In this document: in pieces, positions 1 through 64,000 of the stretch
Layout of the letters: each line of letters starts with the position of its first letter
How positions within the stretch are numbered: position 1 is the stretch's first letter
Source of the DNA: Bacteroidales bacterium
Lineage (GTDB): Bacteria > Bacteroidota > Bacteroidia > Bacteroidales > F082
DNA: 64,000 nucleotides
Assembly (NCBI GenBank): GCA_017531225.1
Contig: JAFXLL010000005.1
Span: 1 to 64,000 of the forward strand
Direction: 5' to 3'
The notes under the pieces: model-generated
The model's input: only the letters and a program-made list of their open reading frames with translations
What the model was told of the DNA's origin: nothing
The model's database searches: none
Program-made: the position numbers and the translations under genes

Positions 1-1
1 G

Positions 2-100
2 CTGGGCCACTCCGTCATCTCGCCTTCCAAGGCGGCGGACTACTTGCCACCAGCAGGGGATGTACAGGCGATGCCGGAAGAGGAGGATAACGAAGATTGA
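2..100 (+). CDS. C-terminal end of an unrecognised gene (partial)
   Basis: An open frame enters from the left edge and stops with TGA at 98-100. Only about 32 residues are visible, ending in an acidic tail (EEEDNED). This is too little to assign a family. It is co-directional with the transposase remnant that begins 12 bp later. The coding assignment rests only on the open frame and the clean stop. Confidence 0.4.
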   Translation: MGHSVISPSKAADYLPPAGDVQAMPEEEDNED

Positions 101-112
101 GATTGTCATATC

Positions 113-460
113 ATGCCTCGGAGTGCAAGGAAGGAAAGTGGGGTTGGCATCTATCATGTGATGATGCGTGGGATAAATCGTCAGGCTATCTTCGATGACG
201 ATGAGGATTGCCAGCGGTTTATGGATATTCTTGCAGACCTTCCGTTCCAGTATGATGACGAGGGCAGGCTGCTGCCCATTCGCACTTGTGTGGTCTATGC
301 CTGGTGCTTGATGACGAACCATTTCCACTTGTTGGTGATGGAGAAGGATTGGAAGATTGCGGATGTGATCAAGAGTCTGGCGAGCTGTTATGTGTACTAC
401 TACAACAAGAAGAACGAGCGCATCGGGCATCTGTTTCAGGAGCGTTTTAAAATTCAGTGA
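113..460 (+). pseudogene. REP-associated tyrosine (Y1) transposase, 3'-truncated
   Basis: The first 110 or so residues match the Transposase_17/TnpA-REP family, a single-domain HUH nuclease that cleaves ssDNA through a Tyr. The signature MTNHFHLLV (His-x-His) sits near residues 67-75, followed by a helix with several Tyr (CYVYYYNK) and the usual GHLFQERFK. Family members normally continue for tens of residues with a conserved 'YIHQNPVKAG'-type segment. Here the frame stops two codons after ERFK, and unrelated AT-rich sequence begins at about 450. It is therefore a truncated, probably inactive copy. The break marks the left junction of the accessory islet. Family assignment is confident; inactivity is inferred from the missing end. 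Confidence 0.8.
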
Positions 461-476
461 AGACCAAAGAGAAGAT

Positions 477-791
477 GTGGAGCTGAGGTTTAAGGCATTA
501 ATTGATTGGATGGAAGAAAATTGTGATATAGTCACTAATCCGGCCATATTAAATGTAAGTGCTAATTTGAATGGTAATCCCAATTCCACTTTGTTCAAGT
601 ACACTTTCGTTGAACTAATGAATGATGGTCAACAGAATATGGTATTGTCTGAAGATGCCTATATTGAAAAATTGATGAATGTTCCCTTGATGATAGCTTC
701 AACGGAGGCTTACATTTATTCAGTTGAAGGGCTGGTGCGGGGTAGAGAATTTACAGATTTCATGGTCAAGAATCATAATCAGTTCGTCTAA
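477..791 (+). CDS. Small unrecognised protein at the islet junction, possibly 5'-truncated
   Basis: The frame is open from the transposase break (about 450) to TAA at 789-791. In-frame starts are GTG 477 (about 105 aa) and ATG 510 (about 94 aa). The reading frame upstream of about 450 is only transposase DNA in another frame, so either the gene starts internally or its 5' end was lost. The protein is soluble, moderately acidic, and has no motif I recognise. The next gene starts with GTG directly after this stop (zero spacing), so the two look translationally coupled and are probably one operon. Base composition is AT-rich like the rest of the islet. Confidence 0.5.
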   Translation: MELRFKALIDWMEENCDIVTNPAILNVSANLNGNPNSTLFKYTFVELMNDGQQNMVLSEDAYIEKLMNVPLMIASTEAYIYSVEGLVRGREFTDFMVKNHNQFV

Positions 792-2504
792 GTGAGTAAG
801 CAAAAGCAAAGAATACCATTGACATTGCGTAAAGCAAGTATGATTTCTTATTCGCAGTTATATGCGGATGAGAAAGAGTCTGTGAATTCGCTGGTTAAAG
901 GTATTCCTTCGGACGAAGCTGTGGCCTGGTGCTCGTATATCATATTCAGGAAAGAAAACCTGAAGATAGGGGAAAATGACCTAAACATCTTGGCTCCCTT
1001 ACTTTTCAGTTTTGAAAGCGAGCTACAACATAAAATATCCAACTATCTGGGAGGCTTCTATAATGGTGTAGATTGTCTTATTGACGTAAACTCATTGCTA
1101 AAACTGACACAATATCTAATAGCCCACCCAAATAATGAGCACCATGAACTGACAAAAGTGGAAAAGACAAGTCTGTTCAAAGCGTATTTGCTTTATTGTG
1201 ACGCTTATTTGGAACAAATTAGAAATGGGAGCAGCTTGCCAGTCAATTACACTTCGGATGATATGCTGAGGTGCTATCTGCCAATAAAGTTATTGACAAG
1301 TGATGTCGATGCATTCTCTGACTCAACGCTTGAGGTAATAAAGGGTAAATGGTTCTTTGTGGATTTCGCAAATGCCGACACAAAGTTCAAACAATATGTT
1401 GGGGATTTCATCAGGGAAAAGGGTTATGACTCTGCCATACAATACCTTGGTTATATTTTCAATATTGTTGCCTCTACAACTGTCAATGAACCGCCTACTA
1501 ATGTCATACAATTTAGCGAAGATAGCGGGAAATGGATTAGCTTCATGAACGGCATGACCGTTAATCATGATGGTTGTGCTGTGGAAGAGGATTTAAATGT
1601 TATTCACTCAAAGCCTGTTTATCGTTTGGCGGAAAACAAGTATGCCATTCTATTCTCAAAGTTTTTCGTTGACAAAATGTTCCAGGGAATGTTGTTCGAT
1701 ATGGCCGCGACGCTGGCAGGGATTGGAACTTTTGATGATGAGGTTTCTGCATACAAGACTTTAAAACAGCAGGTAGGAGAATGGTTCTCTGAACACTATC
1801 TTCTATATAGGACTTTGGAAACTTCCCTTTCGAGAAGAATGCCTGTCAGAGTAACTGGTGAAAGTTTGCATGGGGTATTGAAATCAGGCGAGCCGGATTA
1901 TTATGCCAGAAGGAACAATAGGGTTTTTGTGTTTGAGTTTAAAGATGTAAGGTTAGATGACAACACCAAAACGTCATGCGACTATGAGATAATAAGACAG
2001 AGGCTGTTTGAACTGTTTGTGGAGAATGAAAAAGGGCGACCCAGGGGTGTGAAGCAACTGGCAAATGTAATAGAAAAGAAACTCCCCGTGATACTTTCAA
2101 GTGTTGACGATGTTGCCCCTGAGGGATATTTGAATATTTACCCGATATTGGTATATACGGATGGCGGTTTCGATATAGAAGGTGTTAACTATTACCTTAA
2201 CGAAGAGTTTAAGAGGTGCTTAAACAGTTATGATGATAGGTTTCGAGTGAAGGATTTGGTGATGGTTAACCTTAACCTGTTGATGAAGTTAGAGAACTGT
2301 TTCACAAACGGCAAAGTTGTGCTTGACAAAGCGGTGAATGAATATCTGGCCTACAAGGATAGCAAAGAGCAGTTGAATACGGTTCCCTTCAACAAGTATC
2401 TGTTCCAATATGCACGTGCAAAAGGATTCGATATTGGGTTTACTAGAACTTTTAAGGAGACTTTTGATGAATTGTTACGAATTGAACGGGAAATGATTAG
2501 TTGA
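792..2504 (+). CDS. PD-(D/E)XK-like protein of an accessory (putative defence) operon
   Basis: A 570-residue soluble protein with no family I can name. The first 300 or so residues are helical and featureless. Near residues 366-386 there is a PD-(D/E)XK-type core: GEPDYY, then a strand and FEFKD, that is Asp at about 368 and E-x-K at about 382-384 in the usual spacing of restriction-like nucleases. This makes DNA or RNA cleavage a reasonable guess, not a demonstrated one. The GTG start abuts the upstream stop; an alternative ATG is at 840. The following gene begins 2 bp after this stop. The sequence is AT-rich relative to the sugar genes downstream. The neighbours (a Cys-rich HNH-like protein, a KAP NTPase and a broken transposase) suggest a defence or mobile-element role. 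Confidence 0.7.
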   Translation: MSKQKQRIPLTLRKASMISYSQLYADEKESVNSLVKGIPSDEAVAWCSYIIFRKENLKIGENDLNILAPLLFSFESELQHKISNYLGGFYNGVDCLIDVNSLLKLTQYLIAHPNNEHHELTKVEKTSLFKAYLLYCDAYLEQIRNGSSLPVNYTSDDMLRCYLPIKLLTSDVDAFSDSTLEVIKGKWFFVDFANADTKFKQYVGDFIREKGYDSAIQYLGYIFNIVASTTVNEPPTNVIQFSEDSGKWISFMNGMTVNHDGCAVEEDLNVIHSKPVYRLAENKYAILFSKFFVDKMFQGMLFDMAATLAGIGTFDDEVSAYKTLKQQVGEWFSEHYLLYRTLETSLSRRMPVRVTGESLHGVLKSGEPDYYARRNNRVFVFEFKDVRLDDNTKTSCDYEIIRQRLFELFVENEKGRPRGVKQLANVIEKKLPVILSSVDDVAPEGYLNIYPILVYTDGGFDIEGVNYYLNEEFKRCLNSYDDRFRVKDLVMVNLNLLMKLENCFTNGKVVLDKAVNEYLAYKDSKEQLNTVPFNKYLFQYARAKGFDIGFTRTFKETFDELLRIEREMIS

Positions 2505-2506
2505 TT

Positions 2507-3823
2507 ATGCCAGGATTAAAGATTGATAGATATGATAGCCGATGTGCCCTGTGTCGTCAAGCGGAAGCCGACAAGACGGGAAGCCATCTCGCACCGAATT
2601 TTATGATTCACGGCATGTTTTCATACGATGGGAAAGGCCGGCGTGATAGGGAAATTGCTATGCGCGATGGCTTGAATTGGGGTGAACGCATGGTTTATTA
2701 TGGTTCAGAAGTGTCACCCGAAGCTATTAATGCTGACCGAGCTCATGACCTGACAGATGAAGAACTAGAGGCAAATGTAAATAATCTTGTCTGTGATAAC
2801 TTGTTTTGTAAATCCTGTGAAGATAGATTCGGTATTCTAGAAACCTATTATTCACCATATTATGCCAATTGGAAACAAGAAGACGTTAATCCTCGAGTGG
2901 CATATCTGTTTTGGTTATCGGTTTTTTGGAGAATGTGTGTTGGTAGAATGTCGATTTTCCTTAAAGGTGAAGACGAATTTGAAATGCGTCATATTTTAGA
3001 AGAGAATGTGACGTCGTTGGAATCTATCAAGAATGGCAATAATGACTTAGGCGATTTTGGATACGTTTTGTGGCGTACCAAAGGCTTGCAAAAAGGGGAT
3101 TCGGGTATCTTCGGTACCAGAACCGAACACTCGCCGTATATGGTTGTTATAAATGATATAGTGGTGCTTTTTATCTCAAATGTATCAAAGCTTCCCAATT
3201 ATTTCTTTTATGCCGGGTGGAGAATTGAGAAAGATAGTATCAATACCTTTGAAACAGATGGTGAGGCTGTAACTGAGATAAGCCAAGAAGAATTCGCCCG
3301 TCTGAAAAGATTCGTGATTGACGAATCGGAGAAATATGGGTGGGGCCCCGCACAAGAAAAAGTAAAAGTTAGTCTTAGAGAAAGAGACCGTACGGCAGGT
3401 CGTCTGCATTCTGTGGGAATAAATGATGAGAAATATGCTTTGGAAATTGCGCGTATTCAGGATTCAGCTACACCTAAGCCTATGTTTTTGAGAAATTCGG
3501 ATAAGTTCTTTATGGCCGAGATAAAAGAATATGCTTGCAAGCAAGTAGGCAAAAAATATGATATACTTCAAGACCGAAGTTTGTTCATGTTCCAATTCGA
3601 TATTGATAATTATAAAATAGATATCAAAAACTATATAAAAAAGGGTATGGATGTTTCGTTCTATCCATATGTTGACAAACTCTTTGATAGAAAGTATTGG
3701 GGTGGTAAAGAGAATTACCAACGTAAAAAAGACAAGATCAAAGAGTTTTATGATGATGTCATCGCAAAAGGCTATACCTTTGACGACATCATGAATAACT
3801 TAAGAACTCGTTCGGGAGAATAA
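2507..3823 (+). CDS. Cys-rich HNH/treble-clef-like protein of the same operon
   Basis: The start is ATG 2507, 2 bp after the previous stop; a TTG at 2501 would overlap it and is less likely. The protein is about 438 aa. Near the N-terminus a CxxC (CALC, about residues 13-16) is followed by SHLAPNF. About 90 residues later comes CDNLFCKSCEDRF with further Cys pairs. A split CxxC...SH(I/L)xP...CxxCE layout is typical of a group of HNH/treble-clef proteins in which SH is the HNH-like part. Zinc binding is likely; nuclease activity is inferred. The C-terminal 180 residues are Lys/Asp/Tyr-rich and unrecognised. No membrane segments. It follows the PD-(D/E)XK-like gene and is closed by the hairpin at 3886. 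Confidence 0.65.
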   Translation: MPGLKIDRYDSRCALCRQAEADKTGSHLAPNFMIHGMFSYDGKGRRDREIAMRDGLNWGERMVYYGSEVSPEAINADRAHDLTDEELEANVNNLVCDNLFCKSCEDRFGILETYYSPYYANWKQEDVNPRVAYLFWLSVFWRMCVGRMSIFLKGEDEFEMRHILEENVTSLESIKNGNNDLGDFGYVLWRTKGLQKGDSGIFGTRTEHSPYMVVINDIVVLFISNVSKLPNYFFYAGWRIEKDSINTFETDGEAVTEISQEEFARLKRFVIDESEKYGWGPAQEKVKVSLRERDRTAGRLHSVGINDEKYALEIARIQDSATPKPMFLRNSDKFFMAEIKEYACKQVGKKYDILQDRSLFMFQFDIDNYKIDIKNYIKKGMDVSFYPYVDKLFDRKYWGGKENYQRKKDKIKEFYDDVIAKGYTFDDIMNNLRTRSGE

Positions 3824-3885
3824 ATACCAGTCGTGAAGATGTTCGAGGAGATAATTCATTGTTAACGACTGAAATTATTCAAATG

Positions 3886-3919
3886 AAGGCTGGTGCCATA
3901 GATGCATCGGCCTTTTTTT
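3886..3919 (+). terminator. Intrinsic terminator after the nuclease-like operon
   Basis: AAGGC-t-GGTGC pairs with GCATC-g-GCCTT across a 7-nt loop and runs into seven T's. It lies 62 bp after the stop at 3823 and separates the first operon from the KAP unit. Confidence 0.6.
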
Positions 3920-3988
3920 GTTTTAGGTTGTTGAAGGGTGAGGCGTTGGTAAAAGAGGAAATGAGAGGAAGCAAAACATGAAAATGTA

Positions 3989-4018
3989 TTTGTGGTTCTG
4001 TCGAAATCGTTATTTTTG
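3989..4018 (+). promoter_or_regulatory. Bacteroidota-type promoter for the 2TM-KAP unit
   Basis: TTTG at 3989-3992, an 18-bp spacer, then TATTTTTG at 4011-4018 fits the Bacteroidota TTTG / TAnnTTTG consensus. A second -7-like TACCTTTG lies at 4052-4059. The 326-bp gap 3824-4149 otherwise holds only the terminator at 3886; I see nothing else in it. The leader to the ATG at 4150 would be about 125 nt. Confidence 0.55.
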
Positions 4019-4149
4019 CAAAGAGAATAAAACTGAAATTTATATACTGAGTACCTTTGTGAGAAAAGGAGTATTAGTATGAAACTCAGTCATGCCTTCT
4101 ACGATTGTTGAAAAGAATAGTTATCAACTGAACTAAACTTAAAATAACC

Positions 4150-4950
4150 ATGCGACTTCACCGAGCCTTGTTCTATATTCTTTTGACTATCTTCGTGGCC
4201 GGTATGTTGATGGCCATCTTCGTTGATCCATCAAAAGTGATGAGTCGCATCGCTACTGGGCTGATTACTGGCTCGTTTGTAGGTCTGATTTCGACCATTG
4301 TCAACTATTCCTATGCGTGGCAGACTTATTTCAGGAATCTGTATAACAGTATTTTTGAGTTCTATGAAGATTTGGGTAATGAGTTGATACATGCAAAAGT
4401 AGAAGTCTCATACATTGAGAGTTTTAGCAAACAATATCTGATAGATAGCGCCAAGCCTTTTACTGAGGATGACGCCAAAAAGCTGCATGAAAACCAACAT
4501 AAATTTGATAAATACCGAATTAAATTGGACGATGCCCCTTATGCTCCGTTGTTTTTCTCAAAAGATACCGTTTCTGTCCTTGACGAATTGTACAATTTTA
4601 CACACAGCAATGTTTTTATGATTTTTTCTTATAGTAGTCTAAAAGATTCCTTTGTTTGTTTGCAAGAAGGCCATTTTATGGATGAAGAAGAGGAACGAAT
4701 TGCCATTGGTAACAAAGACGATTTTTTCGACTACATTGTTCAAAATATGTACAACTGGCGCGACTATACGGCTCATTGTCAACGACGGCTTGTCGATATA
4801 TTAGTGGCCATTCAACAGTCACTTAAACCTTTCAATGTCGGAAAAGGTTATGACGAGATTCCAAAGATGCTATCTGATTTAGTGGCAATGGATTTAAAAG
4901 ATATCCCTAATAGGAATCCTATGGATGAAAAGACTCTTGATGTTGAGTAA
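4150..4950 (+). CDS. Two-TM membrane protein paired with a KAP NTPase
   Basis: 266 aa. Two hydrophobic segments (about residues 5-24 and 33-52) are joined by a very short turn, so this is an N-terminal membrane hairpin with a cytosolic helical domain of about 210 residues. No enzymatic motif is visible and I do not recognise the family. It lies 47 bp upstream of a KAP-family NTPase in the same direction, behind its own promoter. The two probably form one membrane-associated unit. By analogy with KAP-containing anti-phage loci it could be the sensor or effector partner, but that is inference. Confidence 0.65.
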   Translation: MRLHRALFYILLTIFVAGMLMAIFVDPSKVMSRIATGLITGSFVGLISTIVNYSYAWQTYFRNLYNSIFEFYEDLGNELIHAKVEVSYIESFSKQYLIDSAKPFTEDDAKKLHENQHKFDKYRIKLDDAPYAPLFFSKDTVSVLDELYNFTHSNVFMIFSYSSLKDSFVCLQEGHFMDEEEERIAIGNKDDFFDYIVQNMYNWRDYTAHCQRRLVDILVAIQQSLKPFNVGKGYDEIPKMLSDLVAMDLKDIPNRNPMDEKTLDVE

Positions 4951-4997
4951 TTAAGGTGAATGGAAAAAAGTGAAAAGGTATTGATTAATCGTATTAT

Positions 4998-7601
4998 ATG
5001 AAACTTCATAAATTAATAATTCACATCCTTATAATAGCATTGCTGTTGCTGCTTCACGAGCCGCTGTTCGCTTGGTGGTGTGATACTGGTATTGGCAAGT
5101 TCATAGGAAGCGTTAAACCGACGCTTTTCAATGATTGTATGGCACTGGCTATTGGCGTTTTGGGAGGTCAGGCTGCATTGATAATTCCAAAACGATTGTC
5201 GAATGAAGGTAATGGCTTCTCGAGAGTGGTTGCGGGATATTTGCTATTCATAATTCTGGTTCAGAGTATCACGTTTAATGATTGCTTTATTCATGCTTAT
5301 TCGGCTCCATGGTTCCGTTATACGGACATGTTGGTTCCTTTTTTGTTGGTTTTCTGGGTGGCTTCATGGATAAAATCCAAAGATGAAAAGATCTCTTCAG
5401 ATTCTAATGCAGACAATGGATTGCAGTTGCTTTATGATGATACGGATGAAGCTGATTTCCTAAATAGAGGTGAACGTCTGAAGCATATTTGTAAGTTTTT
5501 GAGAGAGAATAAGGGAAATGCGAAATGTGCGACGGGTGTGGCTATAACTGGAGGATGGGGGGCTGGAAAGAGCTGGGTGTTGGAACACGTCAAAAAACAC
5601 ATGGAGCAAGAAGAAGAGATATGCATTGACTTTAAGCCATGGGTATATGGTGAAACGGATATCACCCGACAGTTTTACCTCACTTTGGAAAGGGAATTGA
5701 AATCGCAAAACTACAAGGTCAAGGAATTGAAAGATGCCGTCCTGGAGATGGATAATGATAAACTGTCAGGAATGGGTAGGGCCACTTTGTCTCTGATGGG
5801 TGTCGTAACCAAGTCTCAGGGACGCTCCAACGCTATTGATAAGGTCAAAAAAAGACTTTTGGAATATAACAGGCAAATTTATGTCTTTATCGACGATTGC
5901 GATCGTCTTGCACGGGAAGAATTGCTACAGGTGTTGAGCTTAATCAGGAATACAGGAGATTTTCCGCTGGTTACCTATTTAATGGCGTTTGACGAACAGG
6001 TGGTGCGTAAATCCTTGAAAGATGAAGACGGAATACAATATGTGGCCAAGATGTTCAATTTGACAGAAGTGTTGCCACCTGTAACTAATGATACGATTGC
6101 CCACTATTTGATGGATTCAATTTGGCTGATGCTGGGCGTAAATGAAATGAATGAAAACCCATTTGCGAGGATACCCATCGCGAAATACCTGCCAACTGTC
6201 AGGGAGGCAAAGAAGTATTTGAACCTGCTTCGGGCCGACTATGCACACCTGAAAGAGCGAATTGACAAATATTTGTTTTATACGGAGGATTTTTTTCTGC
6301 TTGAATTGCTGAAGTACAAGTATCCTAATTTGTATTTTGAACTAAGAGTCAATCCCAAAAAGTATTTGAGATACGAAAGGGACGGATGGAATAGCCCTGT
6401 TGGATTGCCTAATGAAAATGCTTTCGATGATGAAGATGATCAATTGGCGTTGATGAAGGCGTTGTTTAGAAAGATGGATGTATTTAGCGACAAAGACAGT
6501 GTGGTTGGGGTGGCAAACCGAGAATACTTCCAATTGTATTTTGATGAAAAAACCACAAAACGCTATGTGGATGGAAATGAGTTTATGGATTCGGTTAAAA
6601 ATGGAACGCTATACCAAAGTGTTGGAGAATGGATTGATGACGGTTGTTCGGGTGTGATAGAATTGTTATGTACCGTGTATGCTTATGTGTCAAGGCGTCA
6701 GCTGTTCTTATCGATGGTGGAGTATATTTGGCATCAATGTGAAAATAGCAAGGCGGAAAACACTGTTAGTAAGTTGACTTATGGCTATGACACAAAGGAA
6801 TATAAGCATGGTTACAAAAGTATTAGTGCTCTGATAGCCGAGACTCCCCAAATAAAACTGCTCACTTTCCAACACCTTCCTGAGCCAGGGGAATCAATAT
6901 CAAACGAAAACAATTTGGAGAAATTGATTGACGATTCGAATCGTACAATGGAATTGATGGGAATTGGGCTTAATGCATTGAGACACACTCGGCAAAAGGA
7001 TTATCCTTATGAGGAAATCATGCATTATGTTGATTTGTTATGGAATAAATTGATTTCCGAATTGCCGAATGATGCGATGTCGACCTTGAATGTGATTGAT
7101 ATTTGGGCAGATTGTACTTCGGAGGATACGTTTGAACGCATGATATTGCCGCTGATTAAAGCGCATCCACAACGGTGGTTGGGAGCGACGGTTACCACTA
7201 TTAAACACGAAGAAAAGAAGTATTATTTGTTGAAAAGCAGAGGGACGCATGCCATCTTTGGTAGTCGTGCTAGAATAAGTGGCATTCTGCCTCAAATTAT
7301 AGGTAGTGCTAGAGATGAAGACAAAGATTACGTAGTCGCATATGCAAACTTGGTAGACAGACTGGATGCCATTCTTGATAATGAAGAAGTTTACAGCGTT
7401 GTGGGTAGAATGGAAGTGCTAATGGAGGGGATAGAGGCAACGGCGCTACCGGCTTTGGCAGATGGAATAATGATAGGTTTGGACTTGTCGATCCCGATAG
7501 AGGCCGCTTTTAATCAATTAAGAGATACTCCATTTTGGAAAGGAGACGACTTGAGGATTCGAAGGGAATCCCCGCAATTCTATTTTAAGACAGATATATA
7601 A
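4998..7601 (+). CDS. KAP family P-loop NTPase, membrane anchored
   Basis: 867 aa. Four hydrophobic segments occupy about residues 5-130. The P-loop domain follows: Walker A GGWGAGKSW (Lys about 191) and Walker B YVFIDDCDRL (about 295-304), then a sensor-like 'RNTGDFPLVTYLMAFD' stretch typical of KAP NTPases (PF07693). The C-terminal half of about 450 residues is helical and unassigned. KAP NTPases are STAND-related ATPases linked to the membrane; bacterial members include PifA of the F plasmid and QatA of Qat systems, which exclude phage. The partner here is the 2TM gene upstream. The base composition is AT-rich and unlike the sugar genes that follow. The unit ends in a terminator touching the stop codon. 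Confidence 0.85.
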   Translation: MKLHKLIIHILIIALLLLLHEPLFAWWCDTGIGKFIGSVKPTLFNDCMALAIGVLGGQAALIIPKRLSNEGNGFSRVVAGYLLFIILVQSITFNDCFIHAYSAPWFRYTDMLVPFLLVFWVASWIKSKDEKISSDSNADNGLQLLYDDTDEADFLNRGERLKHICKFLRENKGNAKCATGVAITGGWGAGKSWVLEHVKKHMEQEEEICIDFKPWVYGETDITRQFYLTLERELKSQNYKVKELKDAVLEMDNDKLSGMGRATLSLMGVVTKSQGRSNAIDKVKKRLLEYNRQIYVFIDDCDRLAREELLQVLSLIRNTGDFPLVTYLMAFDEQVVRKSLKDEDGIQYVAKMFNLTEVLPPVTNDTIAHYLMDSIWLMLGVNEMNENPFARIPIAKYLPTVREAKKYLNLLRADYAHLKERIDKYLFYTEDFFLLELLKYKYPNLYFELRVNPKKYLRYERDGWNSPVGLPNENAFDDEDDQLALMKALFRKMDVFSDKDSVVGVANREYFQLYFDEKTTKRYVDGNEFMDSVKNGTLYQSVGEWIDDGCSGVIELLCTVYAYVSRRQLFLSMVEYIWHQCENSKAENTVSKLTYGYDTKEYKHGYKSISALIAETPQIKLLTFQHLPEPGESISNENNLEKLIDDSNRTMELMGIGLNALRHTRQKDYPYEEIMHYVDLLWNKLISELPNDAMSTLNVIDIWADCTSEDTFERMILPLIKAHPQRWLGATVTTIKHEEKKYYLLKSRGTHAIFGSRARISGILPQIIGSARDEDKDYVVAYANLVDRLDAILDNEEVYSVVGRMEVLMEGIEATALPALADGIMIGLDLSIPIEAAFNQLRDTPFWKGDDLRIRRESPQFYFKTDI

Positions 7602-7627
7602 AGCCTTCGTATTAGCGAGGGCTTTTT
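7601..7627 (+). terminator. Intrinsic terminator of the KAP operon
   Basis: AAGCCTTCG pairs with CGAGGGCTT (one G-T) around a 6-nt loop, then six T's. The stem begins at the last base of the KAP stop codon. Confidence 0.75.
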
Positions 7628-7658
7628 TGTTAAGTCAATAAATGTTTTTGTATCTTTG
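7626..7658 (+). promoter_or_regulatory. Promoter of the DegT aminotransferase gene
   Basis: TTTG at 7626-7629, a 21-bp spacer and TATCTTTG at 7651-7658. The -33 element sits in the T-tract of the preceding terminator. Confidence 0.6.
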
Positions 7659-7675
7659 CTTCGAAATTGTGCAAT

Positions 7676-8830
7676 ATGAATCCCAACCACCGCATACACC
7701 TCTGCCTCGCCAAAATGAGCGATACCGGCGCTGAGCAACGCTTCATCCAAGAAGCGTTCGACGCTAATTGGGTGGCACCGTTGGGACCGAATGTGGATGC
7801 CTTTGAGAAATCGTTAGAGGATTATTTCAATACGTCTAACCTTCCACATTTCACCTCTCACCTTAACGTTGCAGCTCTCAGTTCCTGCACCGCCGCCATC
7901 CACGTGGCATTGTTGCTTTTAGGTGTGGGCGAAGGCGACGAGGTGATCTGCCAAAGCTTCTCTTTCTGCGCAAGTTCAAATCCGGTGGTGTATTGCGGCG
8001 CTACCCCTATCTTCGTCGACTCGGATGAAGAGACCTGGAACATGTCGCCGGAACTCCTCGAAAAGGCTATCAAAGACCGTATCGTCAAGACTGGACATAA
8101 GCCCAAAGCCATCATTGTGGTGGATCTTTACGGCATGCCGGCCAATTGGGACGCTATTGAGGAGATTGCCAAAAGATATGAGATTCCCGTGGTCGAAGAT
8201 GCCGCTAATGCTCTTGGTTCAACCTATAAAGGCAAGCCTTGCGGGACTTTCGGGGATCTAGCCACCTTGTCGTTCAACGGCAACAAAATGATTACGACCA
8301 GTGGGGGAGGAGCCATCATCTGCAAAGATGAAGCGACCAAGAAACGCGCTATTTTCCTTGCTACACAGGCCAAAGAGCCTTACCTCCATTACGAGCATGA
8401 GACTATCGGCTACAACTACCGCATGAGCAACATCTCAGCGGGAATTGGCCGCGGACAGATGACGGTGCTTGAGAATCACATTAATCATCACAAGCATGTG
8501 CATGAGCTTTATAAGGAGCTATTGAAAGATGTGACCGTCCAAGATAATCCCAATGCTGATTTCGATTCCAATTTCTGGTTGTCTACGATCCTCTTCGACA
8601 AAGAACTTGATACGGAAGCCTTCTGCTTGAAGTTGGACAAGGCTGGCATCGAGGCTCGTCCTTTATGGAAGCCAATGCACCTGCAGCCGGTTTTCAAGAA
8701 CACTCCGTCATACGTCAACGGCATTTCAGAAAAGCTATATAAAACAGGTATTTGCCTGCCTTCAGGGCCTTGGGTGAGCGACGAGGACGTGAAGTATATC
8801 GTTGATACCATCAAGGCAGCGATAGTGTAA
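7676..8830 (+). CDS. DegT/DnrJ/EryC1/StrS aminotransferase
   Basis: A 384-aa PLP-dependent sugar aminotransferase of the fold-type I family that makes amino sugars for glycans and surface polysaccharide. The phosphate-binding region (ALSSCTAAIHVAL), the aromatic/Asp block (VVEDAANALGSTYKG) and the catalytic Lys (SFNGNKMITTSGGG, about residue 204) are all present, and length is normal. ATG 7676 is chosen because the promoter ends at 7658; the upstream in-frame TTG at 7667 is less likely. It is close in sequence type to pilin-glycosylation or PglE/LegC-like enzymes that use UDP-4-keto-6-deoxy sugars, which fits the FlaA1/CapD dehydratase at 13.2 kb. The exact substrate cannot be read from the sequence. 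Confidence 0.88.
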   Translation: MNPNHRIHLCLAKMSDTGAEQRFIQEAFDANWVAPLGPNVDAFEKSLEDYFNTSNLPHFTSHLNVAALSSCTAAIHVALLLLGVGEGDEVICQSFSFCASSNPVVYCGATPIFVDSDEETWNMSPELLEKAIKDRIVKTGHKPKAIIVVDLYGMPANWDAIEEIAKRYEIPVVEDAANALGSTYKGKPCGTFGDLATLSFNGNKMITTSGGGAIICKDEATKKRAIFLATQAKEPYLHYEHETIGYNYRMSNISAGIGRGQMTVLENHINHHKHVHELYKELLKDVTVQDNPNADFDSNFWLSTILFDKELDTEAFCLKLDKAGIEARPLWKPMHLQPVFKNTPSYVNGISEKLYKTGICLPSGPWVSDEDVKYIVDTIKAAIV

Positions 8831-8880
8831 TTTGTTTAGACTCTTACCACTTACGGTTAGCACACCCACCCCAAGAAGGC

Positions 8881-8983
8881 ACCGTTTGCGGTGGAGGATA
8901 GGATGGACAATCCCGCCTGTTGGACAGCGGGCGTAGTCCAAGGGCGCAGGAGATTGCGGTCCTGTCAAGAGGGAAGGACAGAA
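8881..8983. other. Hairpin-rich intergenic segment, unassigned
   Basis: Within the 300-bp gap 8831-9130 four consecutive inverted repeats occur: ACCG/CGGT at 8881, TGGAC...GTCCA at 8904-8940 with nested CCCG/CGGG and CTGT/ACAG, CAGGA/TCCTG, and CTGTC/GACAG. It is more GC-rich than its surroundings. No T-tract follows on either strand, so it is not a simple terminator. It may be a structured RNA or a small mobile-repeat remnant. No known family is recognised. Confidence 0.35.
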
Positions 8984-9045
8984 AAAAAGCTCTCAATAAT
9001 GTTTTACAAAAGATTGTAATATTACAACTATTTTAGAAAGTTTTG

Positions 9046-9053
9046 TATTTTTG
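9046..9053 (+). promoter_or_regulatory. -7 element upstream of the ATPase gene
   Basis: TATTTTTG followed by CA, in the Bacteroidota form. It is 78 bp from the ATG at 9131 and about 9 bp from the small ORF at 9062. Confidence 0.55.
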
Positions 9054-9061
9054 CATCCGAA

Positions 9062-9115
9062 ATGACGGTTTCCGAAACGGTGGTTTCTGAAGTAATCATT
9101 TCTGTAATAAGGTAA
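9062..9115 (+). CDS. Possible 17-codon leader ORF made of 15-bp repeats
   Basis: ATG 9062 to TAA 9113-9115 encodes MTVSETVVSEVIISVIR. The DNA is three degenerate 15-bp units (9059-9103), so the peptide repeats a five-residue pattern. It starts where transcription from the -7 element at 9046 should begin and ends 15 bp before the ATPase gene. Whether it is translated is unknown; the 15-bp units could instead be a binding site. Confidence 0.25.
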   Translation: MTVSETVVSEVIISVIR

Positions 9116-9130
9116 AAAATGATATAGAAT

Positions 9131-10450
9131 ATGAAGTTCTACGACAGGGAGCAGGAAATGGCCTTCTTGAAGGAAACCCGGGAGAAGGCCGAAAAGGTGG
9201 CGCGCTTTACGGTGGTGACTGGCCGCAGACGCATCGGTAAAACCACATTGGTGCGGGAGGCATACAGCGACAAGCCTTTCGTCTATTTCTTTGTGGCGAG
9301 AAAGGCCGAGAGCGACCTCTGCGAAGTGTACCTGGAGGAAATCAACGAGAAGCTGGGCATCCCCACATTGGGCAGCAGCCGCAAGTTTAGCGACATCTTC
9401 CGCTACCTGATGCAGCTTTCGGTGACGCAGAGCTTCACACTGGTGATTGACGAGTTTCAGGATTTCTTCCGGGTGAACAAGGCCGTGTTCAGCGAGATGC
9501 AGAGTATATGGGATGAGTTTGAGAAACGGTCGCACATCAACCTTATCGTGTGCGGCAGCATCTACTCGCTGATGCAGAAGATTTTCAAGGACAAGAAGGA
9601 GCCTTTATATGGACGCAATACGGGCGAACTGAAACTGAAGCCTTTCCGCCCTTCGGTGCTGAAACAGATTATGGCGGATGCGAAGCCCGGTTACAGCAAG
9701 GAGGACTTGCTGGCGCTGTTCACCTTTACGGGCGGGGTGGCCAAATATGTGAACCAGCTGGTGGATGCAGGAGCGACCGACAAAGACTCCATGATAAGGC
9801 ACATCATCAGCCCCAACTCGACTTTCCTGAACGAGGGCAAGAACAACCTGATTGAGGAATTCGGCAAGGATTACGGGACCTATTTTTCCATCCTGTCATG
9901 CATCGCGCGAGGCAAGAACACCCGCAGCGAGATTGAGGATGTGATAGGCAAGGAGGTGGGAGGATACCTGACCAACCTGGAAAACGAGTATGAGCTGATT
10001 GGCAAACGGCAACCCCTGTTTGAGCAAAGCGCGAACAAGAATGTGCGCTACGAGCTGGACGATGTGTTCTACTCGTTTTGGTTCAGGTTTGTCTTCAAGT
10101 ACAGCTATATTATCGAGATAGAGAACTACGGGAAGTTGCGTGAGATTGTGGAGCGCGACTATACCACCTTCAGCGGTTTGATGCTGGAGCGTTATTTCCA
10201 CCGTGTGGCGATGGAGAGCGGCGACTATACACGTCTGGGCCGCTGGTGGGACCGACATGGTGAGAACGAGATTGACATGATTGGCGAGGACGAGCTGGCC
10301 GACAAGGCCACGTTCTACGAAGTCAAGCGGCAAAAGGCCGACATCAGCATCGGTCTGCTAAAGAAAAAAGCCGAGGTGATGCTGCTGGCGACGCACGAGT
10401 TCAAAGGCTACGAGATTGATTACGTGGGGCTGAGTATGGAGGAGATGTAG
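9131..10450 (+). CDS. ATPase of the archaeal-ATPase/DUF234 type
   Basis: A 439-aa soluble protein. The N-terminal AAA+/STAND-like ATPase (PF01637 type) has Walker A TGRRRIGKTTL (about residues 30-40) and Walker B LVIDEFQDF (about 111-119). A winged-helix stretch follows. The C-terminal DUF234 region has a PD-(D/E)XK-like pattern, NEIDMIGEDEL...FYEVKRQK (about 377-401). Such genes are common as single, patchily distributed genes in Bacteroidota and archaea; their role is not established. It stands alone between sugar genes with its own promoter and terminator. Codon use is GC-richer than the 0.5-7.6 kb islet, so it was probably acquired separately. Confidence 0.85.
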   Translation: MKFYDREQEMAFLKETREKAEKVARFTVVTGRRRIGKTTLVREAYSDKPFVYFFVARKAESDLCEVYLEEINEKLGIPTLGSSRKFSDIFRYLMQLSVTQSFTLVIDEFQDFFRVNKAVFSEMQSIWDEFEKRSHINLIVCGSIYSLMQKIFKDKKEPLYGRNTGELKLKPFRPSVLKQIMADAKPGYSKEDLLALFTFTGGVAKYVNQLVDAGATDKDSMIRHIISPNSTFLNEGKNNLIEEFGKDYGTYFSILSCIARGKNTRSEIEDVIGKEVGGYLTNLENEYELIGKRQPLFEQSANKNVRYELDDVFYSFWFRFVFKYSYIIEIENYGKLREIVERDYTTFSGLMLERYFHRVAMESGDYTRLGRWWDRHGENEIDMIGEDELADKATFYEVKRQKADISIGLLKKKAEVMLLATHEFKGYEIDYVGLSMEEM

Positions 10451-10478
10451 TTTATAGTTGAGAGTTTATAGTTTAGGC
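10451..10478 (+). repeat. Degenerate 7-bp repeat, AT-rich type
   Basis: About four heptads (TTTATAG TTGAGAG TTTATAG TTTAGGC) directly follow the ATPase stop codon. They are the same type as the arrays at 11644 and 12161. Confidence 0.6.
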
Positions 10479-10506
10479 CAGCCCCTCCCAAGGACCGGCC
10501 TTTTTT
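10475..10506 (+). terminator. Probable terminator of the ATPase gene
   Basis: AGGCC pairs with GGCCT around a 17-nt C/A-rich loop, followed by six T's. Confidence 0.5.
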
Positions 10507-10530
10507 GTTGCCCGAAAACGAAAGAATTTG

Positions 10531-10538
10531 TATTTTTG
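10531..10538 (+). promoter_or_regulatory. gmd promoter (-7 element)
   Basis: TATTTTTG followed by CA, 19 bp before the gmd ATG. A TTG at 10508-10510 is spaced 20 bp upstream as a -33 candidate. Confidence 0.6.
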
Positions 10539-10557
10539 CAAATAAAATTTTGAGACT

Positions 10558-11643
10558 ATGCCTAAAACCGCTTTAATCACCGGCATCACGGGACAGGACG
10601 GGAGCTTCCTGGCGGAGTTCCTGCTTGAAAAAGGCTATGACGTACACGGCATCATGCGCCGCTCGTCGTCGTTCAACACGGGTCGCATCGAACACCTCTA
10701 CCTCGACGAATGGGTGCGCGACATGAAGAACAAACGCCTGCTCACCCTGCATTACGGCGACATGACCGACTCGTCGTCACTGGTGCGCATCATACAGCTG
10801 GTGAAACCCGACGAGATCTATAACCTCGGCGCCCAAAGCCACGTGAAGGTGTCGTTCGACTGCCCGGAATACACAGCCGAGACTGATGCCGTCGGCGTGC
10901 TGCGTCTGCTCGAGGCGGTGCGCATCTTAGGCATGGAGAAGAAATGCAAGATCTACCAAGCCTCCACATCGGAGCTCTTCGGCAAGGTGCAAGAGGTGCC
11001 GCAAAAGGAGACGACGCCGTTCTATCCGCGCTCACCCTACGGCGTGGCCAAGCAATACGGCTACTGGATCATGAAGAACTACCGCGAGAGCTATGGCATG
11101 TTCACGGCCAACGGCATCCTCTTCAACCACGAGTCGGAGCGCCGCGGCGAGACCTTCGTCACCCGTAAGATCACCTTGGCTGCGGCACGCATCAAGCAAG
11201 GACATCAGGATAAGCTCTATCTTGGCAACCTCAACGCCCTACGCGACTGGGGCTATGCCAAGGACTACGTGGAGTGTATGTGGCTGATGCTCCAGCAAGA
11301 GCAGCCGGATGATTACGTCATCGCCACCGGCGAGTGCCATACCGTGCGTGAGTTCTGCACGCTGGCGTTCAAATATGCCGGCATCGAGCTGCGCTGGGAA
11401 GGCGAGGGGATTCAGGAAAAAGGCATCGACACCGCCACAGGCAAGGTGCTGGTGGAGGTCGATCCGCGGTACTTCCGTCCCGCCGAGGTGGAACAGCTGC
11501 TTGGTGACCCTACTAAGGCCAAGACGCTGTTGGGTTGGAACCCTCGGAAGACTTCGTTTGAGGAGCTTGTTAAGATTATGGTGGAGCATGACATGAAGTT
11601 CGTGAAGAAACTGTATTTGAAGGCTCATCTTGAAGATGAATAA
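10558..11643 (+). CDS. gmd: GDP-mannose 4,6-dehydratase
   Basis: 361 aa. It converts GDP-mannose to GDP-4-keto-6-deoxymannose, the first step to GDP-L-fucose, in the cytosol. An extended SDR fold is clear: NAD(P) motif TGITGQDGS at residues 8-16, [16 protein letters not shown], the substrate/catalytic block [16 protein letters not shown] and the YGVAK catalytic Tyr-Lys. Length and start are standard. Its partner fcl follows at 12220, but the two are separated by 576 bp holding a four-helix-bundle gene and heptad arrays. The pair is usually adjacent, so the gap looks like an insertion. Confidence 0.96.
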
Positions 11644-11720
11644 TAGTGTAGAGTGTAGAGTTTAGTGTTGAGAGTTTAGAGTAGTTTAAAGTGGAAAGTT
11701 TAGAGTAATAAGTGTATAGA
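11644..11720 (+). repeat. Degenerate 7-bp repeat array (GAGTTTA type)
   Basis: Starting at the base after the gmd stop codon, about ten to eleven imperfect heptads (TAGTGTA GAGTGTA GAGTTTA GTGTTGA GAGTTTA ...) run to about 11720. The complementary orientation occurs on the other side of the next gene. Confidence 0.7.
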
Positions 11721-11754
11721 TTAAAGAAAAAAATTCAATGTAAACAATAAAAAA

Positions 11755-12120
11755 ATGGAAGTTTTTGGATATCGTAAACTGATTGCTTATCAGAAAGCTA
11801 AAGAAATAGTTAAGAGAACATATAAGCTATTGAAGAAGTTCCCGGCTGAAGAACGCTACGCAATGTGTGACCAATTGAGAAGGGCTTCAGTATCCATAAC
11901 TTCAAACATTGCTGAAGGAGTGAATCGTTTTTCTATTAAAGACAAAGCTCGTTTTATTGAAATTGCTTATGGATCTCTGATGGAAGTGTCATCTCAATTT
12001 GAGATAGCCGAAGAACTGGGGTATATTACAACAGCTGACCGTCAGAACATGGATCAATTAATAGAGGAAGACGCCCGCCTCTTATCAGGCCTTCTCAACT
12101 CATACAAACCTACAAACTAA
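11755..12120 (+). CDS. Four-helix-bundle protein (23S rRNA IVS / Avd-like family)
   Basis: 121 aa. Matches the PF05635 family: a basic N-terminus with YRKLIAYQKAKEIV, the conserved LRRASVSITSNIAEG block (about residues 43-57) and a C-terminal helix with LMEVSSQFEIAEELGYI. The family was first seen in intervening sequences of 23S rRNA and is structurally like Avd of diversity-generating retroelements. A nucleic-acid-binding role is suggested but not proven. No TAnnTTTG promoter is seen before it. It interrupts gmd-fcl and is bracketed by heptad arrays in opposite orientation, as a cassette would be. Confidence 0.88.
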   Translation: MEVFGYRKLIAYQKAKEIVKRTYKLLKKFPAEERYAMCDQLRRASVSITSNIAEGVNRFSIKDKARFIEIAYGSLMEVSSQFEIAEELGYITTADRQNMDQLIEEDARLLSGLLNSYKPTN

Positions 12121-12160
12121 CCATCTCCTCAACTCACATCTCTATCCCTTCTTCCAATAA

Positions 12161-12215
12161 CTTTTAACTCTAAACTTACCACAACTCTAAACTCTGAACT
12201 CTAAACACTTAACTT
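12161..12215 (+). repeat. Degenerate 7-bp repeat array, inverted relative to 11644
   Basis: Imperfect AACTCTA/CTCTAAA heptads, the reverse complement of the array after gmd, end at the fcl start. Together the two arrays flank the four-helix-bundle gene as long imperfect inverted repeats. Confidence 0.65.
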
Positions 12216-12219
12216 GAAA

Positions 12220-13161
12220 ATGAACAAAGACAGTAAAATATACGTTGCGGGGCATAGAGGCATGGTGGGTTCCGCTATTGTTAGGGAGCTTAGGCGTCAG
12301 GGGTATAACAACCTGGTGCTGAGGACACATCAGGAGCTTGACCTTACGCGGCAGGAGCAAGTAGAGGCGTTTTTCGCTCAAGAAAAGCCAGAGTATGTGT
12401 TCCTGGCGGCGGCTAAGGTGGGCGGCATTGTGGCTAACCAAAGCGCTTTGGCGGACTTCATGTACGACAACATGATCCTCGAGATGAATGTGATCCACGC
12501 TGCTTGGAAGAATGGCTGCAAGAAACTGGAGTTTTTAGGCTCAAGTTGCATCTATCCGAGAATGGCACCCCAGCCGATGCCCGAATCATGCCTGCTGACC
12601 TCTGAACTGGAAAAGACCAACGAGGCTTACGCCTTGGCGAAAATCTCCGGCCTGAAATACTGCGAATACCTGAACCGACAGTATGGCACCGACTTTATCA
12701 GCGTGATGCCTACGAATCTTTATGGTCCAAACGACAACTACCATCCCGAACACAGTCATGTGCTTCCAGCTTTAATCCGCCGTTTCCACGAAGCCAAGGT
12801 CAACGGATTGAAGGTGGTGACCTGCTGGGGCGACGGCTCTCCACTTAGGGAATTCCTTTATGTGGACGACCTGGCCAACCTCTGTGTGTTCCTGATGAAC
12901 CACTACAGCGGCAATGAGACGGTGAACGCCGGTACGGGTAAGGAACTCTCCATCAAGGCACTCACTGAGTTGGTGGCTAAGGTGGTGGGGTATACGGGTG
13001 AGATTCAATGGGATACCACCCGTCCGAACGGCACACCACGTAAGCTCCTCGACGTAAGCAAAGCCACTAAACTGGGCTGGACTTACAAGACGGAATTGGA
13101 GGACGGAATACGCTTGGCCTACCAGGATTTCCTCAATAATCCCATGAGAACCGAGAGGTAA
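12220..13161 (+). CDS. fcl: GDP-L-fucose synthase
   Basis: 313 aa. An epimerase-reductase of the SDR family that turns GDP-4-keto-6-deoxymannose into GDP-L-fucose. NADP motif [10 protein letters not shown] near residues 9-18, KVGGIVAN, the Ser loop [17 protein letters not shown] and the YALAK catalytic Tyr-Lys are all present. ATG 12220 is chosen over the TTG at 12214. The upstream sequence is a heptad array with no promoter motif, so it may be read through from gmd. Fucose made this way decorates surface glycoproteins and capsule in Bacteroidales. Confidence 0.95.
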
Positions 13162-13181
13162 CGAAAAAATTTCATTATTTA

Positions 13182-13212
13182 TTTGTTTTTTCGGTATTTC
13201 ATCGTAATTTTG
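13182..13212 (+). promoter_or_regulatory. Promoter of the FlaA1/CapD-like gene
   Basis: TTTG at 13182-13185, a 19-bp spacer and TAATTTTG at 13205-13212: a full match to the Bacteroidota consensus. Confidence 0.65.
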
Positions 13213-13245
13213 CATTCATTACGGTAATTAGATGCAAAGACCATT

Positions 13246-15243
13246 ATGAGTGCTACTGATAATAGACCATGGATTTCAAGACTCTTTGGAGGGTTCTTTA
13301 GTAAAAGAGTCTTGCCCTACTGGTGTGTGTTGCTGCTTGACACGGCCATCGTTTTCCTCTCGTGTTTGTTTTGTTTCTGGGTGGAAAAACGATCAGTTGT
13401 ATTGATCTCCCATAGAGATAGCGTTGCTATCACATCGCTGTTTTATGCCTTGTTGAGCTGGGTAGGCGCAAGGATATTCAGAACCTATTCAGGAGTAGTG
13501 CGCTATTCCAGTATGGTCGACCTCATGAAGGTGGCTTTCTCAAACCTGGTGACGTTGGCGTTGGCATTGATCAGCTATTCCTTGTTTAAATGGCAAGGTA
13601 TTCTTCCTGGTTTTACCGCTCTGTCGCCCATTGCCATCATAGCTTCGCTTGTGGTGGCTACCATGTTGATGTGGGCCATGCGACTTTTAGTGAGAACGGT
13701 CTTTGAACAAACTCAGATTCAGACGAAAAAGACCAAGGTGCTCATTTATGGTGCCTTGACTGGCGGTGTTGGCCTTGCCAAGAGCATTCGCGACCAAAAA
13801 CCCCAACACTTCGAGTTGTGCGGCTTTATCTCGCACGAGCACCGTATCCGTAAGATGAGCCTTATGGGTGTTCCCGTCTTTAACCCTGATGATGACTTGG
13901 ACGCCATCGTGAAGAAGCTGCACATTGAGGCCGTTTTGGTAAGTCCTCTCCGTGTGGATGACTTCCGAAACAACCAGAAGATTCAGGATGTTTTGATTGG
14001 CGCTGGATGTAAGATCTACATGGCTCAGCTCGAGAAAGAAGCCAATCTGATTGAAGGTGAACTGAGCGAAGAGGATGACAATAAGATGCAACTGAAAGAG
14101 GTGAGCGTTGAAGACCTGCTGCCTCGTCAACAGATCTCAGTGGATATGAAGTCATTGGAAGACCAGTTGAAAGGGAAACGTGTGTTGATTACCGGCTCAG
14201 CTGGCTCCATTGGCGCCGAGATCGTCCGTCAGGTGGCCGCTTTCCATCCCGCCAAGATGATGCTTATCGACCAAGCCGAAACACCACAACACGACATTCG
14301 CCTGATGATGGCTAACGAATTCCCCGATGTGCCTTGTGAGGTCGTCGTGACGAGCATCAGCCGCAGAACCCGTATGGAAAGCGTGTTTAGCACTTTCAGA
14401 CCGGAGTATGTGTTCCATGCCGCCGCATACAAGCACGTCCCGATGATGGAGGACAACCCCAGCGAGGCCGTGATGAACAACGTTTATGGCACCAAGGTGA
14501 TTGCCGACATGAGCGTTCAGTACGGCGCAAAGAAGTTCGTGATGATCTCTACCGATAAGGCTGTGAACCCCACCAACGTGATGGGCTGCTCCAAGCGTAT
14601 CTGCGAGATTTACGTCCAGAGCCTTGACCGCAAACTGAAACTTGAAGCGCTTGAAGAACAGCATAGATCAGGCCAGAAAATGGATTATACCCAATTTGTC
14701 ACCACTCGTTTCGGCAACGTGCTCGGATCGAATGGGTCGGTGATCCCGTTGTTTAGGGAACAGATCAAGAAAGGCGGTCCGGTTACGGTTACTGACGAAC
14801 GCATCGTACGTTTCTTCATGCTTATTCCTGAAGCTTGTAAGCTGGTTCTTGAAGCCGGTACCAAAGGCAACGGCGGCGAGATCTTTGTGTTCGACATGGG
14901 TGAGCCTGTGAAGATCGCCGATCTGGCGAAGCGCATGATTGCCCTATCGCATGCCAAGAACGTAGAGATCAAATACACAGGCCTGCGTGAAGGGGAGAAG
15001 CTCTACGAAGAGGTGCTCAACGAATTGGAAGGCACCAAGCCTACGTTCCATGAGAAGATCCGTATCGCCCAGGTGCGTGAGTATGATTATGACGACGTGA
15101 GTCAGGATATCGAAGAACTGGTTGATATCTCCAAGCAGTTCAACAACATGGCTACCGTGCGCAAGATGAAGGAAATTGTTCCTGAGTACAAGAGCAACAA
15201 CTCAGTGTACGAGGCGATTGATAAGGAAATGTCCGAAAAATAA
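13246..15243 (+). CDS. Membrane UDP-sugar 4,6-dehydratase (FlaA1/CapD/PglF-like)
   Basis: 665 aa. Four or five N-terminal membrane segments (to about residue 155), a Rossmann CoA-binding-like domain (about 160-280), then an SDR catalytic domain with TGSAGSIGAEIVRQ (about 316-329) and ISTDKAVNPTNVMGCSKR. This is the long membrane form typical of PglF and WbpM, which convert UDP-GlcNAc to a 4-keto-6-deoxy sugar for polysaccharide or protein glycosylation. Its product is a typical substrate of DegT aminotransferases such as the one at 7676. The gene ends 7 bp from the convergent Sir2 gene. Confidence 0.9.
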   Translation: MSATDNRPWISRLFGGFFSKRVLPYWCVLLLDTAIVFLSCLFCFWVEKRSVVLISHRDSVAITSLFYALLSWVGARIFRTYSGVVRYSSMVDLMKVAFSNLVTLALALISYSLFKWQGILPGFTALSPIAIIASLVVATMLMWAMRLLVRTVFEQTQIQTKKTKVLIYGALTGGVGLAKSIRDQKPQHFELCGFISHEHRIRKMSLMGVPVFNPDDDLDAIVKKLHIEAVLVSPLRVDDFRNNQKIQDVLIGAGCKIYMAQLEKEANLIEGELSEEDDNKMQLKEVSVEDLLPRQQISVDMKSLEDQLKGKRVLITGSAGSIGAEIVRQVAAFHPAKMMLIDQAETPQHDIRLMMANEFPDVPCEVVVTSISRRTRMESVFSTFRPEYVFHAAAYKHVPMMEDNPSEAVMNNVYGTKVIADMSVQYGAKKFVMISTDKAVNPTNVMGCSKRICEIYVQSLDRKLKLEALEEQHRSGQKMDYTQFVTTRFGNVLGSNGSVIPLFREQIKKGGPVTVTDERIVRFFMLIPEACKLVLEAGTKGNGGEIFVFDMGEPVKIADLAKRMIALSHAKNVEIKYTGLREGEKLYEEVLNELEGTKPTFHEKIRIAQVREYDYDDVSQDIEELVDISKQFNNMATVRKMKEIVPEYKSNNSVYEAIDKEMSEK

Positions 15244-15250
15244 AGGCGAT

Positions 15251-15997
15251 TTAACGCTCCATCAACGCATCAATCTGAGGAAGGATTTCTCCAGATTTGC
15301 CTTGCAGATAGATGTCGGAGATGTTGTTGGTGTAGGTGGATGGCTCAAGGTTGATCTCGATGATTTTAGCGCCACGACGTTTGGCAAGTCCAGGAATCAT
15401 GTTGGCAGGGCTAACTTGACCTGAGGTGCCGATGATGACGAAGGCATCGCAGTTCTCAGCGGCGTGCACCGAGCCATAATAAGCTTCCTCAGGGATGGCT
15501 TCTCCAAAGAAGATAAAGTCGGGCTTCAGCAGACCTCCACATTTCAAGCAGTGTGGGGGAGTCTCGGTTAACGGGATGCCCGTAGCGGGAAATTTCTCAC
15601 CGCATTTGCTGCACACGAAACGCGACATGTTACCATGGAACTCGTGAATGTGCTTGTTGCCTGCTACCCCATGCAGGTCGTCGATGTTCTGAGTGATCAC
15701 ACAACTCAGGCGTCCCTCTTTCTCCCATTTGGCGAGAATCTTGTGGCCTGGGTTGGGCTTTAGTATGGCACTGTTGAAATAGCTGTAGAACACCTCACGG
15801 ATGATGTTCCATGACTCTTGCGTGTGCCTGTAGTAGTATTCGATGTCGAGCGAATGGGGATCGTACTTGTTCCAGATGCCCCCCTCGCCTCTGAAAGGTG
15901 GGATGCCACTTTCAGCCGACATACCGGCACCGGTGAATCCCACAATGTTTTTGGCTCCCGATAGGATGCGAGCCGCTTCCTTGATTTTGTCGTCCAT
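15251..15997 (-). CDS. Sir2-family NAD-dependent protein deacylase
   Basis: 248 aa from ATG 15997; a longer frame to 16084 would run through the promoter. NAD-binding GAGMSAESGIPPFRG, TQNIDDLHG, the catalytic His in EFHGN and a zinc site CSKCG...CLKCG are intact. The family removes acetyl or longer acyl groups from lysines and releases nicotinamide. The acyl-pocket loop differs from textbook CobB (PPFRGEGGIWNKYDP), so substrate preference is open. It is monocistronic and divergent from the EEP gene, with its own -7 element at 16020. Confidence 0.92.
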   Translation of the reverse strand: MDDKIKEAARILSGAKNIVGFTGAGMSAESGIPPFRGEGGIWNKYDPHSLDIEYYYRHTQESWNIIREVFYSYFNSAILKPNPGHKILAKWEKEGRLSCVITQNIDDLHGVAGNKHIHEFHGNMSRFVCSKCGEKFPATGIPLTETPPHCLKCGGLLKPDFIFFGEAIPEEAYYGSVHAAENCDAFVIIGTSGQVSPANMIPGLAKRRGAKIIEINLEPSTYTNNISDIYLQGKSGEILPQIDALMER

Positions 15998-16019
15998 TTG
16001 TATTTCGTGTGAGGTTTTG

Positions 16020-16027
16020 CAAAAGTA
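16020..16027 (-). promoter_or_regulatory. Sir2 promoter (-7 element)
   Basis: On the minus strand TACTTTTG followed by CA, 22 bp before the ATG at 15997. Confidence 0.6.
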
Positions 16028-16079
16028 AATTTTTTTTAAAAATGTTACAAAAAAAATTGCATTAATTAATTGTTGTATA

Positions 16080-16087
16080 TACATTTG
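16080..16087 (+). promoter_or_regulatory. EEP-gene promoter (-7 element)
   Basis: TACATTTG, 20 bp before ATG 16108. It is divergent from the Sir2 promoter, with AT-only DNA between the two. Confidence 0.55.
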
Positions 16088-16107
16088 TAGAGCAAATTAA
16101 TGTAATT

Positions 16108-17109
16108 ATGAGATATTGTATTTTATTGATAATGATGTTTTTATCGCCGCCTCCCGACTCGGTTAAGGTGGCGTTTTGGAACCTTGAAAACTTCTTTGAT
16201 CCCTTTGTAGATAGCACAAGAGCTTATAACGAATTCACCGAGAACGGCGGCCAACATTGGACCAAAACAAGGTTCTACAACAAACGAAATAATATTTATA
16301 AAGCAATTTTGTCATTTTCCGGGTCCCAGCCGATAGGAATCATGGGCGTGTGCGAGGTGGAGAACGAATTTGTGCTGAACGCTTTGTTTGCGCAAACGCC
16401 ATTGAAACGCTTCAACTACCGCTGGGTTCATTACGAGGGCCCTGACCGTCGGGGCATCGATCCGGCCATCATTTATTCGAAAGACAAGTTTCAACTGATT
16501 TATAGTGAGGCGATTCCGTTTTATAACCCGAACGATACAGCTATGGTCTCACGTGACATCCTCTATGCCAAGTTTTTCGATTACAGGAGTGATACTCTTC
16601 ATTGTTTTGTCAACCACTGGCCGTCGAAATACAGGGGAGAGCTGGAGACAGCGGAAGCTCGCAACTGCGCCGCCGGCATCGTCAGGCGAAAGGTGGATTC
16701 CATTGTCGCCGTCATTCCTGAGGCCAAAATCATCATCATGGGGGATTTCAATGATACCCCCGAATCGCCTTGCATTAGGGAAGTGCTTGGCGCCAAACAT
16801 CACTCTGAGACCACCGAAAACGACCTGTTGGTTAACATGTTTGCCAAGGCGGAAGACTTGGGTTTTAAAGGGACGTTGAAACACCAAGATTCTTGGTCGA
16901 TATTCGATCAGATAATTGTTACTAAAACACTGATTAATAGTAATTCATTACATTGTACTTCAAGTGATGCTCGAATTATTCATGACCCGATGTTGTTAAC
17001 CGAAGATGCCACTTATCATGGGGTAAAACTGAACCGAACTTACCTCGGTCCAAGGTATCTGGGTGGCCTTAGCGATCATTTGCCAGTTGTGCTCCTGTTG
17101 CGGTATTAG
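16108..17109 (+). CDS. Endonuclease/exonuclease/phosphatase (EEP) family protein
   Basis: 333 aa. EEP fold: VAFWNLENFFDP near residues 21-32 (metal-binding Asn/Glu), GVCEVENE, NHWPSKYRG, GDFNDTPESP (Asp-x-Asn) and the terminal SDHLPVV (catalytic His). The family hydrolyses phosphodiesters in nucleic acids or phosphoinositides; the substrate is not evident. A short hydrophobic N-terminus (residues 1-13) could be a weak signal peptide. The 3' end overlaps the convergent AddB-like gene by 41 bp. Confidence 0.87.
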   Translation: MRYCILLIMMFLSPPPDSVKVAFWNLENFFDPFVDSTRAYNEFTENGGQHWTKTRFYNKRNNIYKAILSFSGSQPIGIMGVCEVENEFVLNALFAQTPLKRFNYRWVHYEGPDRRGIDPAIIYSKDKFQLIYSEAIPFYNPNDTAMVSRDILYAKFFDYRSDTLHCFVNHWPSKYRGELETAEARNCAAGIVRRKVDSIVAVIPEAKIIIMGDFNDTPESPCIREVLGAKHHSETTENDLLVNMFAKAEDLGFKGTLKHQDSWSIFDQIIVTKTLINSNSLHCTSSDARIIHDPMLLTEDATYHGVKLNRTYLGPRYLGGLSDHLPVVLLLRY

Positions 17110-19888
17110 CACAGATGCGTTTGAAGTCGCAGAAATGGCACGGCTTCACTTTGGCGTCCTTAGGCTGCGTGAAGGGCTGGGAATGGTCGAGTAGGTTGGC
17201 CAGAACTTCGCCCAACAGCCGATCCATCGTGCCTACGAAGTCATCGTTCAGGTCGGGATAATCCACCTTGAGATCGAAACAAATCCGCTGGTTCTTCAGG
17301 CCAAACAGGGCCGCCGTCACTTGATTAGGCTTGAGTTCAGGGTGTTCCTTTAGGTATAAATACTTGTAAATCAGCAGCTGCATGGCTTTTTCTGGGATAT
17401 CGATCACGCTCTCGATCTTGCTCGGGACCTTCACTTCGTTGTCCTTCAGGATGCCGGTTTTATAGTCGATGATCCTAACGATGCCATCGTGGCGGTCGAT
17501 GCGGTCGGCTTTTCCGGCAATGGTACACTCTATGCCGTTGACAACCAGCTTGGTATGTAGGCGATGCTCCACAGCTTCAATGTAAAGCTCATGCTTTTGA
17601 ATATCGGCTTCTTCATAGTTGAGGTAGTTGGCAAACATCTTGTCGATGGTCTGCTTGTTGAGGTGGTTGTAACCCACATTCGGCATGCCCTGGTCGAAGG
17701 TCTCAGCGATGATTTTTTGCTTATGTTGTTCTAAGGAAGGCTTAATTTTATTATCAAATAAATCTTTATTTATCAGAATGTTACAATTATCTATATAAAG
17801 TGATTCTAGAACATCATGAACCACGCTTCCAATGACGTTGTTTTGGGTTTCTTCGTCGGCATGACGGTCTTCAATTCTCATGAGGAACTTCAGGAAAAAC
17901 CGCATCGGGCATTGGATGAAGGCCGATAGAGAGGTCGGTGCCAAGGCTTGGCGAATATCATCGGTTTGAGCCTTCTGGAGGATCTTCTCCATGACTTCGT
18001 CCGTCTTTTCAGCCACAAGTAGTTCAGGGGCAAAGGGCTTATCCGTTCGGTTGCCAAAGGTCTCTTCCACAAGCGTGATTTTGGGGTTGCGTTTGGCCAG
18101 CTCGTACTTGAGCTGCAGAAGGAATCGGCTTGGTTCGCCTCCCGACTCGGCGCTGCTGGCATTATAGATGAAATACATGCGGTTGGCGCCTTGCAATTGC
18201 CGGTAAAAGTGATAGGCAAAAACGGCTTGCTTATCTTGATAATCAGGAAGATGACATTCTTTTCGGATGTGATAGGGAATGAAGCTCGAGTTGGATTTGT
18301 CCGTAGGCAGCACGCCCTCGTTGACCCCGACCATGTAAAGCGTGTCGAAGTCGAGGTTACGGGCCTCCAACAGTCCCATGAGCTGCAATCCGCCAGTGGA
18401 GCTGCTGTTGAGCTTGATATTGGTATTGCTTGACACCAGACGGTACAAGATCTCCCATTCCTCCAAGCTGTTGACATCGCGATGATGGCGCTCCAGGATG
18501 TCTTTCAGTCGGTTGACGGCCTTGCCCGTTTCGCTGATCTGATTGAGCAAAAACAGTTTTTCGTTGTCGTTGGATGATCGCTGTATCTTATTGGAAATGA
18601 ACGCTAAAAGCTCGGTCAGCGACGACTCAAGCAGCAGCGTCATGAAGGTCCTTAGATCCTCACTTATGCAGTAGCGCTCATAATCTTCCTTCTTGAAGAT
18701 GAAAATCGATTTCTCGATGATATGGGTTTTGTAAGCATTCAACTCTTTGATTTCCTGTTGGTTGAACACCGTTTTGATCAGCTCGAGGTCCAAGATGTTG
18801 AGGATGGGCCAAAGATACCAGCCCTCATTGTTTACCTTGCGTCCCTTGCGGCGTAGAGTGAAGTAGGCCGACACGAGATGGCTCAACGAGGTCTGGCGCA
18901 AGGGATAGCCCATAGAGACCTTCACAGCTTGGTATCGGGGCTCGTCAGGAATGGCGTTTAAAACAGGAATCATCAGGTTTTCATCCGCCAAAATAACTGC
19001 TATATCTTCTTGATGTTCTACTTGAAGTAAGCTTTGTAAAGCTTTGGATTGTATGGTGTTGCCTACGGTTCCTATCAAATGGATTTCCTTAGCATCGGAG
19101 AGGAGGCTGTTAGAAAAAACAGTGGGTTTCCAAGGGACGTCGTTTTGGATGTAACGCCGTGCGAAAAGTCCGGCTTCGTTGTGCTCGTCGTCAACATAAT
19201 AGCGGTCAAAATCCCATATAACTTCAGCCAAGCCGTTGCGATACAGCTTGTCGATGATGCGTTGTTCGGTGGTGGTGAGGGCGTTGAATCCGGCGAAAAT
19301 CACCTTTCGGTTGCCAATGCGCCTAACCAATTCAGCATCGTCAAGATTGGCTAAGGTTCTGGTAATCATCCCATAATAGCCTTTTCCTTGGGCGGCAAGA
19401 TGCTCCCTCAACCTAACATAATACCCCTGCAGACTCTTGAAAAACTCGAGGTATTGCTGCTCTTTCTGTGTGATAGCCTCATCGAGGTGCCATACGCCGA
19501 TCTTCTTTTCCTCATAGACGTAGGAGAATAGGTGGTCGGCATCCACGTTGTACTGGTCGATCTCATCAAAGTCCTTGGCCATTTGCAACGCCATGCTTCC
19601 AAACAGGCTCAGGTTGCTGTTGGCATGGTATAGCTCCGCATTGATGCTGATGAGTTCAAACAGCATGTCGATGTTGTCAACAAGCTGAATACCACTCCAT
19701 TGCGTCATGGCTTCCTCAATGGATAGCATTTGTGGAAGCCAGATATCCTCGTCATAGATATGCTTGAACCTTGAACGGAGGTAGAAGGCGGCGCGTTTGT
19801 TGGGGAAAACGACCGTAAGTTCCTCGTTCTTAAGGTTATAATTGGCTTTAATATGTTCGGCGAGGCCGTTGATGAATTGGCTATTCAT
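17069..19888 (-). CDS. AddB-like helicase remnant / PD-(D/E)XK nuclease
   Basis: 939 aa from ATG 19888; the open frame upstream to 20131 is a shadow of murU. The N-terminal two thirds resemble an inactivated superfamily I helicase (FPNKRAAFYLRSRF, no intact Walker A Lys). The C-terminus is a RecB-type nuclease with AGKADRIDRHDG...IIDYKTG. Cysteines in LSAFIQCPMRFF and in CHFCDFKRIC match the four-Cys Fe-S arrangement of AddB. It probably works with an AddA helicase in end resection, which is not in this window. It is the third gene of the amgK-rapZ/murU operon, starting 13 bp after murU. Heptad repeats lie across its start region. Confidence 0.85.
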   Translation of the reverse strand: MNSQFINGLAEHIKANYNLKNEELTVVFPNKRAAFYLRSRFKHIYDEDIWLPQMLSIEEAMTQWSGIQLVDNIDMLFELISINAELYHANSNLSLFGSMALQMAKDFDEIDQYNVDADHLFSYVYEEKKIGVWHLDEAITQKEQQYLEFFKSLQGYYVRLREHLAAQGKGYYGMITRTLANLDDAELVRRIGNRKVIFAGFNALTTTEQRIIDKLYRNGLAEVIWDFDRYYVDDEHNEAGLFARRYIQNDVPWKPTVFSNSLLSDAKEIHLIGTVGNTIQSKALQSLLQVEHQEDIAVILADENLMIPVLNAIPDEPRYQAVKVSMGYPLRQTSLSHLVSAYFTLRRKGRKVNNEGWYLWPILNILDLELIKTVFNQQEIKELNAYKTHIIEKSIFIFKKEDYERYCISEDLRTFMTLLLESSLTELLAFISNKIQRSSNDNEKLFLLNQISETGKAVNRLKDILERHHRDVNSLEEWEILYRLVSSNTNIKLNSSSTGGLQLMGLLEARNLDFDTLYMVGVNEGVLPTDKSNSSFIPYHIRKECHLPDYQDKQAVFAYHFYRQLQGANRMYFIYNASSAESGGEPSRFLLQLKYELAKRNPKITLVEETFGNRTDKPFAPELLVAEKTDEVMEKILQKAQTDDIRQALAPTSLSAFIQCPMRFFLKFLMRIEDRHADEETQNNVIGSVVHDVLESLYIDNCNILINKDLFDNKIKPSLEQHKQKIIAETFDQGMPNVGYNHLNKQTIDKMFANYLNYEEADIQKHELYIEAVEHRLHTKLVVNGIECTIAGKADRIDRHDGIVRIIDYKTGILKDNEVKVPSKIESVIDIPEKAMQLLIYKYLYLKEHPELKPNQVTAALFGLKNQRICFDLKVDYPDLNDDFVGTMDRLLGEVLANLLDHSQPFTQPKDAKVKPCHFCDFKRICANTATGAQLANDR

Positions 19889-19891
19889 GGG

Positions 19892-19919
19892 AGGTGAGGG
19901 GTTAGAGGTGAGAGGTGAA
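19892..19919 (+). repeat. Degenerate 7-bp repeat, GC-rich type, across the murU stop
   Basis: Four heptads (AGGTGAG GGGTTAG AGGTGAG AGGTGAA) overlap the 3' end of murU, so its last residues (FTSHL) are written by the repeat. Confidence 0.65.
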
Positions 19920-20630
19920 GAAGGAATGGATTCTCCCGAAGTCTTCGATCTTGCCGATGTCGAACCAGAATTTGGGCTGGATCTCCTTGGAGCGGATGCG
20001 ATGCTGTTGGGCCAACTCCAAGTATAGATCGATGATGCTATAGCGCTGTAAAGGATAGGCTTCGAAGAGGGCAGGCTTAAAGATATGCATCCCGTTGAAA
20101 GCCAGTTCTTTGTATTCGCTTTGAATCCCATTCACCCATTTGTATTGCTCGTCCTTAAGGTTTCTCCAACCTATCAGCAGGTCCTCCTCATTGAAAAGGA
20201 GTTTCCGGGTGGTGCTGCGGTCTTGGGTTAGCAGCCAGGCGTCGTCATCGGAACGGATAAAGCCGTCGTAATACGAACGTAGATCGACGTCGCTGAGGAT
20301 GTCTACATTGTGAACCAAAACCGCCTGAGTATCATGAAAATAGGGTAGAGCCTGCACGATGCCGCCGCCGGTGTCCATCAAACAGCCACGTTCGTCAGAG
20401 ATATAGATGTTGGCATCGTAATGATGCTTTTCAACAAATTCAATAATCTGATTTCCAAAGTGATGGATATTGACGATGATGGTGTCAAAGCCGTGATCCA
20501 ACAGGTTTTCGATGTTGCGTTCCAGCAGCGTTTTTCCGGCCACCTCAACGAGGGCTTTGGGCTTGTCTTTGGTCAGTTCCTTGAGCCGTGTTCCCAGTCC
20601 AGCGGCAAGGATCATGGCGGTTCTATTCAT
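19902..20630 (-). CDS. murU: MurU-like sugar-1-phosphate nucleotidyltransferase
   Basis: 242 aa. The nucleotidyltransferase signature AAGLGTRLKELTKDKPKALVEV is at residues 8-29, with GGGIVQALP and VHNVDILSDVD further on. Its gene overlaps by 8 bp the fused AmgK-RapZ kinase gene, the arrangement of the AmgK-MurU route. There AmgK phosphorylates MurNAc or GlcNAc at C1 and MurU makes the UDP-sugar, bypassing de novo synthesis and fosfomycin-sensitive MurA. Family is confident; the MurNAc specificity is inferred from the neighbour. A mannose-1-P or glucose-1-P substrate is the alternative. Confidence 0.82.
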   Translation of the reverse strand: MNRTAMILAAGLGTRLKELTKDKPKALVEVAGKTLLERNIENLLDHGFDTIIVNIHHFGNQIIEFVEKHHYDANIYISDERGCLMDTGGGIVQALPYFHDTQAVLVHNVDILSDVDLRSYYDGFIRSDDDAWLLTQDRSTTRKLLFNEEDLLIGWRNLKDEQYKWVNGIQSEYKELAFNGMHIFKPALFEAYPLQRYSIIDLYLELAQQHRIRSKEIQPKFWFDIGKIEDFGRIHSFFTSHL

Positions 20631-22074
20631 GGATGTGCTGTTCTATGTGGTTGATTTTCACTTGTACTGAAGGATAATTGGCCTTGATCCAGTCGGCGAT
20701 GCTTTGGGCGAAAAATACCGATCGATGCTGACCGCCGGTGCAGCCAAACGAGACCATCAGGTTGTTGAAATGCCGCTCCAGATAATTGTCGATGCTTTGT
20801 CCGACGATGCCTTTCACATGGTCCAAAAACACATGGGTCTGAGGCTTCTCGATCAGATACTCAGCCACTTCCCAGTCGCGTCCCGTCTTGGTCTTGAACT
20901 GCGGCTCTCGTCCAGGATTGGGTAATGCCCGGCAGTCGAATACAAAGCCGCCGCCGTTGCCACTGAAATCGTCGGGATAGCCCTTCTTGAAGGAGAAGCT
21001 GTTGACGGTAACGGTGAGGTGAGAGGTGGAAGGTGAGAGGTGTGAGGTGAGATGTGAAAGGAGAGAGGTGAGAGATGAGAGTTGGGAGATGATGTTTTGG
21101 AGTTCGGGGTAATCTTTTAATGGATATTTTTCGTTCCAGACCTTAAGTTCATTCAAGGCGTAGGGGATGCTCTCTATGAAGTGGGCTTTCTTCTGGATCA
21201 ATCCACGGAAACCGTAGGCGCCAAGCACCTGTAGCAGCCGCAGATACACAAAATAGGGGTAATACTGGTCGAAATCGATGGCCCTCGGATCAAGATAAGC
21301 CGATAGCGCTTTCTTGTAATGCATCAGCAACTCGTCGCGAAGAGATTGTGGCATCTGGGCTTTCACCTGATAGAGCAACGAAACCACGTCATATTGCAGT
21401 GGGCCTCTTCTTCCGCCTTGATAATCGATGAAATAGGGCGTTCCATGGTCAATCATGATGTTCCTCGACTGGAAGTCGCGATACATGAAGAAATCGTTTT
21501 TGGCTTGACCGATGAAGTCGGCGAATCGGTTGAATTCCGCCTTAAGTCGGGTCTCGTTGAAGACAATATCGGCGTGCGGCTTCACGAAGTAATACTTGAA
21601 ATAATCGAGGTCGTCCATGACGGCAGGCTTGTCGAAGCATGGCATAGGGTAGACCTTGCTGTAATCAAGCCCTTGGTGGCCTTCGATTTGGAAACGTGGC
21701 AACTGTTCCAGCACCTGACGCAGCAAAGCCACAGTAAAATCATCGTAAACGCCTGAAGTCAACGTACGTTGAATGTGTTGGAACAAGGTTTCATCACCGT
21801 GATCGGATTGCAGATAACAATTCCTTTCTTCGTTGACAATCAATAATTTGGGAACGTTCAAACCGATTTTTCCGAAGTGTTCGGTCAGATAAAAGAAGGC
21901 TTCGTTTTCCTCAATGTTGGCATTGTAAGCGCCAATCAGGGAGCCTTTTTCGGTGACAATCCTATAATATTTACGTGCGGACCCCGACTCGGCAATCGGC
22001 TTGATGTCGATGGGATTCTCGCCAATGGATCGGGTGAGTTGCGCTAAAACGTTCTGAATATCAAAATCTGGCAT
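20623..22074 (-). CDS. amgK: AmgK-like sugar kinase fused to a RapZ C-terminal domain
   Basis: 483 aa. Residues 1-330 are an aminoglycoside-phosphotransferase-fold kinase like AmgK: SGSARKYYR, LQSDHGDE, the catalytic loop YRDFQSRNIM and FIDYQGGRRGP. Residues about 365-483 match the RapZ C-terminal domain, with GGGFVFDCRALPNPG and SFGCTGGQHRSV, the domain that senses glucosamine-6-P/RNA partners in enterics. The linker (about 328-354) is Ser/Thr/Leu/His-rich and is encoded by a 7-bp repeat array. First gene of a three-gene operon with murU and an addB-like gene; its promoter is at 22100. Peptidoglycan recycling is the likely role. Confidence 0.85.
   Translation of the reverse strand: MPDFDIQNVLAQLTRSIGENPIDIKPIAESGSARKYYRIVTEKGSLIGAYNANIEENEAFFYLTEHFGKIGLNVPKLLIVNEERNCYLQSDHGDETLFQHIQRTLTSGVYDDFTVALLRQVLEQLPRFQIEGHQGLDYSKVYPMPCFDKPAVMDDLDYFKYYFVKPHADIVFNETRLKAEFNRFADFIGQAKNDFFMYRDFQSRNIMIDHGTPYFIDYQGGRRGPLQYDVVSLLYQVKAQMPQSLRDELLMHYKKALSAYLDPRAIDFDQYYPYFVYLRLLQVLGAYGFRGLIQKKAHFIESIPYALNELKVWNEKYPLKDYPELQNIISQLSSLTSLLSHLTSHLSPSTSHLTVTVNSFSFKKGYPDDFSGNGGGFVFDCRALPNPGREPQFKTKTGRDWEVAEYLIEKPQTHVFLDHVKGIVGQSIDNYLERHFNNLMVSFGCTGGQHRSVFFAQSIADWIKANYPSVQVKINHIEQHIHE
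21017..21093 (+). repeat. In-gene 7-bp repeat array in the kinase-RapZ linker
   Basis: Eleven contiguous degenerate heptads (AGGTGAG AGGTGGA AGGTGAG AGGTGTG AGGTGAG ...). Read on the minus strand they encode the LTSHLS-like linker. Total length (77 bp) keeps the reading frame of the flanking domains. Confidence 0.8.
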
Positions 22075-22099
22075 GTGATCAGGTCAATAATTTAGTTCA

Positions 22100-22107
22100 C
22101 AAAGATA
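22100..22107 (-). promoter_or_regulatory. amgK-rapZ operon promoter (-7)
   Basis: TATCTTTG on the minus strand, 25 bp before the start at 22074; divergent from 22154. Confidence 0.6.
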
Positions 22108-22153
22108 CGAAACAATTTTTTTGAAAAATAAGTTGAAATCTGCTTTTTATTAT

Positions 22154-22161
22154 TAAATTTG
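22154..22161 (+). promoter_or_regulatory. DUF349-aroC promoter (-7)
   Basis: TAAATTTG, 59 bp before ATG 22221. Confidence 0.55.
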
Positions 22162-22220
22162 CCTCGCAATTGTGAACTTCATATCGGGACGCAAGTCCTG
22201 AAATACTAAAACGAATTAAA

Positions 22221-24125
22221 ATGGAAAACAAAGAGCTTATGGCCATCGATGCCAATGAGAAAATGAGAATCGTGGAATTGAACCAGTCTTCAATTCTTCC
22301 GGGCAGTATTACTTTGGACAAGAAACCTCAAGAGATGATTCCCCAGGATGAGGAACTTCCTGAGCTTGTTGCCGACGAGGATCTGATGGAAGAGGAAGAG
22401 GCTGAGGAAGTGGAACTTGATATTGAAGGAAAGACCAAGGATGAATTGGCCGCCATGCTCGAGGAGATTGTCCAAGAACCTGATGTAAACAAGATCAAGG
22501 ACAAAGTCACCGCCGTTCGCGTTCGTTTTATGCAACTCAACAAAGAGGACATGGACAAGGAGTACGAGGCCTTCCTCGAAGGCGGTGGCGACAAAGAAGC
22601 CTACCAGCATGAGATGGACGATGCAGAGAAGCGCTTCAACGCTGCTTTCGGCATCTTCAAGGCTAACCGCGCCAAGCAGAACGAACTGCTGGATGCCCAA
22701 AAGCTCGAAAACCTCGCTCAAAAACAAGCCATCCTCGAGGAATTCAAGCAACTGATCGCCTCAGAGGAGACCCTGAAGAAGACTTACGACGACTTCCGCG
22801 TGCTTCAAGATAAATGGAAGACCATCGGCCAGGTGCCCGCTACCGAGAACGCCAACCTTTGGAACACCTACCATTTCCTGGTGGAGAAGTTCTTCGACAA
22901 AGTCAACATCAACCGTGAGTTGCGTGACCTCGATATGAAGAAAAATCTCGATGCCAAGATCGTGCTTTGCGAGAAGGCTGAGGAACTGATGGACGAAAAA
23001 TCCATGGCCAAGGCATTCAAGGAACTCCAGAAGCTCCATGAGGAGTGGAAAGAGATTGGCCCTGTGCCACAAGATAAGAAAGACGAGATCTGGGAGCGCT
23101 TCAAGGCTGCCACCGACAAGATCAACGCCATCCGCCGCGAGCATTATTCAAAGATCCAAGAGGAACAGAATGCCAACCTTGAGACCAAGACCGCTCTGTG
23201 CGAGAAGGCTGAAGAGCTGCTGGCCGAAGAGAATACCACCATCAACGCATGGCAGAAGAAGTCAGAGGAACTCAGCGAACTCTTCAAGGTGTGGAAGACT
23301 GTTGGTCCCGCTCCAAAGAAGCAAAATGAAGACATCTGGGCTCGCTTCAAAGGCACCATGGATACCTTCTTTGCCAAGAAAAAGGAGTTCTTCGCTTCAT
23401 TGAAAGACAAGCAGACCGAGAACCTGGAGCGCAAGATCAACCTGTGCATTGAGGCTGAAGGGCTGCAGGAATCCAATGAATGGAAGAAAGCCACCGAGCG
23501 TTTCAAGAAGATGCAGGAAGAATGGAAGGCCATCGGCCCGGTGCCGAAGCGTCATGCCGACAAGATCTGGAAGCGTTTTAGAGCTGCTTGCGACACATTC
23601 TTCAGCCGTAAGGCCGAGCATTTCGGTGGCCTGAAGGAAGAAGAAACCGCCAACCTCGCCGCTAAACAAGCCATCATTGAGGAAATCAAGAACTTCGAGC
23701 TGAAGCCCAGCCGCGCTGAGAATATGGATGCCATCAAGGCTCTCCAGAAGCGTTGGATCGAAATCGGCCACGTCCCGATGAAATATAAGGACAGCATCAA
23801 CACCGAGTATCGCAATGCCGTTGACGCTTTGTTCGACAGAATGAGAAACAACCAGAACGAGATCACCACCAACGAATACAAGGAGATGGTTGAACTCATG
23901 AAGGACGATCCGGAGGCAGGCGACAAGATGCGCCGCGAGAAGACCAACCTCGCCAACAAGATCCAGAAGCTCCGCGATGAGATCAGCGTGCTCGAAAACA
24001 ACATCGGCTTCTTCTCCAACAGCAAGAACTCCGAGCTGATGAAGGCTGAGTACGAGAAGAAGATCAACAAGGCCAAGAACGACCTGAAGGTGCTTGAGGC
24101 CAAGCTGAAGATCATCAATGATTAA
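22221..24125 (+). CDS. DUF349 repeat protein
   Basis: 634 aa, almost wholly helical and highly charged. An acidic N-terminus (EEEEAEEVELD) precedes at least five DUF349 repeats of about 75 residues, each with W(K/R)xIG(P/Q/H)(V/A)P and a following W/F-phase helix (for example WKEIGPVPQDKKDEIWERF). The C-terminus is a coiled coil. The family is conserved in Bacteroidota and has no established biochemical function. The last 8 bp overlap aroC, so the two are probably co-transcribed and coupled. Confidence 0.9.
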   Translation: MENKELMAIDANEKMRIVELNQSSILPGSITLDKKPQEMIPQDEELPELVADEDLMEEEEAEEVELDIEGKTKDELAAMLEEIVQEPDVNKIKDKVTAVRVRFMQLNKEDMDKEYEAFLEGGGDKEAYQHEMDDAEKRFNAAFGIFKANRAKQNELLDAQKLENLAQKQAILEEFKQLIASEETLKKTYDDFRVLQDKWKTIGQVPATENANLWNTYHFLVEKFFDKVNINRELRDLDMKKNLDAKIVLCEKAEELMDEKSMAKAFKELQKLHEEWKEIGPVPQDKKDEIWERFKAATDKINAIRREHYSKIQEEQNANLETKTALCEKAEELLAEENTTINAWQKKSEELSELFKVWKTVGPAPKKQNEDIWARFKGTMDTFFAKKKEFFASLKDKQTENLERKINLCIEAEGLQESNEWKKATERFKKMQEEWKAIGPVPKRHADKIWKRFRAACDTFFSRKAEHFGGLKEEETANLAAKQAIIEEIKNFELKPSRAENMDAIKALQKRWIEIGHVPMKYKDSINTEYRNAVDALFDRMRNNQNEITTNEYKEMVELMKDDPEAGDKMRREKTNLANKIQKLRDEISVLENNIGFFSNSKNSELMKAEYEKKINKAKNDLKVLEAKLKIIND

Positions 24126-25020
24126 GTTCACTTCCTTTGGCGAATCCCACGGGGTGGCGGTAGGTGGTGTCATTGAAGGCTGCCCAGCTGGCTTGGCAAT
24201 CGACTTCCAGTCCATCCAAGAGGATTTGGCCCGAAGGGCAACAGGCAAAACCTCATCGGAATCCCAACGCAGGGAGCCCGATGAGGTTGAGTTTTTGTCA
24301 GGCCTCCTTGACGGCGTTACCTTGGGCACACCTATAGCTTTCCTGGTGCGTAACACCGACGCCCGACCTGAGGATTACGCTGACTTGAAAGACGTGTTTC
24401 GTCCTTCCCATGCCGACTTTACCTATCAAGCCAAATATGGCATCCGCGACTGGCGGGGCGGAGGCAGGGCTTCGGCTCGCACCATGTTGCCATACGTGGT
24501 GGCTGGCGCCATTGCCAAACAGCTCCTGGCAGCACAAGGCATCAAGGTGAGTGCGGAAGTTCATAGCATTGGCGGCGAGACGAATCCCGCTAAAATAGAG
24601 GCTTTGCTGCAGCAATGCAGGGAAGAGGGTGACTCGGTCGGTGGCATCGTTCGCGGCAGCATCACTGGACTTCCAGCCGGTTTGGGTGAGCCTTTGGATG
24701 ATAAGTTTCAAGCCTGTCTGGCCAAGGCGATGTTTACCATCCCCGCAGTGAAAGGCTTCGAGTACGGTGATGGCTTTGCCATGGCCTCAATGCGCGGCTC
24801 GGAGACTAATGACCAGATGGATGGAACGACGTTCCTTACCAACCACTCTGGTGGCATCCAAGGCGGCATCACCAATGGGGAAGAGGTCTTCTTTAATGTG
24901 GCTTTTAAGCCCATACCCACGCTCGGCCGCGGCAACCGTCACGACGTCTGCACCTTGCCTCGGGCCACCGTCATCGTTGAAGCTATGGCAGCGCTCACTA
25001 TTGTGAGATTCAAGCTATAG
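24118..25020 (+). CDS. aroC: Chorismate synthase, compact form
   Basis: 300 aa. The FMN-dependent last step of the shikimate pathway (EPSP to chorismate). Motifs: SFGESHG near the N-terminus, RPSHADFTYQAKYGIRDWRGGGRASAR, GSETNDQM and SGGIQGGI(T/S)NG. The typical enzyme is about 350-360 aa. Here the segment between FKPIPTL and the RHD motif is only a few residues long, and the region after VHSIGG is also shortened. The normally RHDP-like motif reads RHDVC. All substrate and FMN residues that I can place are kept, so it is probably active. It overlaps DUF349 by 8 bp and the convergent higA by 11 bp. Confidence 0.93.
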   Translation: MIKFTSFGESHGVAVGGVIEGCPAGLAIDFQSIQEDLARRATGKTSSESQRREPDEVEFLSGLLDGVTLGTPIAFLVRNTDARPEDYADLKDVFRPSHADFTYQAKYGIRDWRGGGRASARTMLPYVVAGAIAKQLLAAQGIKVSAEVHSIGGETNPAKIEALLQQCREEGDSVGGIVRGSITGLPAGLGEPLDDKFQACLAKAMFTIPAVKGFEYGDGFAMASMRGSETNDQMDGTTFLTNHSGGIQGGITNGEEVFFNVAFKPIPTLGRGNRHDVCTLPRATVIVEAMAALTIVRFKL

Positions 25021-25372
25021 CCCAACCGAATTTTCGAGATAATTCTTTTACTAAAGTTCGATCGCTTGAAGGAATGGTGATTCTAACGGTCTCCAATTCG
25101 ACGTTCTTCTTTAAAATATTGGCTGAATCCAGATCGTATTGGGTTTGAAGATTAATCCAAATCTGAGCGGGAATTCCTAAAGCTTTTTCCAAAGCAATAG
25201 CCACATTGATAGAAACGGGACGTTTCCCATGGATCGTGTCACAAAGGATGGATGGCTTGATCCCGGTTTCTTCGGATAGCTGTCTTTGAGTCATTTTTCG
25301 CTCTCTTAGCTCATCTCTGATCAATTCTCCAGGATGTGTCGCTAAAAAAGGAATCTGTTCTTTATTTTTCAT
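25010..25372 (-). CDS. higA: HigA-family antitoxin (Xre-type HTH)
   Basis: 120 aa. HTH_XRE/HigA: HPGELIRDELRERKMTQRQLSEETGI at about residues 13-38, then ISVNVAIALEKALG-like second half (PVSINVAIALEKALGIPAQIW). It neutralises the HigB-type toxin encoded just upstream and represses the shared promoter. The toxin-first order and 11-bp overlap are usual for higBA. The 3' end overlaps the aroC 3' end by 11 bp. Confidence 0.9.
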   Translation of the reverse strand: MKNKEQIPFLATHPGELIRDELRERKMTQRQLSEETGIKPSILCDTIHGKRPVSINVAIALEKALGIPAQIWINLQTQYDLDSANILKKNVELETVRITIPSSDRTLVKELSRKFGWAIA

Positions 25373-25682
25373 AATGCTTCGTTATTTTTTCGATTGTTAT
25401 TTTAACCACTATTCCGTTCTCATCTGGAGAACTACTAAACAATAAACGGTATTGGTTGTTAATCCAAACGGCTTCGCTTCCTTTGAGATCTCCTTTCTTT
25501 TTCTCGTAATGGAGAGATTTGAAGAGATAGAGGTCTTCGATACGTCGAGCTGATCTTAAATAATTAATGGTTTTAACATATTGTTTAATAATTTCTTTGC
25601 TTAATTTCCTATAACTGTGATTGTTAGTAACTCCAGAAGAATATAGCTCTTCTAAAAAGGGATCATCGAACTCAATAATCAT
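25362..25682 (-). CDS. higB: HigB/RelE-family toxin
   Basis: 106 aa. A RelE/HigB-type ribosome-dependent mRNA endonuclease: N-terminal helices, then HYEKKKGDLKGSEAVWINNQYRLLFSS and the terminal strand VKITIEKITKHYEK. Basic residues (Lys/Arg) and the terminal His-Tyr are as expected for the active surface. It is slightly longer than typical because of an N-terminal extension (FDDPFLEELYSSGVTNN). First gene of the pair; the -7 element is at 25733. Confidence 0.88.
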   Translation of the reverse strand: MIIEFDDPFLEELYSSGVTNNHSYRKLSKEIIKQYVKTINYLRSARRIEDLYLFKSLHYEKKKGDLKGSEAVWINNQYRLLFSSSPDENGIVVKITIEKITKHYEK

Positions 25683-25732
25683 ACTTTTCCATTAAAAAGG
25701 TGAATAAATGACTAATGGTTCGAATTGTTCTG

Positions 25733-25740
25733 CAAAAATA
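25733..25740 (-). promoter_or_regulatory. higBA promoter (-7)
   Basis: TATTTTTG on the minus strand, 50 bp before the toxin ATG. The gap 25683-25829 otherwise holds only the terminator at 25786. Confidence 0.5.
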
Positions 25741-25785
25741 ATTAGAATTTTGAAATAATTATCAAAATTGATAATTTTTTTGATA

Positions 25786-25817
25786 AAAAAATCACCTCGA
25801 TTGCTCAAGGTGATTTT
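25786..25817 (-). terminator. Terminator of the TonB-dependent receptor gene
   Basis: AATCACCT/AGGTGATT stem with a 10-nt loop and a run of T's on the minus strand, 13 bp past the receptor stop codon. Confidence 0.7.
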
Positions 25818-25829
25818 AATTATCGATTC

Positions 25830-28800
25830 TTAGAAGCTAAACCTTAAATTAAGCACTGCGGACCAAGTGGAGATCACGTCTGCGTAGTCGTTCCAAACGA
25901 GCTCCTTGAATTGGTACTGGCCGTTTTTCCATTCGATGATGTCGCCGCTATTGAGCTGCTTGACGTTGCCCCAACCACGATGCAGGAGGTTGGCAATGTT
26001 CTTGACATCCACGCCGAAACTAATGGCCTTGCCATCATTGAATTCGTAAGTTCTTTCGTATTTGAGGTTGATGGTGTGTCGCCATGGAGCGATGACGCCA
26101 CCACGCTCAGCATAATGACCGCGGTGATTGCTGGCGTATTTGTCGTTGCTAAGGAATGAATCAAAAGCGTTGCGGTTTTCCTCGCTGACGAAAGGCATCA
26201 CGTAATCGCCACTGGCGTCTTTGGCATACAACTCATCGTGAGTGGGGAGGTAAGCCAAGCTATGTGCGCCGTAGTCGCCGTTGACATTGCTCGTCATGGT
26301 ATAGCTGTAGCGGCTATAGCTGTAGCTGCCCACAAAGCAGAGATTGTAGCCCTCATAGTAGCAGCTGAGGATCTCAGTGGTGTGCTGTCCTACTTTCCAA
26401 GTCCAACCGGCATTGAAGAGCACCCTATTGGGCGAAACGTATGAACTGTAGCCGACTTCATGGGAGTTGCTGCCGTGTACGCCGAAAGTATTATTCGTAT
26501 AAGTGCTCATCACCTGGTCGCCGATGGCGTCAGTGACGTTCTTGCCGCATGAATAGGTGTAGGAAGCCAGCAGGTTAAGACCGAAATTGAAGTCCTTGTT
26601 GAGGGTTCCACTGATGGAGTAGTAGTAACCATTGGCCTTAGTGTTGGTGACATAGAATGGCGTGACAGCACCGCCGATGGAGTTGACGAGGCCCTCGCTC
26701 CTCCAATGGGCGCGCTTTCCAGGCTCTCCAGGAAGTTGGATGGAGTCGTCTTGAACCATGCCGAGGCAGGTAACTGCCACCGAAGAAAGATCCTTGCCAT
26801 AGATGCCTTCCAAACTTGCCATAATGCCTCCTGGGAGTTGGCCTTCCAGTGACAATGACGACTTCCAAGTCTGAGGCATCCTCAGGTTCTTGTCGAGGAT
26901 AGTGGAAATCTGCGAAGCAGGCATGTCGCCAATCTTGAACTTGTCGCTGTTGTTGGCGATGATCTCATCCACTGAGCTATAGAATCCCATTGGGGAGTTG
27001 TAGGTGAGATAGGTGCCTTGTGCCACATTGCTGTTGGTGACGGTGGTAACGACCCAAACCAAGGGGAGTCGGCCAGTGTAAATGCCGCTTCCGCCACGGA
27101 GGGTGAGCTTGTTGTTGTCAAGGATGTTCCAATCGAAACCCAGACGGGGTGAGAAATCAACCCTGGCCTTAGGCATGTCGGCAGTGGAGAGGCCGTGCAA
27201 CGTATTGTCGCCTTCAGCGAGGGCTTGGAATTCCTTATTAATGTTATAGCTGATGGAAGGATAGAATGGCATCTCAACACGCAAACCTGCCGTCATCTTG
27301 AACTTGTCAGAAAACGTCATCTCGTCCTGAGCATAGATGGAGTTTTGTATGAAATTGAACGAGGTAGTGGGTTGCTCGAATTTCTCGTTGTTGCCGTAGG
27401 CGATGGTGAAAGCTGCTGGAGCGGCTTGGCTCACGAAATCGTCCCAGGAGTTGTAAACGTAGTAACCAGCGCCGCCTTGCATGAAGCGGTTGGCGGTCTT
27501 GTCGAACTCAAACTGCAAACCTCCAACAATATGGTGGATGCCGGCTGAATAGCCCAATTCGTCAGTGGCGATGAAGGTATTGACAGTACTTCCGGTGCCG
27601 TAGGTGAACGGGTCAGGTCCGAAAGAGGTATAAACGGCTTTGGTGCCGTCAGGAAGGGTTTCCAAGATGTCGACGGTGGGGAAGAGGTTGCGGGTCATCT
27701 TACGCGGTTCGTGTTGTCTTGAATAGACGGCACGCAGCGTATTGGTCAGGCGGCCGCTCAAAAAACGGCTGTTCAGTTCGGCAGCTACTGAGCTGAAGTT
27801 CTGCTGTTGAATGTAGTTGGAGCTTTCAAAATATAAGGAGTACACGGATCCTCTACCATAGATGTTCTTATTGTAAAGGCTGCTGCTCAACGGGGTGATG
27901 GAGTTCGACGGAGCGGTGAAGATCTGATGTCTCACCATGGTATAACGAACGTTAAGGCGGTTATTGTTGTTGATGTTCCAGTCCAAACGGGCCATCAGCT
28001 TGTAGTCAGGGGTGCTGAACGAATAGTTCTGGTACTCACCTGGATCATAATCGTAGGTATCGATGAGGTATTGCTTGATTTGGTTCATCTTGGTGATGGT
28101 GGGGCGGTTGTATTGGGTACCGCTGCCCCAATCGCTCGATTCACTCTGGCGTGCGTAACGCATCTGGCCGGTGGCGATGTCTGCTTCATACTCGAAGTTG
28201 ATGAAGTAGAACAGCTTGTCTTTCACGATAGGACCGCCTACTGAGATGCCTGTGGTATTGAGAAGCGATTTGCCAAGTAGCAGGTTGTCGGGGTAACGGC
28301 CTGTGTCGTCTTTACGGCCGAATCGAGTGCCGACCAACCTGTCGCTGGTGAAGTAATCGTAAATGCTAGCGTGCAGCTGGTTGGTGCCGCTCTTAGTCAC
28401 CGCGTTGACGGAACCTCCGATGAAGCCGCTTTGGCGAACATCGAAAGGAGCGACGCTGATGCTGACGGACTCGAGAGCGTCGAGGGTGATGGGGGTGCCA
28501 CCGGCGGGAAGGTTGCTGCCAATGCCGTATGCATTGTGGAATGAAGCACCGTCGACGGTGACGTACGACTGACGGAAGTTGCCGCCGCCAATGGCCAAAC
28601 CCAGTGATGTGGAAGAGGCGTGTGGTGACAAGGCAAGCACATCGTTGATGCTGCGGCTGACGGAGGGCAGCGTTTGGATCTGTTCGGCGTTGACATTGGT
28701 GGTAGTGCCTTGGTTATGGCTGACCTTGGGCGCCTCGGTTGAAATGGTGATCTCCGTCAAGTTGTAATCTTCAATCTTCATCTTGACGTTGACCGTCATT

Positions 28801-29096
28801 TTTTCTCCGATGTTAAGCCTGATATTTTCATAGGACTGCGGATAGTAGCCTATATTATGGAACGTCAAAGTGTAAGGTCCTCCAGGACGCAGGTTTTGCA
28901 GGCGGTAAACGCCATTGACATCCACAACGGCGTGATAAATTGTGGATGTAGAAATGTCAGTAGCCGTCACTGTGGCTCCTTGAAGAAAACGATCGTTTTC
29001 GTTGGTAACAATTCCGCTGATACTTGAAGTGGTCACTTGTGCCATCATGGATACGGTGGCCATTATCGTGATTAAAAGAGAGAGTAGTTTTTTCAT
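25830..29096 (-). CDS. TonB-dependent receptor, Oar-like
   Basis: 1088 aa from ATG 29096; the longer frame to 29465 is a shadow of the lipoprotein gene. A signal peptide (MKKLLSLLITIMATVSMMAQ) is followed by a carboxypeptidase-regulatory-like beta-sandwich (SISGIVTNENDRFLQGATV...), a plug (SRSINDVLALSP, VTVDGASFHNAYG) and a long 22-strand barrel rich in YN/TF patterns, ending in aromatic LNLRFSF. This is the Oar/OmpA-type subfamily without an adjacent SusD, so it is not an evident glycan PUL receptor. It probably imports a nutrient or handles peptides; the ligand is unknown. Monocistronic, divergent from the small lipoprotein. Confidence 0.9.
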   Translation of the reverse strand: MKKLLSLLITIMATVSMMAQVTTSSISGIVTNENDRFLQGATVTATDISTSTIYHAVVDVNGVYRLQNLRPGGPYTLTFHNIGYYPQSYENIRLNIGEKMTVNVKMKIEDYNLTEITISTEAPKVSHNQGTTTNVNAEQIQTLPSVSRSINDVLALSPHASSTSLGLAIGGGNFRQSYVTVDGASFHNAYGIGSNLPAGGTPITLDALESVSISVAPFDVRQSGFIGGSVNAVTKSGTNQLHASIYDYFTSDRLVGTRFGRKDDTGRYPDNLLLGKSLLNTTGISVGGPIVKDKLFYFINFEYEADIATGQMRYARQSESSDWGSGTQYNRPTITKMNQIKQYLIDTYDYDPGEYQNYSFSTPDYKLMARLDWNINNNNRLNVRYTMVRHQIFTAPSNSITPLSSSLYNKNIYGRGSVYSLYFESSNYIQQQNFSSVAAELNSRFLSGRLTNTLRAVYSRQHEPRKMTRNLFPTVDILETLPDGTKAVYTSFGPDPFTYGTGSTVNTFIATDELGYSAGIHHIVGGLQFEFDKTANRFMQGGAGYYVYNSWDDFVSQAAPAAFTIAYGNNEKFEQPTTSFNFIQNSIYAQDEMTFSDKFKMTAGLRVEMPFYPSISYNINKEFQALAEGDNTLHGLSTADMPKARVDFSPRLGFDWNILDNNKLTLRGGSGIYTGRLPLVWVVTTVTNSNVAQGTYLTYNSPMGFYSSVDEIIANNSDKFKIGDMPASQISTILDKNLRMPQTWKSSLSLEGQLPGGIMASLEGIYGKDLSSVAVTCLGMVQDDSIQLPGEPGKRAHWRSEGLVNSIGGAVTPFYVTNTKANGYYYSISGTLNKDFNFGLNLLASYTYSCGKNVTDAIGDQVMSTYTNNTFGVHGSNSHEVGYSSYVSPNRVLFNAGWTWKVGQHTTEILSCYYEGYNLCFVGSYSYSRYSYTMTSNVNGDYGAHSLAYLPTHDELYAKDASGDYVMPFVSEENRNAFDSFLSNDKYASNHRGHYAERGGVIAPWRHTINLKYERTYEFNDGKAISFGVDVKNIANLLHRGWGNVKQLNSGDIIEWKNGQYQFKELVWNDYADVISTWSAVLNLRFSF

Positions 29097-29119
29097 AGTA
29101 GAAAGTTGTTTTTCGGCGG

Positions 29120-29127
29120 CAAAGTTA
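29120..29127 (-). promoter_or_regulatory. Receptor promoter (-7)
   Basis: TAACTTTG on the minus strand, 23 bp before ATG 29096. Confidence 0.6.
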
Positions 29128-29157
29128 TAAAAACCTTGCTCACAACGAAAAAATTTA

Positions 29158-29165
29158 TAATTTTG
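29158..29165 (+). promoter_or_regulatory. Small lipoprotein promoter (-7)
   Basis: TAATTTTG, 22 bp before ATG 29188; divergent from the receptor promoter. Confidence 0.6.
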
Positions 29166-29187
29166 TTCGACCTTAATACAAAACGCA

Positions 29188-29550
29188 ATGAAAAAGACCC
29201 TATTTGCAGTGATCATGAGTATCATCATGATCAGCCTCGCTTCATGCGGCGGCAACAAACATTCAAAAGCTTTCAACGAGTCCAAGAGTGTCTTGGATAA
29301 AGTTCTGGAAAACGTTGAAAAAGCTGAGACATGCGACGATCTCGATATGGCTGCCTTTGGCATCTTCAATCTACTTACAGTGGAAGGCGTAGACGCTATT
29401 CCTGAGACTGAACAACAAGAACTCACCAAGATCACGGAAAAGATCGACGAGGTCATGGAAGCCAAGAAAGCCGAATTTGGCTGTCAGGACGAGGATTTCT
29501 TCGATGATGACGAAACTCCTTTAGACGAGGAAGTCGAAGAATTAGAATAA
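29188..29550 (+). CDS. Small acidic lipoprotein, unknown function
   Basis: 120 aa. A signal peptide ends in the lipobox SLASC (Cys about residue 20) followed by GG. The mature part is helical and acidic, with a C-terminal EDFFDDDETPLDEEVEELE-like tail. There is no recognised domain. It is monocistronic. Its stop codon and that of the convergent C10 protease lie in one short hairpin. Confidence 0.75.
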   Translation: MKKTLFAVIMSIIMISLASCGGNKHSKAFNESKSVLDKVLENVEKAETCDDLDMAAFGIFNLLTVEGVDAIPETEQQELTKITEKIDEVMEAKKAEFGCQDEDFFDDDETPLDEEVEELE

Positions 29551-29566
29551 GCTGTTTTAGCTTATT
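29546..29566. terminator. Hairpin containing both convergent stop codons
   Basis: AATAAGCT/AGCTTATT with a 5-nt loop. The TAA of the lipoprotein and the TAA of the protease are in the two arms. No strong T-tract, so termination is uncertain. Confidence 0.4.
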
Positions 29567-32150
29567 GAATCACAATCTTCTTGCTGGTGCTACCTTCTGA
29601 TGTCTTGATCATCAGGAGGTAGCATCCTTTTTTAAGGGACATTTCCTTCACGGCTTCAATGCTGTTCACGTGTCCAACAGGCTGTCCAAGGATGTTGAAG
29701 ACCTCAACGGAAAGGATCTCAGCCGATGGCATGACTTCATCGATGCCCAGAGGAGTCCTCAGGGTCAGACCCACCACGCTGTCACAATCAGGCATGGGGT
29801 AGACGGCCGTGTAGTAGCCCGGCTCGTGAAGGATGTTGCCATTGAAGTTATAGGTGCCATCACCATTGAGGTGATCCTCAATCAGGGTGAGGGAGGCGTT
29901 GTGCTCGTAAGCACCGATTTCGATGCGGGTATGTTGGATACGTGGCGCTCCAGCAATGTCAAACGAGAAGCCTGGTGATCCTGGCTTGCCGGCGTTGAGG
30001 CAGATGCTGCGTGAGTCGATGCTCCAGTCGGCCTCAGTGTAGTCAACGCCAGTGCCTGCAGCAGGATTGGCGAAGCGAACGTAAACACCGGGTTCCTCGC
30101 CGTCGTTTTCGGCGGGCAGGTTTACATTGTTTTCACCAGTCATACCGCCTTGCACGGCGCAGTACTCAAACTTGCATTGACCGGAATTCTGGCTGGCGTT
30201 GCCGTTGGCTTCGTTGCCCCACAGGATGCAGCTGGTGTAGGTGCTGTATTTGTTCTCGTTGAACACGCCGCCATACGATTCGTCGGCATGGTTCATCACG
30301 ATGTCGCAGTTGCTCATGGTGCATTTGCCACGAGCATAGATGCCACCACCTAAAACTGCTGAGTTGTTGCTGATGACACAGCCACGGAAGGTGGGCTTGT
30401 CAGTATTATAAAGGTACACGCCGCCGCCTTTGGTCGAAGCCGTGTTGCCAGTAATCCTGCAGTTGGTGATGGTAGAGCTGTTGCGGTCGCAAAGACCACC
30501 GCCCAACGAAGCGGAGTTGCCCATGATCACGCAGTTGTTAAGCGCTGTTTGGCCGGTGCCAGTGGCTGAATTGATATACACACCGCCACCGATGCCATTG
30601 GAGACATTGTCGCGGATGATGCAGTTTGACAGGGTGGTGTAGTCGTTGAGATACACGCCGCTGCCTGAGCCCGAATGGCCGTTTTGAATGATGAAGCCAT
30701 CCCATACGGCTCTGCTGCCGGCATTGAGGAAGTTGGGCTGATTCAGTACACGCTTGACGCCACCGCCATCGAGGATGGTGGGGTTGTTGGCAATGTCGCG
30801 GTCGCTGAGGCTGAAATCAGGACCTTCATTGCCGCTGAAGCCGCCGTACACTTTGTTTGATGCCGTGATGCAGAAGGCGTTTTCGGGGTCGGAATCGTCG
30901 CCATAATAAGTGCCTTGCTTGACCCAAATCTTGTATTCGCCATTGGAAAGATAGGTGGCATATTCCAGTTTATTGGTGGCGTTGCTCCATGAGCTGCCGT
31001 TGCCCTCGCCATCGGCGCTGACATAGATGATGCCATGGTCGTCAGGACGGATGTCCATCGGGAAGATGTTCATCACGGCAGCCTGCTGTTGGTCAAAGCC
31101 AGCGACATCGGTTAAGGAGTAATACTCGTTGCCTGAGCCGCTCCATCCCAAGTTGATATGGAAAAAATCGTTTGCGTCGTAACCATCAAATACAAAGGCG
31201 TGGCCGCCTTTGCCAGTGGCACCCGAGTAATACACGGGGTGCGCGATGTCGAGCTCGGCTTTCAGCATGGCAATCCAAGTGTCATTGTCATACTTGCTCT
31301 TCTCACGATACTTGGCACCGCAGTAGCCGAAATAGGAGCGGAACGCCGTCTCCACGTCTTTTGAAAAGGCACCGCTGCCATCAGAACCAAAGTTCATGTT
31401 GACACTCACGCCGCAATGATACATCAGCAATGCAACAGCCTTTGCTGCATCGTTCGCCTGTTGGCCAAGTGAGTTAGGCATGATGTCCCATTGATAAGTC
31501 GTCTCTCCGAAGTTGGCGCTTTGCTCGCCGTATACGTTGTGGATATAACTGTGTGATCCAATGCCGGTCTCGGGATAGTTCCAGTATTTCATCACTTGAG
31601 CCATGGCACAAGCCACACAGCCGGCATAGCAGTGGTTGCCGGTCCAATAGTTGTTGCATGACGGAGCGTAATAGTTATAAGGATAGTCTTGGTTCCAAAG
31701 GGTTTCAAGCAGTGGATCCACGGTTCTGTTGTTCTTGGCGGGGAAGAGACCGTTTTCGGCATCGTTCCATTGCTGAAGAGTCTTGGAATCAGGCTGAATG
31801 TCATTTTCCATGGCGAAGTCGATCATCTCGCCGTAATGGGAAATCCAGGAGACATAGTGTTCAGGAGCGTTGTCCAAGGATGGGAATGCTTTGTCCGTCG
31901 AATAGCCTAAGATAGGAGAGAGGACGGTGCTTCCGGAGACCATCACAAAGCCGTGATCGCCGATGTTATATACATAGATGTTGTCAGCCTTGGCCAAGGT
32001 AAGCGTCTCACCCCGTGCGTCGAGATTGACACTGGCGAATGACTGTGCTATTTGACGGGCTTGTTTTTCGTTGATGGTTCTAGCTCCTTGTGGCAGAGCT
32101 TGCGTAGCGAAAATAGTCAGTAATAAAGCAGTAAGTATCAGTTTTTTCAT
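29562..32150 (-). CDS. Secreted C10 (streptopain-like) cysteine protease with beta-helix and T9SS tail
   Basis: 862 aa. Signal peptide (1-20), then a Spi-type inhibitory propeptide (ARTINEKQARQIAQSF, VMVSGSTVLSPILGYS). The C10 catalytic domain has Cys in CYAGCVACAMAQVMKYWNYP (about 175-194) and His in GGHAFVFDGYD. From about residue 375 comes a right-handed beta-helix with many GGG(V/I)Y and CxI(I/M)xxN repeats, as in polymorphic outer-membrane/pectate-lyase-like passenger domains. The last 75 residues are a T9SS type A sorting domain (SVEVFNILGQPVG...LKKGCYLLMIKT). So it is exported by Sec, then T9SS, and probably surface attached. Close to the protease class that includes periodontain/interpain. 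Confidence 0.9.
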   Translation of the reverse strand: MKKLILTALLLTIFATQALPQGARTINEKQARQIAQSFASVNLDARGETLTLAKADNIYVYNIGDHGFVMVSGSTVLSPILGYSTDKAFPSLDNAPEHYVSWISHYGEMIDFAMENDIQPDSKTLQQWNDAENGLFPAKNNRTVDPLLETLWNQDYPYNYYAPSCNNYWTGNHCYAGCVACAMAQVMKYWNYPETGIGSHSYIHNVYGEQSANFGETTYQWDIMPNSLGQQANDAAKAVALLMYHCGVSVNMNFGSDGSGAFSKDVETAFRSYFGYCGAKYREKSKYDNDTWIAMLKAELDIAHPVYYSGATGKGGHAFVFDGYDANDFFHINLGWSGSGNEYYSLTDVAGFDQQQAAVMNIFPMDIRPDDHGIIYVSADGEGNGSSWSNATNKLEYATYLSNGEYKIWVKQGTYYGDDSDPENAFCITASNKVYGGFSGNEGPDFSLSDRDIANNPTILDGGGVKRVLNQPNFLNAGSRAVWDGFIIQNGHSGSGSGVYLNDYTTLSNCIIRDNVSNGIGGGVYINSATGTGQTALNNCVIMGNSASLGGGLCDRNSSTITNCRITGNTASTKGGGVYLYNTDKPTFRGCVISNNSAVLGGGIYARGKCTMSNCDIVMNHADESYGGVFNENKYSTYTSCILWGNEANGNASQNSGQCKFEYCAVQGGMTGENNVNLPAENDGEEPGVYVRFANPAAGTGVDYTEADWSIDSRSICLNAGKPGSPGFSFDIAGAPRIQHTRIEIGAYEHNASLTLIEDHLNGDGTYNFNGNILHEPGYYTAVYPMPDCDSVVGLTLRTPLGIDEVMPSAEILSVEVFNILGQPVGHVNSIEAVKEMSLKKGCYLLMIKTSEGSTSKKIVIQ

Positions 32151-32173
32151 GATGAAGTTTTATTGTTCGGATG

Positions 32174-32181
32174 CAAAAATA
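32174..32181 (-). promoter_or_regulatory. C10 protease promoter (-7)
   Basis: TATTTTTG followed by CA on the minus strand, 23 bp before ATG 32150. Confidence 0.6.
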
Positions 32182-32213
32182 CATGTTTTCAGGATATAAT
32201 CTCTAAGTTTTAG

Positions 32214-32221
32214 TATCTTTG
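32214..32221 (+). promoter_or_regulatory. M28 peptidase promoter (-7)
   Basis: TATCTTTG, 38 bp before ATG 32260; divergent from the C10 promoter, so two T9SS cargo genes share one 109-bp control region. Confidence 0.6.
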
Positions 32222-32259
32222 AAGCCTGAAATTAATAGAATTCTTAAAACCTATCTAAT

Positions 32260-34044
32260 ATGAAAAAGTTACTCTTTACTCTTATTGCTTTGCTGCTCTC
32301 AGGATGGATGATGGCAGGAAGTTTTGTAAAAATCAATTACTCCACTCGTGCCGAGCTGGAACAACTTTTTGCTGACCCGAATCTCACCGTGCATCATTTC
32401 ACCAATTCGACAGTGTATGCCACTGCCAAAGTGTTTGATGCCAAGACAATGGTGATGATCGATGAGAACGCCTTCCAGGATTGCGAAGTGTACACCCTGC
32501 TGTATGATCCCAATCCGGTGATCTTCAAAGGAGCCGCCATGCCGTTTAAGAACGACGGTGCCGTGGCTATCTTCAACAAAGAAGCCCGTTTGGCTCCCTT
32601 GACTTGCGACTTCCCAGTGGTGACTGCGGTTGACCCCCGCATCCGCGAGATGATGGATCAGGTGAGTATGGACTCACTGGAAGCCACCGTGCAGCACTTG
32701 CAGGATTATCAGAGCCGCATGTGGAACTCCGATAATGCCTTTGCCGCTTCCGACTGGATTGCCGGCAGGATGGCAGCCCTCGGACTGGAAGTGGAGCAAC
32801 AGCCTTTCTACGCCAGCACATGGACAGGCAGTGGCCAAGCAGCTCCCAACGTCATTGGTATTCAGCGTGGAACGCTCTATCCTGATACCTATGTGGTGTG
32901 CGGTAGCCATTTCGACTCCTTCTCCTACGAAGCCATGTATGGCAGCGGCACATGCCCTGGTGCGGACGACAATGCCACTGGCGTGGCCAGCGTGCTCGAA
33001 AGCGCTAGAATCCTTACTCAATACGAATTTGAATACTCCATCGTTTATTGCGCCTACGGTTGCGAGGAAATGGGACTCTATGGCAGTGAAGCCTACGCAT
33101 CGCGTTGCCAGCAGGAGGGCATGGACATCATCGGTTACTTCAACAACGACATGAATGGCTATCTTTATGGCGATGTAATTCATATCGACTGCATCTATCC
33201 GAATTCCGTGGCTCCCATTGGTGACTATTATATGAACGTAGCTAACGTCTATTTCCCCGAAATGCCGGTCCAACACGTTAACTTCACCTCGGGCGACAGC
33301 GACCATACCTCGTTCAACAACCACGGCTACATGGGCATCTATCCTTTTGAAGATTACCAGAATTACAGCCCTTACATCCATACTCCGAACGATGTCATTG
33401 GTACAAGTGTCACCAGCTTTGCCATGTCGCAGCGCTACTGCCAAATGAATATCGGCTGCCTTACCGAGATTGCTAATCCAGTAGGAGAGACACCGGTGGT
33501 TTTCTGTAATCCAGTGGTGGGTTTTGAAATTCCACCTATTTATTTCAAGGAAATGGGTGTGGTAGACCTACTTTGGGATGCTCCTGAAGAAGGCTCCACG
33601 GGCGAACTTCAGCGTTTTGACGTATATCGTAACGATACACTTATCGCATCGGTAGACTATGATCCATCAATGATACATTATAGCTATTGGGATGAAAGCA
33701 TTCCAGTTGGAACTCAAGCAGCGTATTATATCATGTCGGTTTATAGCGATGGTTGCGAGGCTCCATCAGAGACTTTAACAGGAGAAGGAGCTCCGACAAG
33801 TACTCAGGACATTGACTCCAATAACGTTCAGATCTATCCTAATCCTGTGGAGAACCAACTCACCGTCAAGGCCAAAGGCTTGCAACGCGTGATTGTTTAT
33901 AACGTGATGGGCCAGCAGGTCGCTACCATCGAGGTGAAACAAGATGAAAGCACCATTGAGATGGGTAAGTATCCCAAGGGACTTTACACCCTCCAGTTAG
34001 TGACCGAAAACGGCATTGTTAATCAAAACGTTGTTGTGAAATGA
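32260..34044 (+). CDS. Secreted M28 zinc aminopeptidase with T9SS tail
   Basis: 594 aa. Signal peptide 1-19, a prodomain, then an M28 catalytic domain: zinc ligands in GSHFDS, GADDNATG, the catalytic/ligand Glu pair in GCEEMGLYGSEAY, Asp in NNDMNGY and His in SPYIHTPNDV. After a fibronectin-like strand region comes a T9SS type A C-terminal domain (VQIYPNPVENQLTVKA...GLYTLQLVTENG). It is a surface or secreted exopeptidase, divergently transcribed from the C10 protease and overlapping the next lipoprotein gene by 4 bp (ATGA). The pair suggests extracellular peptide breakdown. Confidence 0.92.
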   Translation: MKKLLFTLIALLLSGWMMAGSFVKINYSTRAELEQLFADPNLTVHHFTNSTVYATAKVFDAKTMVMIDENAFQDCEVYTLLYDPNPVIFKGAAMPFKNDGAVAIFNKEARLAPLTCDFPVVTAVDPRIREMMDQVSMDSLEATVQHLQDYQSRMWNSDNAFAASDWIAGRMAALGLEVEQQPFYASTWTGSGQAAPNVIGIQRGTLYPDTYVVCGSHFDSFSYEAMYGSGTCPGADDNATGVASVLESARILTQYEFEYSIVYCAYGCEEMGLYGSEAYASRCQQEGMDIIGYFNNDMNGYLYGDVIHIDCIYPNSVAPIGDYYMNVANVYFPEMPVQHVNFTSGDSDHTSFNNHGYMGIYPFEDYQNYSPYIHTPNDVIGTSVTSFAMSQRYCQMNIGCLTEIANPVGETPVVFCNPVVGFEIPPIYFKEMGVVDLLWDAPEEGSTGELQRFDVYRNDTLIASVDYDPSMIHYSYWDESIPVGTQAAYYIMSVYSDGCEAPSETLTGEGAPTSTQDIDSNNVQIYPNPVENQLTVKAKGLQRVIVYNVMGQQVATIEVKQDESTIEMGKYPKGLYTLQLVTENGIVNQNVVVK

Positions 34045-35897
34045 AACATCTAAGAATCGCCCTGGTGCTGCTTGCTGTGGCGTCACTCGGCATCATGGCC
34101 TGCCACCGTCAGCCTAAGGGACAAAGCGGCAAGGAAGTCGTCGTTCTGGATAAAGGACAGCTGTCGTTCTTCGACCTTAAAAGCAAGATGGTGACTCCTT
34201 TTGAAGCTGAGACGGATAGCGTGATCAACATGGTTTTCGCCGACAAGGATCATCTCTATTACACCGTTTCTAAAGACCAGAACCTGTCGCTGAAGATGAT
34301 CGATCTGAGTCAAACCAAACCGGAGCCCAAGCTCTGCGCCGATTGGGATATGACCATCGATGAGGCGCTCGACTTCATGTATGGCAACGTCATGGATCTT
34401 CATCTGGACGAGGCTGGAGAGCACATCTGCTTCTACAAGTTGGACGAAGAGGGTCTCGTGATGAACAACGTCACCTATAATATTAAATCAAGGGAAGTCA
34501 AAGAGCTTGAAGATGACGAAACCATCGATTTGTATTACGGCGATAAGAAATTCAATCCCAGCCATTGTTATCCGGAGCGCGGTCAGTTCTACTATGTGAC
34601 CACAGAAGGCAACACCTGCCTTAGCGACAAGATCGACTTCAAAACCCATTTCAATGAGGATGATAATTTGGAAGAACTCGACTTTGTGCCAGTGGTGATG
34701 AGCCCTGACCAGAAAAAGATGGTGTTTACAGCTGTGGTCTACGACGGCGAAGGCTGGGGTTATTACTGCGTTGCCAACACCGATGGCAGCTCACAAGAAC
34801 TCTTGGGCGATTCCGACATTTGGGATCAGCATCCGGAGTGGCTGTTGGACGGTTCGTTGGTTTACATTGGCAAGGAAGGTGTTAAGTTGGTTACCCCTCA
34901 AAAGGAAACCTTCATCATTTGCTTGGGCCAAAAATTCGCCACACGACCTTTCCTTACTCCCGAACGTAACAACGTGCGTCAACCTGACCTTGAAGGATGC
35001 GATGTGGCATTCCTGGACAATGGCAAGGTGACTTTCTACAGCTCATTGCTTGACATGTCTATCCCGTATGTGGTAGAAGAGGATTCAGTGATCAACGGCG
35101 CATTTGTCGGCGAAGACATGTTTTATTACACCGTTTCAATTGGCAACAATCTCTATCTGAAACGCGTTTACCTTGGCGTTGACGTGGAGCCTACCATGGT
35201 CACCGACTGGGAACTCCAGCTGGAGGACTGTGTCTCCGAGACCTACGGAAAGGCTTCGGAATTGAACTGGATCCCCAATCTGAACCGTATCGGCATCAAT
35301 CACAATTTCAGTTGGGATTTCTACGATTTCTCTGATATCAGGTTTTATGATCTTGAACATCAGACCAAGATCGATGGTTGGGTAGAAGGAGAGCTGGAGA
35401 CGGATGACTACAACGAAAGCCTCATGCAATCCATGGAGGACTATGAGCGTTTCCATGCAGATGGAGGCAATTACTATTACACTGACGGCGATCAGGAGGT
35501 CTGCATCAGCGATAAGATTAATTTCAGGGACTATGTCTCGGATCCAGAATATTTTGCCGAGCCGGAGTTTGAGTTTTACTCCATTGACCCGACCAGGACG
35601 AATGTGGCCTACGCTGCCCTCATTGAATGGGGCGACCTCGGCCATGGTCCTTTGTGCCTGGCATCGCTCGATGGCAAGATGCAGGTGGCCTTCAAGAACA
35701 CCGATGCAGCCAACCTGAACTGGGGCTGGCTCGGAAATGGCGCGTTGCTCTATGTGGGTAAAGAACCTCGTCCAACTGACGATCCGGAATATGACGAAGA
35801 GTGGAACACCACCCAACCTTGCGTCAAAGTGGCTTATCCTGATGGGAGCGAAGAGGTGCTTTCACATTCCTCCAGTTTCGTAGTGAAGGGGAGATAA
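34041..35897 (+). CDS. Large lipoprotein made of two homologous halves
   Basis: 618 aa. Lipobox SLGIMAC (Cys about residue 21). The mature protein has two repeats of about 280 residues: the first has VINMVFADKDHLYYTVS...CLSDKIDF...GSLVYIGKE and the second VINGAFVGEDMFYYTVS...CISDKINF...GALLYVGKE. The beta-strand rhythm resembles TolB/PD40-like propeller blades, but I do not recognise a named family. It is translationally coupled (ATGA) to the M28 peptidase, so it may sit on the surface and help with peptide binding or processing; that is inference. A strong terminator follows. Confidence 0.8.
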   Translation: MKHLRIALVLLAVASLGIMACHRQPKGQSGKEVVVLDKGQLSFFDLKSKMVTPFEAETDSVINMVFADKDHLYYTVSKDQNLSLKMIDLSQTKPEPKLCADWDMTIDEALDFMYGNVMDLHLDEAGEHICFYKLDEEGLVMNNVTYNIKSREVKELEDDETIDLYYGDKKFNPSHCYPERGQFYYVTTEGNTCLSDKIDFKTHFNEDDNLEELDFVPVVMSPDQKKMVFTAVVYDGEGWGYYCVANTDGSSQELLGDSDIWDQHPEWLLDGSLVYIGKEGVKLVTPQKETFIICLGQKFATRPFLTPERNNVRQPDLEGCDVAFLDNGKVTFYSSLLDMSIPYVVEEDSVINGAFVGEDMFYYTVSIGNNLYLKRVYLGVDVEPTMVTDWELQLEDCVSETYGKASELNWIPNLNRIGINHNFSWDFYDFSDIRFYDLEHQTKIDGWVEGELETDDYNESLMQSMEDYERFHADGGNYYYTDGDQEVCISDKINFRDYVSDPEYFAEPEFEFYSIDPTRTNVAYAALIEWGDLGHGPLCLASLDGKMQVAFKNTDAANLNWGWLGNGALLYVGKEPRPTDDPEYDEEWNTTQPCVKVAYPDGSEEVLSHSSSFVVKGR

Positions 35898-35911
35898 ACC
35901 TGAATCAAATT

Positions 35912-35950
35912 ACAAAAAAAAGAGAGGCTTTTTCAAGTCTCTCTTTTTTT
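35912..35950. terminator. Bidirectional terminator between lipoprotein and tRNA-Lys
   Basis: AGAGAGGCTT/AAGTCTCTCT, a ten-bp stem with loop TTTC, flanked by A8 and T8, serves both converging transcripts. Confidence 0.85.
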
Positions 35951-36026
35951 TGGTGACCCGGCTGGGGCTCGAACCCAGGACCCCAACATTAAAAGTGTTG
36001 TGCTCTACCTGCTGAGCTACCGAGTC
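35951..36026 (-). tRNA. tRNA-Lys (anticodon TTT)
   Basis: 76 nt with encoded CCA (35951-35953). Acceptor arms GACTCGG and CCGGGTC pair (one G-T), the D-arm GCTCAGCAGGTAGAGC and T-arm GGGTTCGAGCCC are canonical, and the anticodon loop is CTTTTAA, giving TTT = Lys. Confidence 0.97.
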
Positions 36027-36050
36027 AACCGCTTTTGCGATTTGCGGGTG

Positions 36051-36058
36051 CAAAAGTA
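36051..36058 (-). promoter_or_regulatory. tRNA-Lys promoter (-7)
   Basis: TACTTTTG followed by CA on the minus strand, 24 bp before the tRNA 5' end; a TTG at 36078-36080 is spaced 19 bp upstream. Confidence 0.6.
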
Positions 36059-36108
36059 CAAAACTTTTTTCAATCCGCAAGAAAATATTTCAAAAACTTT
36101 ATTTTTCC

Positions 36109-36723
36109 TTAATCCAGCTCGCCTTTGCCCTGACGGACAATGTAAACCTCGTCCTCAGTGCAGTCGACCACCGTACTGGCTACATGCTCACCGGCACCAC
36201 CGTCAATGATGATGTCGACCAAGTCCTTGTATCTTTCGTTGATTTCCTCGGGATCAGTGAGATAACCGCCCATCTCGTCTTCCTCGTCAACGATGGAGGT
36301 GGTCATGATGGGGTTGCCCAACTCTTGCACCAAATTGGTGATGATGGGCTGATCAGGAATACGGATACCGATGGTCTTCTTCTTGCTCTGGAAGATGCGC
36401 GGAATGTTGTTGTTCGCATTTAAAATAAAGGTGAAAGGGCCAGGCAGGTTGCGTTTCATCATCTTGTAAACCTCGTTGGTGATGGGACGGGTAAACTCGC
36501 TCAGCATGCTGAGGTCATGGAAGATGAATGAGAAATTGGCCTTCTCCTTCTTCACGCCTTTGATCTGACAGATGCGCTCGAAAGCCTTAGGACTGCGGAT
36601 GTCGCCCCCCAAGCCGTAAATAGTGTCGGTAGGGAAGATGATAGTACCTCCGTCGCGCAGACATTCCAAAATCATCTTCACGTAACGAGGATTAGGATTG
36701 GTAGGATAGAGTTTCAGAAACAT
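36109..36723 (-). CDS. yciO: YciO-type Sua5/YrdC family protein
   Basis: 204 aa. YrdC fold: TIIFPTDTIYGLGGDI (about residues 27-42), ERICQIKG, GPFTFIL and KKKTIGIRIPDQPI. TsaC/Sua5 makes threonylcarbamoyl-AMP for t6A37 of ANN-decoding tRNAs. The sequence follows E. coli YciO more than TsaC: start LYPTNPNPR, no SAN motif (TTSIVDEE instead) and KGVKKEKANFSF replacing the K-x-R core. YciO proteins cannot simply be assumed to replace TsaC. Neighbour tRNA-Lys(TTT) is itself a t6A substrate. Divergent from the permease. Confidence 0.85.
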   Translation of the reverse strand: MFLKLYPTNPNPRYVKMILECLRDGGTIIFPTDTIYGLGGDIRSPKAFERICQIKGVKKEKANFSFIFHDLSMLSEFTRPITNEVYKMMKRNLPGPFTFILNANNNIPRIFQSKKKTIGIRIPDQPIITNLVQELGNPIMTTSIVDEEDEMGGYLTDPEEINERYKDLVDIIIDGGAGEHVASTVVDCTEDEVYIVRQGKGELD

Positions 36724-36743
36724 AGGCTTGAAAAATTATGGCG

Positions 36744-36751
36744 CAAAATTA
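36744..36751 (-). promoter_or_regulatory. yciO promoter (-7)
   Basis: TAATTTTG on the minus strand, 20 bp before ATG 36723. Confidence 0.6.
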
Positions 36752-36770
36752 CAAAATGCTTCGAAATGTG

Positions 36771-36778
36771 TACCTTTG
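36771..36778 (+). promoter_or_regulatory. Permease promoter (-7)
   Basis: TACCTTTG followed by CA, 20 bp before ATG 36799; divergent from yciO. Confidence 0.6.
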
Positions 36779-36798
36779 CAGCCCGAAAAATCAAGGCG

Positions 36799-37935
36799 AT
36801 GAATATTCAATTAATATGGGATGCACTGACGAGCGACACGGCCATCAACCCGCTGAAGATCCTCGTGCTGTTCATCTCCATGACGGTGCTTTCCATCTAT
36901 CTTGACGAACTCGGCTTTTTCCGTTACCTCGCCAACAAAACCTTGAAGAGGGCAGGGAAGGACCAGAAGAAACTATTCATCTATCTCTACTTGATTGTTT
37001 CGGTACTCACCGTTTTCACTTCGAACGACGTCATCATCCTGTCGTTCACGCCCTTCATCTGCTATTTTGCCAAAAACGCCAAGATCAACGCCATCCCTTA
37101 TTTGGCGGCGGAGTTCGTGGCAGCCAACACCTGGTCGATGGCCCTAATCATCGGCAACCCGACTAATATCTACCTATGTACGTCGTATGGCATCGGCTTC
37201 ATGGAATACATTCGAACCATGTGGCTCCCGACCTTGGGTGCTGGTTTGACGGCTTTTGTGATGCTGTATCTGATTTCGTATAAGCATCTGCGCCAGCCTA
37301 TTCAAGGCGAAGCAGAGGAGGTGGTCATCAAAGATAAGCTGAGCCTCTGGGTTGGCATTGTCCATTTGGCTATATGCACCAGCATGCTGGCTGTTTCGTC
37401 ATACATCGGCGTGGAGATGTGGCTGGTGTCGGCTATTGCCGTAGGAAGTCTCGTGGTATGGTGCTTGGTCATCGACCTTTGTCGTCATCATGTGCCGGAT
37501 GAGCTCATGGCTTTGGGAAAACGCGCTCCTTGGAAGTTGGTGCCTTTTGTGCTCTTCATGTTTGTGTTGACCATCTTCCTCAACGAGAAAGGTGTGACGG
37601 CGGCCATCGGCGAATGGTTGGGCTCCCAATACACCGCTTATAGATATGGCATCAGTTCGTTCATTGCAGCCAACATCGTGAACAATATCCCGATGAGCAT
37701 GCTGTTTTGCTCCATCATGCAGTCGTGCGATCCGGCTGTGCTTTCCGATGCCGTTTACGCTACTGTCATTGGCTCCAACATCGGGGCTTTCCTAACTCCA
37801 ATAGGTGCCTTGGCTGGCATTATGTGGAGTACCATCCTCAAACAGCACGGCTTGAAGTTCGGCTACCTCCAATTCCTGAAGATCGGCGCTACGGTGGCTG
37901 TCCCGACCTTATTGGTGGCCGTTTCTTTAATCTAA
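36799..37935 (+). CDS. ArsB/NhaD-type ion transporter (IT superfamily) permease
   Basis: 378 aa from ATG 36799, chosen because the promoter ends at 36778. About ten membrane segments. Family motifs: FTSNDVIILSFTPFICYF (about 75-92), AAEFVAANTWSMALIIGNPTN and the symmetric repeat FIAANIVNNIPMSMLF...SNIGAFLTPIGALAGI. These NDV/NNIP-type re-entrant loops are typical of ArsB, NhaD and SLC13 relatives. The substrate (arsenite, Na+/H+ or a dicarboxylate) is not evident and no ars gene is nearby. Confidence 0.82.
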   Translation: MNIQLIWDALTSDTAINPLKILVLFISMTVLSIYLDELGFFRYLANKTLKRAGKDQKKLFIYLYLIVSVLTVFTSNDVIILSFTPFICYFAKNAKINAIPYLAAEFVAANTWSMALIIGNPTNIYLCTSYGIGFMEYIRTMWLPTLGAGLTAFVMLYLISYKHLRQPIQGEAEEVVIKDKLSLWVGIVHLAICTSMLAVSSYIGVEMWLVSAIAVGSLVVWCLVIDLCRHHVPDELMALGKRAPWKLVPFVLFMFVLTIFLNEKGVTAAIGEWLGSQYTAYRYGISSFIAANIVNNIPMSMLFCSIMQSCDPAVLSDAVYATVIGSNIGAFLTPIGALAGIMWSTILKQHGLKFGYLQFLKIGATVAVPTLLVAVSLI

Positions 37936-37994
37936 CCCATCATTTTTTTCAAAAAAATTAAAAAAAATCCTTGGAGAAATAATCCAAAAAAAAC

Positions 37995-38002
37995 TATTTT
38001 TG
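37995..38002 (+). promoter_or_regulatory. Candidate promoter of the PurF-like gene
   Basis: TATTTTTG followed by CA. The start of transcription would fall at the foot of the hairpin at 38007. Confidence 0.5.
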
Positions 38003-38006
38003 CAGT

Positions 38007-38040
38007 CCATCTACGGGGTGGTTCCCGCAGATGGTTTTTT
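38007..38040 (+). terminator. Strong hairpin in the PurF-like leader (attenuator or upstream terminator)
   Basis: CCATCT-a-CGGG pairs with CCCG-c-AGATGG over a 6-nt loop, followed by six T's. It sits between the candidate promoter and ATG 38068. It could terminate the permease transcript 72 bp after its stop, or act on the PurF-like leader. The gap 37936-38067 holds nothing else. Confidence 0.75.
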
Positions 38041-38067
38041 GTTTTTATAACTCTAAAAACTACTAAT

Positions 38068-39477
38068 ATGGGAGGCTTTTTCGGTGTCGTTTCTAAACGG
38101 CCATGCGCCACTGATCTTTTCTATGGCGTTGATTATCATTCACATCTTGGAACAAAACGCGCAGGTATGGTTACCCGCATTGGCGACCAGTTTTATCGTT
38201 CAATCCATGACATTGAGAACTCGTACTTCAGGACGAAGTTCAGCGATGAACTCTCAAAGTTCGAAGGAAACATGGGTATCGGCGTCATCAGTGACACCGA
38301 CGCACAGCCCATCGTGGTGAATTCGCATCTTGGCCGTTTCGGCATCGTCACGGTGGCTAAGATCAACAACATGGATGATCTGGTGCAGCACTGCCTCGAC
38401 CAGCGTCAGCACTTCGCCGAGTTGAGCATGGGCATGACCAATCCTACCGAGTTGGTCGCCCTGTTGATCACCCAAGGCGAGACCTTCGTGGATGGCATCC
38501 GCAACGTCTTCAGCAAGATCAAAGGCTCTTGCTCCATGCTGATCCTTACGGAAGACGGCATCATCGCCGCCCGCGACCAATACGGACGTACACCGATTGT
38601 GATTGGTAAGGACAACGACGGCTATGCCGTTGCATTCGAAAGCCATAGCTATATCAACCTCGAGTACACCACGGAGCGTTTCTTAGGTCCTGGCGAAATC
38701 GTGAAGGTCACCGCCGATGGCATTGAGCAACTGTCAGCACCGCTGCCAAAGAATCAGATTTGCTCATTCCTGTGGATCTATTACGGCTATCCTGCTACCG
38801 ATTACGAAAATATTAACGTTGAAGAGATGCGTTATAGCGAGGGCCGTGAGTTAGGTAAGATCGACGATGTGGAAGCCGACTATGTCTCAGCCATCCCTGA
38901 TTCAGGCATTGGTATGGCCGTGGGTTATTCCAACGGCAAGCAACTCCCGTATCAGAGAGGAGTGGTAAAATATACGCCTACCTGGTCGCGCAGCTTCATG
39001 CCTGTCAACCAGAGCCAGCGTGAGCATGTGGCCAAGATGAAGCTGATCCCCAACCGTGCCATGCTTACCGGCAAACGCGTGGTGTTCTGCGACGACTCCA
39101 TCGTGCGTGGCACCCAGCTTCGCGACAACGTGAAGATGCTCTACGGCTACGGCGCCAAGGAGGTACACGTCCGCATCAGCTGCCCGCCATTGCTCTACGG
39201 ATGCCCGTTCCTGAACTTCTCTGCATCCAAGACCGAGATGGAGCTGATTACCCGTCGTGTCATCGAGAAGCTCGAAGGCGACTCCACCAAGAACCTGGAG
39301 AAATATGCCGACCACAACTCAAAGGAATATGCCAACTTGGTTGAGGATATCAGACAGCGCATCGGCGTTGACTCACTGAAATTCAACACGATTGACATCC
39401 TTGAGAAAGCTATCGGACTGCCGAAGTGCCAATTCTGCACCCATTGCTTTGACGGCTCAAGTTACGGCCATCAATAA
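38068..39477 (+). CDS. PurF-like amidophosphoribosyltransferase homologue without catalytic Cys
   Basis: 469 aa. The N-terminal class II glutamine amidotransferase fold is recognisable (DLFYGVDYHSHLGTKRAGM, GNMGIGVIS, ARDQYGRTPIVIG, AFESHSY) and the C-terminal PRTase has the PRPP loop VVFCDDSIVRGTQL. The enzyme normally starts MCGI/F with Cys2 as the nucleophile after Met removal; here it begins MGGFFGVV. The Gly replacement should abolish glutaminase activity. Several Cys (CPPLLYGCPF, CQFCTHCF) might hold a metal site. Such MGGFFG paralogues appear in other Bacteroidales as I recall. The true role (NH3-dependent or regulatory) is open. Confidence 0.83.
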   Translation: MGGFFGVVSKRPCATDLFYGVDYHSHLGTKRAGMVTRIGDQFYRSIHDIENSYFRTKFSDELSKFEGNMGIGVISDTDAQPIVVNSHLGRFGIVTVAKINNMDDLVQHCLDQRQHFAELSMGMTNPTELVALLITQGETFVDGIRNVFSKIKGSCSMLILTEDGIIAARDQYGRTPIVIGKDNDGYAVAFESHSYINLEYTTERFLGPGEIVKVTADGIEQLSAPLPKNQICSFLWIYYGYPATDYENINVEEMRYSEGRELGKIDDVEADYVSAIPDSGIGMAVGYSNGKQLPYQRGVVKYTPTWSRSFMPVNQSQREHVAKMKLIPNRAMLTGKRVVFCDDSIVRGTQLRDNVKMLYGYGAKEVHVRISCPPLLYGCPFLNFSASKTEMELITRRVIEKLEGDSTKNLEKYADHNSKEYANLVEDIRQRIGVDSLKFNTIDILEKAIGLPKCQFCTHCFDGSSYGHQ

Positions 39478-39516
39478 AAAAAGCGGAAAAACGCTTGCCA
39501 GTTCAAGAAAAGATTG

Positions 39517-39524
39517 TACTTTTG
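39517..39524 (+). promoter_or_regulatory. SRP RNA promoter (-7)
   Basis: TACTTTTG followed by CA, 5 bp before the RNA helix. Confidence 0.6.
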
Positions 39525-39528
39525 CATC

Positions 39529-39632
39529 GGGTAAGTCTTATACGACCAGCTCCTGCTGAAATCCCCCAGGACCGGAAGGTAGCAAGGGTAGGCGGTTGTA
39601 GCGGTGCGATGTAAGTAGCTTACCCTTTTTTT
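39529..39632 (+). ncRNA. ffs: Small SRP RNA (4.5S type)
   Basis: A roughly 100-nt RNA with the universal apical part: CCCCCAGGACCGGAAGGTAGCAAGGG (the GGAAGG...AGCAAGG symmetric/asymmetric loops that bind Ffh). GGGTAAG at the 5' end pairs with CTTACCC at the 3' end, and the closing stem runs into a T-run, forming its own terminator. It binds Ffh and FtsY for co-translational targeting. Ends are accurate to a few bases. Confidence 0.93.
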
Positions 39633-39633
39633 A

Positions 39634-39641
39634 TATCTTTG
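39634..39641 (+). promoter_or_regulatory. Glycosyltransferase promoter (-7)
   Basis: TATCTTTG followed by CA, immediately after the SRP terminator, 18 bp before ATG 39660. Confidence 0.6.
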
Positions 39642-39659
39642 CAAAAAAATCGTTGAAGT

Positions 39660-40598
39660 ATGGACCTTTCAATCGTCATACCCTTACTGAATGAAGCCGA
39701 ATCGCTTCCTGAACTCGAGGCATGGATCCGTAAAGTCGTTGAGAAAGAGCAATATAGCTACGAGATTGTGTTTGTTGACGATGGCTCAACCGACAATTCC
39801 TGGAGCATCATCCAAGGTCTTGCCAAGAACAATCCTAACATCCACGCTTTGCGTTTCAGGAAGAATTATGGCAAGTCACCGGCGTTGAACGAAGGCTTTA
39901 AGATCGTTCAGGGCGACGTGGTCATCACCATGGATGCCGACCTTCAAGACAGTCCTGATGAGATTCCCGAGCTCTATCGTATGATCAAGGAAGAAGGTTA
40001 CGACTTGGTTTCCGGTTGGAAAAAGGTCCGTTACGACTCCAAGCTGATGAAGAACATCCCGTCGAAGTTCTTCAACTGGACTACCAGGAAGATGTCGGGC
40101 ATCAAACTCCATGACTTCAATTGCGGCTTGAAGGCCTATCGTCTTGATTTGGTAAAGAGCATCCAGATTTATGGCGAGATGCATCGTTACATCCCTGTCA
40201 TTGCCAAAATGAACGGCTTCGGCAACATAGGGGAGAAGGTGGTGCATCACCAGAAGCGCAAATACGGCAGCAGCAAGTTCGGTATGAGCCGTTTTGTGCG
40301 TGGTTATCTCGACCTCATCACCATCAACTTCATCTCGAAATTCAGCACCAGGCCGATGCATTTCTTCGGTGTGCTTGGCTCGCTGTCATTCCTGGCTGGT
40401 TTCATCATCACCTTGTATCTGGTGTTCACGAAATACTTCGGCCACAACTACGTTGCCATGACCAACCGCCCGCTGTTCTATTTGGGCATCTTGGCCATGA
40501 TTGTGGGTGTTCAACTGTTCAGTACAGGATTCCTCGCCGAGATGGTCACCTCGACTCAAAGGGACAAGAGAGTTTACTCAATATCTGAAAGGATTTAA
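39660..40598 (+). CDS. GT2 glycosyltransferase, polyprenol-phosphate type
   Basis: 312 aa. GT-A catalytic domain: SIVIPLLNEAESL at the start, FVDDGSTDNS, ITMDADLQDSP (DxD) and DFNCGLKAYR; then KYGSSKFG and two C-terminal membrane helices (about residues 233-256 and 270-293). This is the DPM1/GtrB-like architecture that moves a sugar from a nucleotide to a lipid carrier. The acceptor is unknown; LPS or protein glycosylation is plausible given the heptose and KDO genes nearby. It ends 4 bp into the convergent acidic protein gene. Confidence 0.9.
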   Translation: MDLSIVIPLLNEAESLPELEAWIRKVVEKEQYSYEIVFVDDGSTDNSWSIIQGLAKNNPNIHALRFRKNYGKSPALNEGFKIVQGDVVITMDADLQDSPDEIPELYRMIKEEGYDLVSGWKKVRYDSKLMKNIPSKFFNWTTRKMSGIKLHDFNCGLKAYRLDLVKSIQIYGEMHRYIPVIAKMNGFGNIGEKVVHHQKRKYGSSKFGMSRFVRGYLDLITINFISKFSTRPMHFFGVLGSLSFLAGFIITLYLVFTKYFGHNYVAMTNRPLFYLGILAMIVGVQLFSTGFLAEMVTSTQRDKRVYSISERI

Positions 40599-41029
40599 TA
40601 AAGGTCATCTATCCTTCCGTCGTAGCTGTCGCCAAACTCGTCGTTAAATTCATCAAATTCGTTTTCGTCGTATTCGTCCTCGAATTCGTCGAACGGATTG
40701 TCACTGTCGGGAATTTCGTCAGCGTTATCCCAGTCGAAGTCTTTTTCAAGCCTGTCTTCGCTGAACTCGTTGTCATCATCCATGTTATTCATGAAGGAGG
40801 CAATCTCGTCGTCGCTCATCTTGTCGAAATCCATGTCGAGCAAAGCCGAGTCGCTAACGGCACGGCCAAGCGATTTCAGGTCGCGCTTCAAGGTAGGTGA
40901 AACGTAGAACTCGTCAATGTTCTCTTCGCAATATTTGATGTATTTAGGGTCTTTCTCGAATACTTCAGCTATCGTCTGTCCTTCGTACTTTCCGAAAGTG
41001 AAGACGTCATCAAGGTCATAGAATTTCAT
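40595..41029 (-). CDS. Small protein with an ExoX-C-like motif and a long acidic tail
   Basis: 144 aa from ATG 41029 (the open frame goes 8 codons further). The N-terminal 50 residues have FTFGKYEGQTIAEVFEKDPKYIKYC, like the small domain at the end of exonuclease X-type proteins that often stands alone in Bacteroidota. Residues 70-144 are almost entirely Asp/Glu/Phe/Asn with little structure (DEFEDEYDENEFDEF). Function unknown. Monocistronic; divergent from gmhA. Confidence 0.75.
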   Translation of the reverse strand: MKFYDLDDVFTFGKYEGQTIAEVFEKDPKYIKYCEENIDEFYVSPTLKRDLKSLGRAVSDSALLDMDFDKMSDDEIASFMNNMDDDNEFSEDRLEKDFDWDNADEIPDSDNPFDEFEDEYDENEFDEFNDEFGDSYDGRIDDLY

Positions 41030-41050
41030 AATGCGGTTGTTAATTTGATG

Positions 41051-41058
41051 CAAAGATA
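41051..41058 (-). promoter_or_regulatory. Promoter of the acidic-tail gene (-7)
   Basis: TATCTTTG followed by CA on the minus strand, 21 bp before ATG 41029. Confidence 0.6.
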
Positions 41059-41072
41059 AGTTTATTTTTTCA

Positions 41073-41080
41073 TATTTTTG
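41073..41080 (+). promoter_or_regulatory. gmhA operon promoter (-7)
   Basis: TATTTTTG, 15 bp before ATG 41096; divergent from the acidic-tail gene. Confidence 0.6.
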
Positions 41081-41095
41081 CGTAAAATTTCAGCC

Positions 41096-41680
41096 ATGAA
41101 CACGAACATATCCCGAATACAGCAATCCATCGAGGATTCCATCGCTGTAAAACAACTCATTCTCAATGATAAAGACCTGTTGAATCGCATTGAGGAGGCC
41201 TTTGTTTTATGCGTCAATTCACTGAAGTTGGGTGGAAAGATTTGGCTTGCCGGCAATGGAGGTAGTGCCGCTGACGCCCAGCATATTGCAGCCGAGCTCA
41301 GTGGTCGTTTTTACCTTGATCGCAACTCGCTGCCTGCCGAGGCACTTCATGTCAATGGCAGCTTCATTACAGCTGTGGCCAACGATTATGGCTTCGACAA
41401 GGTTTACGCACGAATGCTTCAGGGCTGTGCCCATAAAGGCGACGTGTTGTTTGCCATCAGCACTTCGGGTAATTCGGCCAACATCCTTGAGGCTGTTGAG
41501 ATGGCCAAGTCCTTAGGCATGCATGTGATTGCCCTCACTGGCGAAACCGGCGGTAAGCTGCGCGAGCGTTGCGACATCCTGCTGAACGTGCCGAGTCACG
41601 ACACACCACGTATCCAGGAGTGCCACATCATGATCGGTCATATCATTTGCGAGCATATCGAAAAGGAGTTGTTCGGATGA
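41096..41680 (+). CDS. gmhA: Phosphoheptose isomerase (SIS domain)
   Basis: 194 aa from ATG 41096. SIS fold with WLAGNGGSAADAQHIAAELSGRF (about residues 48-70), VNGSFITAVANDYGFD, AISTSGNSANILEAV and HDTPRIQECHIMIGHIICE, all standard for GmhA, which turns sedoheptulose-7-P into D-glycero-D-manno-heptose-7-P for LPS heptose. The ATGA overlap with the HAD phosphatase gene shows coupling. First gene of a three-gene operon. Confidence 0.94.
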   Translation: MNTNISRIQQSIEDSIAVKQLILNDKDLLNRIEEAFVLCVNSLKLGGKIWLAGNGGSAADAQHIAAELSGRFYLDRNSLPAEALHVNGSFITAVANDYGFDKVYARMLQGCAHKGDVLFAISTSGNSANILEAVEMAKSLGMHVIALTGETGGKLRERCDILLNVPSHDTPRIQECHIMIGHIICEHIEKELFG

Positions 41681-42219
41681 AAAAGGATTGGAATCAAATT
41701 GTTCAGAATGACTGGACATTGTTCTTGGATCGCGACGGCGTCATCAACCGCCGTATTATTGACGGCTATGTCACCAATTGGGAGGAATTCGAGTTCCTGC
41801 CAGGCGTGTTGGAAGCCTTGAAAGTCTTTGCCCAACGCTTCAAGTACATCTTTGTGATCACCAACCAGCAAGGTGTGGGGAAGGGCTTGATGACCATGGA
41901 ACAGGTGGATGACATTCACGACCGGATGTGTACTGAGATTGAGGCCCACGAAGGATTGATTGACGGCATCTTGGCCTGCCCACAGCTGGCTTCTGATCCC
42001 GACAACTACCGTAAGCCCAGTCCCGACATGGCTTACATGGCTTGTGAGATTTGCCCCGACATCGACCTGAGCAAGACCATCATGGTCGGCGACGGGCAGA
42101 CCGATATGGAATTCGGCCACAACGCTGGCACCAAAACCATCTTCATCGGTGACGAAAACCCTGATGCCGACGATAGTTTCCCCTCTTTGTTTGACTTTGC
42201 AAAATCCTTGCAACCATGA
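41677..42219 (+). CDS. gmhB: HAD-IIIA phosphatase, GmhB-like but without the zinc loop
   Basis: 180 aa from ATG 41677, overlapping gmhA by 4 bp. HAD motifs: FLDRDGVINRR (about 15-25), VITNQQGVGKG, KPSPDM and VGDGQTDMEFGHNAG. Position next to gmhA points to heptose-1,7-bisphosphate phosphatase. Canonical GmhB has a Cys/His zinc loop before the KP motif; here only one Cys (ILACPQLASDPDNYRKPSP) remains. It overlaps the symporter gene by 4 bp. The step assignment is therefore from context plus fold. Confidence 0.83.
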   Translation: MKKDWNQIVQNDWTLFLDRDGVINRRIIDGYVTNWEEFEFLPGVLEALKVFAQRFKYIFVITNQQGVGKGLMTMEQVDDIHDRMCTEIEAHEGLIDGILACPQLASDPDNYRKPSPDMAYMACEICPDIDLSKTIMVGDGQTDMEFGHNAGTKTIFIGDENPDADDSFPSLFDFAKSLQP

Positions 42220-43697
42220 CCCCTGCCATCATATTCACCGTCTTTGTCATCTATACGGCGCTGCTTTTTGTCATTGCCCATTTCACCTCAAGGAAGTCCA
42301 GCAACGACGCCTTTTTCAAAGGCAACCGCAAATCTCCATGGTTTGTGGTGGCCTACGGCATGATTGGCGCTTCTTTGTCGGGCGTGACCTTCATGTCGGT
42401 GCCAGGCGGAGTGTATACCGGCCAGTTTACCTACATGGGCATCGTGTTGGGCTACGTCATCGGCTATGCCGTCATCGCCTTAGTCCTATTGCCGCTGTAT
42501 TATAAGCTGAACCTGACCTCCATCTATTCCTATTTGGAGATGCGTTTTGGCGTTCATTCCGAGCGTACGGGAGCGGCTTTCTTCTTGCTTTCGAGGCTGT
42601 TGGGATCGGCTTTGCGCATGTATTTAGTGGTGTTTGTGCTCTATGAATATGTGTTCAAGGCTTGGAACATTCCTTTCTGGGTGCCTGCGGTTGTTTTCAT
42701 CGTGATCATCTTGCTTTACACCTTCAAGGGCGGCATCAAGACCGTGGTGTGGACGGATACGTTGCAGACCACTTTCCTGATTTTGGCTGCGGTGCTCACG
42801 GTGGTGTATATCACCAAAAACCTTGGCATGAGTTTGGGCGACATTCTGAAGGCCTCGTCCGAAAAAGGCTATACCAAACTGTTTGAGACGGACTGGATGC
42901 ATAATAAGTTCTGGCTGAAACAGATCCTGAGCGGCGCTTTCATCACCATCACGATGACGGGTTTGGACCAGGACATGATGCAGAAAAACCTCACTTGTAA
43001 GAATCTCCGAGACGCCCAGAAAAATGTGATGACTTCAAGTGGTTTGTTCATCTTAGTGAACATCATCTTCCTGAGTTTGGGCGCGACGTTGATCTATTAC
43101 GCCCAGCAGACGGGTTTTGCCTTGCCTGTCAACGCCAATGGGGTAGTGGTCAACGATAAGATCTTCCCCTCGGTGGCGTTCTCGTTGAGCTCATTTACGG
43201 CTATAGTCTTTGTGTTAGGCCTTGTTGCAGCGGGCTATTCAAGCGCTGATGGAACATTGACTGCGCTGACTACGACGTTCTGTTACGATTTCCTGCATTT
43301 TGAAAAGAAAGGCTATAGCGAGCAGCAGATTACCAAATACCGCAAGATGATCCATGTGGCTTTCGCCATGATTTATCTCTTGGTGATTATCCTGTTTAGG
43401 CCATTCCACAATGAATCCTTGATCGATAAGGTGTTCGACATCGCAGGCCTGACCTACGGGCCGCTGTTGGGTCTTTACACCTTCGGGCTGTTTGTCAAAA
43501 ACAGGAAAGTCAATGACAAGGCAGTGCCGTTCATCGCGGTGGCGTCACCGATCATCAGTTACCTATTGAAACTCTATTCCAAAGAGCTTCTTTGGGGCTA
43601 TCAGTTTGGATTCGAAATCTTGATTGTCAACGGCTTGTTGACGTTTGTGGGATTGATGATCGCCAGTAAGCGAATCACTCCGACTTCATCTCGGTAA
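42216..43697 (+). CDS. Sodium:solute symporter (SSS family)
   Basis: 493 aa with about thirteen membrane segments. SSS-type motifs include SLSGVTFMSVPGGVYTGQFTYMG, RLLGSALRMYL, GGIKTVVWTDTLQT and LVAAGYSSADGTLTALTTTF (core Na+ site region). The substrate cannot be read; Bacteroidota have many such carriers for sugars, sialate or amino acids. Third gene of the gmhA operon by ATGA overlap, so it is read with heptose genes. Its 3' end overlaps the DUF4831 gene by 23 bp on the other strand. Confidence 0.9.
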   Translation: MTPAIIFTVFVIYTALLFVIAHFTSRKSSNDAFFKGNRKSPWFVVAYGMIGASLSGVTFMSVPGGVYTGQFTYMGIVLGYVIGYAVIALVLLPLYYKLNLTSIYSYLEMRFGVHSERTGAAFFLLSRLLGSALRMYLVVFVLYEYVFKAWNIPFWVPAVVFIVIILLYTFKGGIKTVVWTDTLQTTFLILAAVLTVVYITKNLGMSLGDILKASSEKGYTKLFETDWMHNKFWLKQILSGAFITITMTGLDQDMMQKNLTCKNLRDAQKNVMTSSGLFILVNIIFLSLGATLIYYAQQTGFALPVNANGVVVNDKIFPSVAFSLSSFTAIVFVLGLVAAGYSSADGTLTALTTTFCYDFLHFEKKGYSEQQITKYRKMIHVAFAMIYLLVIILFRPFHNESLIDKVFDIAGLTYGPLLGLYTFGLFVKNRKVNDKAVPFIAVASPIISYLLKLYSKELLWGYQFGFEILIVNGLLTFVGLMIASKRITPTSSR

Positions 43698-44745
43698 TTT
43701 GTCCGGTAGTTGGATCTAAGGCTAACTTGGTCTTGCCTAACGGAGCCAGCATGAACACGCCATATTGAGCAATATCCACACGCTTTTCAAGCAACACTTC
43801 ATTGCCCATACTCACTTTCACGTTAGCCGTTTCAGGAATGCGGTAAAACAGCTTGTTTTCGTGGCTGATGGTCTCCACCGCGGATTGGCTGGGTTCGTTG
43901 ATGCTACCCGTGGTCTTCAAAGAGAGGGCTTGCAAGGTGATGACGTTGCCAGGACCTGATACGCCGGAGCTGAAGCCATTGTCGGTCGAGAACTTGGCGA
44001 TGCTTTGTGAAGGCACCTCTTTCGAAGGCGTCACATACACGGTCTTCACCACAGTATTGACGATGCGTTTGCCGACGAAGAGGCTGAGGTAATCATTCTC
44101 CATCTGATCCAAGTCAGCATACATCTGACGGTAGGTGTCAAGTGTGAAAGCGGTCTCTTGGAAACCGGTTAACAATTTGATCTTCTCATCGCGGATGCGA
44201 TTGATCATTTCAACTGCGGCGTAAGCCATCTGCTCAGGGCTCTTGGCTTTGGATCCGTATTGGTATTTGAAGTTTCGGTCTTGGGAGGTGAGAGGTGAGA
44301 GGTGAGAGGTGAGAGGTGTGGGTTGAGAATCAGATGAGGGGGTTGATGCAATGCCTACACCTTGAAGTATGCCCTTTGGTGTAAGGTAGAACTCAATGGC
44401 ATCGCCTTTCTTGGCATTCATCTCGACGAAAAACGTAGCGTTAGGGTCGGCCTCAGCGTAAGTGGTCATCATCACATCCAACAGACGGTATTCCATGCCG
44501 TCCTCCATGATGTAATCATCAGCACCTATCATATACACATAATCACTGTAAGGGCCTTCCAACAATTCAATCTCTTCGATAACGAAATCGAGTTGGATAA
44601 CGGTGCGGGGCAAGGCATAGTAGATGCCGCGTTGTTGCCCTGGTGTAGCCGCTTTGGCATGTGTCGTGATGTATTGTGCGGTAGCGTTACCCATTCCTAA
44701 AGCCATGAGGGCCAACAGCAAAAATGCGCTTTTCAAGTGTTTCAT
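43675..44745 (-). CDS. DUF4831 family protein with a repeat-encoded insert
   Basis: 356 aa. Signal peptide 1-23 (...MGNATAQ), then the DUF4831 core: GIYYALPRTVIQLDFVIEE, GPYSDYV, KGDAIEFYLTPKGIL. The segment QPTPLTSHLSPLTSQ (about residues 140-154) is encoded by the heptad array at 44286 and looks like an inserted linker. A consensus ribosome-binding site (AAAGGAGG) lies 6 bases before the ATG, unusual in this phylum. Function unknown; Bacteroidota-specific, probably periplasmic. Confidence 0.85.
   Translation of the reverse strand: MKHLKSAFLLLALMALGMGNATAQYITTHAKAATPGQQRGIYYALPRTVIQLDFVIEEIELLEGPYSDYVYMIGADDYIMEDGMEYRLLDVMMTTYAEADPNATFFVEMNAKKGDAIEFYLTPKGILQGVGIASTPSSDSQPTPLTSHLSPLTSQDRNFKYQYGSKAKSPEQMAYAAVEMINRIRDEKIKLLTGFQETAFTLDTYRQMYADLDQMENDYLSLFVGKRIVNTVVKTVYVTPSKEVPSQSIAKFSTDNGFSSGVSGPGNVITLQALSLKTTGSINEPSQSAVETISHENKLFYRIPETANVKVSMGNEVLLEKRVDIAQYGVFMLAPLGKTKLALDPTTGQITEMKSE
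44286..44327 (+). repeat. In-gene 7-bp repeat array inside the DUF4831 gene
   Basis: Six tandem heptads, four of them identical AGGTGAG. 42 bp = 14 codons, so the frame is kept; read on the minus strand it gives LTSHLSPLTS. Confidence 0.85.
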
Positions 44746-44778
44746 GATTTCCTCCTTTAGTTTTTTTCAAAACAGCTC

Positions 44779-44786
44779 CAAAATTA
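44779..44786 (-). promoter_or_regulatory. DUF4831 promoter (-7)
   Basis: TAATTTTG on the minus strand, 33 bp before ATG 44745. Confidence 0.55.
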
Positions 44787-44799
44787 ATAAAAAAAATCA

Positions 44800-44807
44800 T
44801 AGATTTG
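44800..44807 (+). promoter_or_regulatory. kdsA promoter (-7)
   Basis: TAGATTTG followed by CA, 14 bp before ATG 44822. Confidence 0.55.
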
Positions 44808-44821
44808 CAAAAAATAAAAGA

Positions 44822-45619
44822 ATGATCACGTATCCATACCATCATGACGGGCGTTTCTTCCTGCTCGCAGGACCTTGTGTAGTGGAAGATGAGGAATCGC
44901 CATTGCGCATTGCCGAGACGCTTGTCCGAATCACCGAAAAGCTTGATATCCCCTTTGTTTTCAAGGCTTCCTATCGCAAGGCCAACCGCTCGCGTCTGGA
45001 TTCATTCACGGGTATCGGCGACGAGAAAGCCCTTCGGGTGTTGGCCAAGGTGCGTCAGCAATTCGGGGTTCCTGTGGTCACGGATATCCATACCGCTGAA
45101 GAGGCTGCCATGGCTGCCGAGTACGCCGACATTCTTCAGATTCCGGCATTCCTGTGCCGCCAGACCGATTTGCTTGTGGCTGCCGCCAAGACGGGTAAGG
45201 TGGTCAACATCAAGAAAGGCCAGTTCCTATCAGGCGAGAGCATGGGTTTCGCCGTCGACAAGGTGAGGCTGTCGGGTAATGACAAGGTGATACTCACGGA
45301 ACGTGGCTCGATGTTCGGTTATCAGGATCTGGTGGTGGACTATCGCAATATCCCTGTGATGCAGAGCTTTGGCGTTCCTGTAGTGCTCGACGTAACCCAT
45401 TCGCTACAACAGCCCAATCAGGCATCAGGTGTCACAGGTGGAAAACCAGAGTTGATAGGCTTGATTGCCAAGGCAGGCATCGCTGCTGGTGCCGACGGCA
45501 TCTTTATGGAGACCCATCCCGATCCAGCACACGCCTTGTCAGATGGTGCTAATATGTTGGCTTTGGATAGGGTAGAAGCCTTGTTGGAAAAACTCCTTAG
45601 GATAAAACAAGCTTTGTAA
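44822..45619 (+). CDS. kdsA: 3-deoxy-8-phosphooctulonate (KDO-8-P) synthase
   Basis: 265 aa from ATG 44822; the open frame upstream is spurious. It condenses PEP and arabinose-5-P to KDO-8-P for the LPS inner core. Motifs: FLLAGPCVVEDE, FKASYRKANRSR, TDIHTAEEA, IPAFLCRQTDL, NIKKGQFL, LTERGSMFGY, DVTHSLQQPN and METHPDPAHALSDGAN, all in order. The Cys in FLCRQ is found in both metallo and non-metallo forms; VVDYRN suggests the non-metal Asn type. The 3' end overlaps the esterase by 23 bp. Confidence 0.96.
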   Translation: MITYPYHHDGRFFLLAGPCVVEDEESPLRIAETLVRITEKLDIPFVFKASYRKANRSRLDSFTGIGDEKALRVLAKVRQQFGVPVVTDIHTAEEAAMAAEYADILQIPAFLCRQTDLLVAAAKTGKVVNIKKGQFLSGESMGFAVDKVRLSGNDKVILTERGSMFGYQDLVVDYRNIPVMQSFGVPVVLDVTHSLQQPNQASGVTGGKPELIGLIAKAGIAAGADGIFMETHPDPAHALSDGANMLALDRVEALLEKLLRIKQAL

Positions 45620-46505
45620 TTTGTTGGATGGCGTCAAAGCCTTCCCTAACCGGGAACAAGGGGAAAGTATGAAACATCCCTTGGTATTCCAACGACCGTA
45701 TCGGCCTTCCTAATTCATTCATTCTATTGGTCAGTAGCTCGGCGTCGGCCTTGAGGATCTCGTCACTGCCATAGATTAATAGGGTGTCATCAGGAAAAGC
45801 GCTGAGGTTGCCATAAACGGGACTTACCCAAGGATGGGTCGGGGGCAGCTCACCTTGCCAGCCACCCATGATGGTCTCGATGCGTTCAAGCTTAATCATC
45901 ACATCCAATGGCTGTAGGGCCAGCATCTTGTCGCGTTGCGTGAAGGCGTTGTCGACACAGGGCGACATCAGCACTAAGCCTGTAACTGGCTTCAGCCCTC
46001 GCTTTGCGATCTCTTGGGTCATCGACATGGCCACGTTGCCGCCAAATGAATCGCCCATCAGCACCACCTTTTTTGCCTGCATCGGACTGATCACGCGCTC
46101 GTAATAATCCATCATCACGGCCATATTGTCGACGCAATGGTAATCGGGGTATTTTGGGTAGATGGGCATCAGCACCTGACAATGGGTACGTAGCGCCAAA
46201 TCGTGGACGAAACGCCAATGGAAGAAGACGGGTTGGTAAATGCAGGCTCCACCGTGGATGTAGACAATTACTCGATCAAGGTCATTCCAAGGGACAGTGG
46301 AGAACACCTGCATAGGGTATCCGTTGGATGCTACAAATTGGCTCTCGCTGAAATGGGCACGGTGAATCTTAGGCACCCGAACTGGCTTGCGGTTGATGTT
46401 ACGACAATGCTCCAACTCCTCCTGGATCTGCTCAGGAGTGGCATCACGAAGCGATGCGAACATCATCTTCAGATAACGCTCGGTAAAGGCTTTTCCTGGA
46501 CTCAT
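45597..46505 (-). CDS. Alpha/beta-hydrolase, hormone-sensitive-lipase type
   Basis: 302 aa from ATG 46505. Oxyanion HGG (YIHGGACIY, about 81-89), nucleophile elbow GDSFGG (about 152-157), Asp in LLIYGSDEILKADAE and catalytic His in MFHTFPLFP. The HSL-type family cleaves esters of acetylated or short-chain lipids and drugs. The start codon overlaps the mscS stop (TGATG), so it is the last gene of an operon with sulfatase, lipid kinase and MscS. Substrate unknown. Confidence 0.88.
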   Translation of the reverse strand: MSPGKAFTERYLKMMFASLRDATPEQIQEELEHCRNINRKPVRVPKIHRAHFSESQFVASNGYPMQVFSTVPWNDLDRVIVYIHGGACIYQPVFFHWRFVHDLALRTHCQVLMPIYPKYPDYHCVDNMAVMMDYYERVISPMQAKKVVLMGDSFGGNVAMSMTQEIAKRGLKPVTGLVLMSPCVDNAFTQRDKMLALQPLDVMIKLERIETIMGGWQGELPPTHPWVSPVYGNLSAFPDDTLLIYGSDEILKADAELLTNRMNELGRPIRSLEYQGMFHTFPLFPVREGFDAIQQITKLVLS

Positions 46506-47725
46506 CACGAACGTTGAAAGATCTTAATGTCAAAGTATGGAGCGGCGGCGATGATATGGTCGAAGATGTCGCTCTGCACTTCCTCGTACTTGGTCCATTC
46601 CTTTTCCTTGCTGAAAGCGTAGATTTGCAACGGGATACCGAATTCGGTGGGTTGCAGCTGACGCACCATCCGGGTCATGTTTTGGTTGACGTTCGGGTTG
46701 GATTTGATGTAGGAGAGGATGTAAGCGCGGAACACGCCAAGGTTGGTTTGCTGGCGACCGTTGATGATGTTGGTGGTGTCAACTTTGTTGGCCTGGTTGT
46801 ATTCAGCGATGTTTTCCTCCTTATCATCAAGGTATTTCTGAATCCGCTCAATCTGCTTGAAACGTTCCATCATCTCAGGAGTGCAGAATTTGACGCTTCT
46901 GGTATCGATGATGATGCTACGCATGATACGTCGTCCGTCGCTCTCACTCATGCCTCGCCAGTTGACGAATTGGTTGGTGACCATCGAGGCTGTGGGGATG
47001 GTGGTGATGGTATTGTCGAAGTTCTGCACTTTCACCGTCGTGAGGTTGATCTCTATCACGTTGCCATCAGCCTTGTCCATAGTGATCCAGTCGCCAATGC
47101 GAAGCATGTCATTGACGGTCAGCTGAATGCTGCCAACAAAGCCAAGGATCACGTTTTGGAACAACAGCAATAGCACCGCCGACAACGTACCTAATCCGAT
47201 GATGACCGAACTGACTTTCTTGCCCATCATGAAAGAGATGATCAGCAGCACGCAGAACACGATGAGGATGATCTTGATGGTTTGTACCACGCCGTTCATG
47301 GGCTTGATCTTGGCGGTCTGGTGCATGTTGTAGATGTCGTTCGCGGTATTCACTGCTGAGAATAGCACCATTGTAATCACCACGATGATATAGACGACAC
47401 AGCAATTGAGCAGGAAATGCTGCACGTTAGGGAAATTCGGAAGGATATCGGCATGATACTTCATGACCAAAATAGCAGGGATCATCAGGCAAAGACGCAT
47501 CAGCACCTTGTTGTTGATGACCTGGTCGTCGTATTTCGATTCTGACTTCAGAATGGCTCTATAAACCGTTTTCTTGATGATGAATCGGGCAAGATACAGC
47601 AGCAGGATGCCGATGCCTAACAGGATGATAAAAGCGATTCCTTCAGCAAAAGCAGTTGAATAGTAGCTGTTTATATTGATGCTTTGGAAAAAGTTCGTTA
47701 AAAAATGAATGATTTTCTCGAACAT
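46505..47725 (-). CDS. MscS-family mechanosensitive channel (YbdG-like)
   Basis: 406 aa with five membrane segments. The pore helix and beta domain are clear: GLGTLSAVLLLLFQNVILGFVGSIQLTVNDMLRIGDWI then NVIEINLTTVKVQNFDNTITTIPTASM. The extra N-terminal helices and the long C-terminal domain (EKEWTKYEEVQSDIFDHI) match YbdG/MscM-like members. Helps release solutes on osmotic downshock. Follows the lipid kinase by 18 bp in the same operon. Confidence 0.9.
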   Translation of the reverse strand: MFEKIIHFLTNFFQSININSYYSTAFAEGIAFIILLGIGILLLYLARFIIKKTVYRAILKSESKYDDQVINNKVLMRLCLMIPAILVMKYHADILPNFPNVQHFLLNCCVVYIIVVITMVLFSAVNTANDIYNMHQTAKIKPMNGVVQTIKIILIVFCVLLIISFMMGKKVSSVIIGLGTLSAVLLLLFQNVILGFVGSIQLTVNDMLRIGDWITMDKADGNVIEINLTTVKVQNFDNTITTIPTASMVTNQFVNWRGMSESDGRRIMRSIIIDTRSVKFCTPEMMERFKQIERIQKYLDDKEENIAEYNQANKVDTTNIINGRQQTNLGVFRAYILSYIKSNPNVNQNMTRMVRQLQPTEFGIPLQIYAFSKEKEWTKYEEVQSDIFDHIIAAAPYFDIKIFQRS

Positions 47726-47743
47726 AGCTATAATGGGTTGAGG

Positions 47744-48619
47744 TTAGACGATGACATTGAGTGACAATGGGTTGATCTTGATGTGCAGATCCTTCTCGAA
47801 CTGGATGGATTCGCCGTCGATGTTCACCACGCCGGCTTCAGGCCTGATAATGGTAGCTTCGTCCACCTGAATGATGTCGACCTTTGGCGACTTGTCCATG
47901 TTTTTGCTCAGGAAATAGCTGCCAACGATGGGCAACTCAAGGGCTGATGGCTTGCGGACGATGCAGAGGTCCACCTTGCCGTCCCAAAGTGAGGCTCTTG
48001 GCGAGATAGGCACGTCGTAGCCCATCTGGTTGGAGTTGGCGAATGAGATGAAGAATGCCTTGGTTTTGATTTCGCGATTCTGCATCTTGATGGTGTATTC
48101 CTTTTCGCCCAAGGTAAAGTAGTTCTTGACGATGTAGCGGAAATAGGTGTTGAAGCCTCGATGGCGGTCCTTGGCGTAGTCGTCGGCGACCTGAGCGTCG
48201 TAACCTGTGCCGGAGATGCTGATGAAAGGCACGTCGTTCACCGTGACGGTATCGATCTGGCAAATTGCCTTCCTGTTGATCAGCTCCAATGCTTTGATGG
48301 GACTAAGGGGGATGTTGAGACAGCGTGAGAGGCCGTTGCCTGAACCGCAGGGAATCACAGCAAGTGCGATGTCAGTGCCAATCAGCTTGCAGCCCACCTC
48401 GTTGATGGAACCGTCGCCACCAGCCACTGCGATGATGTCGTAATGCTGATCGATGGCTTCCTGGGCCAACTCCTTGGATTGGCCAGCGTATTCCGACACC
48501 TTGATGTCGTAATCGAACCGCTTTTCATCAAGTATTTCCTCAATTTGGTCGGGCAGGTTCTTCCTGTGTGTCTTGCCTGAGATCGGGTTGATGATAAATC
48601 GTATCTTCAGCTTGTCCAT
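47744..48619 (-). CDS. Diacylglycerol kinase-type lipid kinase
   Basis: 291 aa. DAGK catalytic fold of the YegS/DgkB type: INPISGKTHRKN at the start, AVAGGDGSINEVGCKL (GGDG motif, about 62-77), PCGSGNGLSRCL and the C-terminal DGE strand INIDGES. It phosphorylates diacylglycerol or a related lipid. It begins inside the sulfatase gene with an 80-bp overlap and a good AAGGAGG ribosome-binding site 6 bases before ATG, which would allow independent initiation. DAG would be a by-product of an LTA-synthase-like partner, so the pairing makes sense. Confidence 0.9.
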   Translation of the reverse strand: MDKLKIRFIINPISGKTHRKNLPDQIEEILDEKRFDYDIKVSEYAGQSKELAQEAIDQHYDIIAVAGGDGSINEVGCKLIGTDIALAVIPCGSGNGLSRCLNIPLSPIKALELINRKAICQIDTVTVNDVPFISISGTGYDAQVADDYAKDRHRGFNTYFRYIVKNYFTLGEKEYTIKMQNREIKTKAFFISFANSNQMGYDVPISPRASLWDGKVDLCIVRKPSALELPIVGSYFLSKNMDKSPKVDIIQVDEATIIRPEAGVVNIDGESIQFEKDLHIKINPLSLNVIV

Positions 48620-50570
48620 GTAAAGCCTCCTTGTCGATATATAATTGATTGTTAATGAATCTATTGTTGTATTCCTGAATGCGTTCCTTCATCTTCTTAG
48701 CGATATCGGCGCATTGGATGTGGTCAATGAGGTTGTCGTTGAGTTGACGGTCACGTTGGATGTTGAACACGCCAATGGTGTTGTCGCCATCGGATTGCAC
48801 AAGATACATTCCGTCGCTGTATTGGTAGGTCTGGTTGATATAGGCGATGGCATTAGGCTCGCTGAGGGTATCGAATACATTCCTGCCAAAAGAAAACACA
48901 GTGTCATTGATGCCCAATGCCGACAGGATGGATATGTTGAGGTCGGTTTGTTGGGCTAACTCCTCGCAACGCTCAGGAGCAATGGCAGAAGGCATATAGA
49001 ACGCGATGGGGATGGAGTACATGCCCCAAATATTGCTGTATTCGGATTGATAATGTTCGGTGTTGGCATGGTCGGCTGTGATGACGAACAGGGTGCTGTC
49101 GAACCAAGGCTGCTTCTTGGCTTCTTCAAAGAAATCGCGTAGGGCGCAGTCGGTATAGAAAACCGTCTTCTCGAAACCGCTCCACAGATAGCTCTCCTGG
49201 GGTAATTCAAAGCCTTTAGGCAAGGTGTAGGGATGGTGCGACGAGAGCGTGTAGATGCAAGTGGCGAAAGGTTGGTTGAAGGTGTTGATCGTCCTGATGC
49301 AATACTGCAGAAATGGACCGTCGAAGATGCCCCAGCGACCGTCAAAGTCTTCATCGTTGTTGTACTCGGTACGGCCATAGTAATGATCGAATCCAGCGTT
49401 TTTGGCATACACATCGAAATTCATCGTGCCGTTATTGCCGCCGTGGAACATGGAGGTATGGTAATCGTAGGGCTTCAAGCTGAGTCCCAGTCCTTCAATC
49501 CGGTTGCCGAAATAGGCAGAGGAGGTGAAGTCCACATCCATCAGCGAGGGGAGACCTGAGAACAGCGAAGGCAAGGCTTCGATGGAACGTCGTCCGTTGG
49601 CAAAACCGTTGAATGTCAAACTATTCTCAAAGAGTGAGTCTAAGAAAGGCGTAAGCAAATAGCGACGTTCGGGGTTGTAATAGCTGATCATCTCCTGTCC
49701 GAAACTCTCCAAAACGATGAACACTAAGTTGGGATGGTAGCCCAGGCTGTCACTGACAAAGCGGTTGGGCGTCAGGTCGTAATGGATAGGGGAGAATTCC
49801 ATCTCTTCGGGCTCGTAATAATGCACTTCCTTCAAGGCCATACTAGTGGAGCTCTTCACGATGGTGAAAGGCGTATTCAGCACGATGGGAACGTTTTGAG
49901 AGTCTGCATACTTCAATGCGGTGGTCATGTTCACTGGCTTGGTCTGAAGACCGCCACGGCAGGCAATGGGAGTGAGTGCCACAAAGATGAGTAGTGACAT
50001 CCATTGAGTGAAATACCAATTGTTGGTGGTAGATTGCTCTTGACGCAGGCGGGTACGATTCGCCACGACTACCAACACCATCACAAACAAAGCCGTCAAT
50101 ATCAGCATAAACCAATAATCTACAAAGACTTGACCGACAATGGGCCAGATGTTTTCGTCGGAGTTGCCGAAGAATTGGAAGAACTCTGAAGTCATCCGCT
50201 TGCCGATGAATCTAAAGTAGATCACATCAATCATGTTGAAGACCACAATGATGGCATTGACGATGATGAAATACAGCCTGAAGATGCCTTGCAACACCTT
50301 GTTGTAAATGGCTTTACTAGGAAGGCAATGGTATAGGATGACGGGGAGATTGGCGTAAGCGATGACGACCAAATCGAAACGCATTCCGAAGAAATAAAGC
50401 TTCAAAGCTTGCCAGATGTTCAGGTGATGGAAGAACTCTGCGTTGAAGAGATATATCAGCCAACGGCTTATGGAAAACAATAACAGGACAATCGCTAATT
50501 TGAATAGCAGCTGAATAGCTGGTATTTGAAACAAATTGACCTTCTTCTTTTTATAGCTATAGTTGTTCAT
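48540..50570 (-). CDS. LTA-synthase-like membrane sulfatase (phosphoglycerol-transferase fold)
   Basis: 676 aa from ATG 50570. Five N-terminal membrane segments (to about residue 210), then a sulfatase-fold domain: LVFIVLESFGQEMISYYN (metal Glu), ANGRRSIEALPSLFSG (nucleophile position Ser rather than Thr), MFHGGNNGTMNFD and VITADHANTEHYQ. Related enzymes move phosphoglycerol or phosphoethanolamine to glycans. The exact reaction is unknown. The last 80 bp overlap the lipid kinase gene. First gene of the operon; its promoter is at 50597. Confidence 0.87.
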   Translation of the reverse strand: MNNYSYKKKKVNLFQIPAIQLLFKLAIVLLLFSISRWLIYLFNAEFFHHLNIWQALKLYFFGMRFDLVVIAYANLPVILYHCLPSKAIYNKVLQGIFRLYFIIVNAIIVVFNMIDVIYFRFIGKRMTSEFFQFFGNSDENIWPIVGQVFVDYWFMLILTALFVMVLVVVANRTRLRQEQSTTNNWYFTQWMSLLIFVALTPIACRGGLQTKPVNMTTALKYADSQNVPIVLNTPFTIVKSSTSMALKEVHYYEPEEMEFSPIHYDLTPNRFVSDSLGYHPNLVFIVLESFGQEMISYYNPERRYLLTPFLDSLFENSLTFNGFANGRRSIEALPSLFSGLPSLMDVDFTSSAYFGNRIEGLGLSLKPYDYHTSMFHGGNNGTMNFDVYAKNAGFDHYYGRTEYNNDEDFDGRWGIFDGPFLQYCIRTINTFNQPFATCIYTLSSHHPYTLPKGFELPQESYLWSGFEKTVFYTDCALRDFFEEAKKQPWFDSTLFVITADHANTEHYQSEYSNIWGMYSIPIAFYMPSAIAPERCEELAQQTDLNISILSALGINDTVFSFGRNVFDTLSEPNAIAYINQTYQYSDGMYLVQSDGDNTIGVFNIQRDRQLNDNLIDHIQCADIAKKMKERIQEYNNRFINNQLYIDKEALHGQAEDTIYHQPDLRQDTQEEPARPN

Positions 50571-50596
50571 TAGTTTCTCGAAAATTACCAAGTTTG

Positions 50597-50604
50597 CAAA
50601 GATA
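50597..50604 (-). promoter_or_regulatory. Sulfatase operon promoter (-7)
   Basis: TATCTTTG followed by CA on the minus strand, 26 bp before ATG 50570. Confidence 0.6.
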
Positions 50605-50623
50605 GAGATTTATTTAATAGTGG

Positions 50624-50631
50624 TATATTTG
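50624..50631 (+). promoter_or_regulatory. M23 peptidase promoter (-7)
   Basis: TATATTTG followed by CA, 18 bp before ATG 50650; divergent from the sulfatase operon. Confidence 0.6.
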
Positions 50632-50649
50632 CACCAAAATAATTTCACT

Positions 50650-52326
50650 ATGAAAAGAGCAGGACTGTTATTGACACTTATCCTTTTGACCCTTGGGCTC
50701 AAAGCGCAAGAATCGTTTCCACAATACCCATCGCCGGTTGACATCCCGGTGTATTTGAGCGCGACCTTTGCTGAGTTACGGACCAACAGCCTTCATGCCG
50801 GAGTCGACATCAAGACGCAAGGGGTGGAGGGCAAGAGTGTGTATGCTGTTGCGGATGGTTACGTCAGCCGCATCGGCGTGTCGCCTTACGGCTATGGCCA
50901 CGTGGTTTACATCACGCACAACGACGGCTATACCTCTGTGTATGCCCATCTGCAGCGCTTCAACAAGGAGATTGCCAAATACGTGAGAGACTATCAGTAT
51001 CGCAACAAGACCTTTGCTGCCAGCATCTATCTCTCGGAAGAAACGTTCCCCATCAAGGCAGGCGATTTCATTGGCTACTCTGGCAATACTGGAGGATCAG
51101 GAGGTCCGCATCTCCACTACGAATTGCGCCATACCGTAAGTGAGAAGCCGGTCAATCCTTTGTTCTTCGGATTGAAGGTTGCCGACGACGTCAAGCCACG
51201 CATCAAAGGCCTGGCGGTGTATCCCGTTGACGATGCATCGACGGTGGAGGGCAAAGATGTGCCATGTTACTTTACTTCGAAAGATTACGTGTACGCCAAC
51301 GGCACCATCGCTTTCGGCATCAACACTGACGATCAGGTGGGCACATCGACCAACAAAAATGGGCCTTACACCTACGAAATGTATCTTGATAACGTGCTGA
51401 GCTTCAGGTTTGAATGTGACAGCTTCTCTTACAGTGAGCCGAAATATGTCAATAGCTTGATTGACTATCAACGTTTTAAGGAAATAGGAAATCGATATGT
51501 CCGCACCGAGGTCGACCCGTATAACAAGCTCTCCATGTATGAGGTAAAAAACGGTGTTGTTGAAGTAGCTGAAGGGGATACGCTGGATGTTTGCTTCAAG
51601 ATCGGCGACTATGCCGGCAACATTTCCACCGCTTCGTTCAAAGTGGTGGGCACAGCACCAGTGGAGGTGGAAAAGGAAATGCTTTCACGCAGTTGCTATT
51701 TCGTAAAGGCTGACGGCAGTCTCAATGACCAAATCATTATTGAGAATTTTGAAGTGGATTTGGAGAAAGGCACACTCTTCAAGGACTCCTGGATCAAGAC
51801 CGGACAAACCGATCCCAAGGGCTGCTGCTCGCGTTGCTATGCCTTCGGACAGTCCACTCAGGCGGTGTTCAAGCTGTTCAAGGTCCGCATCAAGCCGGAT
51901 GAGGAATGGGATAAAAACTCCAAGTTTTACATCGCTTATTTCGATGACAACGGGAAAGAGTCGTCACTTGGAGGCAAGCTGATGGACGATGGCTATGTGG
52001 AAACCACCACACGCTCCATGGGTCGGTACGCCTTGAAAATTGACTCCATCGCCCCAAAGATTAGAGTTGTGAATTTTAAGGAAAACGATACGATTACCTC
52101 AAGTAACACTTTAAAGGTAAAGATTACGGATGACATGACGGGAATCGACAGCTATAACCTATACGCCAACGACGCCTGGATCTTAGGTCAGTATGACGCT
52201 AAGTCCAACTTGCTGTATTATGAAGTGGATTCGCACATGAAGCAGGGTGACAACGACCTGAAGATTGTGATCAAGGATGCCGTGGGCAACAAAGCCACCA
52301 AAACGGTGAAACTGTATAAAAAATAG
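50650..52326 (+). CDS. M23-family peptidoglycan endopeptidase
   Basis: 558 aa from ATG 50650. Signal peptide 1-20 (LGLKAQ). LytM/M23 domain near the N-terminus with NSLHAGVDIKTQ (first zinc His/Asp, about 48-56) and GGPHLHYELRH (HxH, about 155-165). A C-terminal region of about 380 residues has beta-sandwich repeats and no clear family. It cuts peptide cross-links of peptidoglycan in the periplasm or binds as a divisome/hydrolase regulator; both are possible in M23. Unusual in having the M23 domain first. Confidence 0.88.
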   Translation: MKRAGLLLTLILLTLGLKAQESFPQYPSPVDIPVYLSATFAELRTNSLHAGVDIKTQGVEGKSVYAVADGYVSRIGVSPYGYGHVVYITHNDGYTSVYAHLQRFNKEIAKYVRDYQYRNKTFAASIYLSEETFPIKAGDFIGYSGNTGGSGGPHLHYELRHTVSEKPVNPLFFGLKVADDVKPRIKGLAVYPVDDASTVEGKDVPCYFTSKDYVYANGTIAFGINTDDQVGTSTNKNGPYTYEMYLDNVLSFRFECDSFSYSEPKYVNSLIDYQRFKEIGNRYVRTEVDPYNKLSMYEVKNGVVEVAEGDTLDVCFKIGDYAGNISTASFKVVGTAPVEVEKEMLSRSCYFVKADGSLNDQIIIENFEVDLEKGTLFKDSWIKTGQTDPKGCCSRCYAFGQSTQAVFKLFKVRIKPDEEWDKNSKFYIAYFDDNGKESSLGGKLMDDGYVETTTRSMGRYALKIDSIAPKIRVVNFKENDTITSSNTLKVKITDDMTGIDSYNLYANDAWILGQYDAKSNLLYYEVDSHMKQGDNDLKIVIKDAVGNKATKTVKLYKK

Positions 52327-52365
52327 ATATGAAATCTTTTCACTATCCAGTTTGGTGACCTTTGT

Positions 52366-52402
52366 AAATCCGTAATTTTGTGGTATTCATTATTACGGAT
52401 TT
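52366..52402. promoter_or_regulatory. Perfect 11-bp palindrome over the promoter of the sigma-like gene
   Basis: AAATCCGTAAT (52366-52376) and ATTACGGATTT (52392-52402) are exact inverted repeats with a 15-bp spacer. The -7 element TAATTTTG (52373-52380) overlaps the left arm. The ATG follows 6 bp after the right arm. It could be an operator or a 5'-UTR hairpin. Confidence 0.7.
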
Positions 52403-52408
52403 ATTTTT

Positions 52409-53266
52409 ATGAAAAGCATGGAGAAATACGATGCCCTATCGGCATCGGCTTATTATGATGAGGTGGTGTCGGGCAATACGGAAGCCACTTATTATCTGCT
52501 GAAAAAGCGCTTGGAAAGAGCCTTGAGCAAGGTTTACGATATGCATGGCTTTGGTCTGAGTGACGACTTTGAAGATACCATCGACGAGTTTTTCCTTTAT
52601 TTGTACGATAGGAATCTATCGATTCAGGACAAGCGGACTTTTTTCAGTTGGACGGTGGCTACCTATCGGCATTTCCTGATCAATAGTGCCAAAAAGGAGA
52701 TGCGTAAAAAGGCACTGATGGAACAGGTGTGTCTGTCTCCGAAAGGAGAGGAGTGTGGCTTGTCCAACGAGACCATGGTGCTGTTTTTGGCTTCGGCCAT
52801 CGCCTATGCCGACCAGCGCTTCACGCCTCGTAACCGCTTCGTTTTCTATCGTATGCTGCTGTCGTTTCTCGACCACAGCAAAGCCATCCCTCAGGCGGCC
52901 ATGGCGCAAGCGCTCGACATGACGCCAGTGACTTACCGCGTCAGCACCAAGCGCCAGAAGGACCGTTTTTTGGAGTACATCCTGATGCAGGAATCAGGTG
53001 CCACGCTCGACTTGGATGATGATCATGGCTTGATGCGTGACCGCATCGTCGATGCCTTTGAACGGCTTTACGAGCTGCTGATGGAGTATTACGACAAATC
53101 GTTGGAGGCAATCCCCAATGCGCAAGCGATCCAATCGTTACGTATGGATTACAGCAATGACGATGGCATGATGCATGAGGGATTGCCAATGTATGGCTAT
53201 GTCAGTAATATGGATATCAGTATATTATACCCAAAGATCAAGCGCTATTTAGCGGTTTCGGGATAA
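52409..53266 (+). CDS. Divergent sigma-70-like regulator
   Basis: 285 aa. Residues about 40-105 look like sigma region 2: an acidic helix DDFEDTIDEFFLYLYDRN and FFSWTVATYRHFLINSAKKEMRKKAL, matching the DAEDxxQExFxxxW...RNxxxDxxRxxxR pattern. Around residues 155-190 an HTH-like IPQAAMAQALDMTPVTYRVSTKRQKDRF fits region 4. The spacing between the two and a C-terminal extension of about 90 residues make it longer than a standard ECF sigma. No anti-sigma gene is adjacent. Function is inferred from the two motifs only. Convergent with truA (22-bp overlap). Confidence 0.6.
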   Translation: MKSMEKYDALSASAYYDEVVSGNTEATYYLLKKRLERALSKVYDMHGFGLSDDFEDTIDEFFLYLYDRNLSIQDKRTFFSWTVATYRHFLINSAKKEMRKKALMEQVCLSPKGEECGLSNETMVLFLASAIAYADQRFTPRNRFVFYRMLLSFLDHSKAIPQAAMAQALDMTPVTYRVSTKRQKDRFLEYILMQESGATLDLDDDHGLMRDRIVDAFERLYELLMEYYDKSLEAIPNAQAIQSLRMDYSNDDGMMHEGLPMYGYVSNMDISILYPKIKRYLAVSG

Positions 53267-53991
53267 TCCACTTCCTCGAGAAACAGGGCATGAGCCGGTA
53301 CGGACTCGCCCGCTGAACAGCGGTCTTTGCGCTCGATGACCCCGCGGAATTCCTCGAGGCTCATACGGCCTTTGCCTACCTCAAGCAAGGTGCCCACGAT
53401 GGCCCTGACCATGTTACGCAAAAAACGGTCAGCCTTGATGCGGAACACCAGCAATCCATCCTGCTCAAACCAACGGGCTTCCATGATCTTGCAGTTGTTG
53501 GTCTTGACCTGGGTGTGCAGCTTGCTGAAACTGGTGAAATCGGTGTATTCCTTCAGAAGGTCAGCGGCTTGTTGCATCAAGGGTACATCCAAACTGCCAT
53601 AATAATAATAGGAGTCGTTTTGATGGAACGGGTTTTTCGTTGGCGTGATGTAATAATGATAGGTGCGTGCAAGGGCATCAAAACGGGCGTGGAGCTCAGG
53701 AGCGACTTCCCAGATGCGATAGATGACTATATCCGAAGGGAGGAACATATTCAAGCGGTAAGCGAGATCCTGGCAATCCATGATCTCACCTTCGTAATCA
53801 AAGTGGGCGTAATAGCTTCGGGCATGGACCCCAGTGTCGGTACGGCCGCATCCTGTGACGCTGACGGCTTGGCCAAGCTTCAAGCTGAGACAGCGTTCCA
53901 ACTCGGCTTGCACGCTGGGCGACTGAGGCTGGATTTGCCATCCGCAGTAGTTGGCGCCGTTATATGCCAAATGGATAAAATATCTTTTCAT
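53245..53991 (-). CDS. truA: tRNA pseudouridine(38-40) synthase
   Basis: 248 aa from ATG 53991. TruA fold: YNGANYCGWQIQPQSPSVQAELE (about 8-30), catalytic Asp in GCGRTDTGVHA (about 52-62), RFDALARTYHYYI and FLRNMVRAIVGTLLEVGKG. It isomerises U38-40 in the anticodon arm. Its neighbour mnmE (divergent) also modifies the tRNA anticodon region. The -7 motif ends only 5 bp before the ATG, so the message may be nearly leaderless. Confidence 0.95.
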   Translation of the reverse strand: MKRYFIHLAYNGANYCGWQIQPQSPSVQAELERCLSLKLGQAVSVTGCGRTDTGVHARSYYAHFDYEGEIMDCQDLAYRLNMFLPSDIVIYRIWEVAPELHARFDALARTYHYYITPTKNPFHQNDSYYYYGSLDVPLMQQAADLLKEYTDFTSFSKLHTQVKTNNCKIMEARWFEQDGLLVFRIKADRFLRNMVRAIVGTLLEVGKGRMSLEEFRGVIERKDRCSAGESVPAHALFLEEVDYPETAK

Positions 53992-53995
53992 GTCA

Positions 53996-54003
53996 CAAAA
54001 ATA
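53996..54003 (-). promoter_or_regulatory. truA promoter (-7), very close to the ATG
   Basis: TATTTTTG on the minus strand ends 5 bp before ATG 53991; transcription would start at or near the A of the start codon. Confidence 0.5.
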
Positions 54004-54013
54004 CAAAATAGAC

Positions 54014-54021
54014 TATCTTTG
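54014..54021 (+). promoter_or_regulatory. mnmE promoter (-7)
   Basis: TATCTTTG followed by CC, 17 bp before ATG 54039. Confidence 0.6.
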
Positions 54022-54038
54022 CCAACAAAATCTTAAAG

Positions 54039-55403
54039 ATGATCACGAGTTTTTTATCCGACGATACCATTTGTGCTGTGGCAACAGCTCCTGGAATGGG
54101 GGCTATAGCGGTGGTCAGGCTCTCGGGCCCGCAGTCGCATGACATTGTGTGCCGCTTGTTTCACCAGCATGACAAACCGTTTCAGAAGGAGCAGATTGTA
54201 GGCTATCGCGCTTATTATGGACAGATCGTAGACCTTGATGATGCGGTGGTCACGTTTTTCAAAGCCCCGCATTCGTTCACGGGTGAGGATTCCGTTGAGA
54301 TCAGCGTGCATGGCTCCGTATTCATCCAGCAACGTTTGTTGGAGTTGTTGGTGGAGTCGGGGGCGAGGATGGCCATGCCAGGCGAGTTCACCCGCAGGGC
54401 TTTCGTCAACCGTAAGTTCGACTTGGCACAAGCTGAGGCGGTGGCTGACATCATCGCTTCACAGAACGAGGCAGCGCATCGCTTGGCCATGAATCAGCTG
54501 AAAGGTGGCTTTTCAAAGGAGCTTCAAGCCTTAAGAGCGCAACTGTTGGAGATCACTTCGCTGATTGAGTTAGAGTTGGACTTCTCTGAAGAGGACGTAG
54601 AGTTTGCTGACCGCACCCAACTAAAATCGTTATTGGATAAAACGCAAAGCCATATTACCAAGCTGATCGCTTCGTTTAAGTTAGGCAACGCCATCAAGAA
54701 CGGTATCCCTGTGGCCATAGTAGGGGAGACCAACACAGGTAAGTCGACTCTGCTGAATGCTTTGTTAGGCGAGGATCGCGCAATTGTTTCGGACATTGCT
54801 GGCACCACTCGCGACACAATTGAAGAGGTGATGAACTGGGATGGTATCCTGTTCCGCTTCATTGACACTGCCGGCATCCGTGAGACGGATGAAACCATAG
54901 AGCGTATCGGCATTGAACGCACCTATAAAAAGATCAATGAGGCCGACATCGTCATCGGCATGATTGACGCCACCAAGGATTCGGAAGCCATTCAGCAAGC
55001 CATTCAAGCTATCGTAGAGAAGGTGGATGCGAGCCACCAAACGCTATTCCTGGTTTTAAACAAGACAGATCTCCGTCATTGTGAATGCGACAATGCACTT
55101 CTAATCTCCGCTAAAACCGGCGAAGGCCTTGACCAGTTGCGTGACAGGCTGGTCGAAGCCGGTAGAAAGCTGATGGGAGTTCAGGACACCGTTATGGTCA
55201 CCAATGTGCGCCATTACGAAGCCCTGAAACATGCCTCTTTGAGTTTGTTGGCAGTGCGTCGCGGTTTGGATGAGAGCGTCCCTACGGATCTTGTCGCCCA
55301 GGATCTTCGTGAAGCCCTTTATTATTTAGGATCCATTACAGGGGAGATCACTACAGACGAAGTTCTTGGCAACATATTTGGCCGTTTTTGCATTGGAAAA
55401 TAA
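54039..55403 (+). CDS. mnmE: tRNA modification GTPase MnmE
   Basis: 454 aa, standard length. N-terminal formyl-THF-binding domain (DTICAVATAPGMGAIAVVRLSG, VDLDDAVVTFFKAPHSFTGEDSVEI), helical domain, and an inserted G domain with G1 GETNTGKSTL (about 231-240), G3 DTAGIRET and G4 NKTD. It ends in the signature FCIGK whose Cys is essential. With MnmG it makes the cmnm5U34 modification; MnmG is not in the window. Confidence 0.97.
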   Translation: MITSFLSDDTICAVATAPGMGAIAVVRLSGPQSHDIVCRLFHQHDKPFQKEQIVGYRAYYGQIVDLDDAVVTFFKAPHSFTGEDSVEISVHGSVFIQQRLLELLVESGARMAMPGEFTRRAFVNRKFDLAQAEAVADIIASQNEAAHRLAMNQLKGGFSKELQALRAQLLEITSLIELELDFSEEDVEFADRTQLKSLLDKTQSHITKLIASFKLGNAIKNGIPVAIVGETNTGKSTLLNALLGEDRAIVSDIAGTTRDTIEEVMNWDGILFRFIDTAGIRETDETIERIGIERTYKKINEADIVIGMIDATKDSEAIQQAIQAIVEKVDASHQTLFLVLNKTDLRHCECDNALLISAKTGEGLDQLRDRLVEAGRKLMGVQDTVMVTNVRHYEALKHASLSLLAVRRGLDESVPTDLVAQDLREALYYLGSITGEITTDEVLGNIFGRFCIGK

Positions 55404-55440
55404 AAATTTTGCTTTTTGTTGTACTTAACAATTATCTTCT

Positions 55441-55448
55441 TATATTTG
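55441..55448 (+). promoter_or_regulatory. Promoter of the lipoprotein at 55529 (-7)
   Basis: TATATTTG followed by CA; the leader to ATG 55529 would be about 75 nt and AT-rich. Confidence 0.6.
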
Positions 55449-55528
55449 CAAAGAAATCGAGTATTTAACAATTATTGACCCCATTTTAAACAAAATAATC
55501 CGTATTAGTTAACTAAAATCAATTTATC

Positions 55529-55963
55529 ATGAAGAAATTCAGACTGTTTTTGATCTGCGGTATCGCCGTTCTTTTCATGGCAAGCTGCAACACTTATCAT
55601 CACAGCATGAGAGAGCCTAACGCTCACATTGAATATTATGCTGGTGATTTCGATCTTTCAGAGGCTGTTTACGGTGAAGCTACCGTTACCAGAGTCCTCT
55701 TTATCGACTGGGAGCACACCTTTGGAACCGAAAAGATCGGTAGCCTCCCGACCATGGGTACTACCATTCCTGTTCTCGGTCTTGAAATCGTTGGTGGCGC
55801 AAACTACGCTTTGTATGACATGATGAAGAAGAACCCCGGTTACGACGTGGTGATCTATCCTCAGGTAGAATCATATCGTCACGCTCCTGTCCTGGGTACT
55901 GACATCTATTCAAAGACCACCTACAAGGTGACCGCTCGTTTAGGCAAACTTAAGAAGAAATAA
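55529..55963 (+). CDS. Small lipoprotein, unknown family
   Basis: 144 aa. Lipobox LFMASC (Cys about residue 20). The mature domain has a beta-rich pattern with EYYAGDFDLSEAVYGEATVTRVLFIDW, a Gly-rich loop and a conserved-looking C-terminus YPQVESYRHAPVLG...YKVTARLGKLKKK. The GDF/ SEAV(Y)G(E/K)A opening is shared by small Bacteroidota lipoproteins of unknown function. Monocistronic, ends at a strong terminator. Confidence 0.8.
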   Translation: MKKFRLFLICGIAVLFMASCNTYHHSMREPNAHIEYYAGDFDLSEAVYGEATVTRVLFIDWEHTFGTEKIGSLPTMGTTIPVLGLEIVGGANYALYDMMKKNPGYDVVIYPQVESYRHAPVLGTDIYSKTTYKVTARLGKLKKK

Positions 55964-55990
55964 TCTCTTCTAGTTTTGTATCAATGGGGT

Positions 55991-56020
55991 AGCCCCGAGA
56001 GCTTTGCTTCTCGGGGCTTT
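55991..56020 (+). terminator. Strong intrinsic terminator of the small lipoprotein
   Basis: AGCCCCGAGA/TCTCGGGGCT, a perfect ten-bp stem with an 8-nt loop and a T-rich run. Confidence 0.85.
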
Positions 56021-56030
56021 CTATTTTTCC

Positions 56031-56264
56031 TTATTTCTTAACGAAACGTGAAACATGAACGCCGCAGCGGATCATGTATAGGCCTGAGGGGAGATGGCTT
56101 ACCTCAATCTCTTTGTTGGGTTCAGCCATAGCTGTCATCACCAACTGGCCAGTGGCGCTGTAGATGCTAACAAAATCGCCTTTGTCAGCGCCTTTGATCA
56201 CGATGTTATCCTGGGCTGGATTAGGATAAATCGCGAATTTTTCAGTGTTGTCCTCTGACTTGCC
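56031..56264 (-). pseudogene. Orphan T9SS type A sorting domain (gene remnant)
   Basis: A 78-codon open stretch on the minus strand ends in TAA at 56031-56033 and encodes a full T9SS C-terminal domain: FAIYPNPAQDNIVIKG, SIYSATGQLVMTA, LPSGLYMIRCG and a basic end RFVKK. An in-frame TAG lies just upstream (56065-56067) and no start codon exists. In another frame an ATG with MKKYTC... begins about 65 bp upstream. It looks like the tail, and perhaps the first codons, of a secreted protein whose body was deleted. Confidence 0.75.
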
Positions 56265-56343
56265 CTAAGGCTGGCACCCCGAGCCAATGCATGCAGGTAT
56301 ACTTTTTCATTATCCAAGCATTTCCTGAACGTCTTTACCGTAT

Positions 56344-57024
56344 TTAATGAAACTTCTTGAGAAGGCTTTTCAGTTGGTTGTTCACATCTCTTCTGCTCAA
56401 TGGGTGATCGGCATTGGAGAGGACACTATTGAAGTAAACGACGCGGTTGGTCTGAGTGTCGATGACAGCTGTGTAAAGTGCATTGCCTACCTGGTCGCCT
56501 GCAGTGTATCGCTTAGGTTCATCAAAAATTGTTCTGATGACATTGCCCACCAATTCAGCCATTTTTGCTTTATCGTACGCTTCGTTGCTTTGGATAAAAC
56601 CGTGGGCATGCACTACGATGCCATAGCGGTGATTCGTGGACTTGATGAGCTCTGTCAACGCTTTGGGCACCCTGAGGTTCTTGATGTCAGAGGATTCAAG
56701 GTCTACGAAAGTCTCAATCCATTTTGCGATGGGAGCACCTTCACCGCCGTAGTCGGCTGAAACGGGATCTGTAAATGGATAGTTGGTGGAGGTGATGAGT
56801 TCGGTAAGCAACTCCTCTGAAGCAGAGGTCAGAGAAGCTTCACTATAGCCGGTTTTTGGATTGTCATAATAGAAAATGATCGAATGAGGCTCGATCAAGG
56901 CAAGCTCGTCGATTTTTGAGACATTCGTGCCGCTAGCCGTGTAGGTGGCACCACATGAAGTGAACATGATTGCTGCGAGCAGGATTCCAGCTATCGACAG
57001 CCCAATGGTAAGGTGTTTTCTCAT
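56344..57024 (-). CDS. Lipoprotein, unknown function
   Basis: 226 aa. Lipobox IMFTSC (Cys about residue 24). The mature domain has FYYDNPKTGYSEAS, IVVHAHGFIQSNEA and YTAVIDTQTNRVVYFNSVLSN; the last part reads like a beta-sheet repeated in small periplasmic proteins. No named family. It follows the acyltransferase by 9 bp and should share its transcript. A link to envelope lipids is only suggested by the neighbours. Confidence 0.78.
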   Translation of the reverse strand: MRKHLTIGLSIAGILLAAIMFTSCGATYTASGTNVSKIDELALIEPHSIIFYYDNPKTGYSEASLTSASEELLTELITSTNYPFTDPVSADYGGEGAPIAKWIETFVDLESSDIKNLRVPKALTELIKSTNHRYGIVVHAHGFIQSNEAYDKAKMAELVGNVIRTIFDEPKRYTAGDQVGNALYTAVIDTQTNRVVYFNSVLSNADHPLSRRDVNNQLKSLLKKFH

Positions 57025-57033
57025 AATGTATTG

Positions 57034-57861
57034 TTATTTGTTAACTCTTTTCAAATCATAAACCGAAGATCTCAACAAAAGTCCCAAGTCTTCAATCGAG
57101 CTACATTGGTCCTGTTCTTCAACTGTAATCACGGGACCGATGCCTAATTTGAGATGCTTATCTTTCTTGTTTAAGATCTCGCGTGGAAGGCGCAAGGTAC
57201 GAATTTTCCAGCTTATCAGCCCTAAAAAATAGAAGAAATTGGAGTTCTGTCCGAAAAAACATACCGGCACCACTGGGACGTGCATCTTCTGAATCAGACG
57301 GATGGCAGGCTCCTGCCACTCACGGTCGCGCACACAACGATCCTTGAAACTGAAGTCGGATACCGCTCCGGCTGGGAATAATCCTAATGGATGTCCGGCC
57401 CTGACATGACGCATGGCTTGAAGGACTCCCGCAAGACTCTCTTTGGCGACTCCCTCGCTGTCGTTGGTTGTAGGCAGCACCGTAATGAACTCGTCTTTGA
57501 TAGTCTTTGCCATTGACAGGAACTTGTTGGCCATCACCTTGTAATCGTCACGAAGATGGCCGAACAGATCTATCATGATAAGGCCGTCAATAGCGCCATA
57601 AGGATGGTTGCTAATGGTGATAAAAGGGGTGTTCAGCACGGGTTTCAGATAGTCCAAACCATCCACCTGATAGGTCATACCAAGATCATCCAGATAAGCT
57701 TTGACAAAGTCTGGTCCTTCAAGATCCTCATGGCGTGCATAGCGTTCAGCCAGTTGGTCAATCCCGGTTAATTTAAGCATACCGTTGGCAAGGCAGTGAC
57801 CAAATTTGCCTTTGAACACAGGCGAAATGCCTTCTATTTCGTCCATCGTAATCAGCGCCAT
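57034..57861 (-). CDS. Lysophospholipid (1-acylglycerol-3-P type) acyltransferase
   Basis: 275 aa. LPLAT catalytic block ITISNHPYGAIDGLIMID (H-x4-D, about residues 84-97), and a second block LGLFPAGAVSDF that stands in for the usual EGTR. No clear membrane helix, so it is probably peripheral. Similar proteins in Bacteroidota acylate lyso-lipids or ornithine lipids. Second gene after the CDP-alcohol phosphatidyltransferase (24-bp gap). Confidence 0.85.
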   Translation of the reverse strand: MALITMDEIEGISPVFKGKFGHCLANGMLKLTGIDQLAERYARHEDLEGPDFVKAYLDDLGMTYQVDGLDYLKPVLNTPFITISNHPYGAIDGLIMIDLFGHLRDDYKVMANKFLSMAKTIKDEFITVLPTTNDSEGVAKESLAGVLQAMRHVRAGHPLGLFPAGAVSDFSFKDRCVRDREWQEPAIRLIQKMHVPVVPVCFFGQNSNFFYFLGLISWKIRTLRLPREILNKKDKHLKLGIGPVITVEEQDQCSSIEDLGLLLRSSVYDLKRVNK

Positions 57862-57885
57862 CGCTATGCCTTCTTTTCTTTGACC

Positions 57886-58599
57886 TTATTCGTTCTTGGG
57901 TCTCGGGTCGACTTTCGAGTAATAGCGGAGATCTTGTGTAATGGTGACGATGTAAATCAGCACCAAAATGATGAGGATGGCTATTCCTACTATGTCGAGT
58001 GCGTGGAATTCAAGGGTGGAGGAGAGCCAGGGTAGCTCATACGACCACGTGTTCAACGGCTTGTCAAACACCAATATGGCATTGACAATGATGGCAATCA
58101 GTCGGAATTCCGTAGGTCCCAACTTGGCGTAGGTGAGTCGGAATTCACCCTTGAGGTGAGCGTTCATCGATACATTGAGGGTCAGCATCAGATAGATGGC
58201 AAGCAAGATGCATGACAGGTCGAAACGCATGAAAGGGGAGAGTCCCACGCCCATAAACATGAAAGTCTCGTTGATGGCATCCATGGTATGGTCGAGATAA
58301 AAACCGTAAACAGGACGCTGCTGCTTCCTGAAACGGGCCAACGTGCCGTCAAGCGAGTCGCCGTACCAGTTGATGACCAAACCCAACGAGGCCAGCCAAA
58401 GGAAATTGATATTATAGTTTGACAGGATATAACCTGCCGCAATGATCACTGAGCCTATGAATCCAATGAAAGTCAACGTGTCGGAGTTTACCCATTTCGG
58501 CTGGCGTTCGGCGAGCCACAACAAAGCCTTTTTCTCTACTCCGTTCAACACCGAAGTTTGGATTCTCACGGATTTTTCTGTCGACTTTTTCTTTTTCAT
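57886..58599 (-). CDS. CDP-alcohol phosphatidyltransferase family protein
   Basis: 237 aa with about six membrane segments. The complete signature D-x2-D-G-x2-A-R...G-x3-D-x3-D is present as DSLDGTLAR...GFYLDHTMD (about residues 80-106). Enzymes of this family make phosphatidylglycerol, -inositol or similar head groups from CDP-diacylglycerol or CDP-alcohols; which one is not evident. It has its own -7 element (58619) and is followed by the acyltransferase and a lipoprotein. Confidence 0.9.
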   Translation of the reverse strand: MKKKKSTEKSVRIQTSVLNGVEKKALLWLAERQPKWVNSDTLTFIGFIGSVIIAAGYILSNYNINFLWLASLGLVINWYGDSLDGTLARFRKQQRPVYGFYLDHTMDAINETFMFMGVGLSPFMRFDLSCILLAIYLMLTLNVSMNAHLKGEFRLTYAKLGPTEFRLIAIIVNAILVFDKPLNTWSYELPWLSSTLEFHALDIVGIAILIILVLIYIVTITQDLRYYSKVDPRPKNE

Positions 58600-58618
58600 A
58601 AAAAGTATTATTTGGGTA

Positions 58619-58626
58619 CAAAGTTA
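58619..58626 (-). promoter_or_regulatory. CDP-alcohol transferase operon promoter (-7)
   Basis: TAACTTTG on the minus strand, 19 bp before ATG 58599, in the 39-bp gap after the MMPL gene. Confidence 0.55.
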
Positions 58627-58638
58627 CGCTATTTAAAC

Positions 58639-61600
58639 TTAATTATCATGTTTTCTTACAACAAACTTATCAAATGCGGCAAGAAGTCCTGGTAAAACGA
58701 AGATAATCAGCACTACAGCAGCCAATGCGCCAGCTCCAATGCATTGCAAAATCTTGGCAATGGTTGCGTCATCGATCAAAACGGACATGGCAAATGGTGC
58801 CATCGTCATGATCGTTCCCGAGGTGAGAATGGTGTGCGTTGACGCCAGATAGGCCTTGCGGATGGAATCGATCTTGCTTGACGTGGCTCGGGCTTCACGG
58901 TAGTTGTTGGTGAACAGTATGCCATAGTCGATGGTCGCGCCCATCAATATACTTTGCATGATGAGGTAGGCCAAATAGAGCAGTTTGCCACCGTTCAGGC
59001 CACTCACCGTCACATTGATGTACACGGCCGACATCACCGTCATTACCAGTATGGCAGGTACGGCAAGCGAGCGGAAGGTGATGGCCACGATGAGGAAGAT
59101 GGACAATATGGTGATGAGTGAAACGAGCAGCATTTCATCGCCAAACTGATTGCGCATTTCGTTCATCATCACCGATTCGCCGATAAGATAATGCTCGCTT
59201 TCAAGCCGTTGGTCGCATTGAGCCGCAAACGTCTCTACAAACTCATGGGTTGCACTGGATTCCTTAGGCAGGTCGGTGAAAACAATGGCTTGCGAATACT
59301 TGCTTCCGCGTAACTGGCTGAAGTTTTCATCAATCAAGACATTGACCGTATCCATTCCAGTCCTTATATCGTCATTGATCAACGAAGCAAAGCGGGGATG
59401 GTTCATTACGGAATCGTTGATCGTTTGGAGCATGTCTTCAATCGACATCTTCACATTGTCATCATCGAAATGAAGGATGCCGTTGTATAGGTAAGCAAGC
59501 TCGATATCGCGTAATTCCATTTCGGCGCCAAAAGAGGAGAGTAGAGCGTGCATCTCGGCAGCATCAAATAGACTTCCTTTAGTGGCGATGTCCATGAGTC
59601 TTTCAGCCATGTTGAGTTTCTCAATGTTCTCCTTGTCAATGGCTGGTGTGGCATCTACAATCTCTTCTTCCTGTTCTTCGACAATCTCAATGATTTCCAC
59701 TGGTGTTTCCTCCAATTCAGCCACCAGTTCTTCCACAACTTCTTCCTCAACACTCTCGGTTTTACCCGCCTGCAGTGCGGTCAACATCAGGTTTTCCTTA
59801 TGCCTCAACAACCTGCGGCTTTCCTGGTTGATCTGCGAAGCAAACATCTTTCTGTTGGCAATGTCGTTGATGACAAAAGTGATGAAATCGTACAACGACA
59901 TGGTCTTTGTCTTATGCTTCACGGTTCGTCCATAGAGGGTGAAGATGATGGATGCACTCTTCTCGTTCATCCCTACCATTTGGGCGAGTTCAGATGAGGT
60001 ATATTGACTCAGGAAAATGGTCGAATCCTTGTAAATCGCATCCTCATCATACTCTTCTACAACGGCTATGTTTTCCTCATGAATTGTGTCTGCAAGGGTT
60101 TCGATGGAGTCATTTTCAACGGGAATCTCAACCAACTGTTCAACAATTTGCGGCTCCGGTGTTTTATTGATTGTGGGCGAAGGCATCATGCTTGCGTTGA
60201 GCAATTCCCTGGATGATCTGATAATCTCACGAATGGAGGTCTTTTGGTCAGCCGGACAAATAAGCGAGATAAGTTCTTGGTCGATGCCGACAAGGTCCGC
60301 AATCTCTTGCGATGTTAGCAAACTGTCGATGAGGCATGTGTCGGTAAGTGCAACGAGGATGTCGAGGTATTGCAGGTCGTCATCGCCGACTTGCGAGGAG
60401 ATCCCATAATAGGCTGAAAGGGTAGTGTCAGCGCTTAATCCCGCAGCGAGCGATGCAAAGTCATGGAGGCTCATTTTTTCTTCGCTCGGATTCTTGGAGC
60501 CAATGTAATAGATGGCTTCCACAAGCATGTTCATGTCAAAATCAGCAAGATTGAAGTCGCTTTCTCCAGCCATGGCCTTCAAGCCGTCAACCATGCTCAT
60601 GGTTTCAGTTGCCGTTAGCTGTTTTTGCATCAGCGAAGGATACGAAATGAACGACTTCACATTGGGATGGGTAGCCATACTATCGGCCAGTTCAATCACT
60701 CTTGTGGCATCGGAATTGTCGTACAGGAGCACGGTGATGTTTTTCGGGGGGAAATACTTTTCGATTTCGGATTTCTGTTCGAAAGAGAATGAGATTTCAG
60801 TCTTGTTGTGAAGGTAGTACGAACCTGCGAATATGACTACAAAAGCAACGACCAACGGAATGCGGAATTTCATGCTAAATCCGGCAAGTCGTTCTGTCTT
60901 AATTTTCAACACTTTTTTGGCCGATTTCTCAATGGCACCGTCCATAGCCAAGATGATCGATGGCAGCACGGTATAGATTGCCACTAAACTGCAAAGGACG
61001 CCTTTCGCCAAAACAATGCCCATATCGGCACCGATTTTCAGCTTCATGAACACGAGCGCCAACAGGCCTACTATGGTGGTAAAGGCGCTGCTTACAATCG
61101 ACGGAGATGCCTTTTTGAGTGCATTGATCATCGCCGTAATGTTATCGCCTTTTCCCAACGATTTTTCCTGTCTGTAGCGATTCATGAGGATGATGGAATA
61201 GTCGATGGAAAGGACGAGCTGAAGGATGGCGGCGATGGAGTTGGTGGTCACGGATACGCTCTCCAGCAGGGCGTTGGTGCCCATATTGATGGCCACAGCC
61301 ACACCGATGGCAGCAAGGAAAATGGGCGGTTCAAGCCACGATTCGCACATGATGAACAGCACAATCAGCAGCAAGACTATGGCAATGAGGATTACGCCTA
61401 TAGGTGCCATAGTGCCATTCTCGCTTTTTTCAACGATAACCCTGTCGCCAAATTTGTCAGCGATCTCATTGGCAATGTCTTCCTGGCTTCGTTGGCTGCC
61501 GCACAGCAGTTCATACAGTACCTTTTCGCCTTGGTTGTATTCTTCGCTGCCATCTTGATACAATAGGTTGGAGACGCCTTCAATGCTGGATAGTTCATTC

Positions 61601-61854
61601 TTAGCAGCTGTCTTCAGACTGTCAGGGAGCGACCAGAACATCACCCTGATCATGCCGGTACCCACGGCATCTGCGCCAAACTCTTCCGACATCCGGTCAA
61701 GGCCCTGCTTCATCGGCGAGTCGTTGGGCAGATAGCGGGTCATGTCAGTGTTGATGTTCGTGCGAGGAATCATCAAGGCACAAGCGATGGCGATTACTAC
61801 CGCTGCTATCAAGAATACAAATCGTTTCCTTACAACAAATTCTGAAAGCTGCAT
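58639..61854 (-). CDS. MMPL/RND-superfamily exporter with a large acidic insert
   Basis: 1071 aa. Twelve membrane segments in two halves (MMPL/HpnN type), with loop motifs IDYSIILMNRYRQE and DYGILFTNNYREAR in the matching TM4/TM10 positions (Asp-Tyr in each). The periplasmic loop between the halves is unusually long (about residues 350-870) and holds an acidic stretch EEEVVEELVAELEE (about 700-740) followed by more Glu. Exports lipids or hopanoid-like cargo in other bacteria. Upstream of phospholipid genes, so lipid export is plausible. Confidence 0.87.
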   Translation of the reverse strand: MQLSEFVVRKRFVFLIAAVVIAIACALMIPRTNINTDMTRYLPNDSPMKQGLDRMSEEFGADAVGTGMIRVMFWSLPDSLKTAAKNELSSIEGVSNLLYQDGSEEYNQGEKVLYELLCGSQRSQEDIANEIADKFGDRVIVEKSENGTMAPIGVILIAIVLLLIVLFIMCESWLEPPIFLAAIGVAVAINMGTNALLESVSVTTNSIAAILQLVLSIDYSIILMNRYRQEKSLGKGDNITAMINALKKASPSIVSSAFTTIVGLLALVFMKLKIGADMGIVLAKGVLCSLVAIYTVLPSIILAMDGAIEKSAKKVLKIKTERLAGFSMKFRIPLVVAFVVIFAGSYYLHNKTEISFSFEQKSEIEKYFPPKNITVLLYDNSDATRVIELADSMATHPNVKSFISYPSLMQKQLTATETMSMVDGLKAMAGESDFNLADFDMNMLVEAIYYIGSKNPSEEKMSLHDFASLAAGLSADTTLSAYYGISSQVGDDDLQYLDILVALTDTCLIDSLLTSQEIADLVGIDQELISLICPADQKTSIREIIRSSRELLNASMMPSPTINKTPEPQIVEQLVEIPVENDSIETLADTIHEENIAVVEEYDEDAIYKDSTIFLSQYTSSELAQMVGMNEKSASIIFTLYGRTVKHKTKTMSLYDFITFVINDIANRKMFASQINQESRRLLRHKENLMLTALQAGKTESVEEEVVEELVAELEETPVEIIEIVEEQEEEIVDATPAIDKENIEKLNMAERLMDIATKGSLFDAAEMHALLSSFGAEMELRDIELAYLYNGILHFDDDNVKMSIEDMLQTINDSVMNHPRFASLINDDIRTGMDTVNVLIDENFSQLRGSKYSQAIVFTDLPKESSATHEFVETFAAQCDQRLESEHYLIGESVMMNEMRNQFGDEMLLVSLITILSIFLIVAITFRSLAVPAILVMTVMSAVYINVTVSGLNGGKLLYLAYLIMQSILMGATIDYGILFTNNYREARATSSKIDSIRKAYLASTHTILTSGTIMTMAPFAMSVLIDDATIAKILQCIGAGALAAVVLIIFVLPGLLAAFDKFVVRKHDN

Positions 61855-61880
61855 GACTGAACTTTCTTTATCGAAATGAG

Positions 61881-63113
61881 TTATTCTTTTGAGGGCGCAA
61901 AGTTACAAAATTTCTTTCCTAAATGCTTCTGCATTACCACGGCACAGGAAGCGTCGCCAGTGACCGACATGACGGTGCGACCCATGTCGATGATGCGATC
62001 GATGCCTGCCGCCACCGCCACACACTCCACGGGGATGCCGGCCGAAGCGAACACCATCGCCATCAAAGCCAAGCTGCCGCCAGGGATGCCGGGAGTTCCG
62101 ATGGATGCCACCGTTGAGGCAAATGCGATGGCCATGTATTGACTCATGGTGAGGTCGATACCACAGCAGTTTGCCATAAATACTGAGACGACACCCAGAT
62201 AGATGGCGACACCGTCCATGTTGATCGTGGCGCCTAACGACAGCACAAAACGCCCGATATCCTTGTTGACGCCCAACTTCTCCGTACACTGCATCGTGTA
62301 AGGCAAAGTGGCTACTGACGAGTCGCTGGAGAAGGCGAACAGCAAGGCGGATTGCATGCCTTTGAAGAACTTAATGGGGGAGAGACCTCCCAAAAATCCT
62401 ACCGCTGATGAATAGACTAAACCCGCATGTACAACGAAACAGAAATAGGCCAAGGCCAACAATGCGGCGTAAGAGCCCAATACGGATGGGCCGTTGTCGA
62501 CCACCACAGGCGTGAGCATGCAAAACACGCCGATGGGAGCCAAGGCCATGATGTATTCAAGGATCTTGCCCACTACATCGTTGAAGCTGAGGGTTACCTT
62601 GCGCGCCATCTCACCTTTTTCTCCGATATGCACCATGGCGATGCCGAAAAACAGGGCTATCACGATGACCTGCATCATCGTCATCGAGCTCACCGGCGTA
62701 AGGATGTTGTCAGGGACCATATTCACCAACTGGTCCATCACCGAGAGTTTGGGCGTTTCTATTGCTGTTGGTACCGTTGCCGTGCTGATGTGGATGACAG
62801 GTAAAAAGCTTTTCAGCAGGGTGGGGACCACCAATCCCAATACAACTGCGAAGATGGTCGTCACCATGAAATAAATGACAGTGCGAAGTCCCAACTTGCC
62901 CACTTTTGTGATGTCGTTCATCGACAGGATGCCTGCCATGATGGACAACAGCACCAATGGTACCACGATGAACTTCAAAAGGTTCAAGAAAATGGTGCCA
63001 ATGGGTTTGATGTATTCGTTGACAAAGTCAGCCTGGTTGCGCAACAGCACGCCAGCAACCACTGCCAGCACCAAGGCGATGCCAATTTGAGCGGTTAGGG
63101 AGATCTTTTTCAT
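61881..63113 (-). CDS. Dicarboxylate/amino acid:cation symporter (DAACS)
   Basis: 410 aa with eight membrane helices and two re-entrant loops: FAFSSDSSVATLPYT (HP1 Ser-rich), GATINMDGVAIY (TM7 NMDG), STVASIGTPGIPGGSL (HP2) and GIDRIIDMGRTVMSVTGDA (TM8). This is the GltP/DctA/GltPh family, taking up glutamate, aspartate or C4-dicarboxylates with H+ or Na+. Its 3' end carries the -7 element of the MMPL gene. I see no promoter between it and the hairpin at 63132, so it may depend on read-through. Confidence 0.93.
   Translation of the reverse strand: MKKISLTAQIGIALVLAVVAGVLLRNQADFVNEYIKPIGTIFLNLLKFIVVPLVLLSIMAGILSMNDITKVGKLGLRTVIYFMVTTIFAVVLGLVVPTLLKSFLPVIHISTATVPTAIETPKLSVMDQLVNMVPDNILTPVSSMTMMQVIVIALFFGIAMVHIGEKGEMARKVTLSFNDVVGKILEYIMALAPIGVFCMLTPVVVDNGPSVLGSYAALLALAYFCFVVHAGLVYSSAVGFLGGLSPIKFFKGMQSALLFAFSSDSSVATLPYTMQCTEKLGVNKDIGRFVLSLGATINMDGVAIYLGVVSVFMANCCGIDLTMSQYMAIAFASTVASIGTPGIPGGSLALMAMVFASAGIPVECVAVAAGIDRIIDMGRTVMSVTGDASCAVVMQKHLGKKFCNFAPSKE
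61898..61905 (-). promoter_or_regulatory. MMPL promoter inside the symporter 3' end (-7)
   Basis: TAACTTTG on the minus strand, within the last codons of the symporter gene and 43 bp before ATG 61854. Confidence 0.5.
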
Positions 63114-63131
63114 GTCATGCTTTTATGAGCA

Positions 63132-63163
63132 AAAAAACCGCCCTTGAAAAAGAGCGGTTTTTT
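63132..63163. terminator. Bidirectional terminator between the lipoprotein and the symporter
   Basis: AAAAAACCGC-c-CTT/AAG-a-GCGGTTTTTT with loop GAAA. It ends the lipoprotein transcript (minus) and lies 18 bp before the symporter ATG. Confidence 0.8.
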
Positions 63164-63180
63164 GTCACATTTTATAAAAA

Positions 63181-63672
63181 TCAAAAGTTTTTCTCTTCAG
63201 TGAATTTCAGGCGATCGGGATTATGCTGCAAGAGTTCCAGGAAGCCTTCCTTGTCGTCCACGGAGAACGCACCCACCATGTCAATTACTAAGGAGCTGTT
63301 GTTGTAGTATCCAATTCCATAGCGCTTTCCGAAAACCACTTCATCCGGGAGCTCACTTTCGTTGTAAACAATCTCGCCTTCCATCTTAGCTTTGAAAGGA
63401 GAGGTGACTTCGAACGACTTTTCCCATGGCAACGTAACGCCGGTCTCGGTGACAGACTCGCCTTGGGCATTGGTATAGGTCACATTCAGTTTAAAGCAAT
63501 CAGACAAAACCTTATTACCAAATTCTTTAGCAACCTTGTACACCACAGTTTTTGTGGTAGGTGTTGGAGTTGGTGTTGGTTCTGGCGTTGGGGTTGGGTT
63601 GTCTTTTTTGCAACCGGTGAACATCATGCTGCCAATAAGCAGGGCGGCGAGAAAAAATGTTACTTTCTTCAT
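63181..63672 (-). CDS. Small lipoprotein with a Pro-Thr stalk
   Basis: 163 aa. Lipobox MMFTGC (Cys about residue 21), then a PT-rich linker NPTPTPEPTPTPTPTT (about 25-40), as in surface-tethered proteins. The C-terminal domain of about 120 residues (TVVYKVAKEFGNKVLSDCFKLNVTY...) is beta-rich and unrecognised. The linker DNA is a GTT/GGT-rich repeat. Own -7 element at 63709. Confidence 0.8.
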   Translation of the reverse strand: MKKVTFFLAALLIGSMMFTGCKKDNPTPTPEPTPTPTPTTKTVVYKVAKEFGNKVLSDCFKLNVTYTNAQGESVTETGVTLPWEKSFEVTSPFKAKMEGEIVYNESELPDEVVFGKRYGIGYYNNSSLVIDMVGAFSVDDKEGFLELLQHNPDRLKFTEEKNF

Positions 63673-63708
63673 AATGTATTAATTTAGGGTTAATAGTTTT
63701 CGAATTTG

Positions 63709-63716
63709 CAAAGATA
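63709..63716 (-). promoter_or_regulatory. Promoter of the PT-stalk lipoprotein (-7)
   Basis: TATCTTTG followed by CA on the minus strand, 36 bp before ATG 63672. Confidence 0.6.
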
Positions 63717-63724
63717 TAAAAAAT

Positions 63725-64000
63725 TTATTTGTTTTTAATATATTCGATGGCAGCGTTAAGTTGAGCCTTGAAATCGCCGTTATTGTTCTTGCGGAGCACG
63801 ATCTGGTCAGGGGTGAAGCCAATACCTTCAAGCACTTTGCCGCCAATCTGAGCCTCGAATGTTGAGGTGTAAATGTAATGCTTCATCGTTTTGAAATCGC
63901 CAAAAGGACCGCCATAGTTGAGGTCGATGTAGTTGGAAGGTTGCAACGGACCTGTGGCGCCAAAGGTGCGTTCGCCGATGACATAACTTGTGGGCAGCAC
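63725..64000 (-). CDS. S41 (tail-specific/C-terminal processing) peptidase, 3' part
   Basis: The frame enters from the right edge and stops at 63725; 91 residues are visible. VIGERTFGATGPLQPS and VLEGIGFTPDQIVL are the conserved C-terminal end of S41 proteases (Lys-Ser dyad proteins), where G(E/R)TFGxTG follows the catalytic Lys. The catalytic residues lie beyond the window. Bacteroidota S41 homologues of this type are secreted or periplasmic. Confidence 0.8.
   Translation of the reverse strand: MLPTSYVIGERTFGATGPLQPSNYIDLNYGGPFGDFKTMKHYIYTSTFEAQIGGKVLEGIGFTPDQIVLRKNNNGDFKAQLNAAIEYIKNK

Follow-up and report, generated by a model that had tools for sequence, protein, structure and literature searches.

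An AT-rich accessory islet with nuclease-like and KAP NTPase genes at the head of a surface-sugar gene cluster in a Bacteroidales genome

Layout and edges of the islet

The window (the whole stretch of 64,000 nucleotides analysed) starts at base 1 of its contig, i.e. at a contig end, and to the left of the islet described here only positions 1-450 are therefore in view. The islet consists of two gene pairs on the forward strand, each with a terminator-like hairpin at its end, and is AT-rich: the GC content of positions 451-7601 is 0.394, compared to 0.487 for positions 7602-64000 and 0.511 for positions 1-450, and even the lowest downstream window of the same size (7151 bp, moved in 100-bp steps) has a GC content of 0.468. 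Third codon positions show the same break, with GC3 values of 0.43, 0.37, 0.40 and 0.44 for the four islet genes in order and a mean of 0.628 (standard deviation 0.059, minimum 0.527) among 39 ORFs of at least 150 aa that were picked mechanically from the downstream sequence. The sequence-only reading had set the islet apart from the sugar genes that follow it, and had named a composition equal to the chromosome average as counter-evidence; a composition break was found instead. The islet is accessory DNA of foreign appearance.

Its edges are as sharp as that reading had proposed. On the left, the AT-rich DNA begins inside a truncated Y1 (IS200/REP-type) transposase gene (113..460, forward strand; Pfam Y1_Tnp, 3.4e-8), which gives way at about position 450 to another reading frame, itself AT-rich. 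In Y1/REP transposases the tyrosine of the catalytic domain has a C-terminal position. The match here covers positions 7-102 of the 121 in the Pfam profile, which means that the C-terminal end is absent; the match to NCBIfam REP_Tyr_transpos (7.7e-5; 22.6 bits, cut-off 80) likewise ends early, spanning positions 45-109 of 146, and a complete domain including the tyrosine was not found. The best PHROGs E-value was 0.0048. On the right, the islet is bounded by a hairpin of 11 pairs (7600..7625) and a promoter-like box of the Bacteroidetes type, TATCTTTG, at 7651, which precedes the aminotransferase gene AT at the start of the sugar cluster (box and gene, 7651..8830, forward strand). The hairpin at the end of pair 1 (3885..3915) has 12 pairs followed by a T run; in the overall hairpin scan, the 7 hairpins found represent no excess over shuffled sequences (7.0).

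The evidence does not support the REP-type transposase as the carrier of the islet. The gene is truncated, its own GC content (0.487) equals that of the remainder of the window, no relatives were detected in the other 99 genomes of the genus at E <= 1e-8, and no direct repeat of at least 10 bp is common to positions 331-620 and 7451-7800. The transposase looks like a truncated neighbour rather than a vehicle. Furthermore, a search of positions 1-12000 revealed no tRNA gene that might provide an attachment site, positions 1-9200 gave no match to an Rfam family, and the many weak repeat pairs in the latter stretch include none usable at the islet edges. We infer that one mobile insertion may have joined both gene pairs.

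The AT-rich open frame at the transposase break (456..791, forward strand; GC 0.366) is either a gene remnant or a 93-aa ORF starting from the ATG at 510, and its stop codon abuts the GTG start codon of the first islet gene. It had no match at E <= 1 in Pfam, PADLOC or NCBIfam (scanned as 390-788), none in PHROGs at 0.1, and no relatives among the loci gathered from other genomes (E <= 0.01).

The four islet genes

The two compact pairs indeed contain nuclease-like and KAP genes, as judged from motifs and a Pfam KAP_NTPase match. The first gene, nuc (792..2504, forward strand), encodes a putative PD-(D/E)XK nuclease of 570 aa. The catalytic residues of such enzymes form a D...(D/E)xK motif, which is conserved in nuc as a D-ExK-Q signature (GEPDYY at 366, FEFKD at 381): D369, E382, K384 and Q422 do not vary in any of the 23 aligned members, nor in any of the 25 rows of a wider set that includes partial copies of the window gene, with the fragments from genomes G122 and G524 left out of both alignments. 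No match to nuc was obtained with PADLOC, NCBIfam or PHROGs, nor in an hhalign comparison with an HsdR protein, and the best Pfam E-value (0.13) was below the cut-off.

The second gene, p440 (2507..3823, forward strand; the listed ORF opens at TTG 2501, with an ATG at 2507), encodes a 438-aa protein with CxxC, SHxxP and CxxCE motifs, which we tentatively regard as an HNH-like zinc protein on the basis of its Cys/His pattern. C13, C16, H27, C101, C104, E105 and R142 are invariant in all 12 longer members; when shorter members are added (18 rows), the first CxxC falls below 90% conservation, and the His, the second CxxCE and a few other residues keep 90%. Neither Pfam nor NCBIfam profiles matched p440 above cut-off, there was no PADLOC match, the best PHROGs E-value was 0.0048, and hhalign comparison with a short HNH-like ORF gave nothing. 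Searches of solved structures with the nuc and p440 profiles returned no convincing match (for nuc, a best E-value of 0.3 with a 6-row profile and none with 23 rows). Owing to lacking alignment depth, structure prediction failed for both proteins, with pLDDT values too low for use (36.6 for the AlphaFold2 model of nuc, built on an alignment of 2 sequences, and 37.5 for the AlphaFold model of p440).

Two TAnnTTTG boxes (4011 and 4052; 4011..4059, forward strand) that agree with the consensus might represent the promoter of pair 2; a TTG is located 21 bases upstream of the box at 4011, and none was found within the range examined for the box at 4052. The first gene of this pair, p266 (4150..4950, forward strand), encodes a small membrane protein of 266 aa with two hydrophobic N-terminal segments (hydropathy peaks at 1-32 and 30-52), for which all profile matches were sub-threshold (best NCBIfam match 3.4e-4, 19.9 bits versus a cut-off of 397). 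The second (4998..7601, forward strand) encodes a membrane-anchored KAP-family P-loop NTPase of 867 aa, which matches Pfam KAP_NTPase (1.2e-26; 94.1 bits, curated cut-off 20) and contains a Walker A motif (GGWGAGKS at 185) and a Walker B motif (VFIDDCD at 296). By hydropathy, hydrophobic segments are located between residues 1 and 127, with a weak one at 814-838, and none lies within the KAP domain (178-377); membrane segments inside this domain are a feature of only some bacterial members. Its best PHROGs match (1.9e-8) is a family of unknown function. In agreement with the sequence-only reading, no named system was recognized among the islet genes, all matches in Pfam, NCBIfam and PADLOC to such systems being partial or sub-threshold.

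The islet might also be a relic of decaying or non-functional mobile DNA, and the broken transposase and gene remnant at its left edge, together with the split nuc relatives in genomes G002 and G122 (the latter copy at a contig start), would fit such a history. This is nevertheless highly improbable, as the four main islet genes are open without stop codons and nuc retains every invariant residue.

Occurrence of the genes and of the site in related genomes

The islet genes are patchily distributed. Including its own genome, nuc is present in 4 of 100 genomes of the genus, 7 of 174 of the family and 16 of 395 of the phylum; a viral origin gained no support, as nuc was not found in IMG/VR or phage records. 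The own genome encodes a second copy, and in the nuclease tree (23 rows, several deep branches being weak or long) the two do not group, the window copy being placed with that of genome G140 (support 100/99). In the other three nuc-bearing genomes of the genus, AT is absent from the stretch read, and two of these copies are located at the end of a contig. Members of the p440 family occur in 2 of 100 genus genomes, including its own, and once in IMG/VR, on a viral contig with adjoining RhuM and Lamassu genes. Among 150 family genomes p266 was found in its own only, and it was not found on plasmids.

The setting of the nuc family is rich in defence genes. Defence or restriction-modification (R-M) neighbours, HMM-verified or annotated, were present at 10 of 24 nuc loci read, a count that stands without a random-locus baseline, the other 14 loci having none found or being unscanned. 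These neighbours include AbiL (one locus), type I R-M genes (two loci), AbiEii (three loci, two of them near-identical plasmid loci), Septu PtuA (two loci), HEPN-Toprim with a type IIG R-M gene (one locus), and PD-Lambda-4_A with ApeA next to the copy elsewhere in the own genome. The presence of nuc relatives among R-M genes at four loci (L010, L012, L118, L123), and the apparently 5'-truncated frame 456-791 abutting nuc, could suggest that nuc and p440, with a lost gene in that frame, derive from a more extensive R-M or type IV system that was deprived of its other genes at the transposase junction. We consider such an origin quite unlikely: nuc neighbours vary from locus to locus, no relative of frame 456-791 was found at the loci gathered (E <= 0.01), and the open frames of nuc and p440 are at least as long as is typical of their families. 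Cooperation between the two genes does not gain support from recurrence either, because they are never neighbours elsewhere (0 of 24 nuc loci, 0 of 11 p440 loci); the close nuc relatives at L118 and L119 have the same downstream partner, which is not p440.

To locate the site in relatives we used AT, which we take to be a DegT-type aminotransferase, as the conserved right flank. Matches spanning 330 or more of the 383 AT residues, with 66-82% identity, were obtained at 15 places in 14 other genomes of the genus. Conserved synteny at this locus across the genus, which would have spoken against an accessory islet, was not observed: at the 12 places where 3 kb or more of sequence precedes AT (11 genomes) the upstream gene sets differ, with some genes recurring, and other genes, often with PADLOC matches, occupy the site. 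PADLOC matches were obtained at 8 of the 9 places scanned (L069, L075 and L076 were left out), the exception being L072, where 2 proteins were scanned. They include AbiP2 (7e-173), HamB (1.7e-203) with HamA (6.6e-36), i.e. Hachiman, PDC-S49 (9e-166), PDC-S56 (8e-162), PDC-S71 (2e-171), PDC-M62A/B, AbiLi (2e-85) and AbiH (4e-25). In total 17 of 30 proteins scanned upstream of AT matched, some as generic ATPases only, compared to 1 of 10 downstream window proteins, a contrast that is biased because the 30 proteins were chosen by eye. In addition, in all four genomes with a KAP gene and AT (at least 70% identity) on one contig, the KAP gene is located upstream of AT on the same strand at a distance of 5-14 kb; the chance of this arrangement is about 1.4e-4, with a 15-kb limit set post hoc.

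A more general explanation is that this is simply the variable part of a surface-polysaccharide cluster, with AT-rich passengers of mixed functions, in which defence genes reside since foreign DNA is tolerated there. L075 and L076 have apparent sugar genes in front of AT, many of which share the AT richness (GC mostly 0.36-0.50), so that low GC is not specific to defence, and the other 13 of the 30 proteins scanned had no PADLOC match. Nevertheless, the matches at nearly all scanned places, several of them to named systems, and the recurrent position of KAP genes make this explanation unlikely. The site is accessory and defence-rich, and a surface-sugar cluster starts next to it.

Proposed function and known systems

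Taken together, the islet is probably an accessory defence cassette with two candidate modules, located at a hotspot that is shared across the genus and immediately precedes the AT gene, the first of the surface-polysaccharide cluster. From its gene content and setting we infer an anti-phage function; its targets, the cooperation within each pair and its route of arrival are conjectured in the same way. Module 1 (792-3823), the tightly spaced nuc and p440, would most likely cut invading nucleic acid, and as it has no recognizable methylase it would need either an infection trigger or modified phage DNA as its target. Module 2 (4150-7601), the membrane-anchored KAP NTPase with its small membrane partner p266, would most likely act in a PifA/Tmn-like manner as an inner-membrane sensor-effector driven by NTP, stopping phage growth or killing the infected cell, and the unmatched C-terminal third of the KAP protein is likely the sensing part.

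As a more tentative possibility, nuc and p440 might together form a methylase-independent antiviral system of two nucleases that is not yet described, with each belonging to an unmodelled 'dark' defence family of the Bacteroidota that recombines freely; nuc would then recombine with Septu, AbiE, AbiL, R-M and ApeA loci, and p440 with R-M and phage-borne Lamassu loci. This would place a nucleic-acid-cutting module not known so far next to a membrane KAP module at a surface-glycan locus, and receptor variation and intracellular immunity could arise from a single swap site. Surface sugars, whose genes adjoin the site, are often phage receptors. If the proposed defence cassette is right, one conserved gene, AT, marks a site of exchangeable antiviral genes in a genus of gut bacteria, and new systems could be sought by the simple rule of reading the DNA upstream of AT. 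The nuc and p440 families were missed by the defence catalogue searched, though members adjoin known systems, and our literature search found neither family, nor the site upstream of AT, named.

Several known systems resemble parts of the islet. PifA mediates exclusion of phage T7 by the F plasmid. It has the KAP domain in common with the window KAP protein (PADLOC PifA, 1.1e-28 over residues 179-446), but only positions 41-343 of the 720 in the profile are covered, and the window protein differs by membrane segments at its N-terminus, a C-terminal part that has no match and the presence of a small partner protein in the membrane. A weak match to the KAP protein was also obtained for the QatA ATPase of qatABCD (PADLOC 1.2e-11; NCBIfam 32.3 bits versus a cut-off of 600), but no further Qat match was found among the six islet proteins scanned, in contrast to the four genes of that system. 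Like restriction-like PD-(D/E)XK nucleases, nuc has the D, the E-x-K and the following Q (23/23), but it differs from them by a long N-terminal region of its own, and it matched no library profile above cut-off and no PDB entry. Tmn is described as a KAP-family membrane NTPase of unknown mechanism that is tied to phage inhibition (PMC11846954); on that description the window protein is likewise a single large membrane KAP NTPase, with p266 as an extra partner in the islet, and no Tmn-named match was obtained for it in PADLOC 2.0.0 at E <= 1, a library that possibly contains no Tmn model. Finally, for Bacteroides fragilis it was proposed that the term 'defence island' should also cover surface structures that vary and are linked to R-M genes (PMC5729914). 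The islands described there are large ICE-mediated segments with R-M genes (PMC5729914), whereas the islet site belongs to another genus, recurs upstream of one aminotransferase gene and holds many types of system.

Composition and edges of the islet

The window makes up the opening 64 kb of its contig (C12) in a 2.58-Mb genome of 14 contigs. GC content is 0.511 over bases 1-450, 0.394 over 451-7601 and 0.487 in the remainder of the window, where the lowest value of any downstream 7151-bp stretch (100-bp steps) is 0.468. Third-position GC is 0.37-0.44 in the four islet genes, compared with a mean of 0.628 and a minimum of 0.527 in 39 mechanically picked downstream ORFs. The AT-rich islet noticed in the sequence-only reading is thus borne out by the computed values. 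Its left junction lies within a Y1 transposase gene (113-460) without its C-terminal end, from which an AT-rich frame continues, open to 791 and abutting the GTG start of nuc; its right junction is a hairpin (7600-7625), and a Bacteroidetes-type box at 7651 stands between this hairpin and the aminotransferase gene (AT) that opens the sugar cluster. A further hairpin (3885-3915) divides the islet into two gene pairs: nuc (792-2504, 570 aa) with p440 (2507-3823, 438 aa), and p266 (4150-4950), encoding a small membrane protein, with the KAP NTPase gene (4998-7601). Both edges and the two operon-like pairs with nuclease-like and KAP genes are as that reading described them. A role of the transposase as the vehicle of the islet is unsupported, the transposase being a broken neighbour.

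Elsewhere in the window, an acidic 634-aa ORF (22221-24122) lies within a strongly AT-skewed stretch (0.331 at 23001-24000), and GC falls to 0.368 at 25001-26000. A 121-aa gene (11755-12120) between gmd-like and fcl-like genes resembles four-helix-bundle (S23-type) proteins; a distant relative is found on L087, a contig bearing KAP.

A defence-rich site upstream of the aminotransferase

AT is matched at E <= 1e-60 in 69 of 100 genomes of the genus, own genome included, many matches being shorter. Matches that span 330 or more of its 383 residues, at 66-82% identity, occur at 15 places in 14 other genomes of the genus; 14 of these places were retrieved together, three have less than 1 kb upstream and 12 have at least 3 kb. 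Among these 12, proteins from nine were scanned with the PADLOC profile library and eight gave matches upstream of AT: PDC-S49 (L063), AbiP2 and PDC-M29A (L064), PDC-M60A and PDC-S56 (L065), Hachiman (L066), AbiLi and a viperin-like protein (L067), PDC-M62A/B (L068), AbiH (L070) and PDC-S71 (L074). At L072, two proteins were scanned without a match. The scan omits L069, which has a long stretch in common with L064, and L075 and L076, where the genes upstream of AT look like sugar genes. In all, 17 of 30 upstream proteins, all picked by eye, matched PADLOC; so did one of 10 downstream proteins of the window, the ATPase encoded just 3' of AT at 9131-10447 (also given to 10450; PDC-S27, 1.7e-46), and defence-like content may thus extend past the right edge of the islet. 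We conclude that the islet is real accessory DNA at a defence-rich site.

Some genes recur between these places, so that their gene sets are not wholly different. L064 (G102:C3) and L069 (G105:C2) are alike from AT to an ORF (292/316 aa) that, by eye, resembles a tyrosine recombinase; beyond it the genes differ, which marks a possible swap boundary.

The nuclease-like genes and their pairing

Neither nuc nor p440 has a PADLOC match at E <= 1, and their Pfam and NCBIfam matches are sub-threshold (best 0.076). Counting the own genome, nuc occurs in 7 of 174 genomes from the family and 16 of 395 from the phylum, and also in eight Hymenobacter plasmid records. Residues P275, D369, E382, K384, Q422 and P451 are invariant in 23 aligned members, an alignment that leaves out short fragments: those from G122 and G524 and, of the split copy in G002, its front part. 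We take the D...ExK...Q residues to be the pattern of PD-(D/E)XK nucleases, a fold that neither structure prediction nor a PDB search confirmed. Within the genus, nuc is present in 4 of 100 genomes: the own genome and G140, G072 and G122, where AT is absent from the stretch read around it, the G072 and G122 copies lying at contig ends. Relatives are split or cut at L015 (G002:C1) and L014 (G122:C37, at the contig start), which suggests that nuc may be readily lost.

Defence or restriction-modification neighbours were found at 10 of the 24 other nuc loci read (22 chromosomal and two of the eight plasmid records), a count without a random-locus baseline and with the remaining 14 loci unscanned or lacking a match. 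These neighbours are AbiLi (4e-61) and AbiLii (2.8e-12) at L010, a type I REase at L012, AbiEii at L013 (1.1e-95) and, as annotated, at the near-identical L079 and L080, PtuA at L109 (3.6e-216) and L124 (6.5e-108), a type IIG restriction-modification system (3.8e-165) and HEPN_Toprim (5e-19) at L118, a type I MTase at L123 (2.6e-212), and PD-Lambda-4_A (1.7e-21) and ApeA (1.5e-41) at L121. The last locus (C14, 127000-140500) holds a second, distant nuc copy of the own genome, and the two copies do not group in the nuc tree. This copy lies directly 3' of the ApeA-type HEPN gene and the PD-Lambda-4_A-like 1267-aa gene; downstream of the copy is a Schlafen/AlbA_2 gene.

Across the phylum, p440 occurs in 15 of 395 genomes, and within the genus in 2 of 100, own genome included in both counts. 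Its 12 longer members all keep C13, C16, H27, C101, C104, E105 and R142; in a wider set of 18 rows with shorter members, conservation is at least 90% for the His, the R and the second CxxCE and lower for the first CxxC. From this motif, p440 is tentatively read as HNH-like. At L141, one relative adjoins the gene of a type I methylase (4.6e-159); another, in the viral record IMGVR_UViG_3300030294_000939 (L147, 5974-12108), stands beside RhuM (PDC-S05, 8e-147) and Lamassu LmuA/LmuB in a cargo block that follows genes judged lysis-like by eye. At L150 (G164:C60, 2871-6468), a relative is lined up with a small gene and an AAA-like ATPase gene, with a Y1-transposase-like ORF further along (by eye).

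In the libraries searched, no named entry covers either of these nuclease-like families or their pairing. As a pair of nucleases, the two proteins would probably attack incoming nucleic acid without a methylase. Among the other loci read, 24 of nuc and 11 of p440, none has the two genes adjacent, and the pair in the window may thus have come together by chance from two free modules. The nuc copies of L118 and L119 (75% identical) both have a further 340-aa gene downstream, and nuc can thus keep a different constant partner.

The KAP module and known systems

KAP belongs to a known kind and is the sole islet gene of the four above the Pfam cut-off (94.1 bits). Its best PADLOC match, PifA (1.1e-28), is confined to the NTPase part, and its relatives in 13 other genomes, among 150 family genomes searched, align solely within residues 69-549 of 867, leaving the C-terminal third unmatched. 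Twelve of the other genomes with matches belong to the same genus. In four (G079, G087, G095, G102), KAP and AT (at least 70% identity) share a contig, KAP lying upstream on the same strand at 5-14 kb in every case (chance product about 1.4e-4, with the 15-kb limit chosen after the data were seen). The two are on separate contigs in G098, G112, G116, G147 and, with a 62% AT, G060; in G014, with a 62% AT, KAP matches lie about 10 and 19 kb away from it, and in G090, with a 57% AT, at about 60 kb; KAP-bearing G113 lacks an AT match at 1e-60.

By the model of PifA, the membrane NTPase and its small membrane partner would probably sense infection and block phage growth or the cell. In this the module would be like Tmn, the mechanism of Tmn itself being given as unknown (PMC11846954). 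For B. fragilis, linked restriction-modification and polysaccharide loci have led to the proposal that variation of receptors and defence inside the cell move together (PMC5729914), and an islet placed beside variable surface-sugar genes fits this idea.
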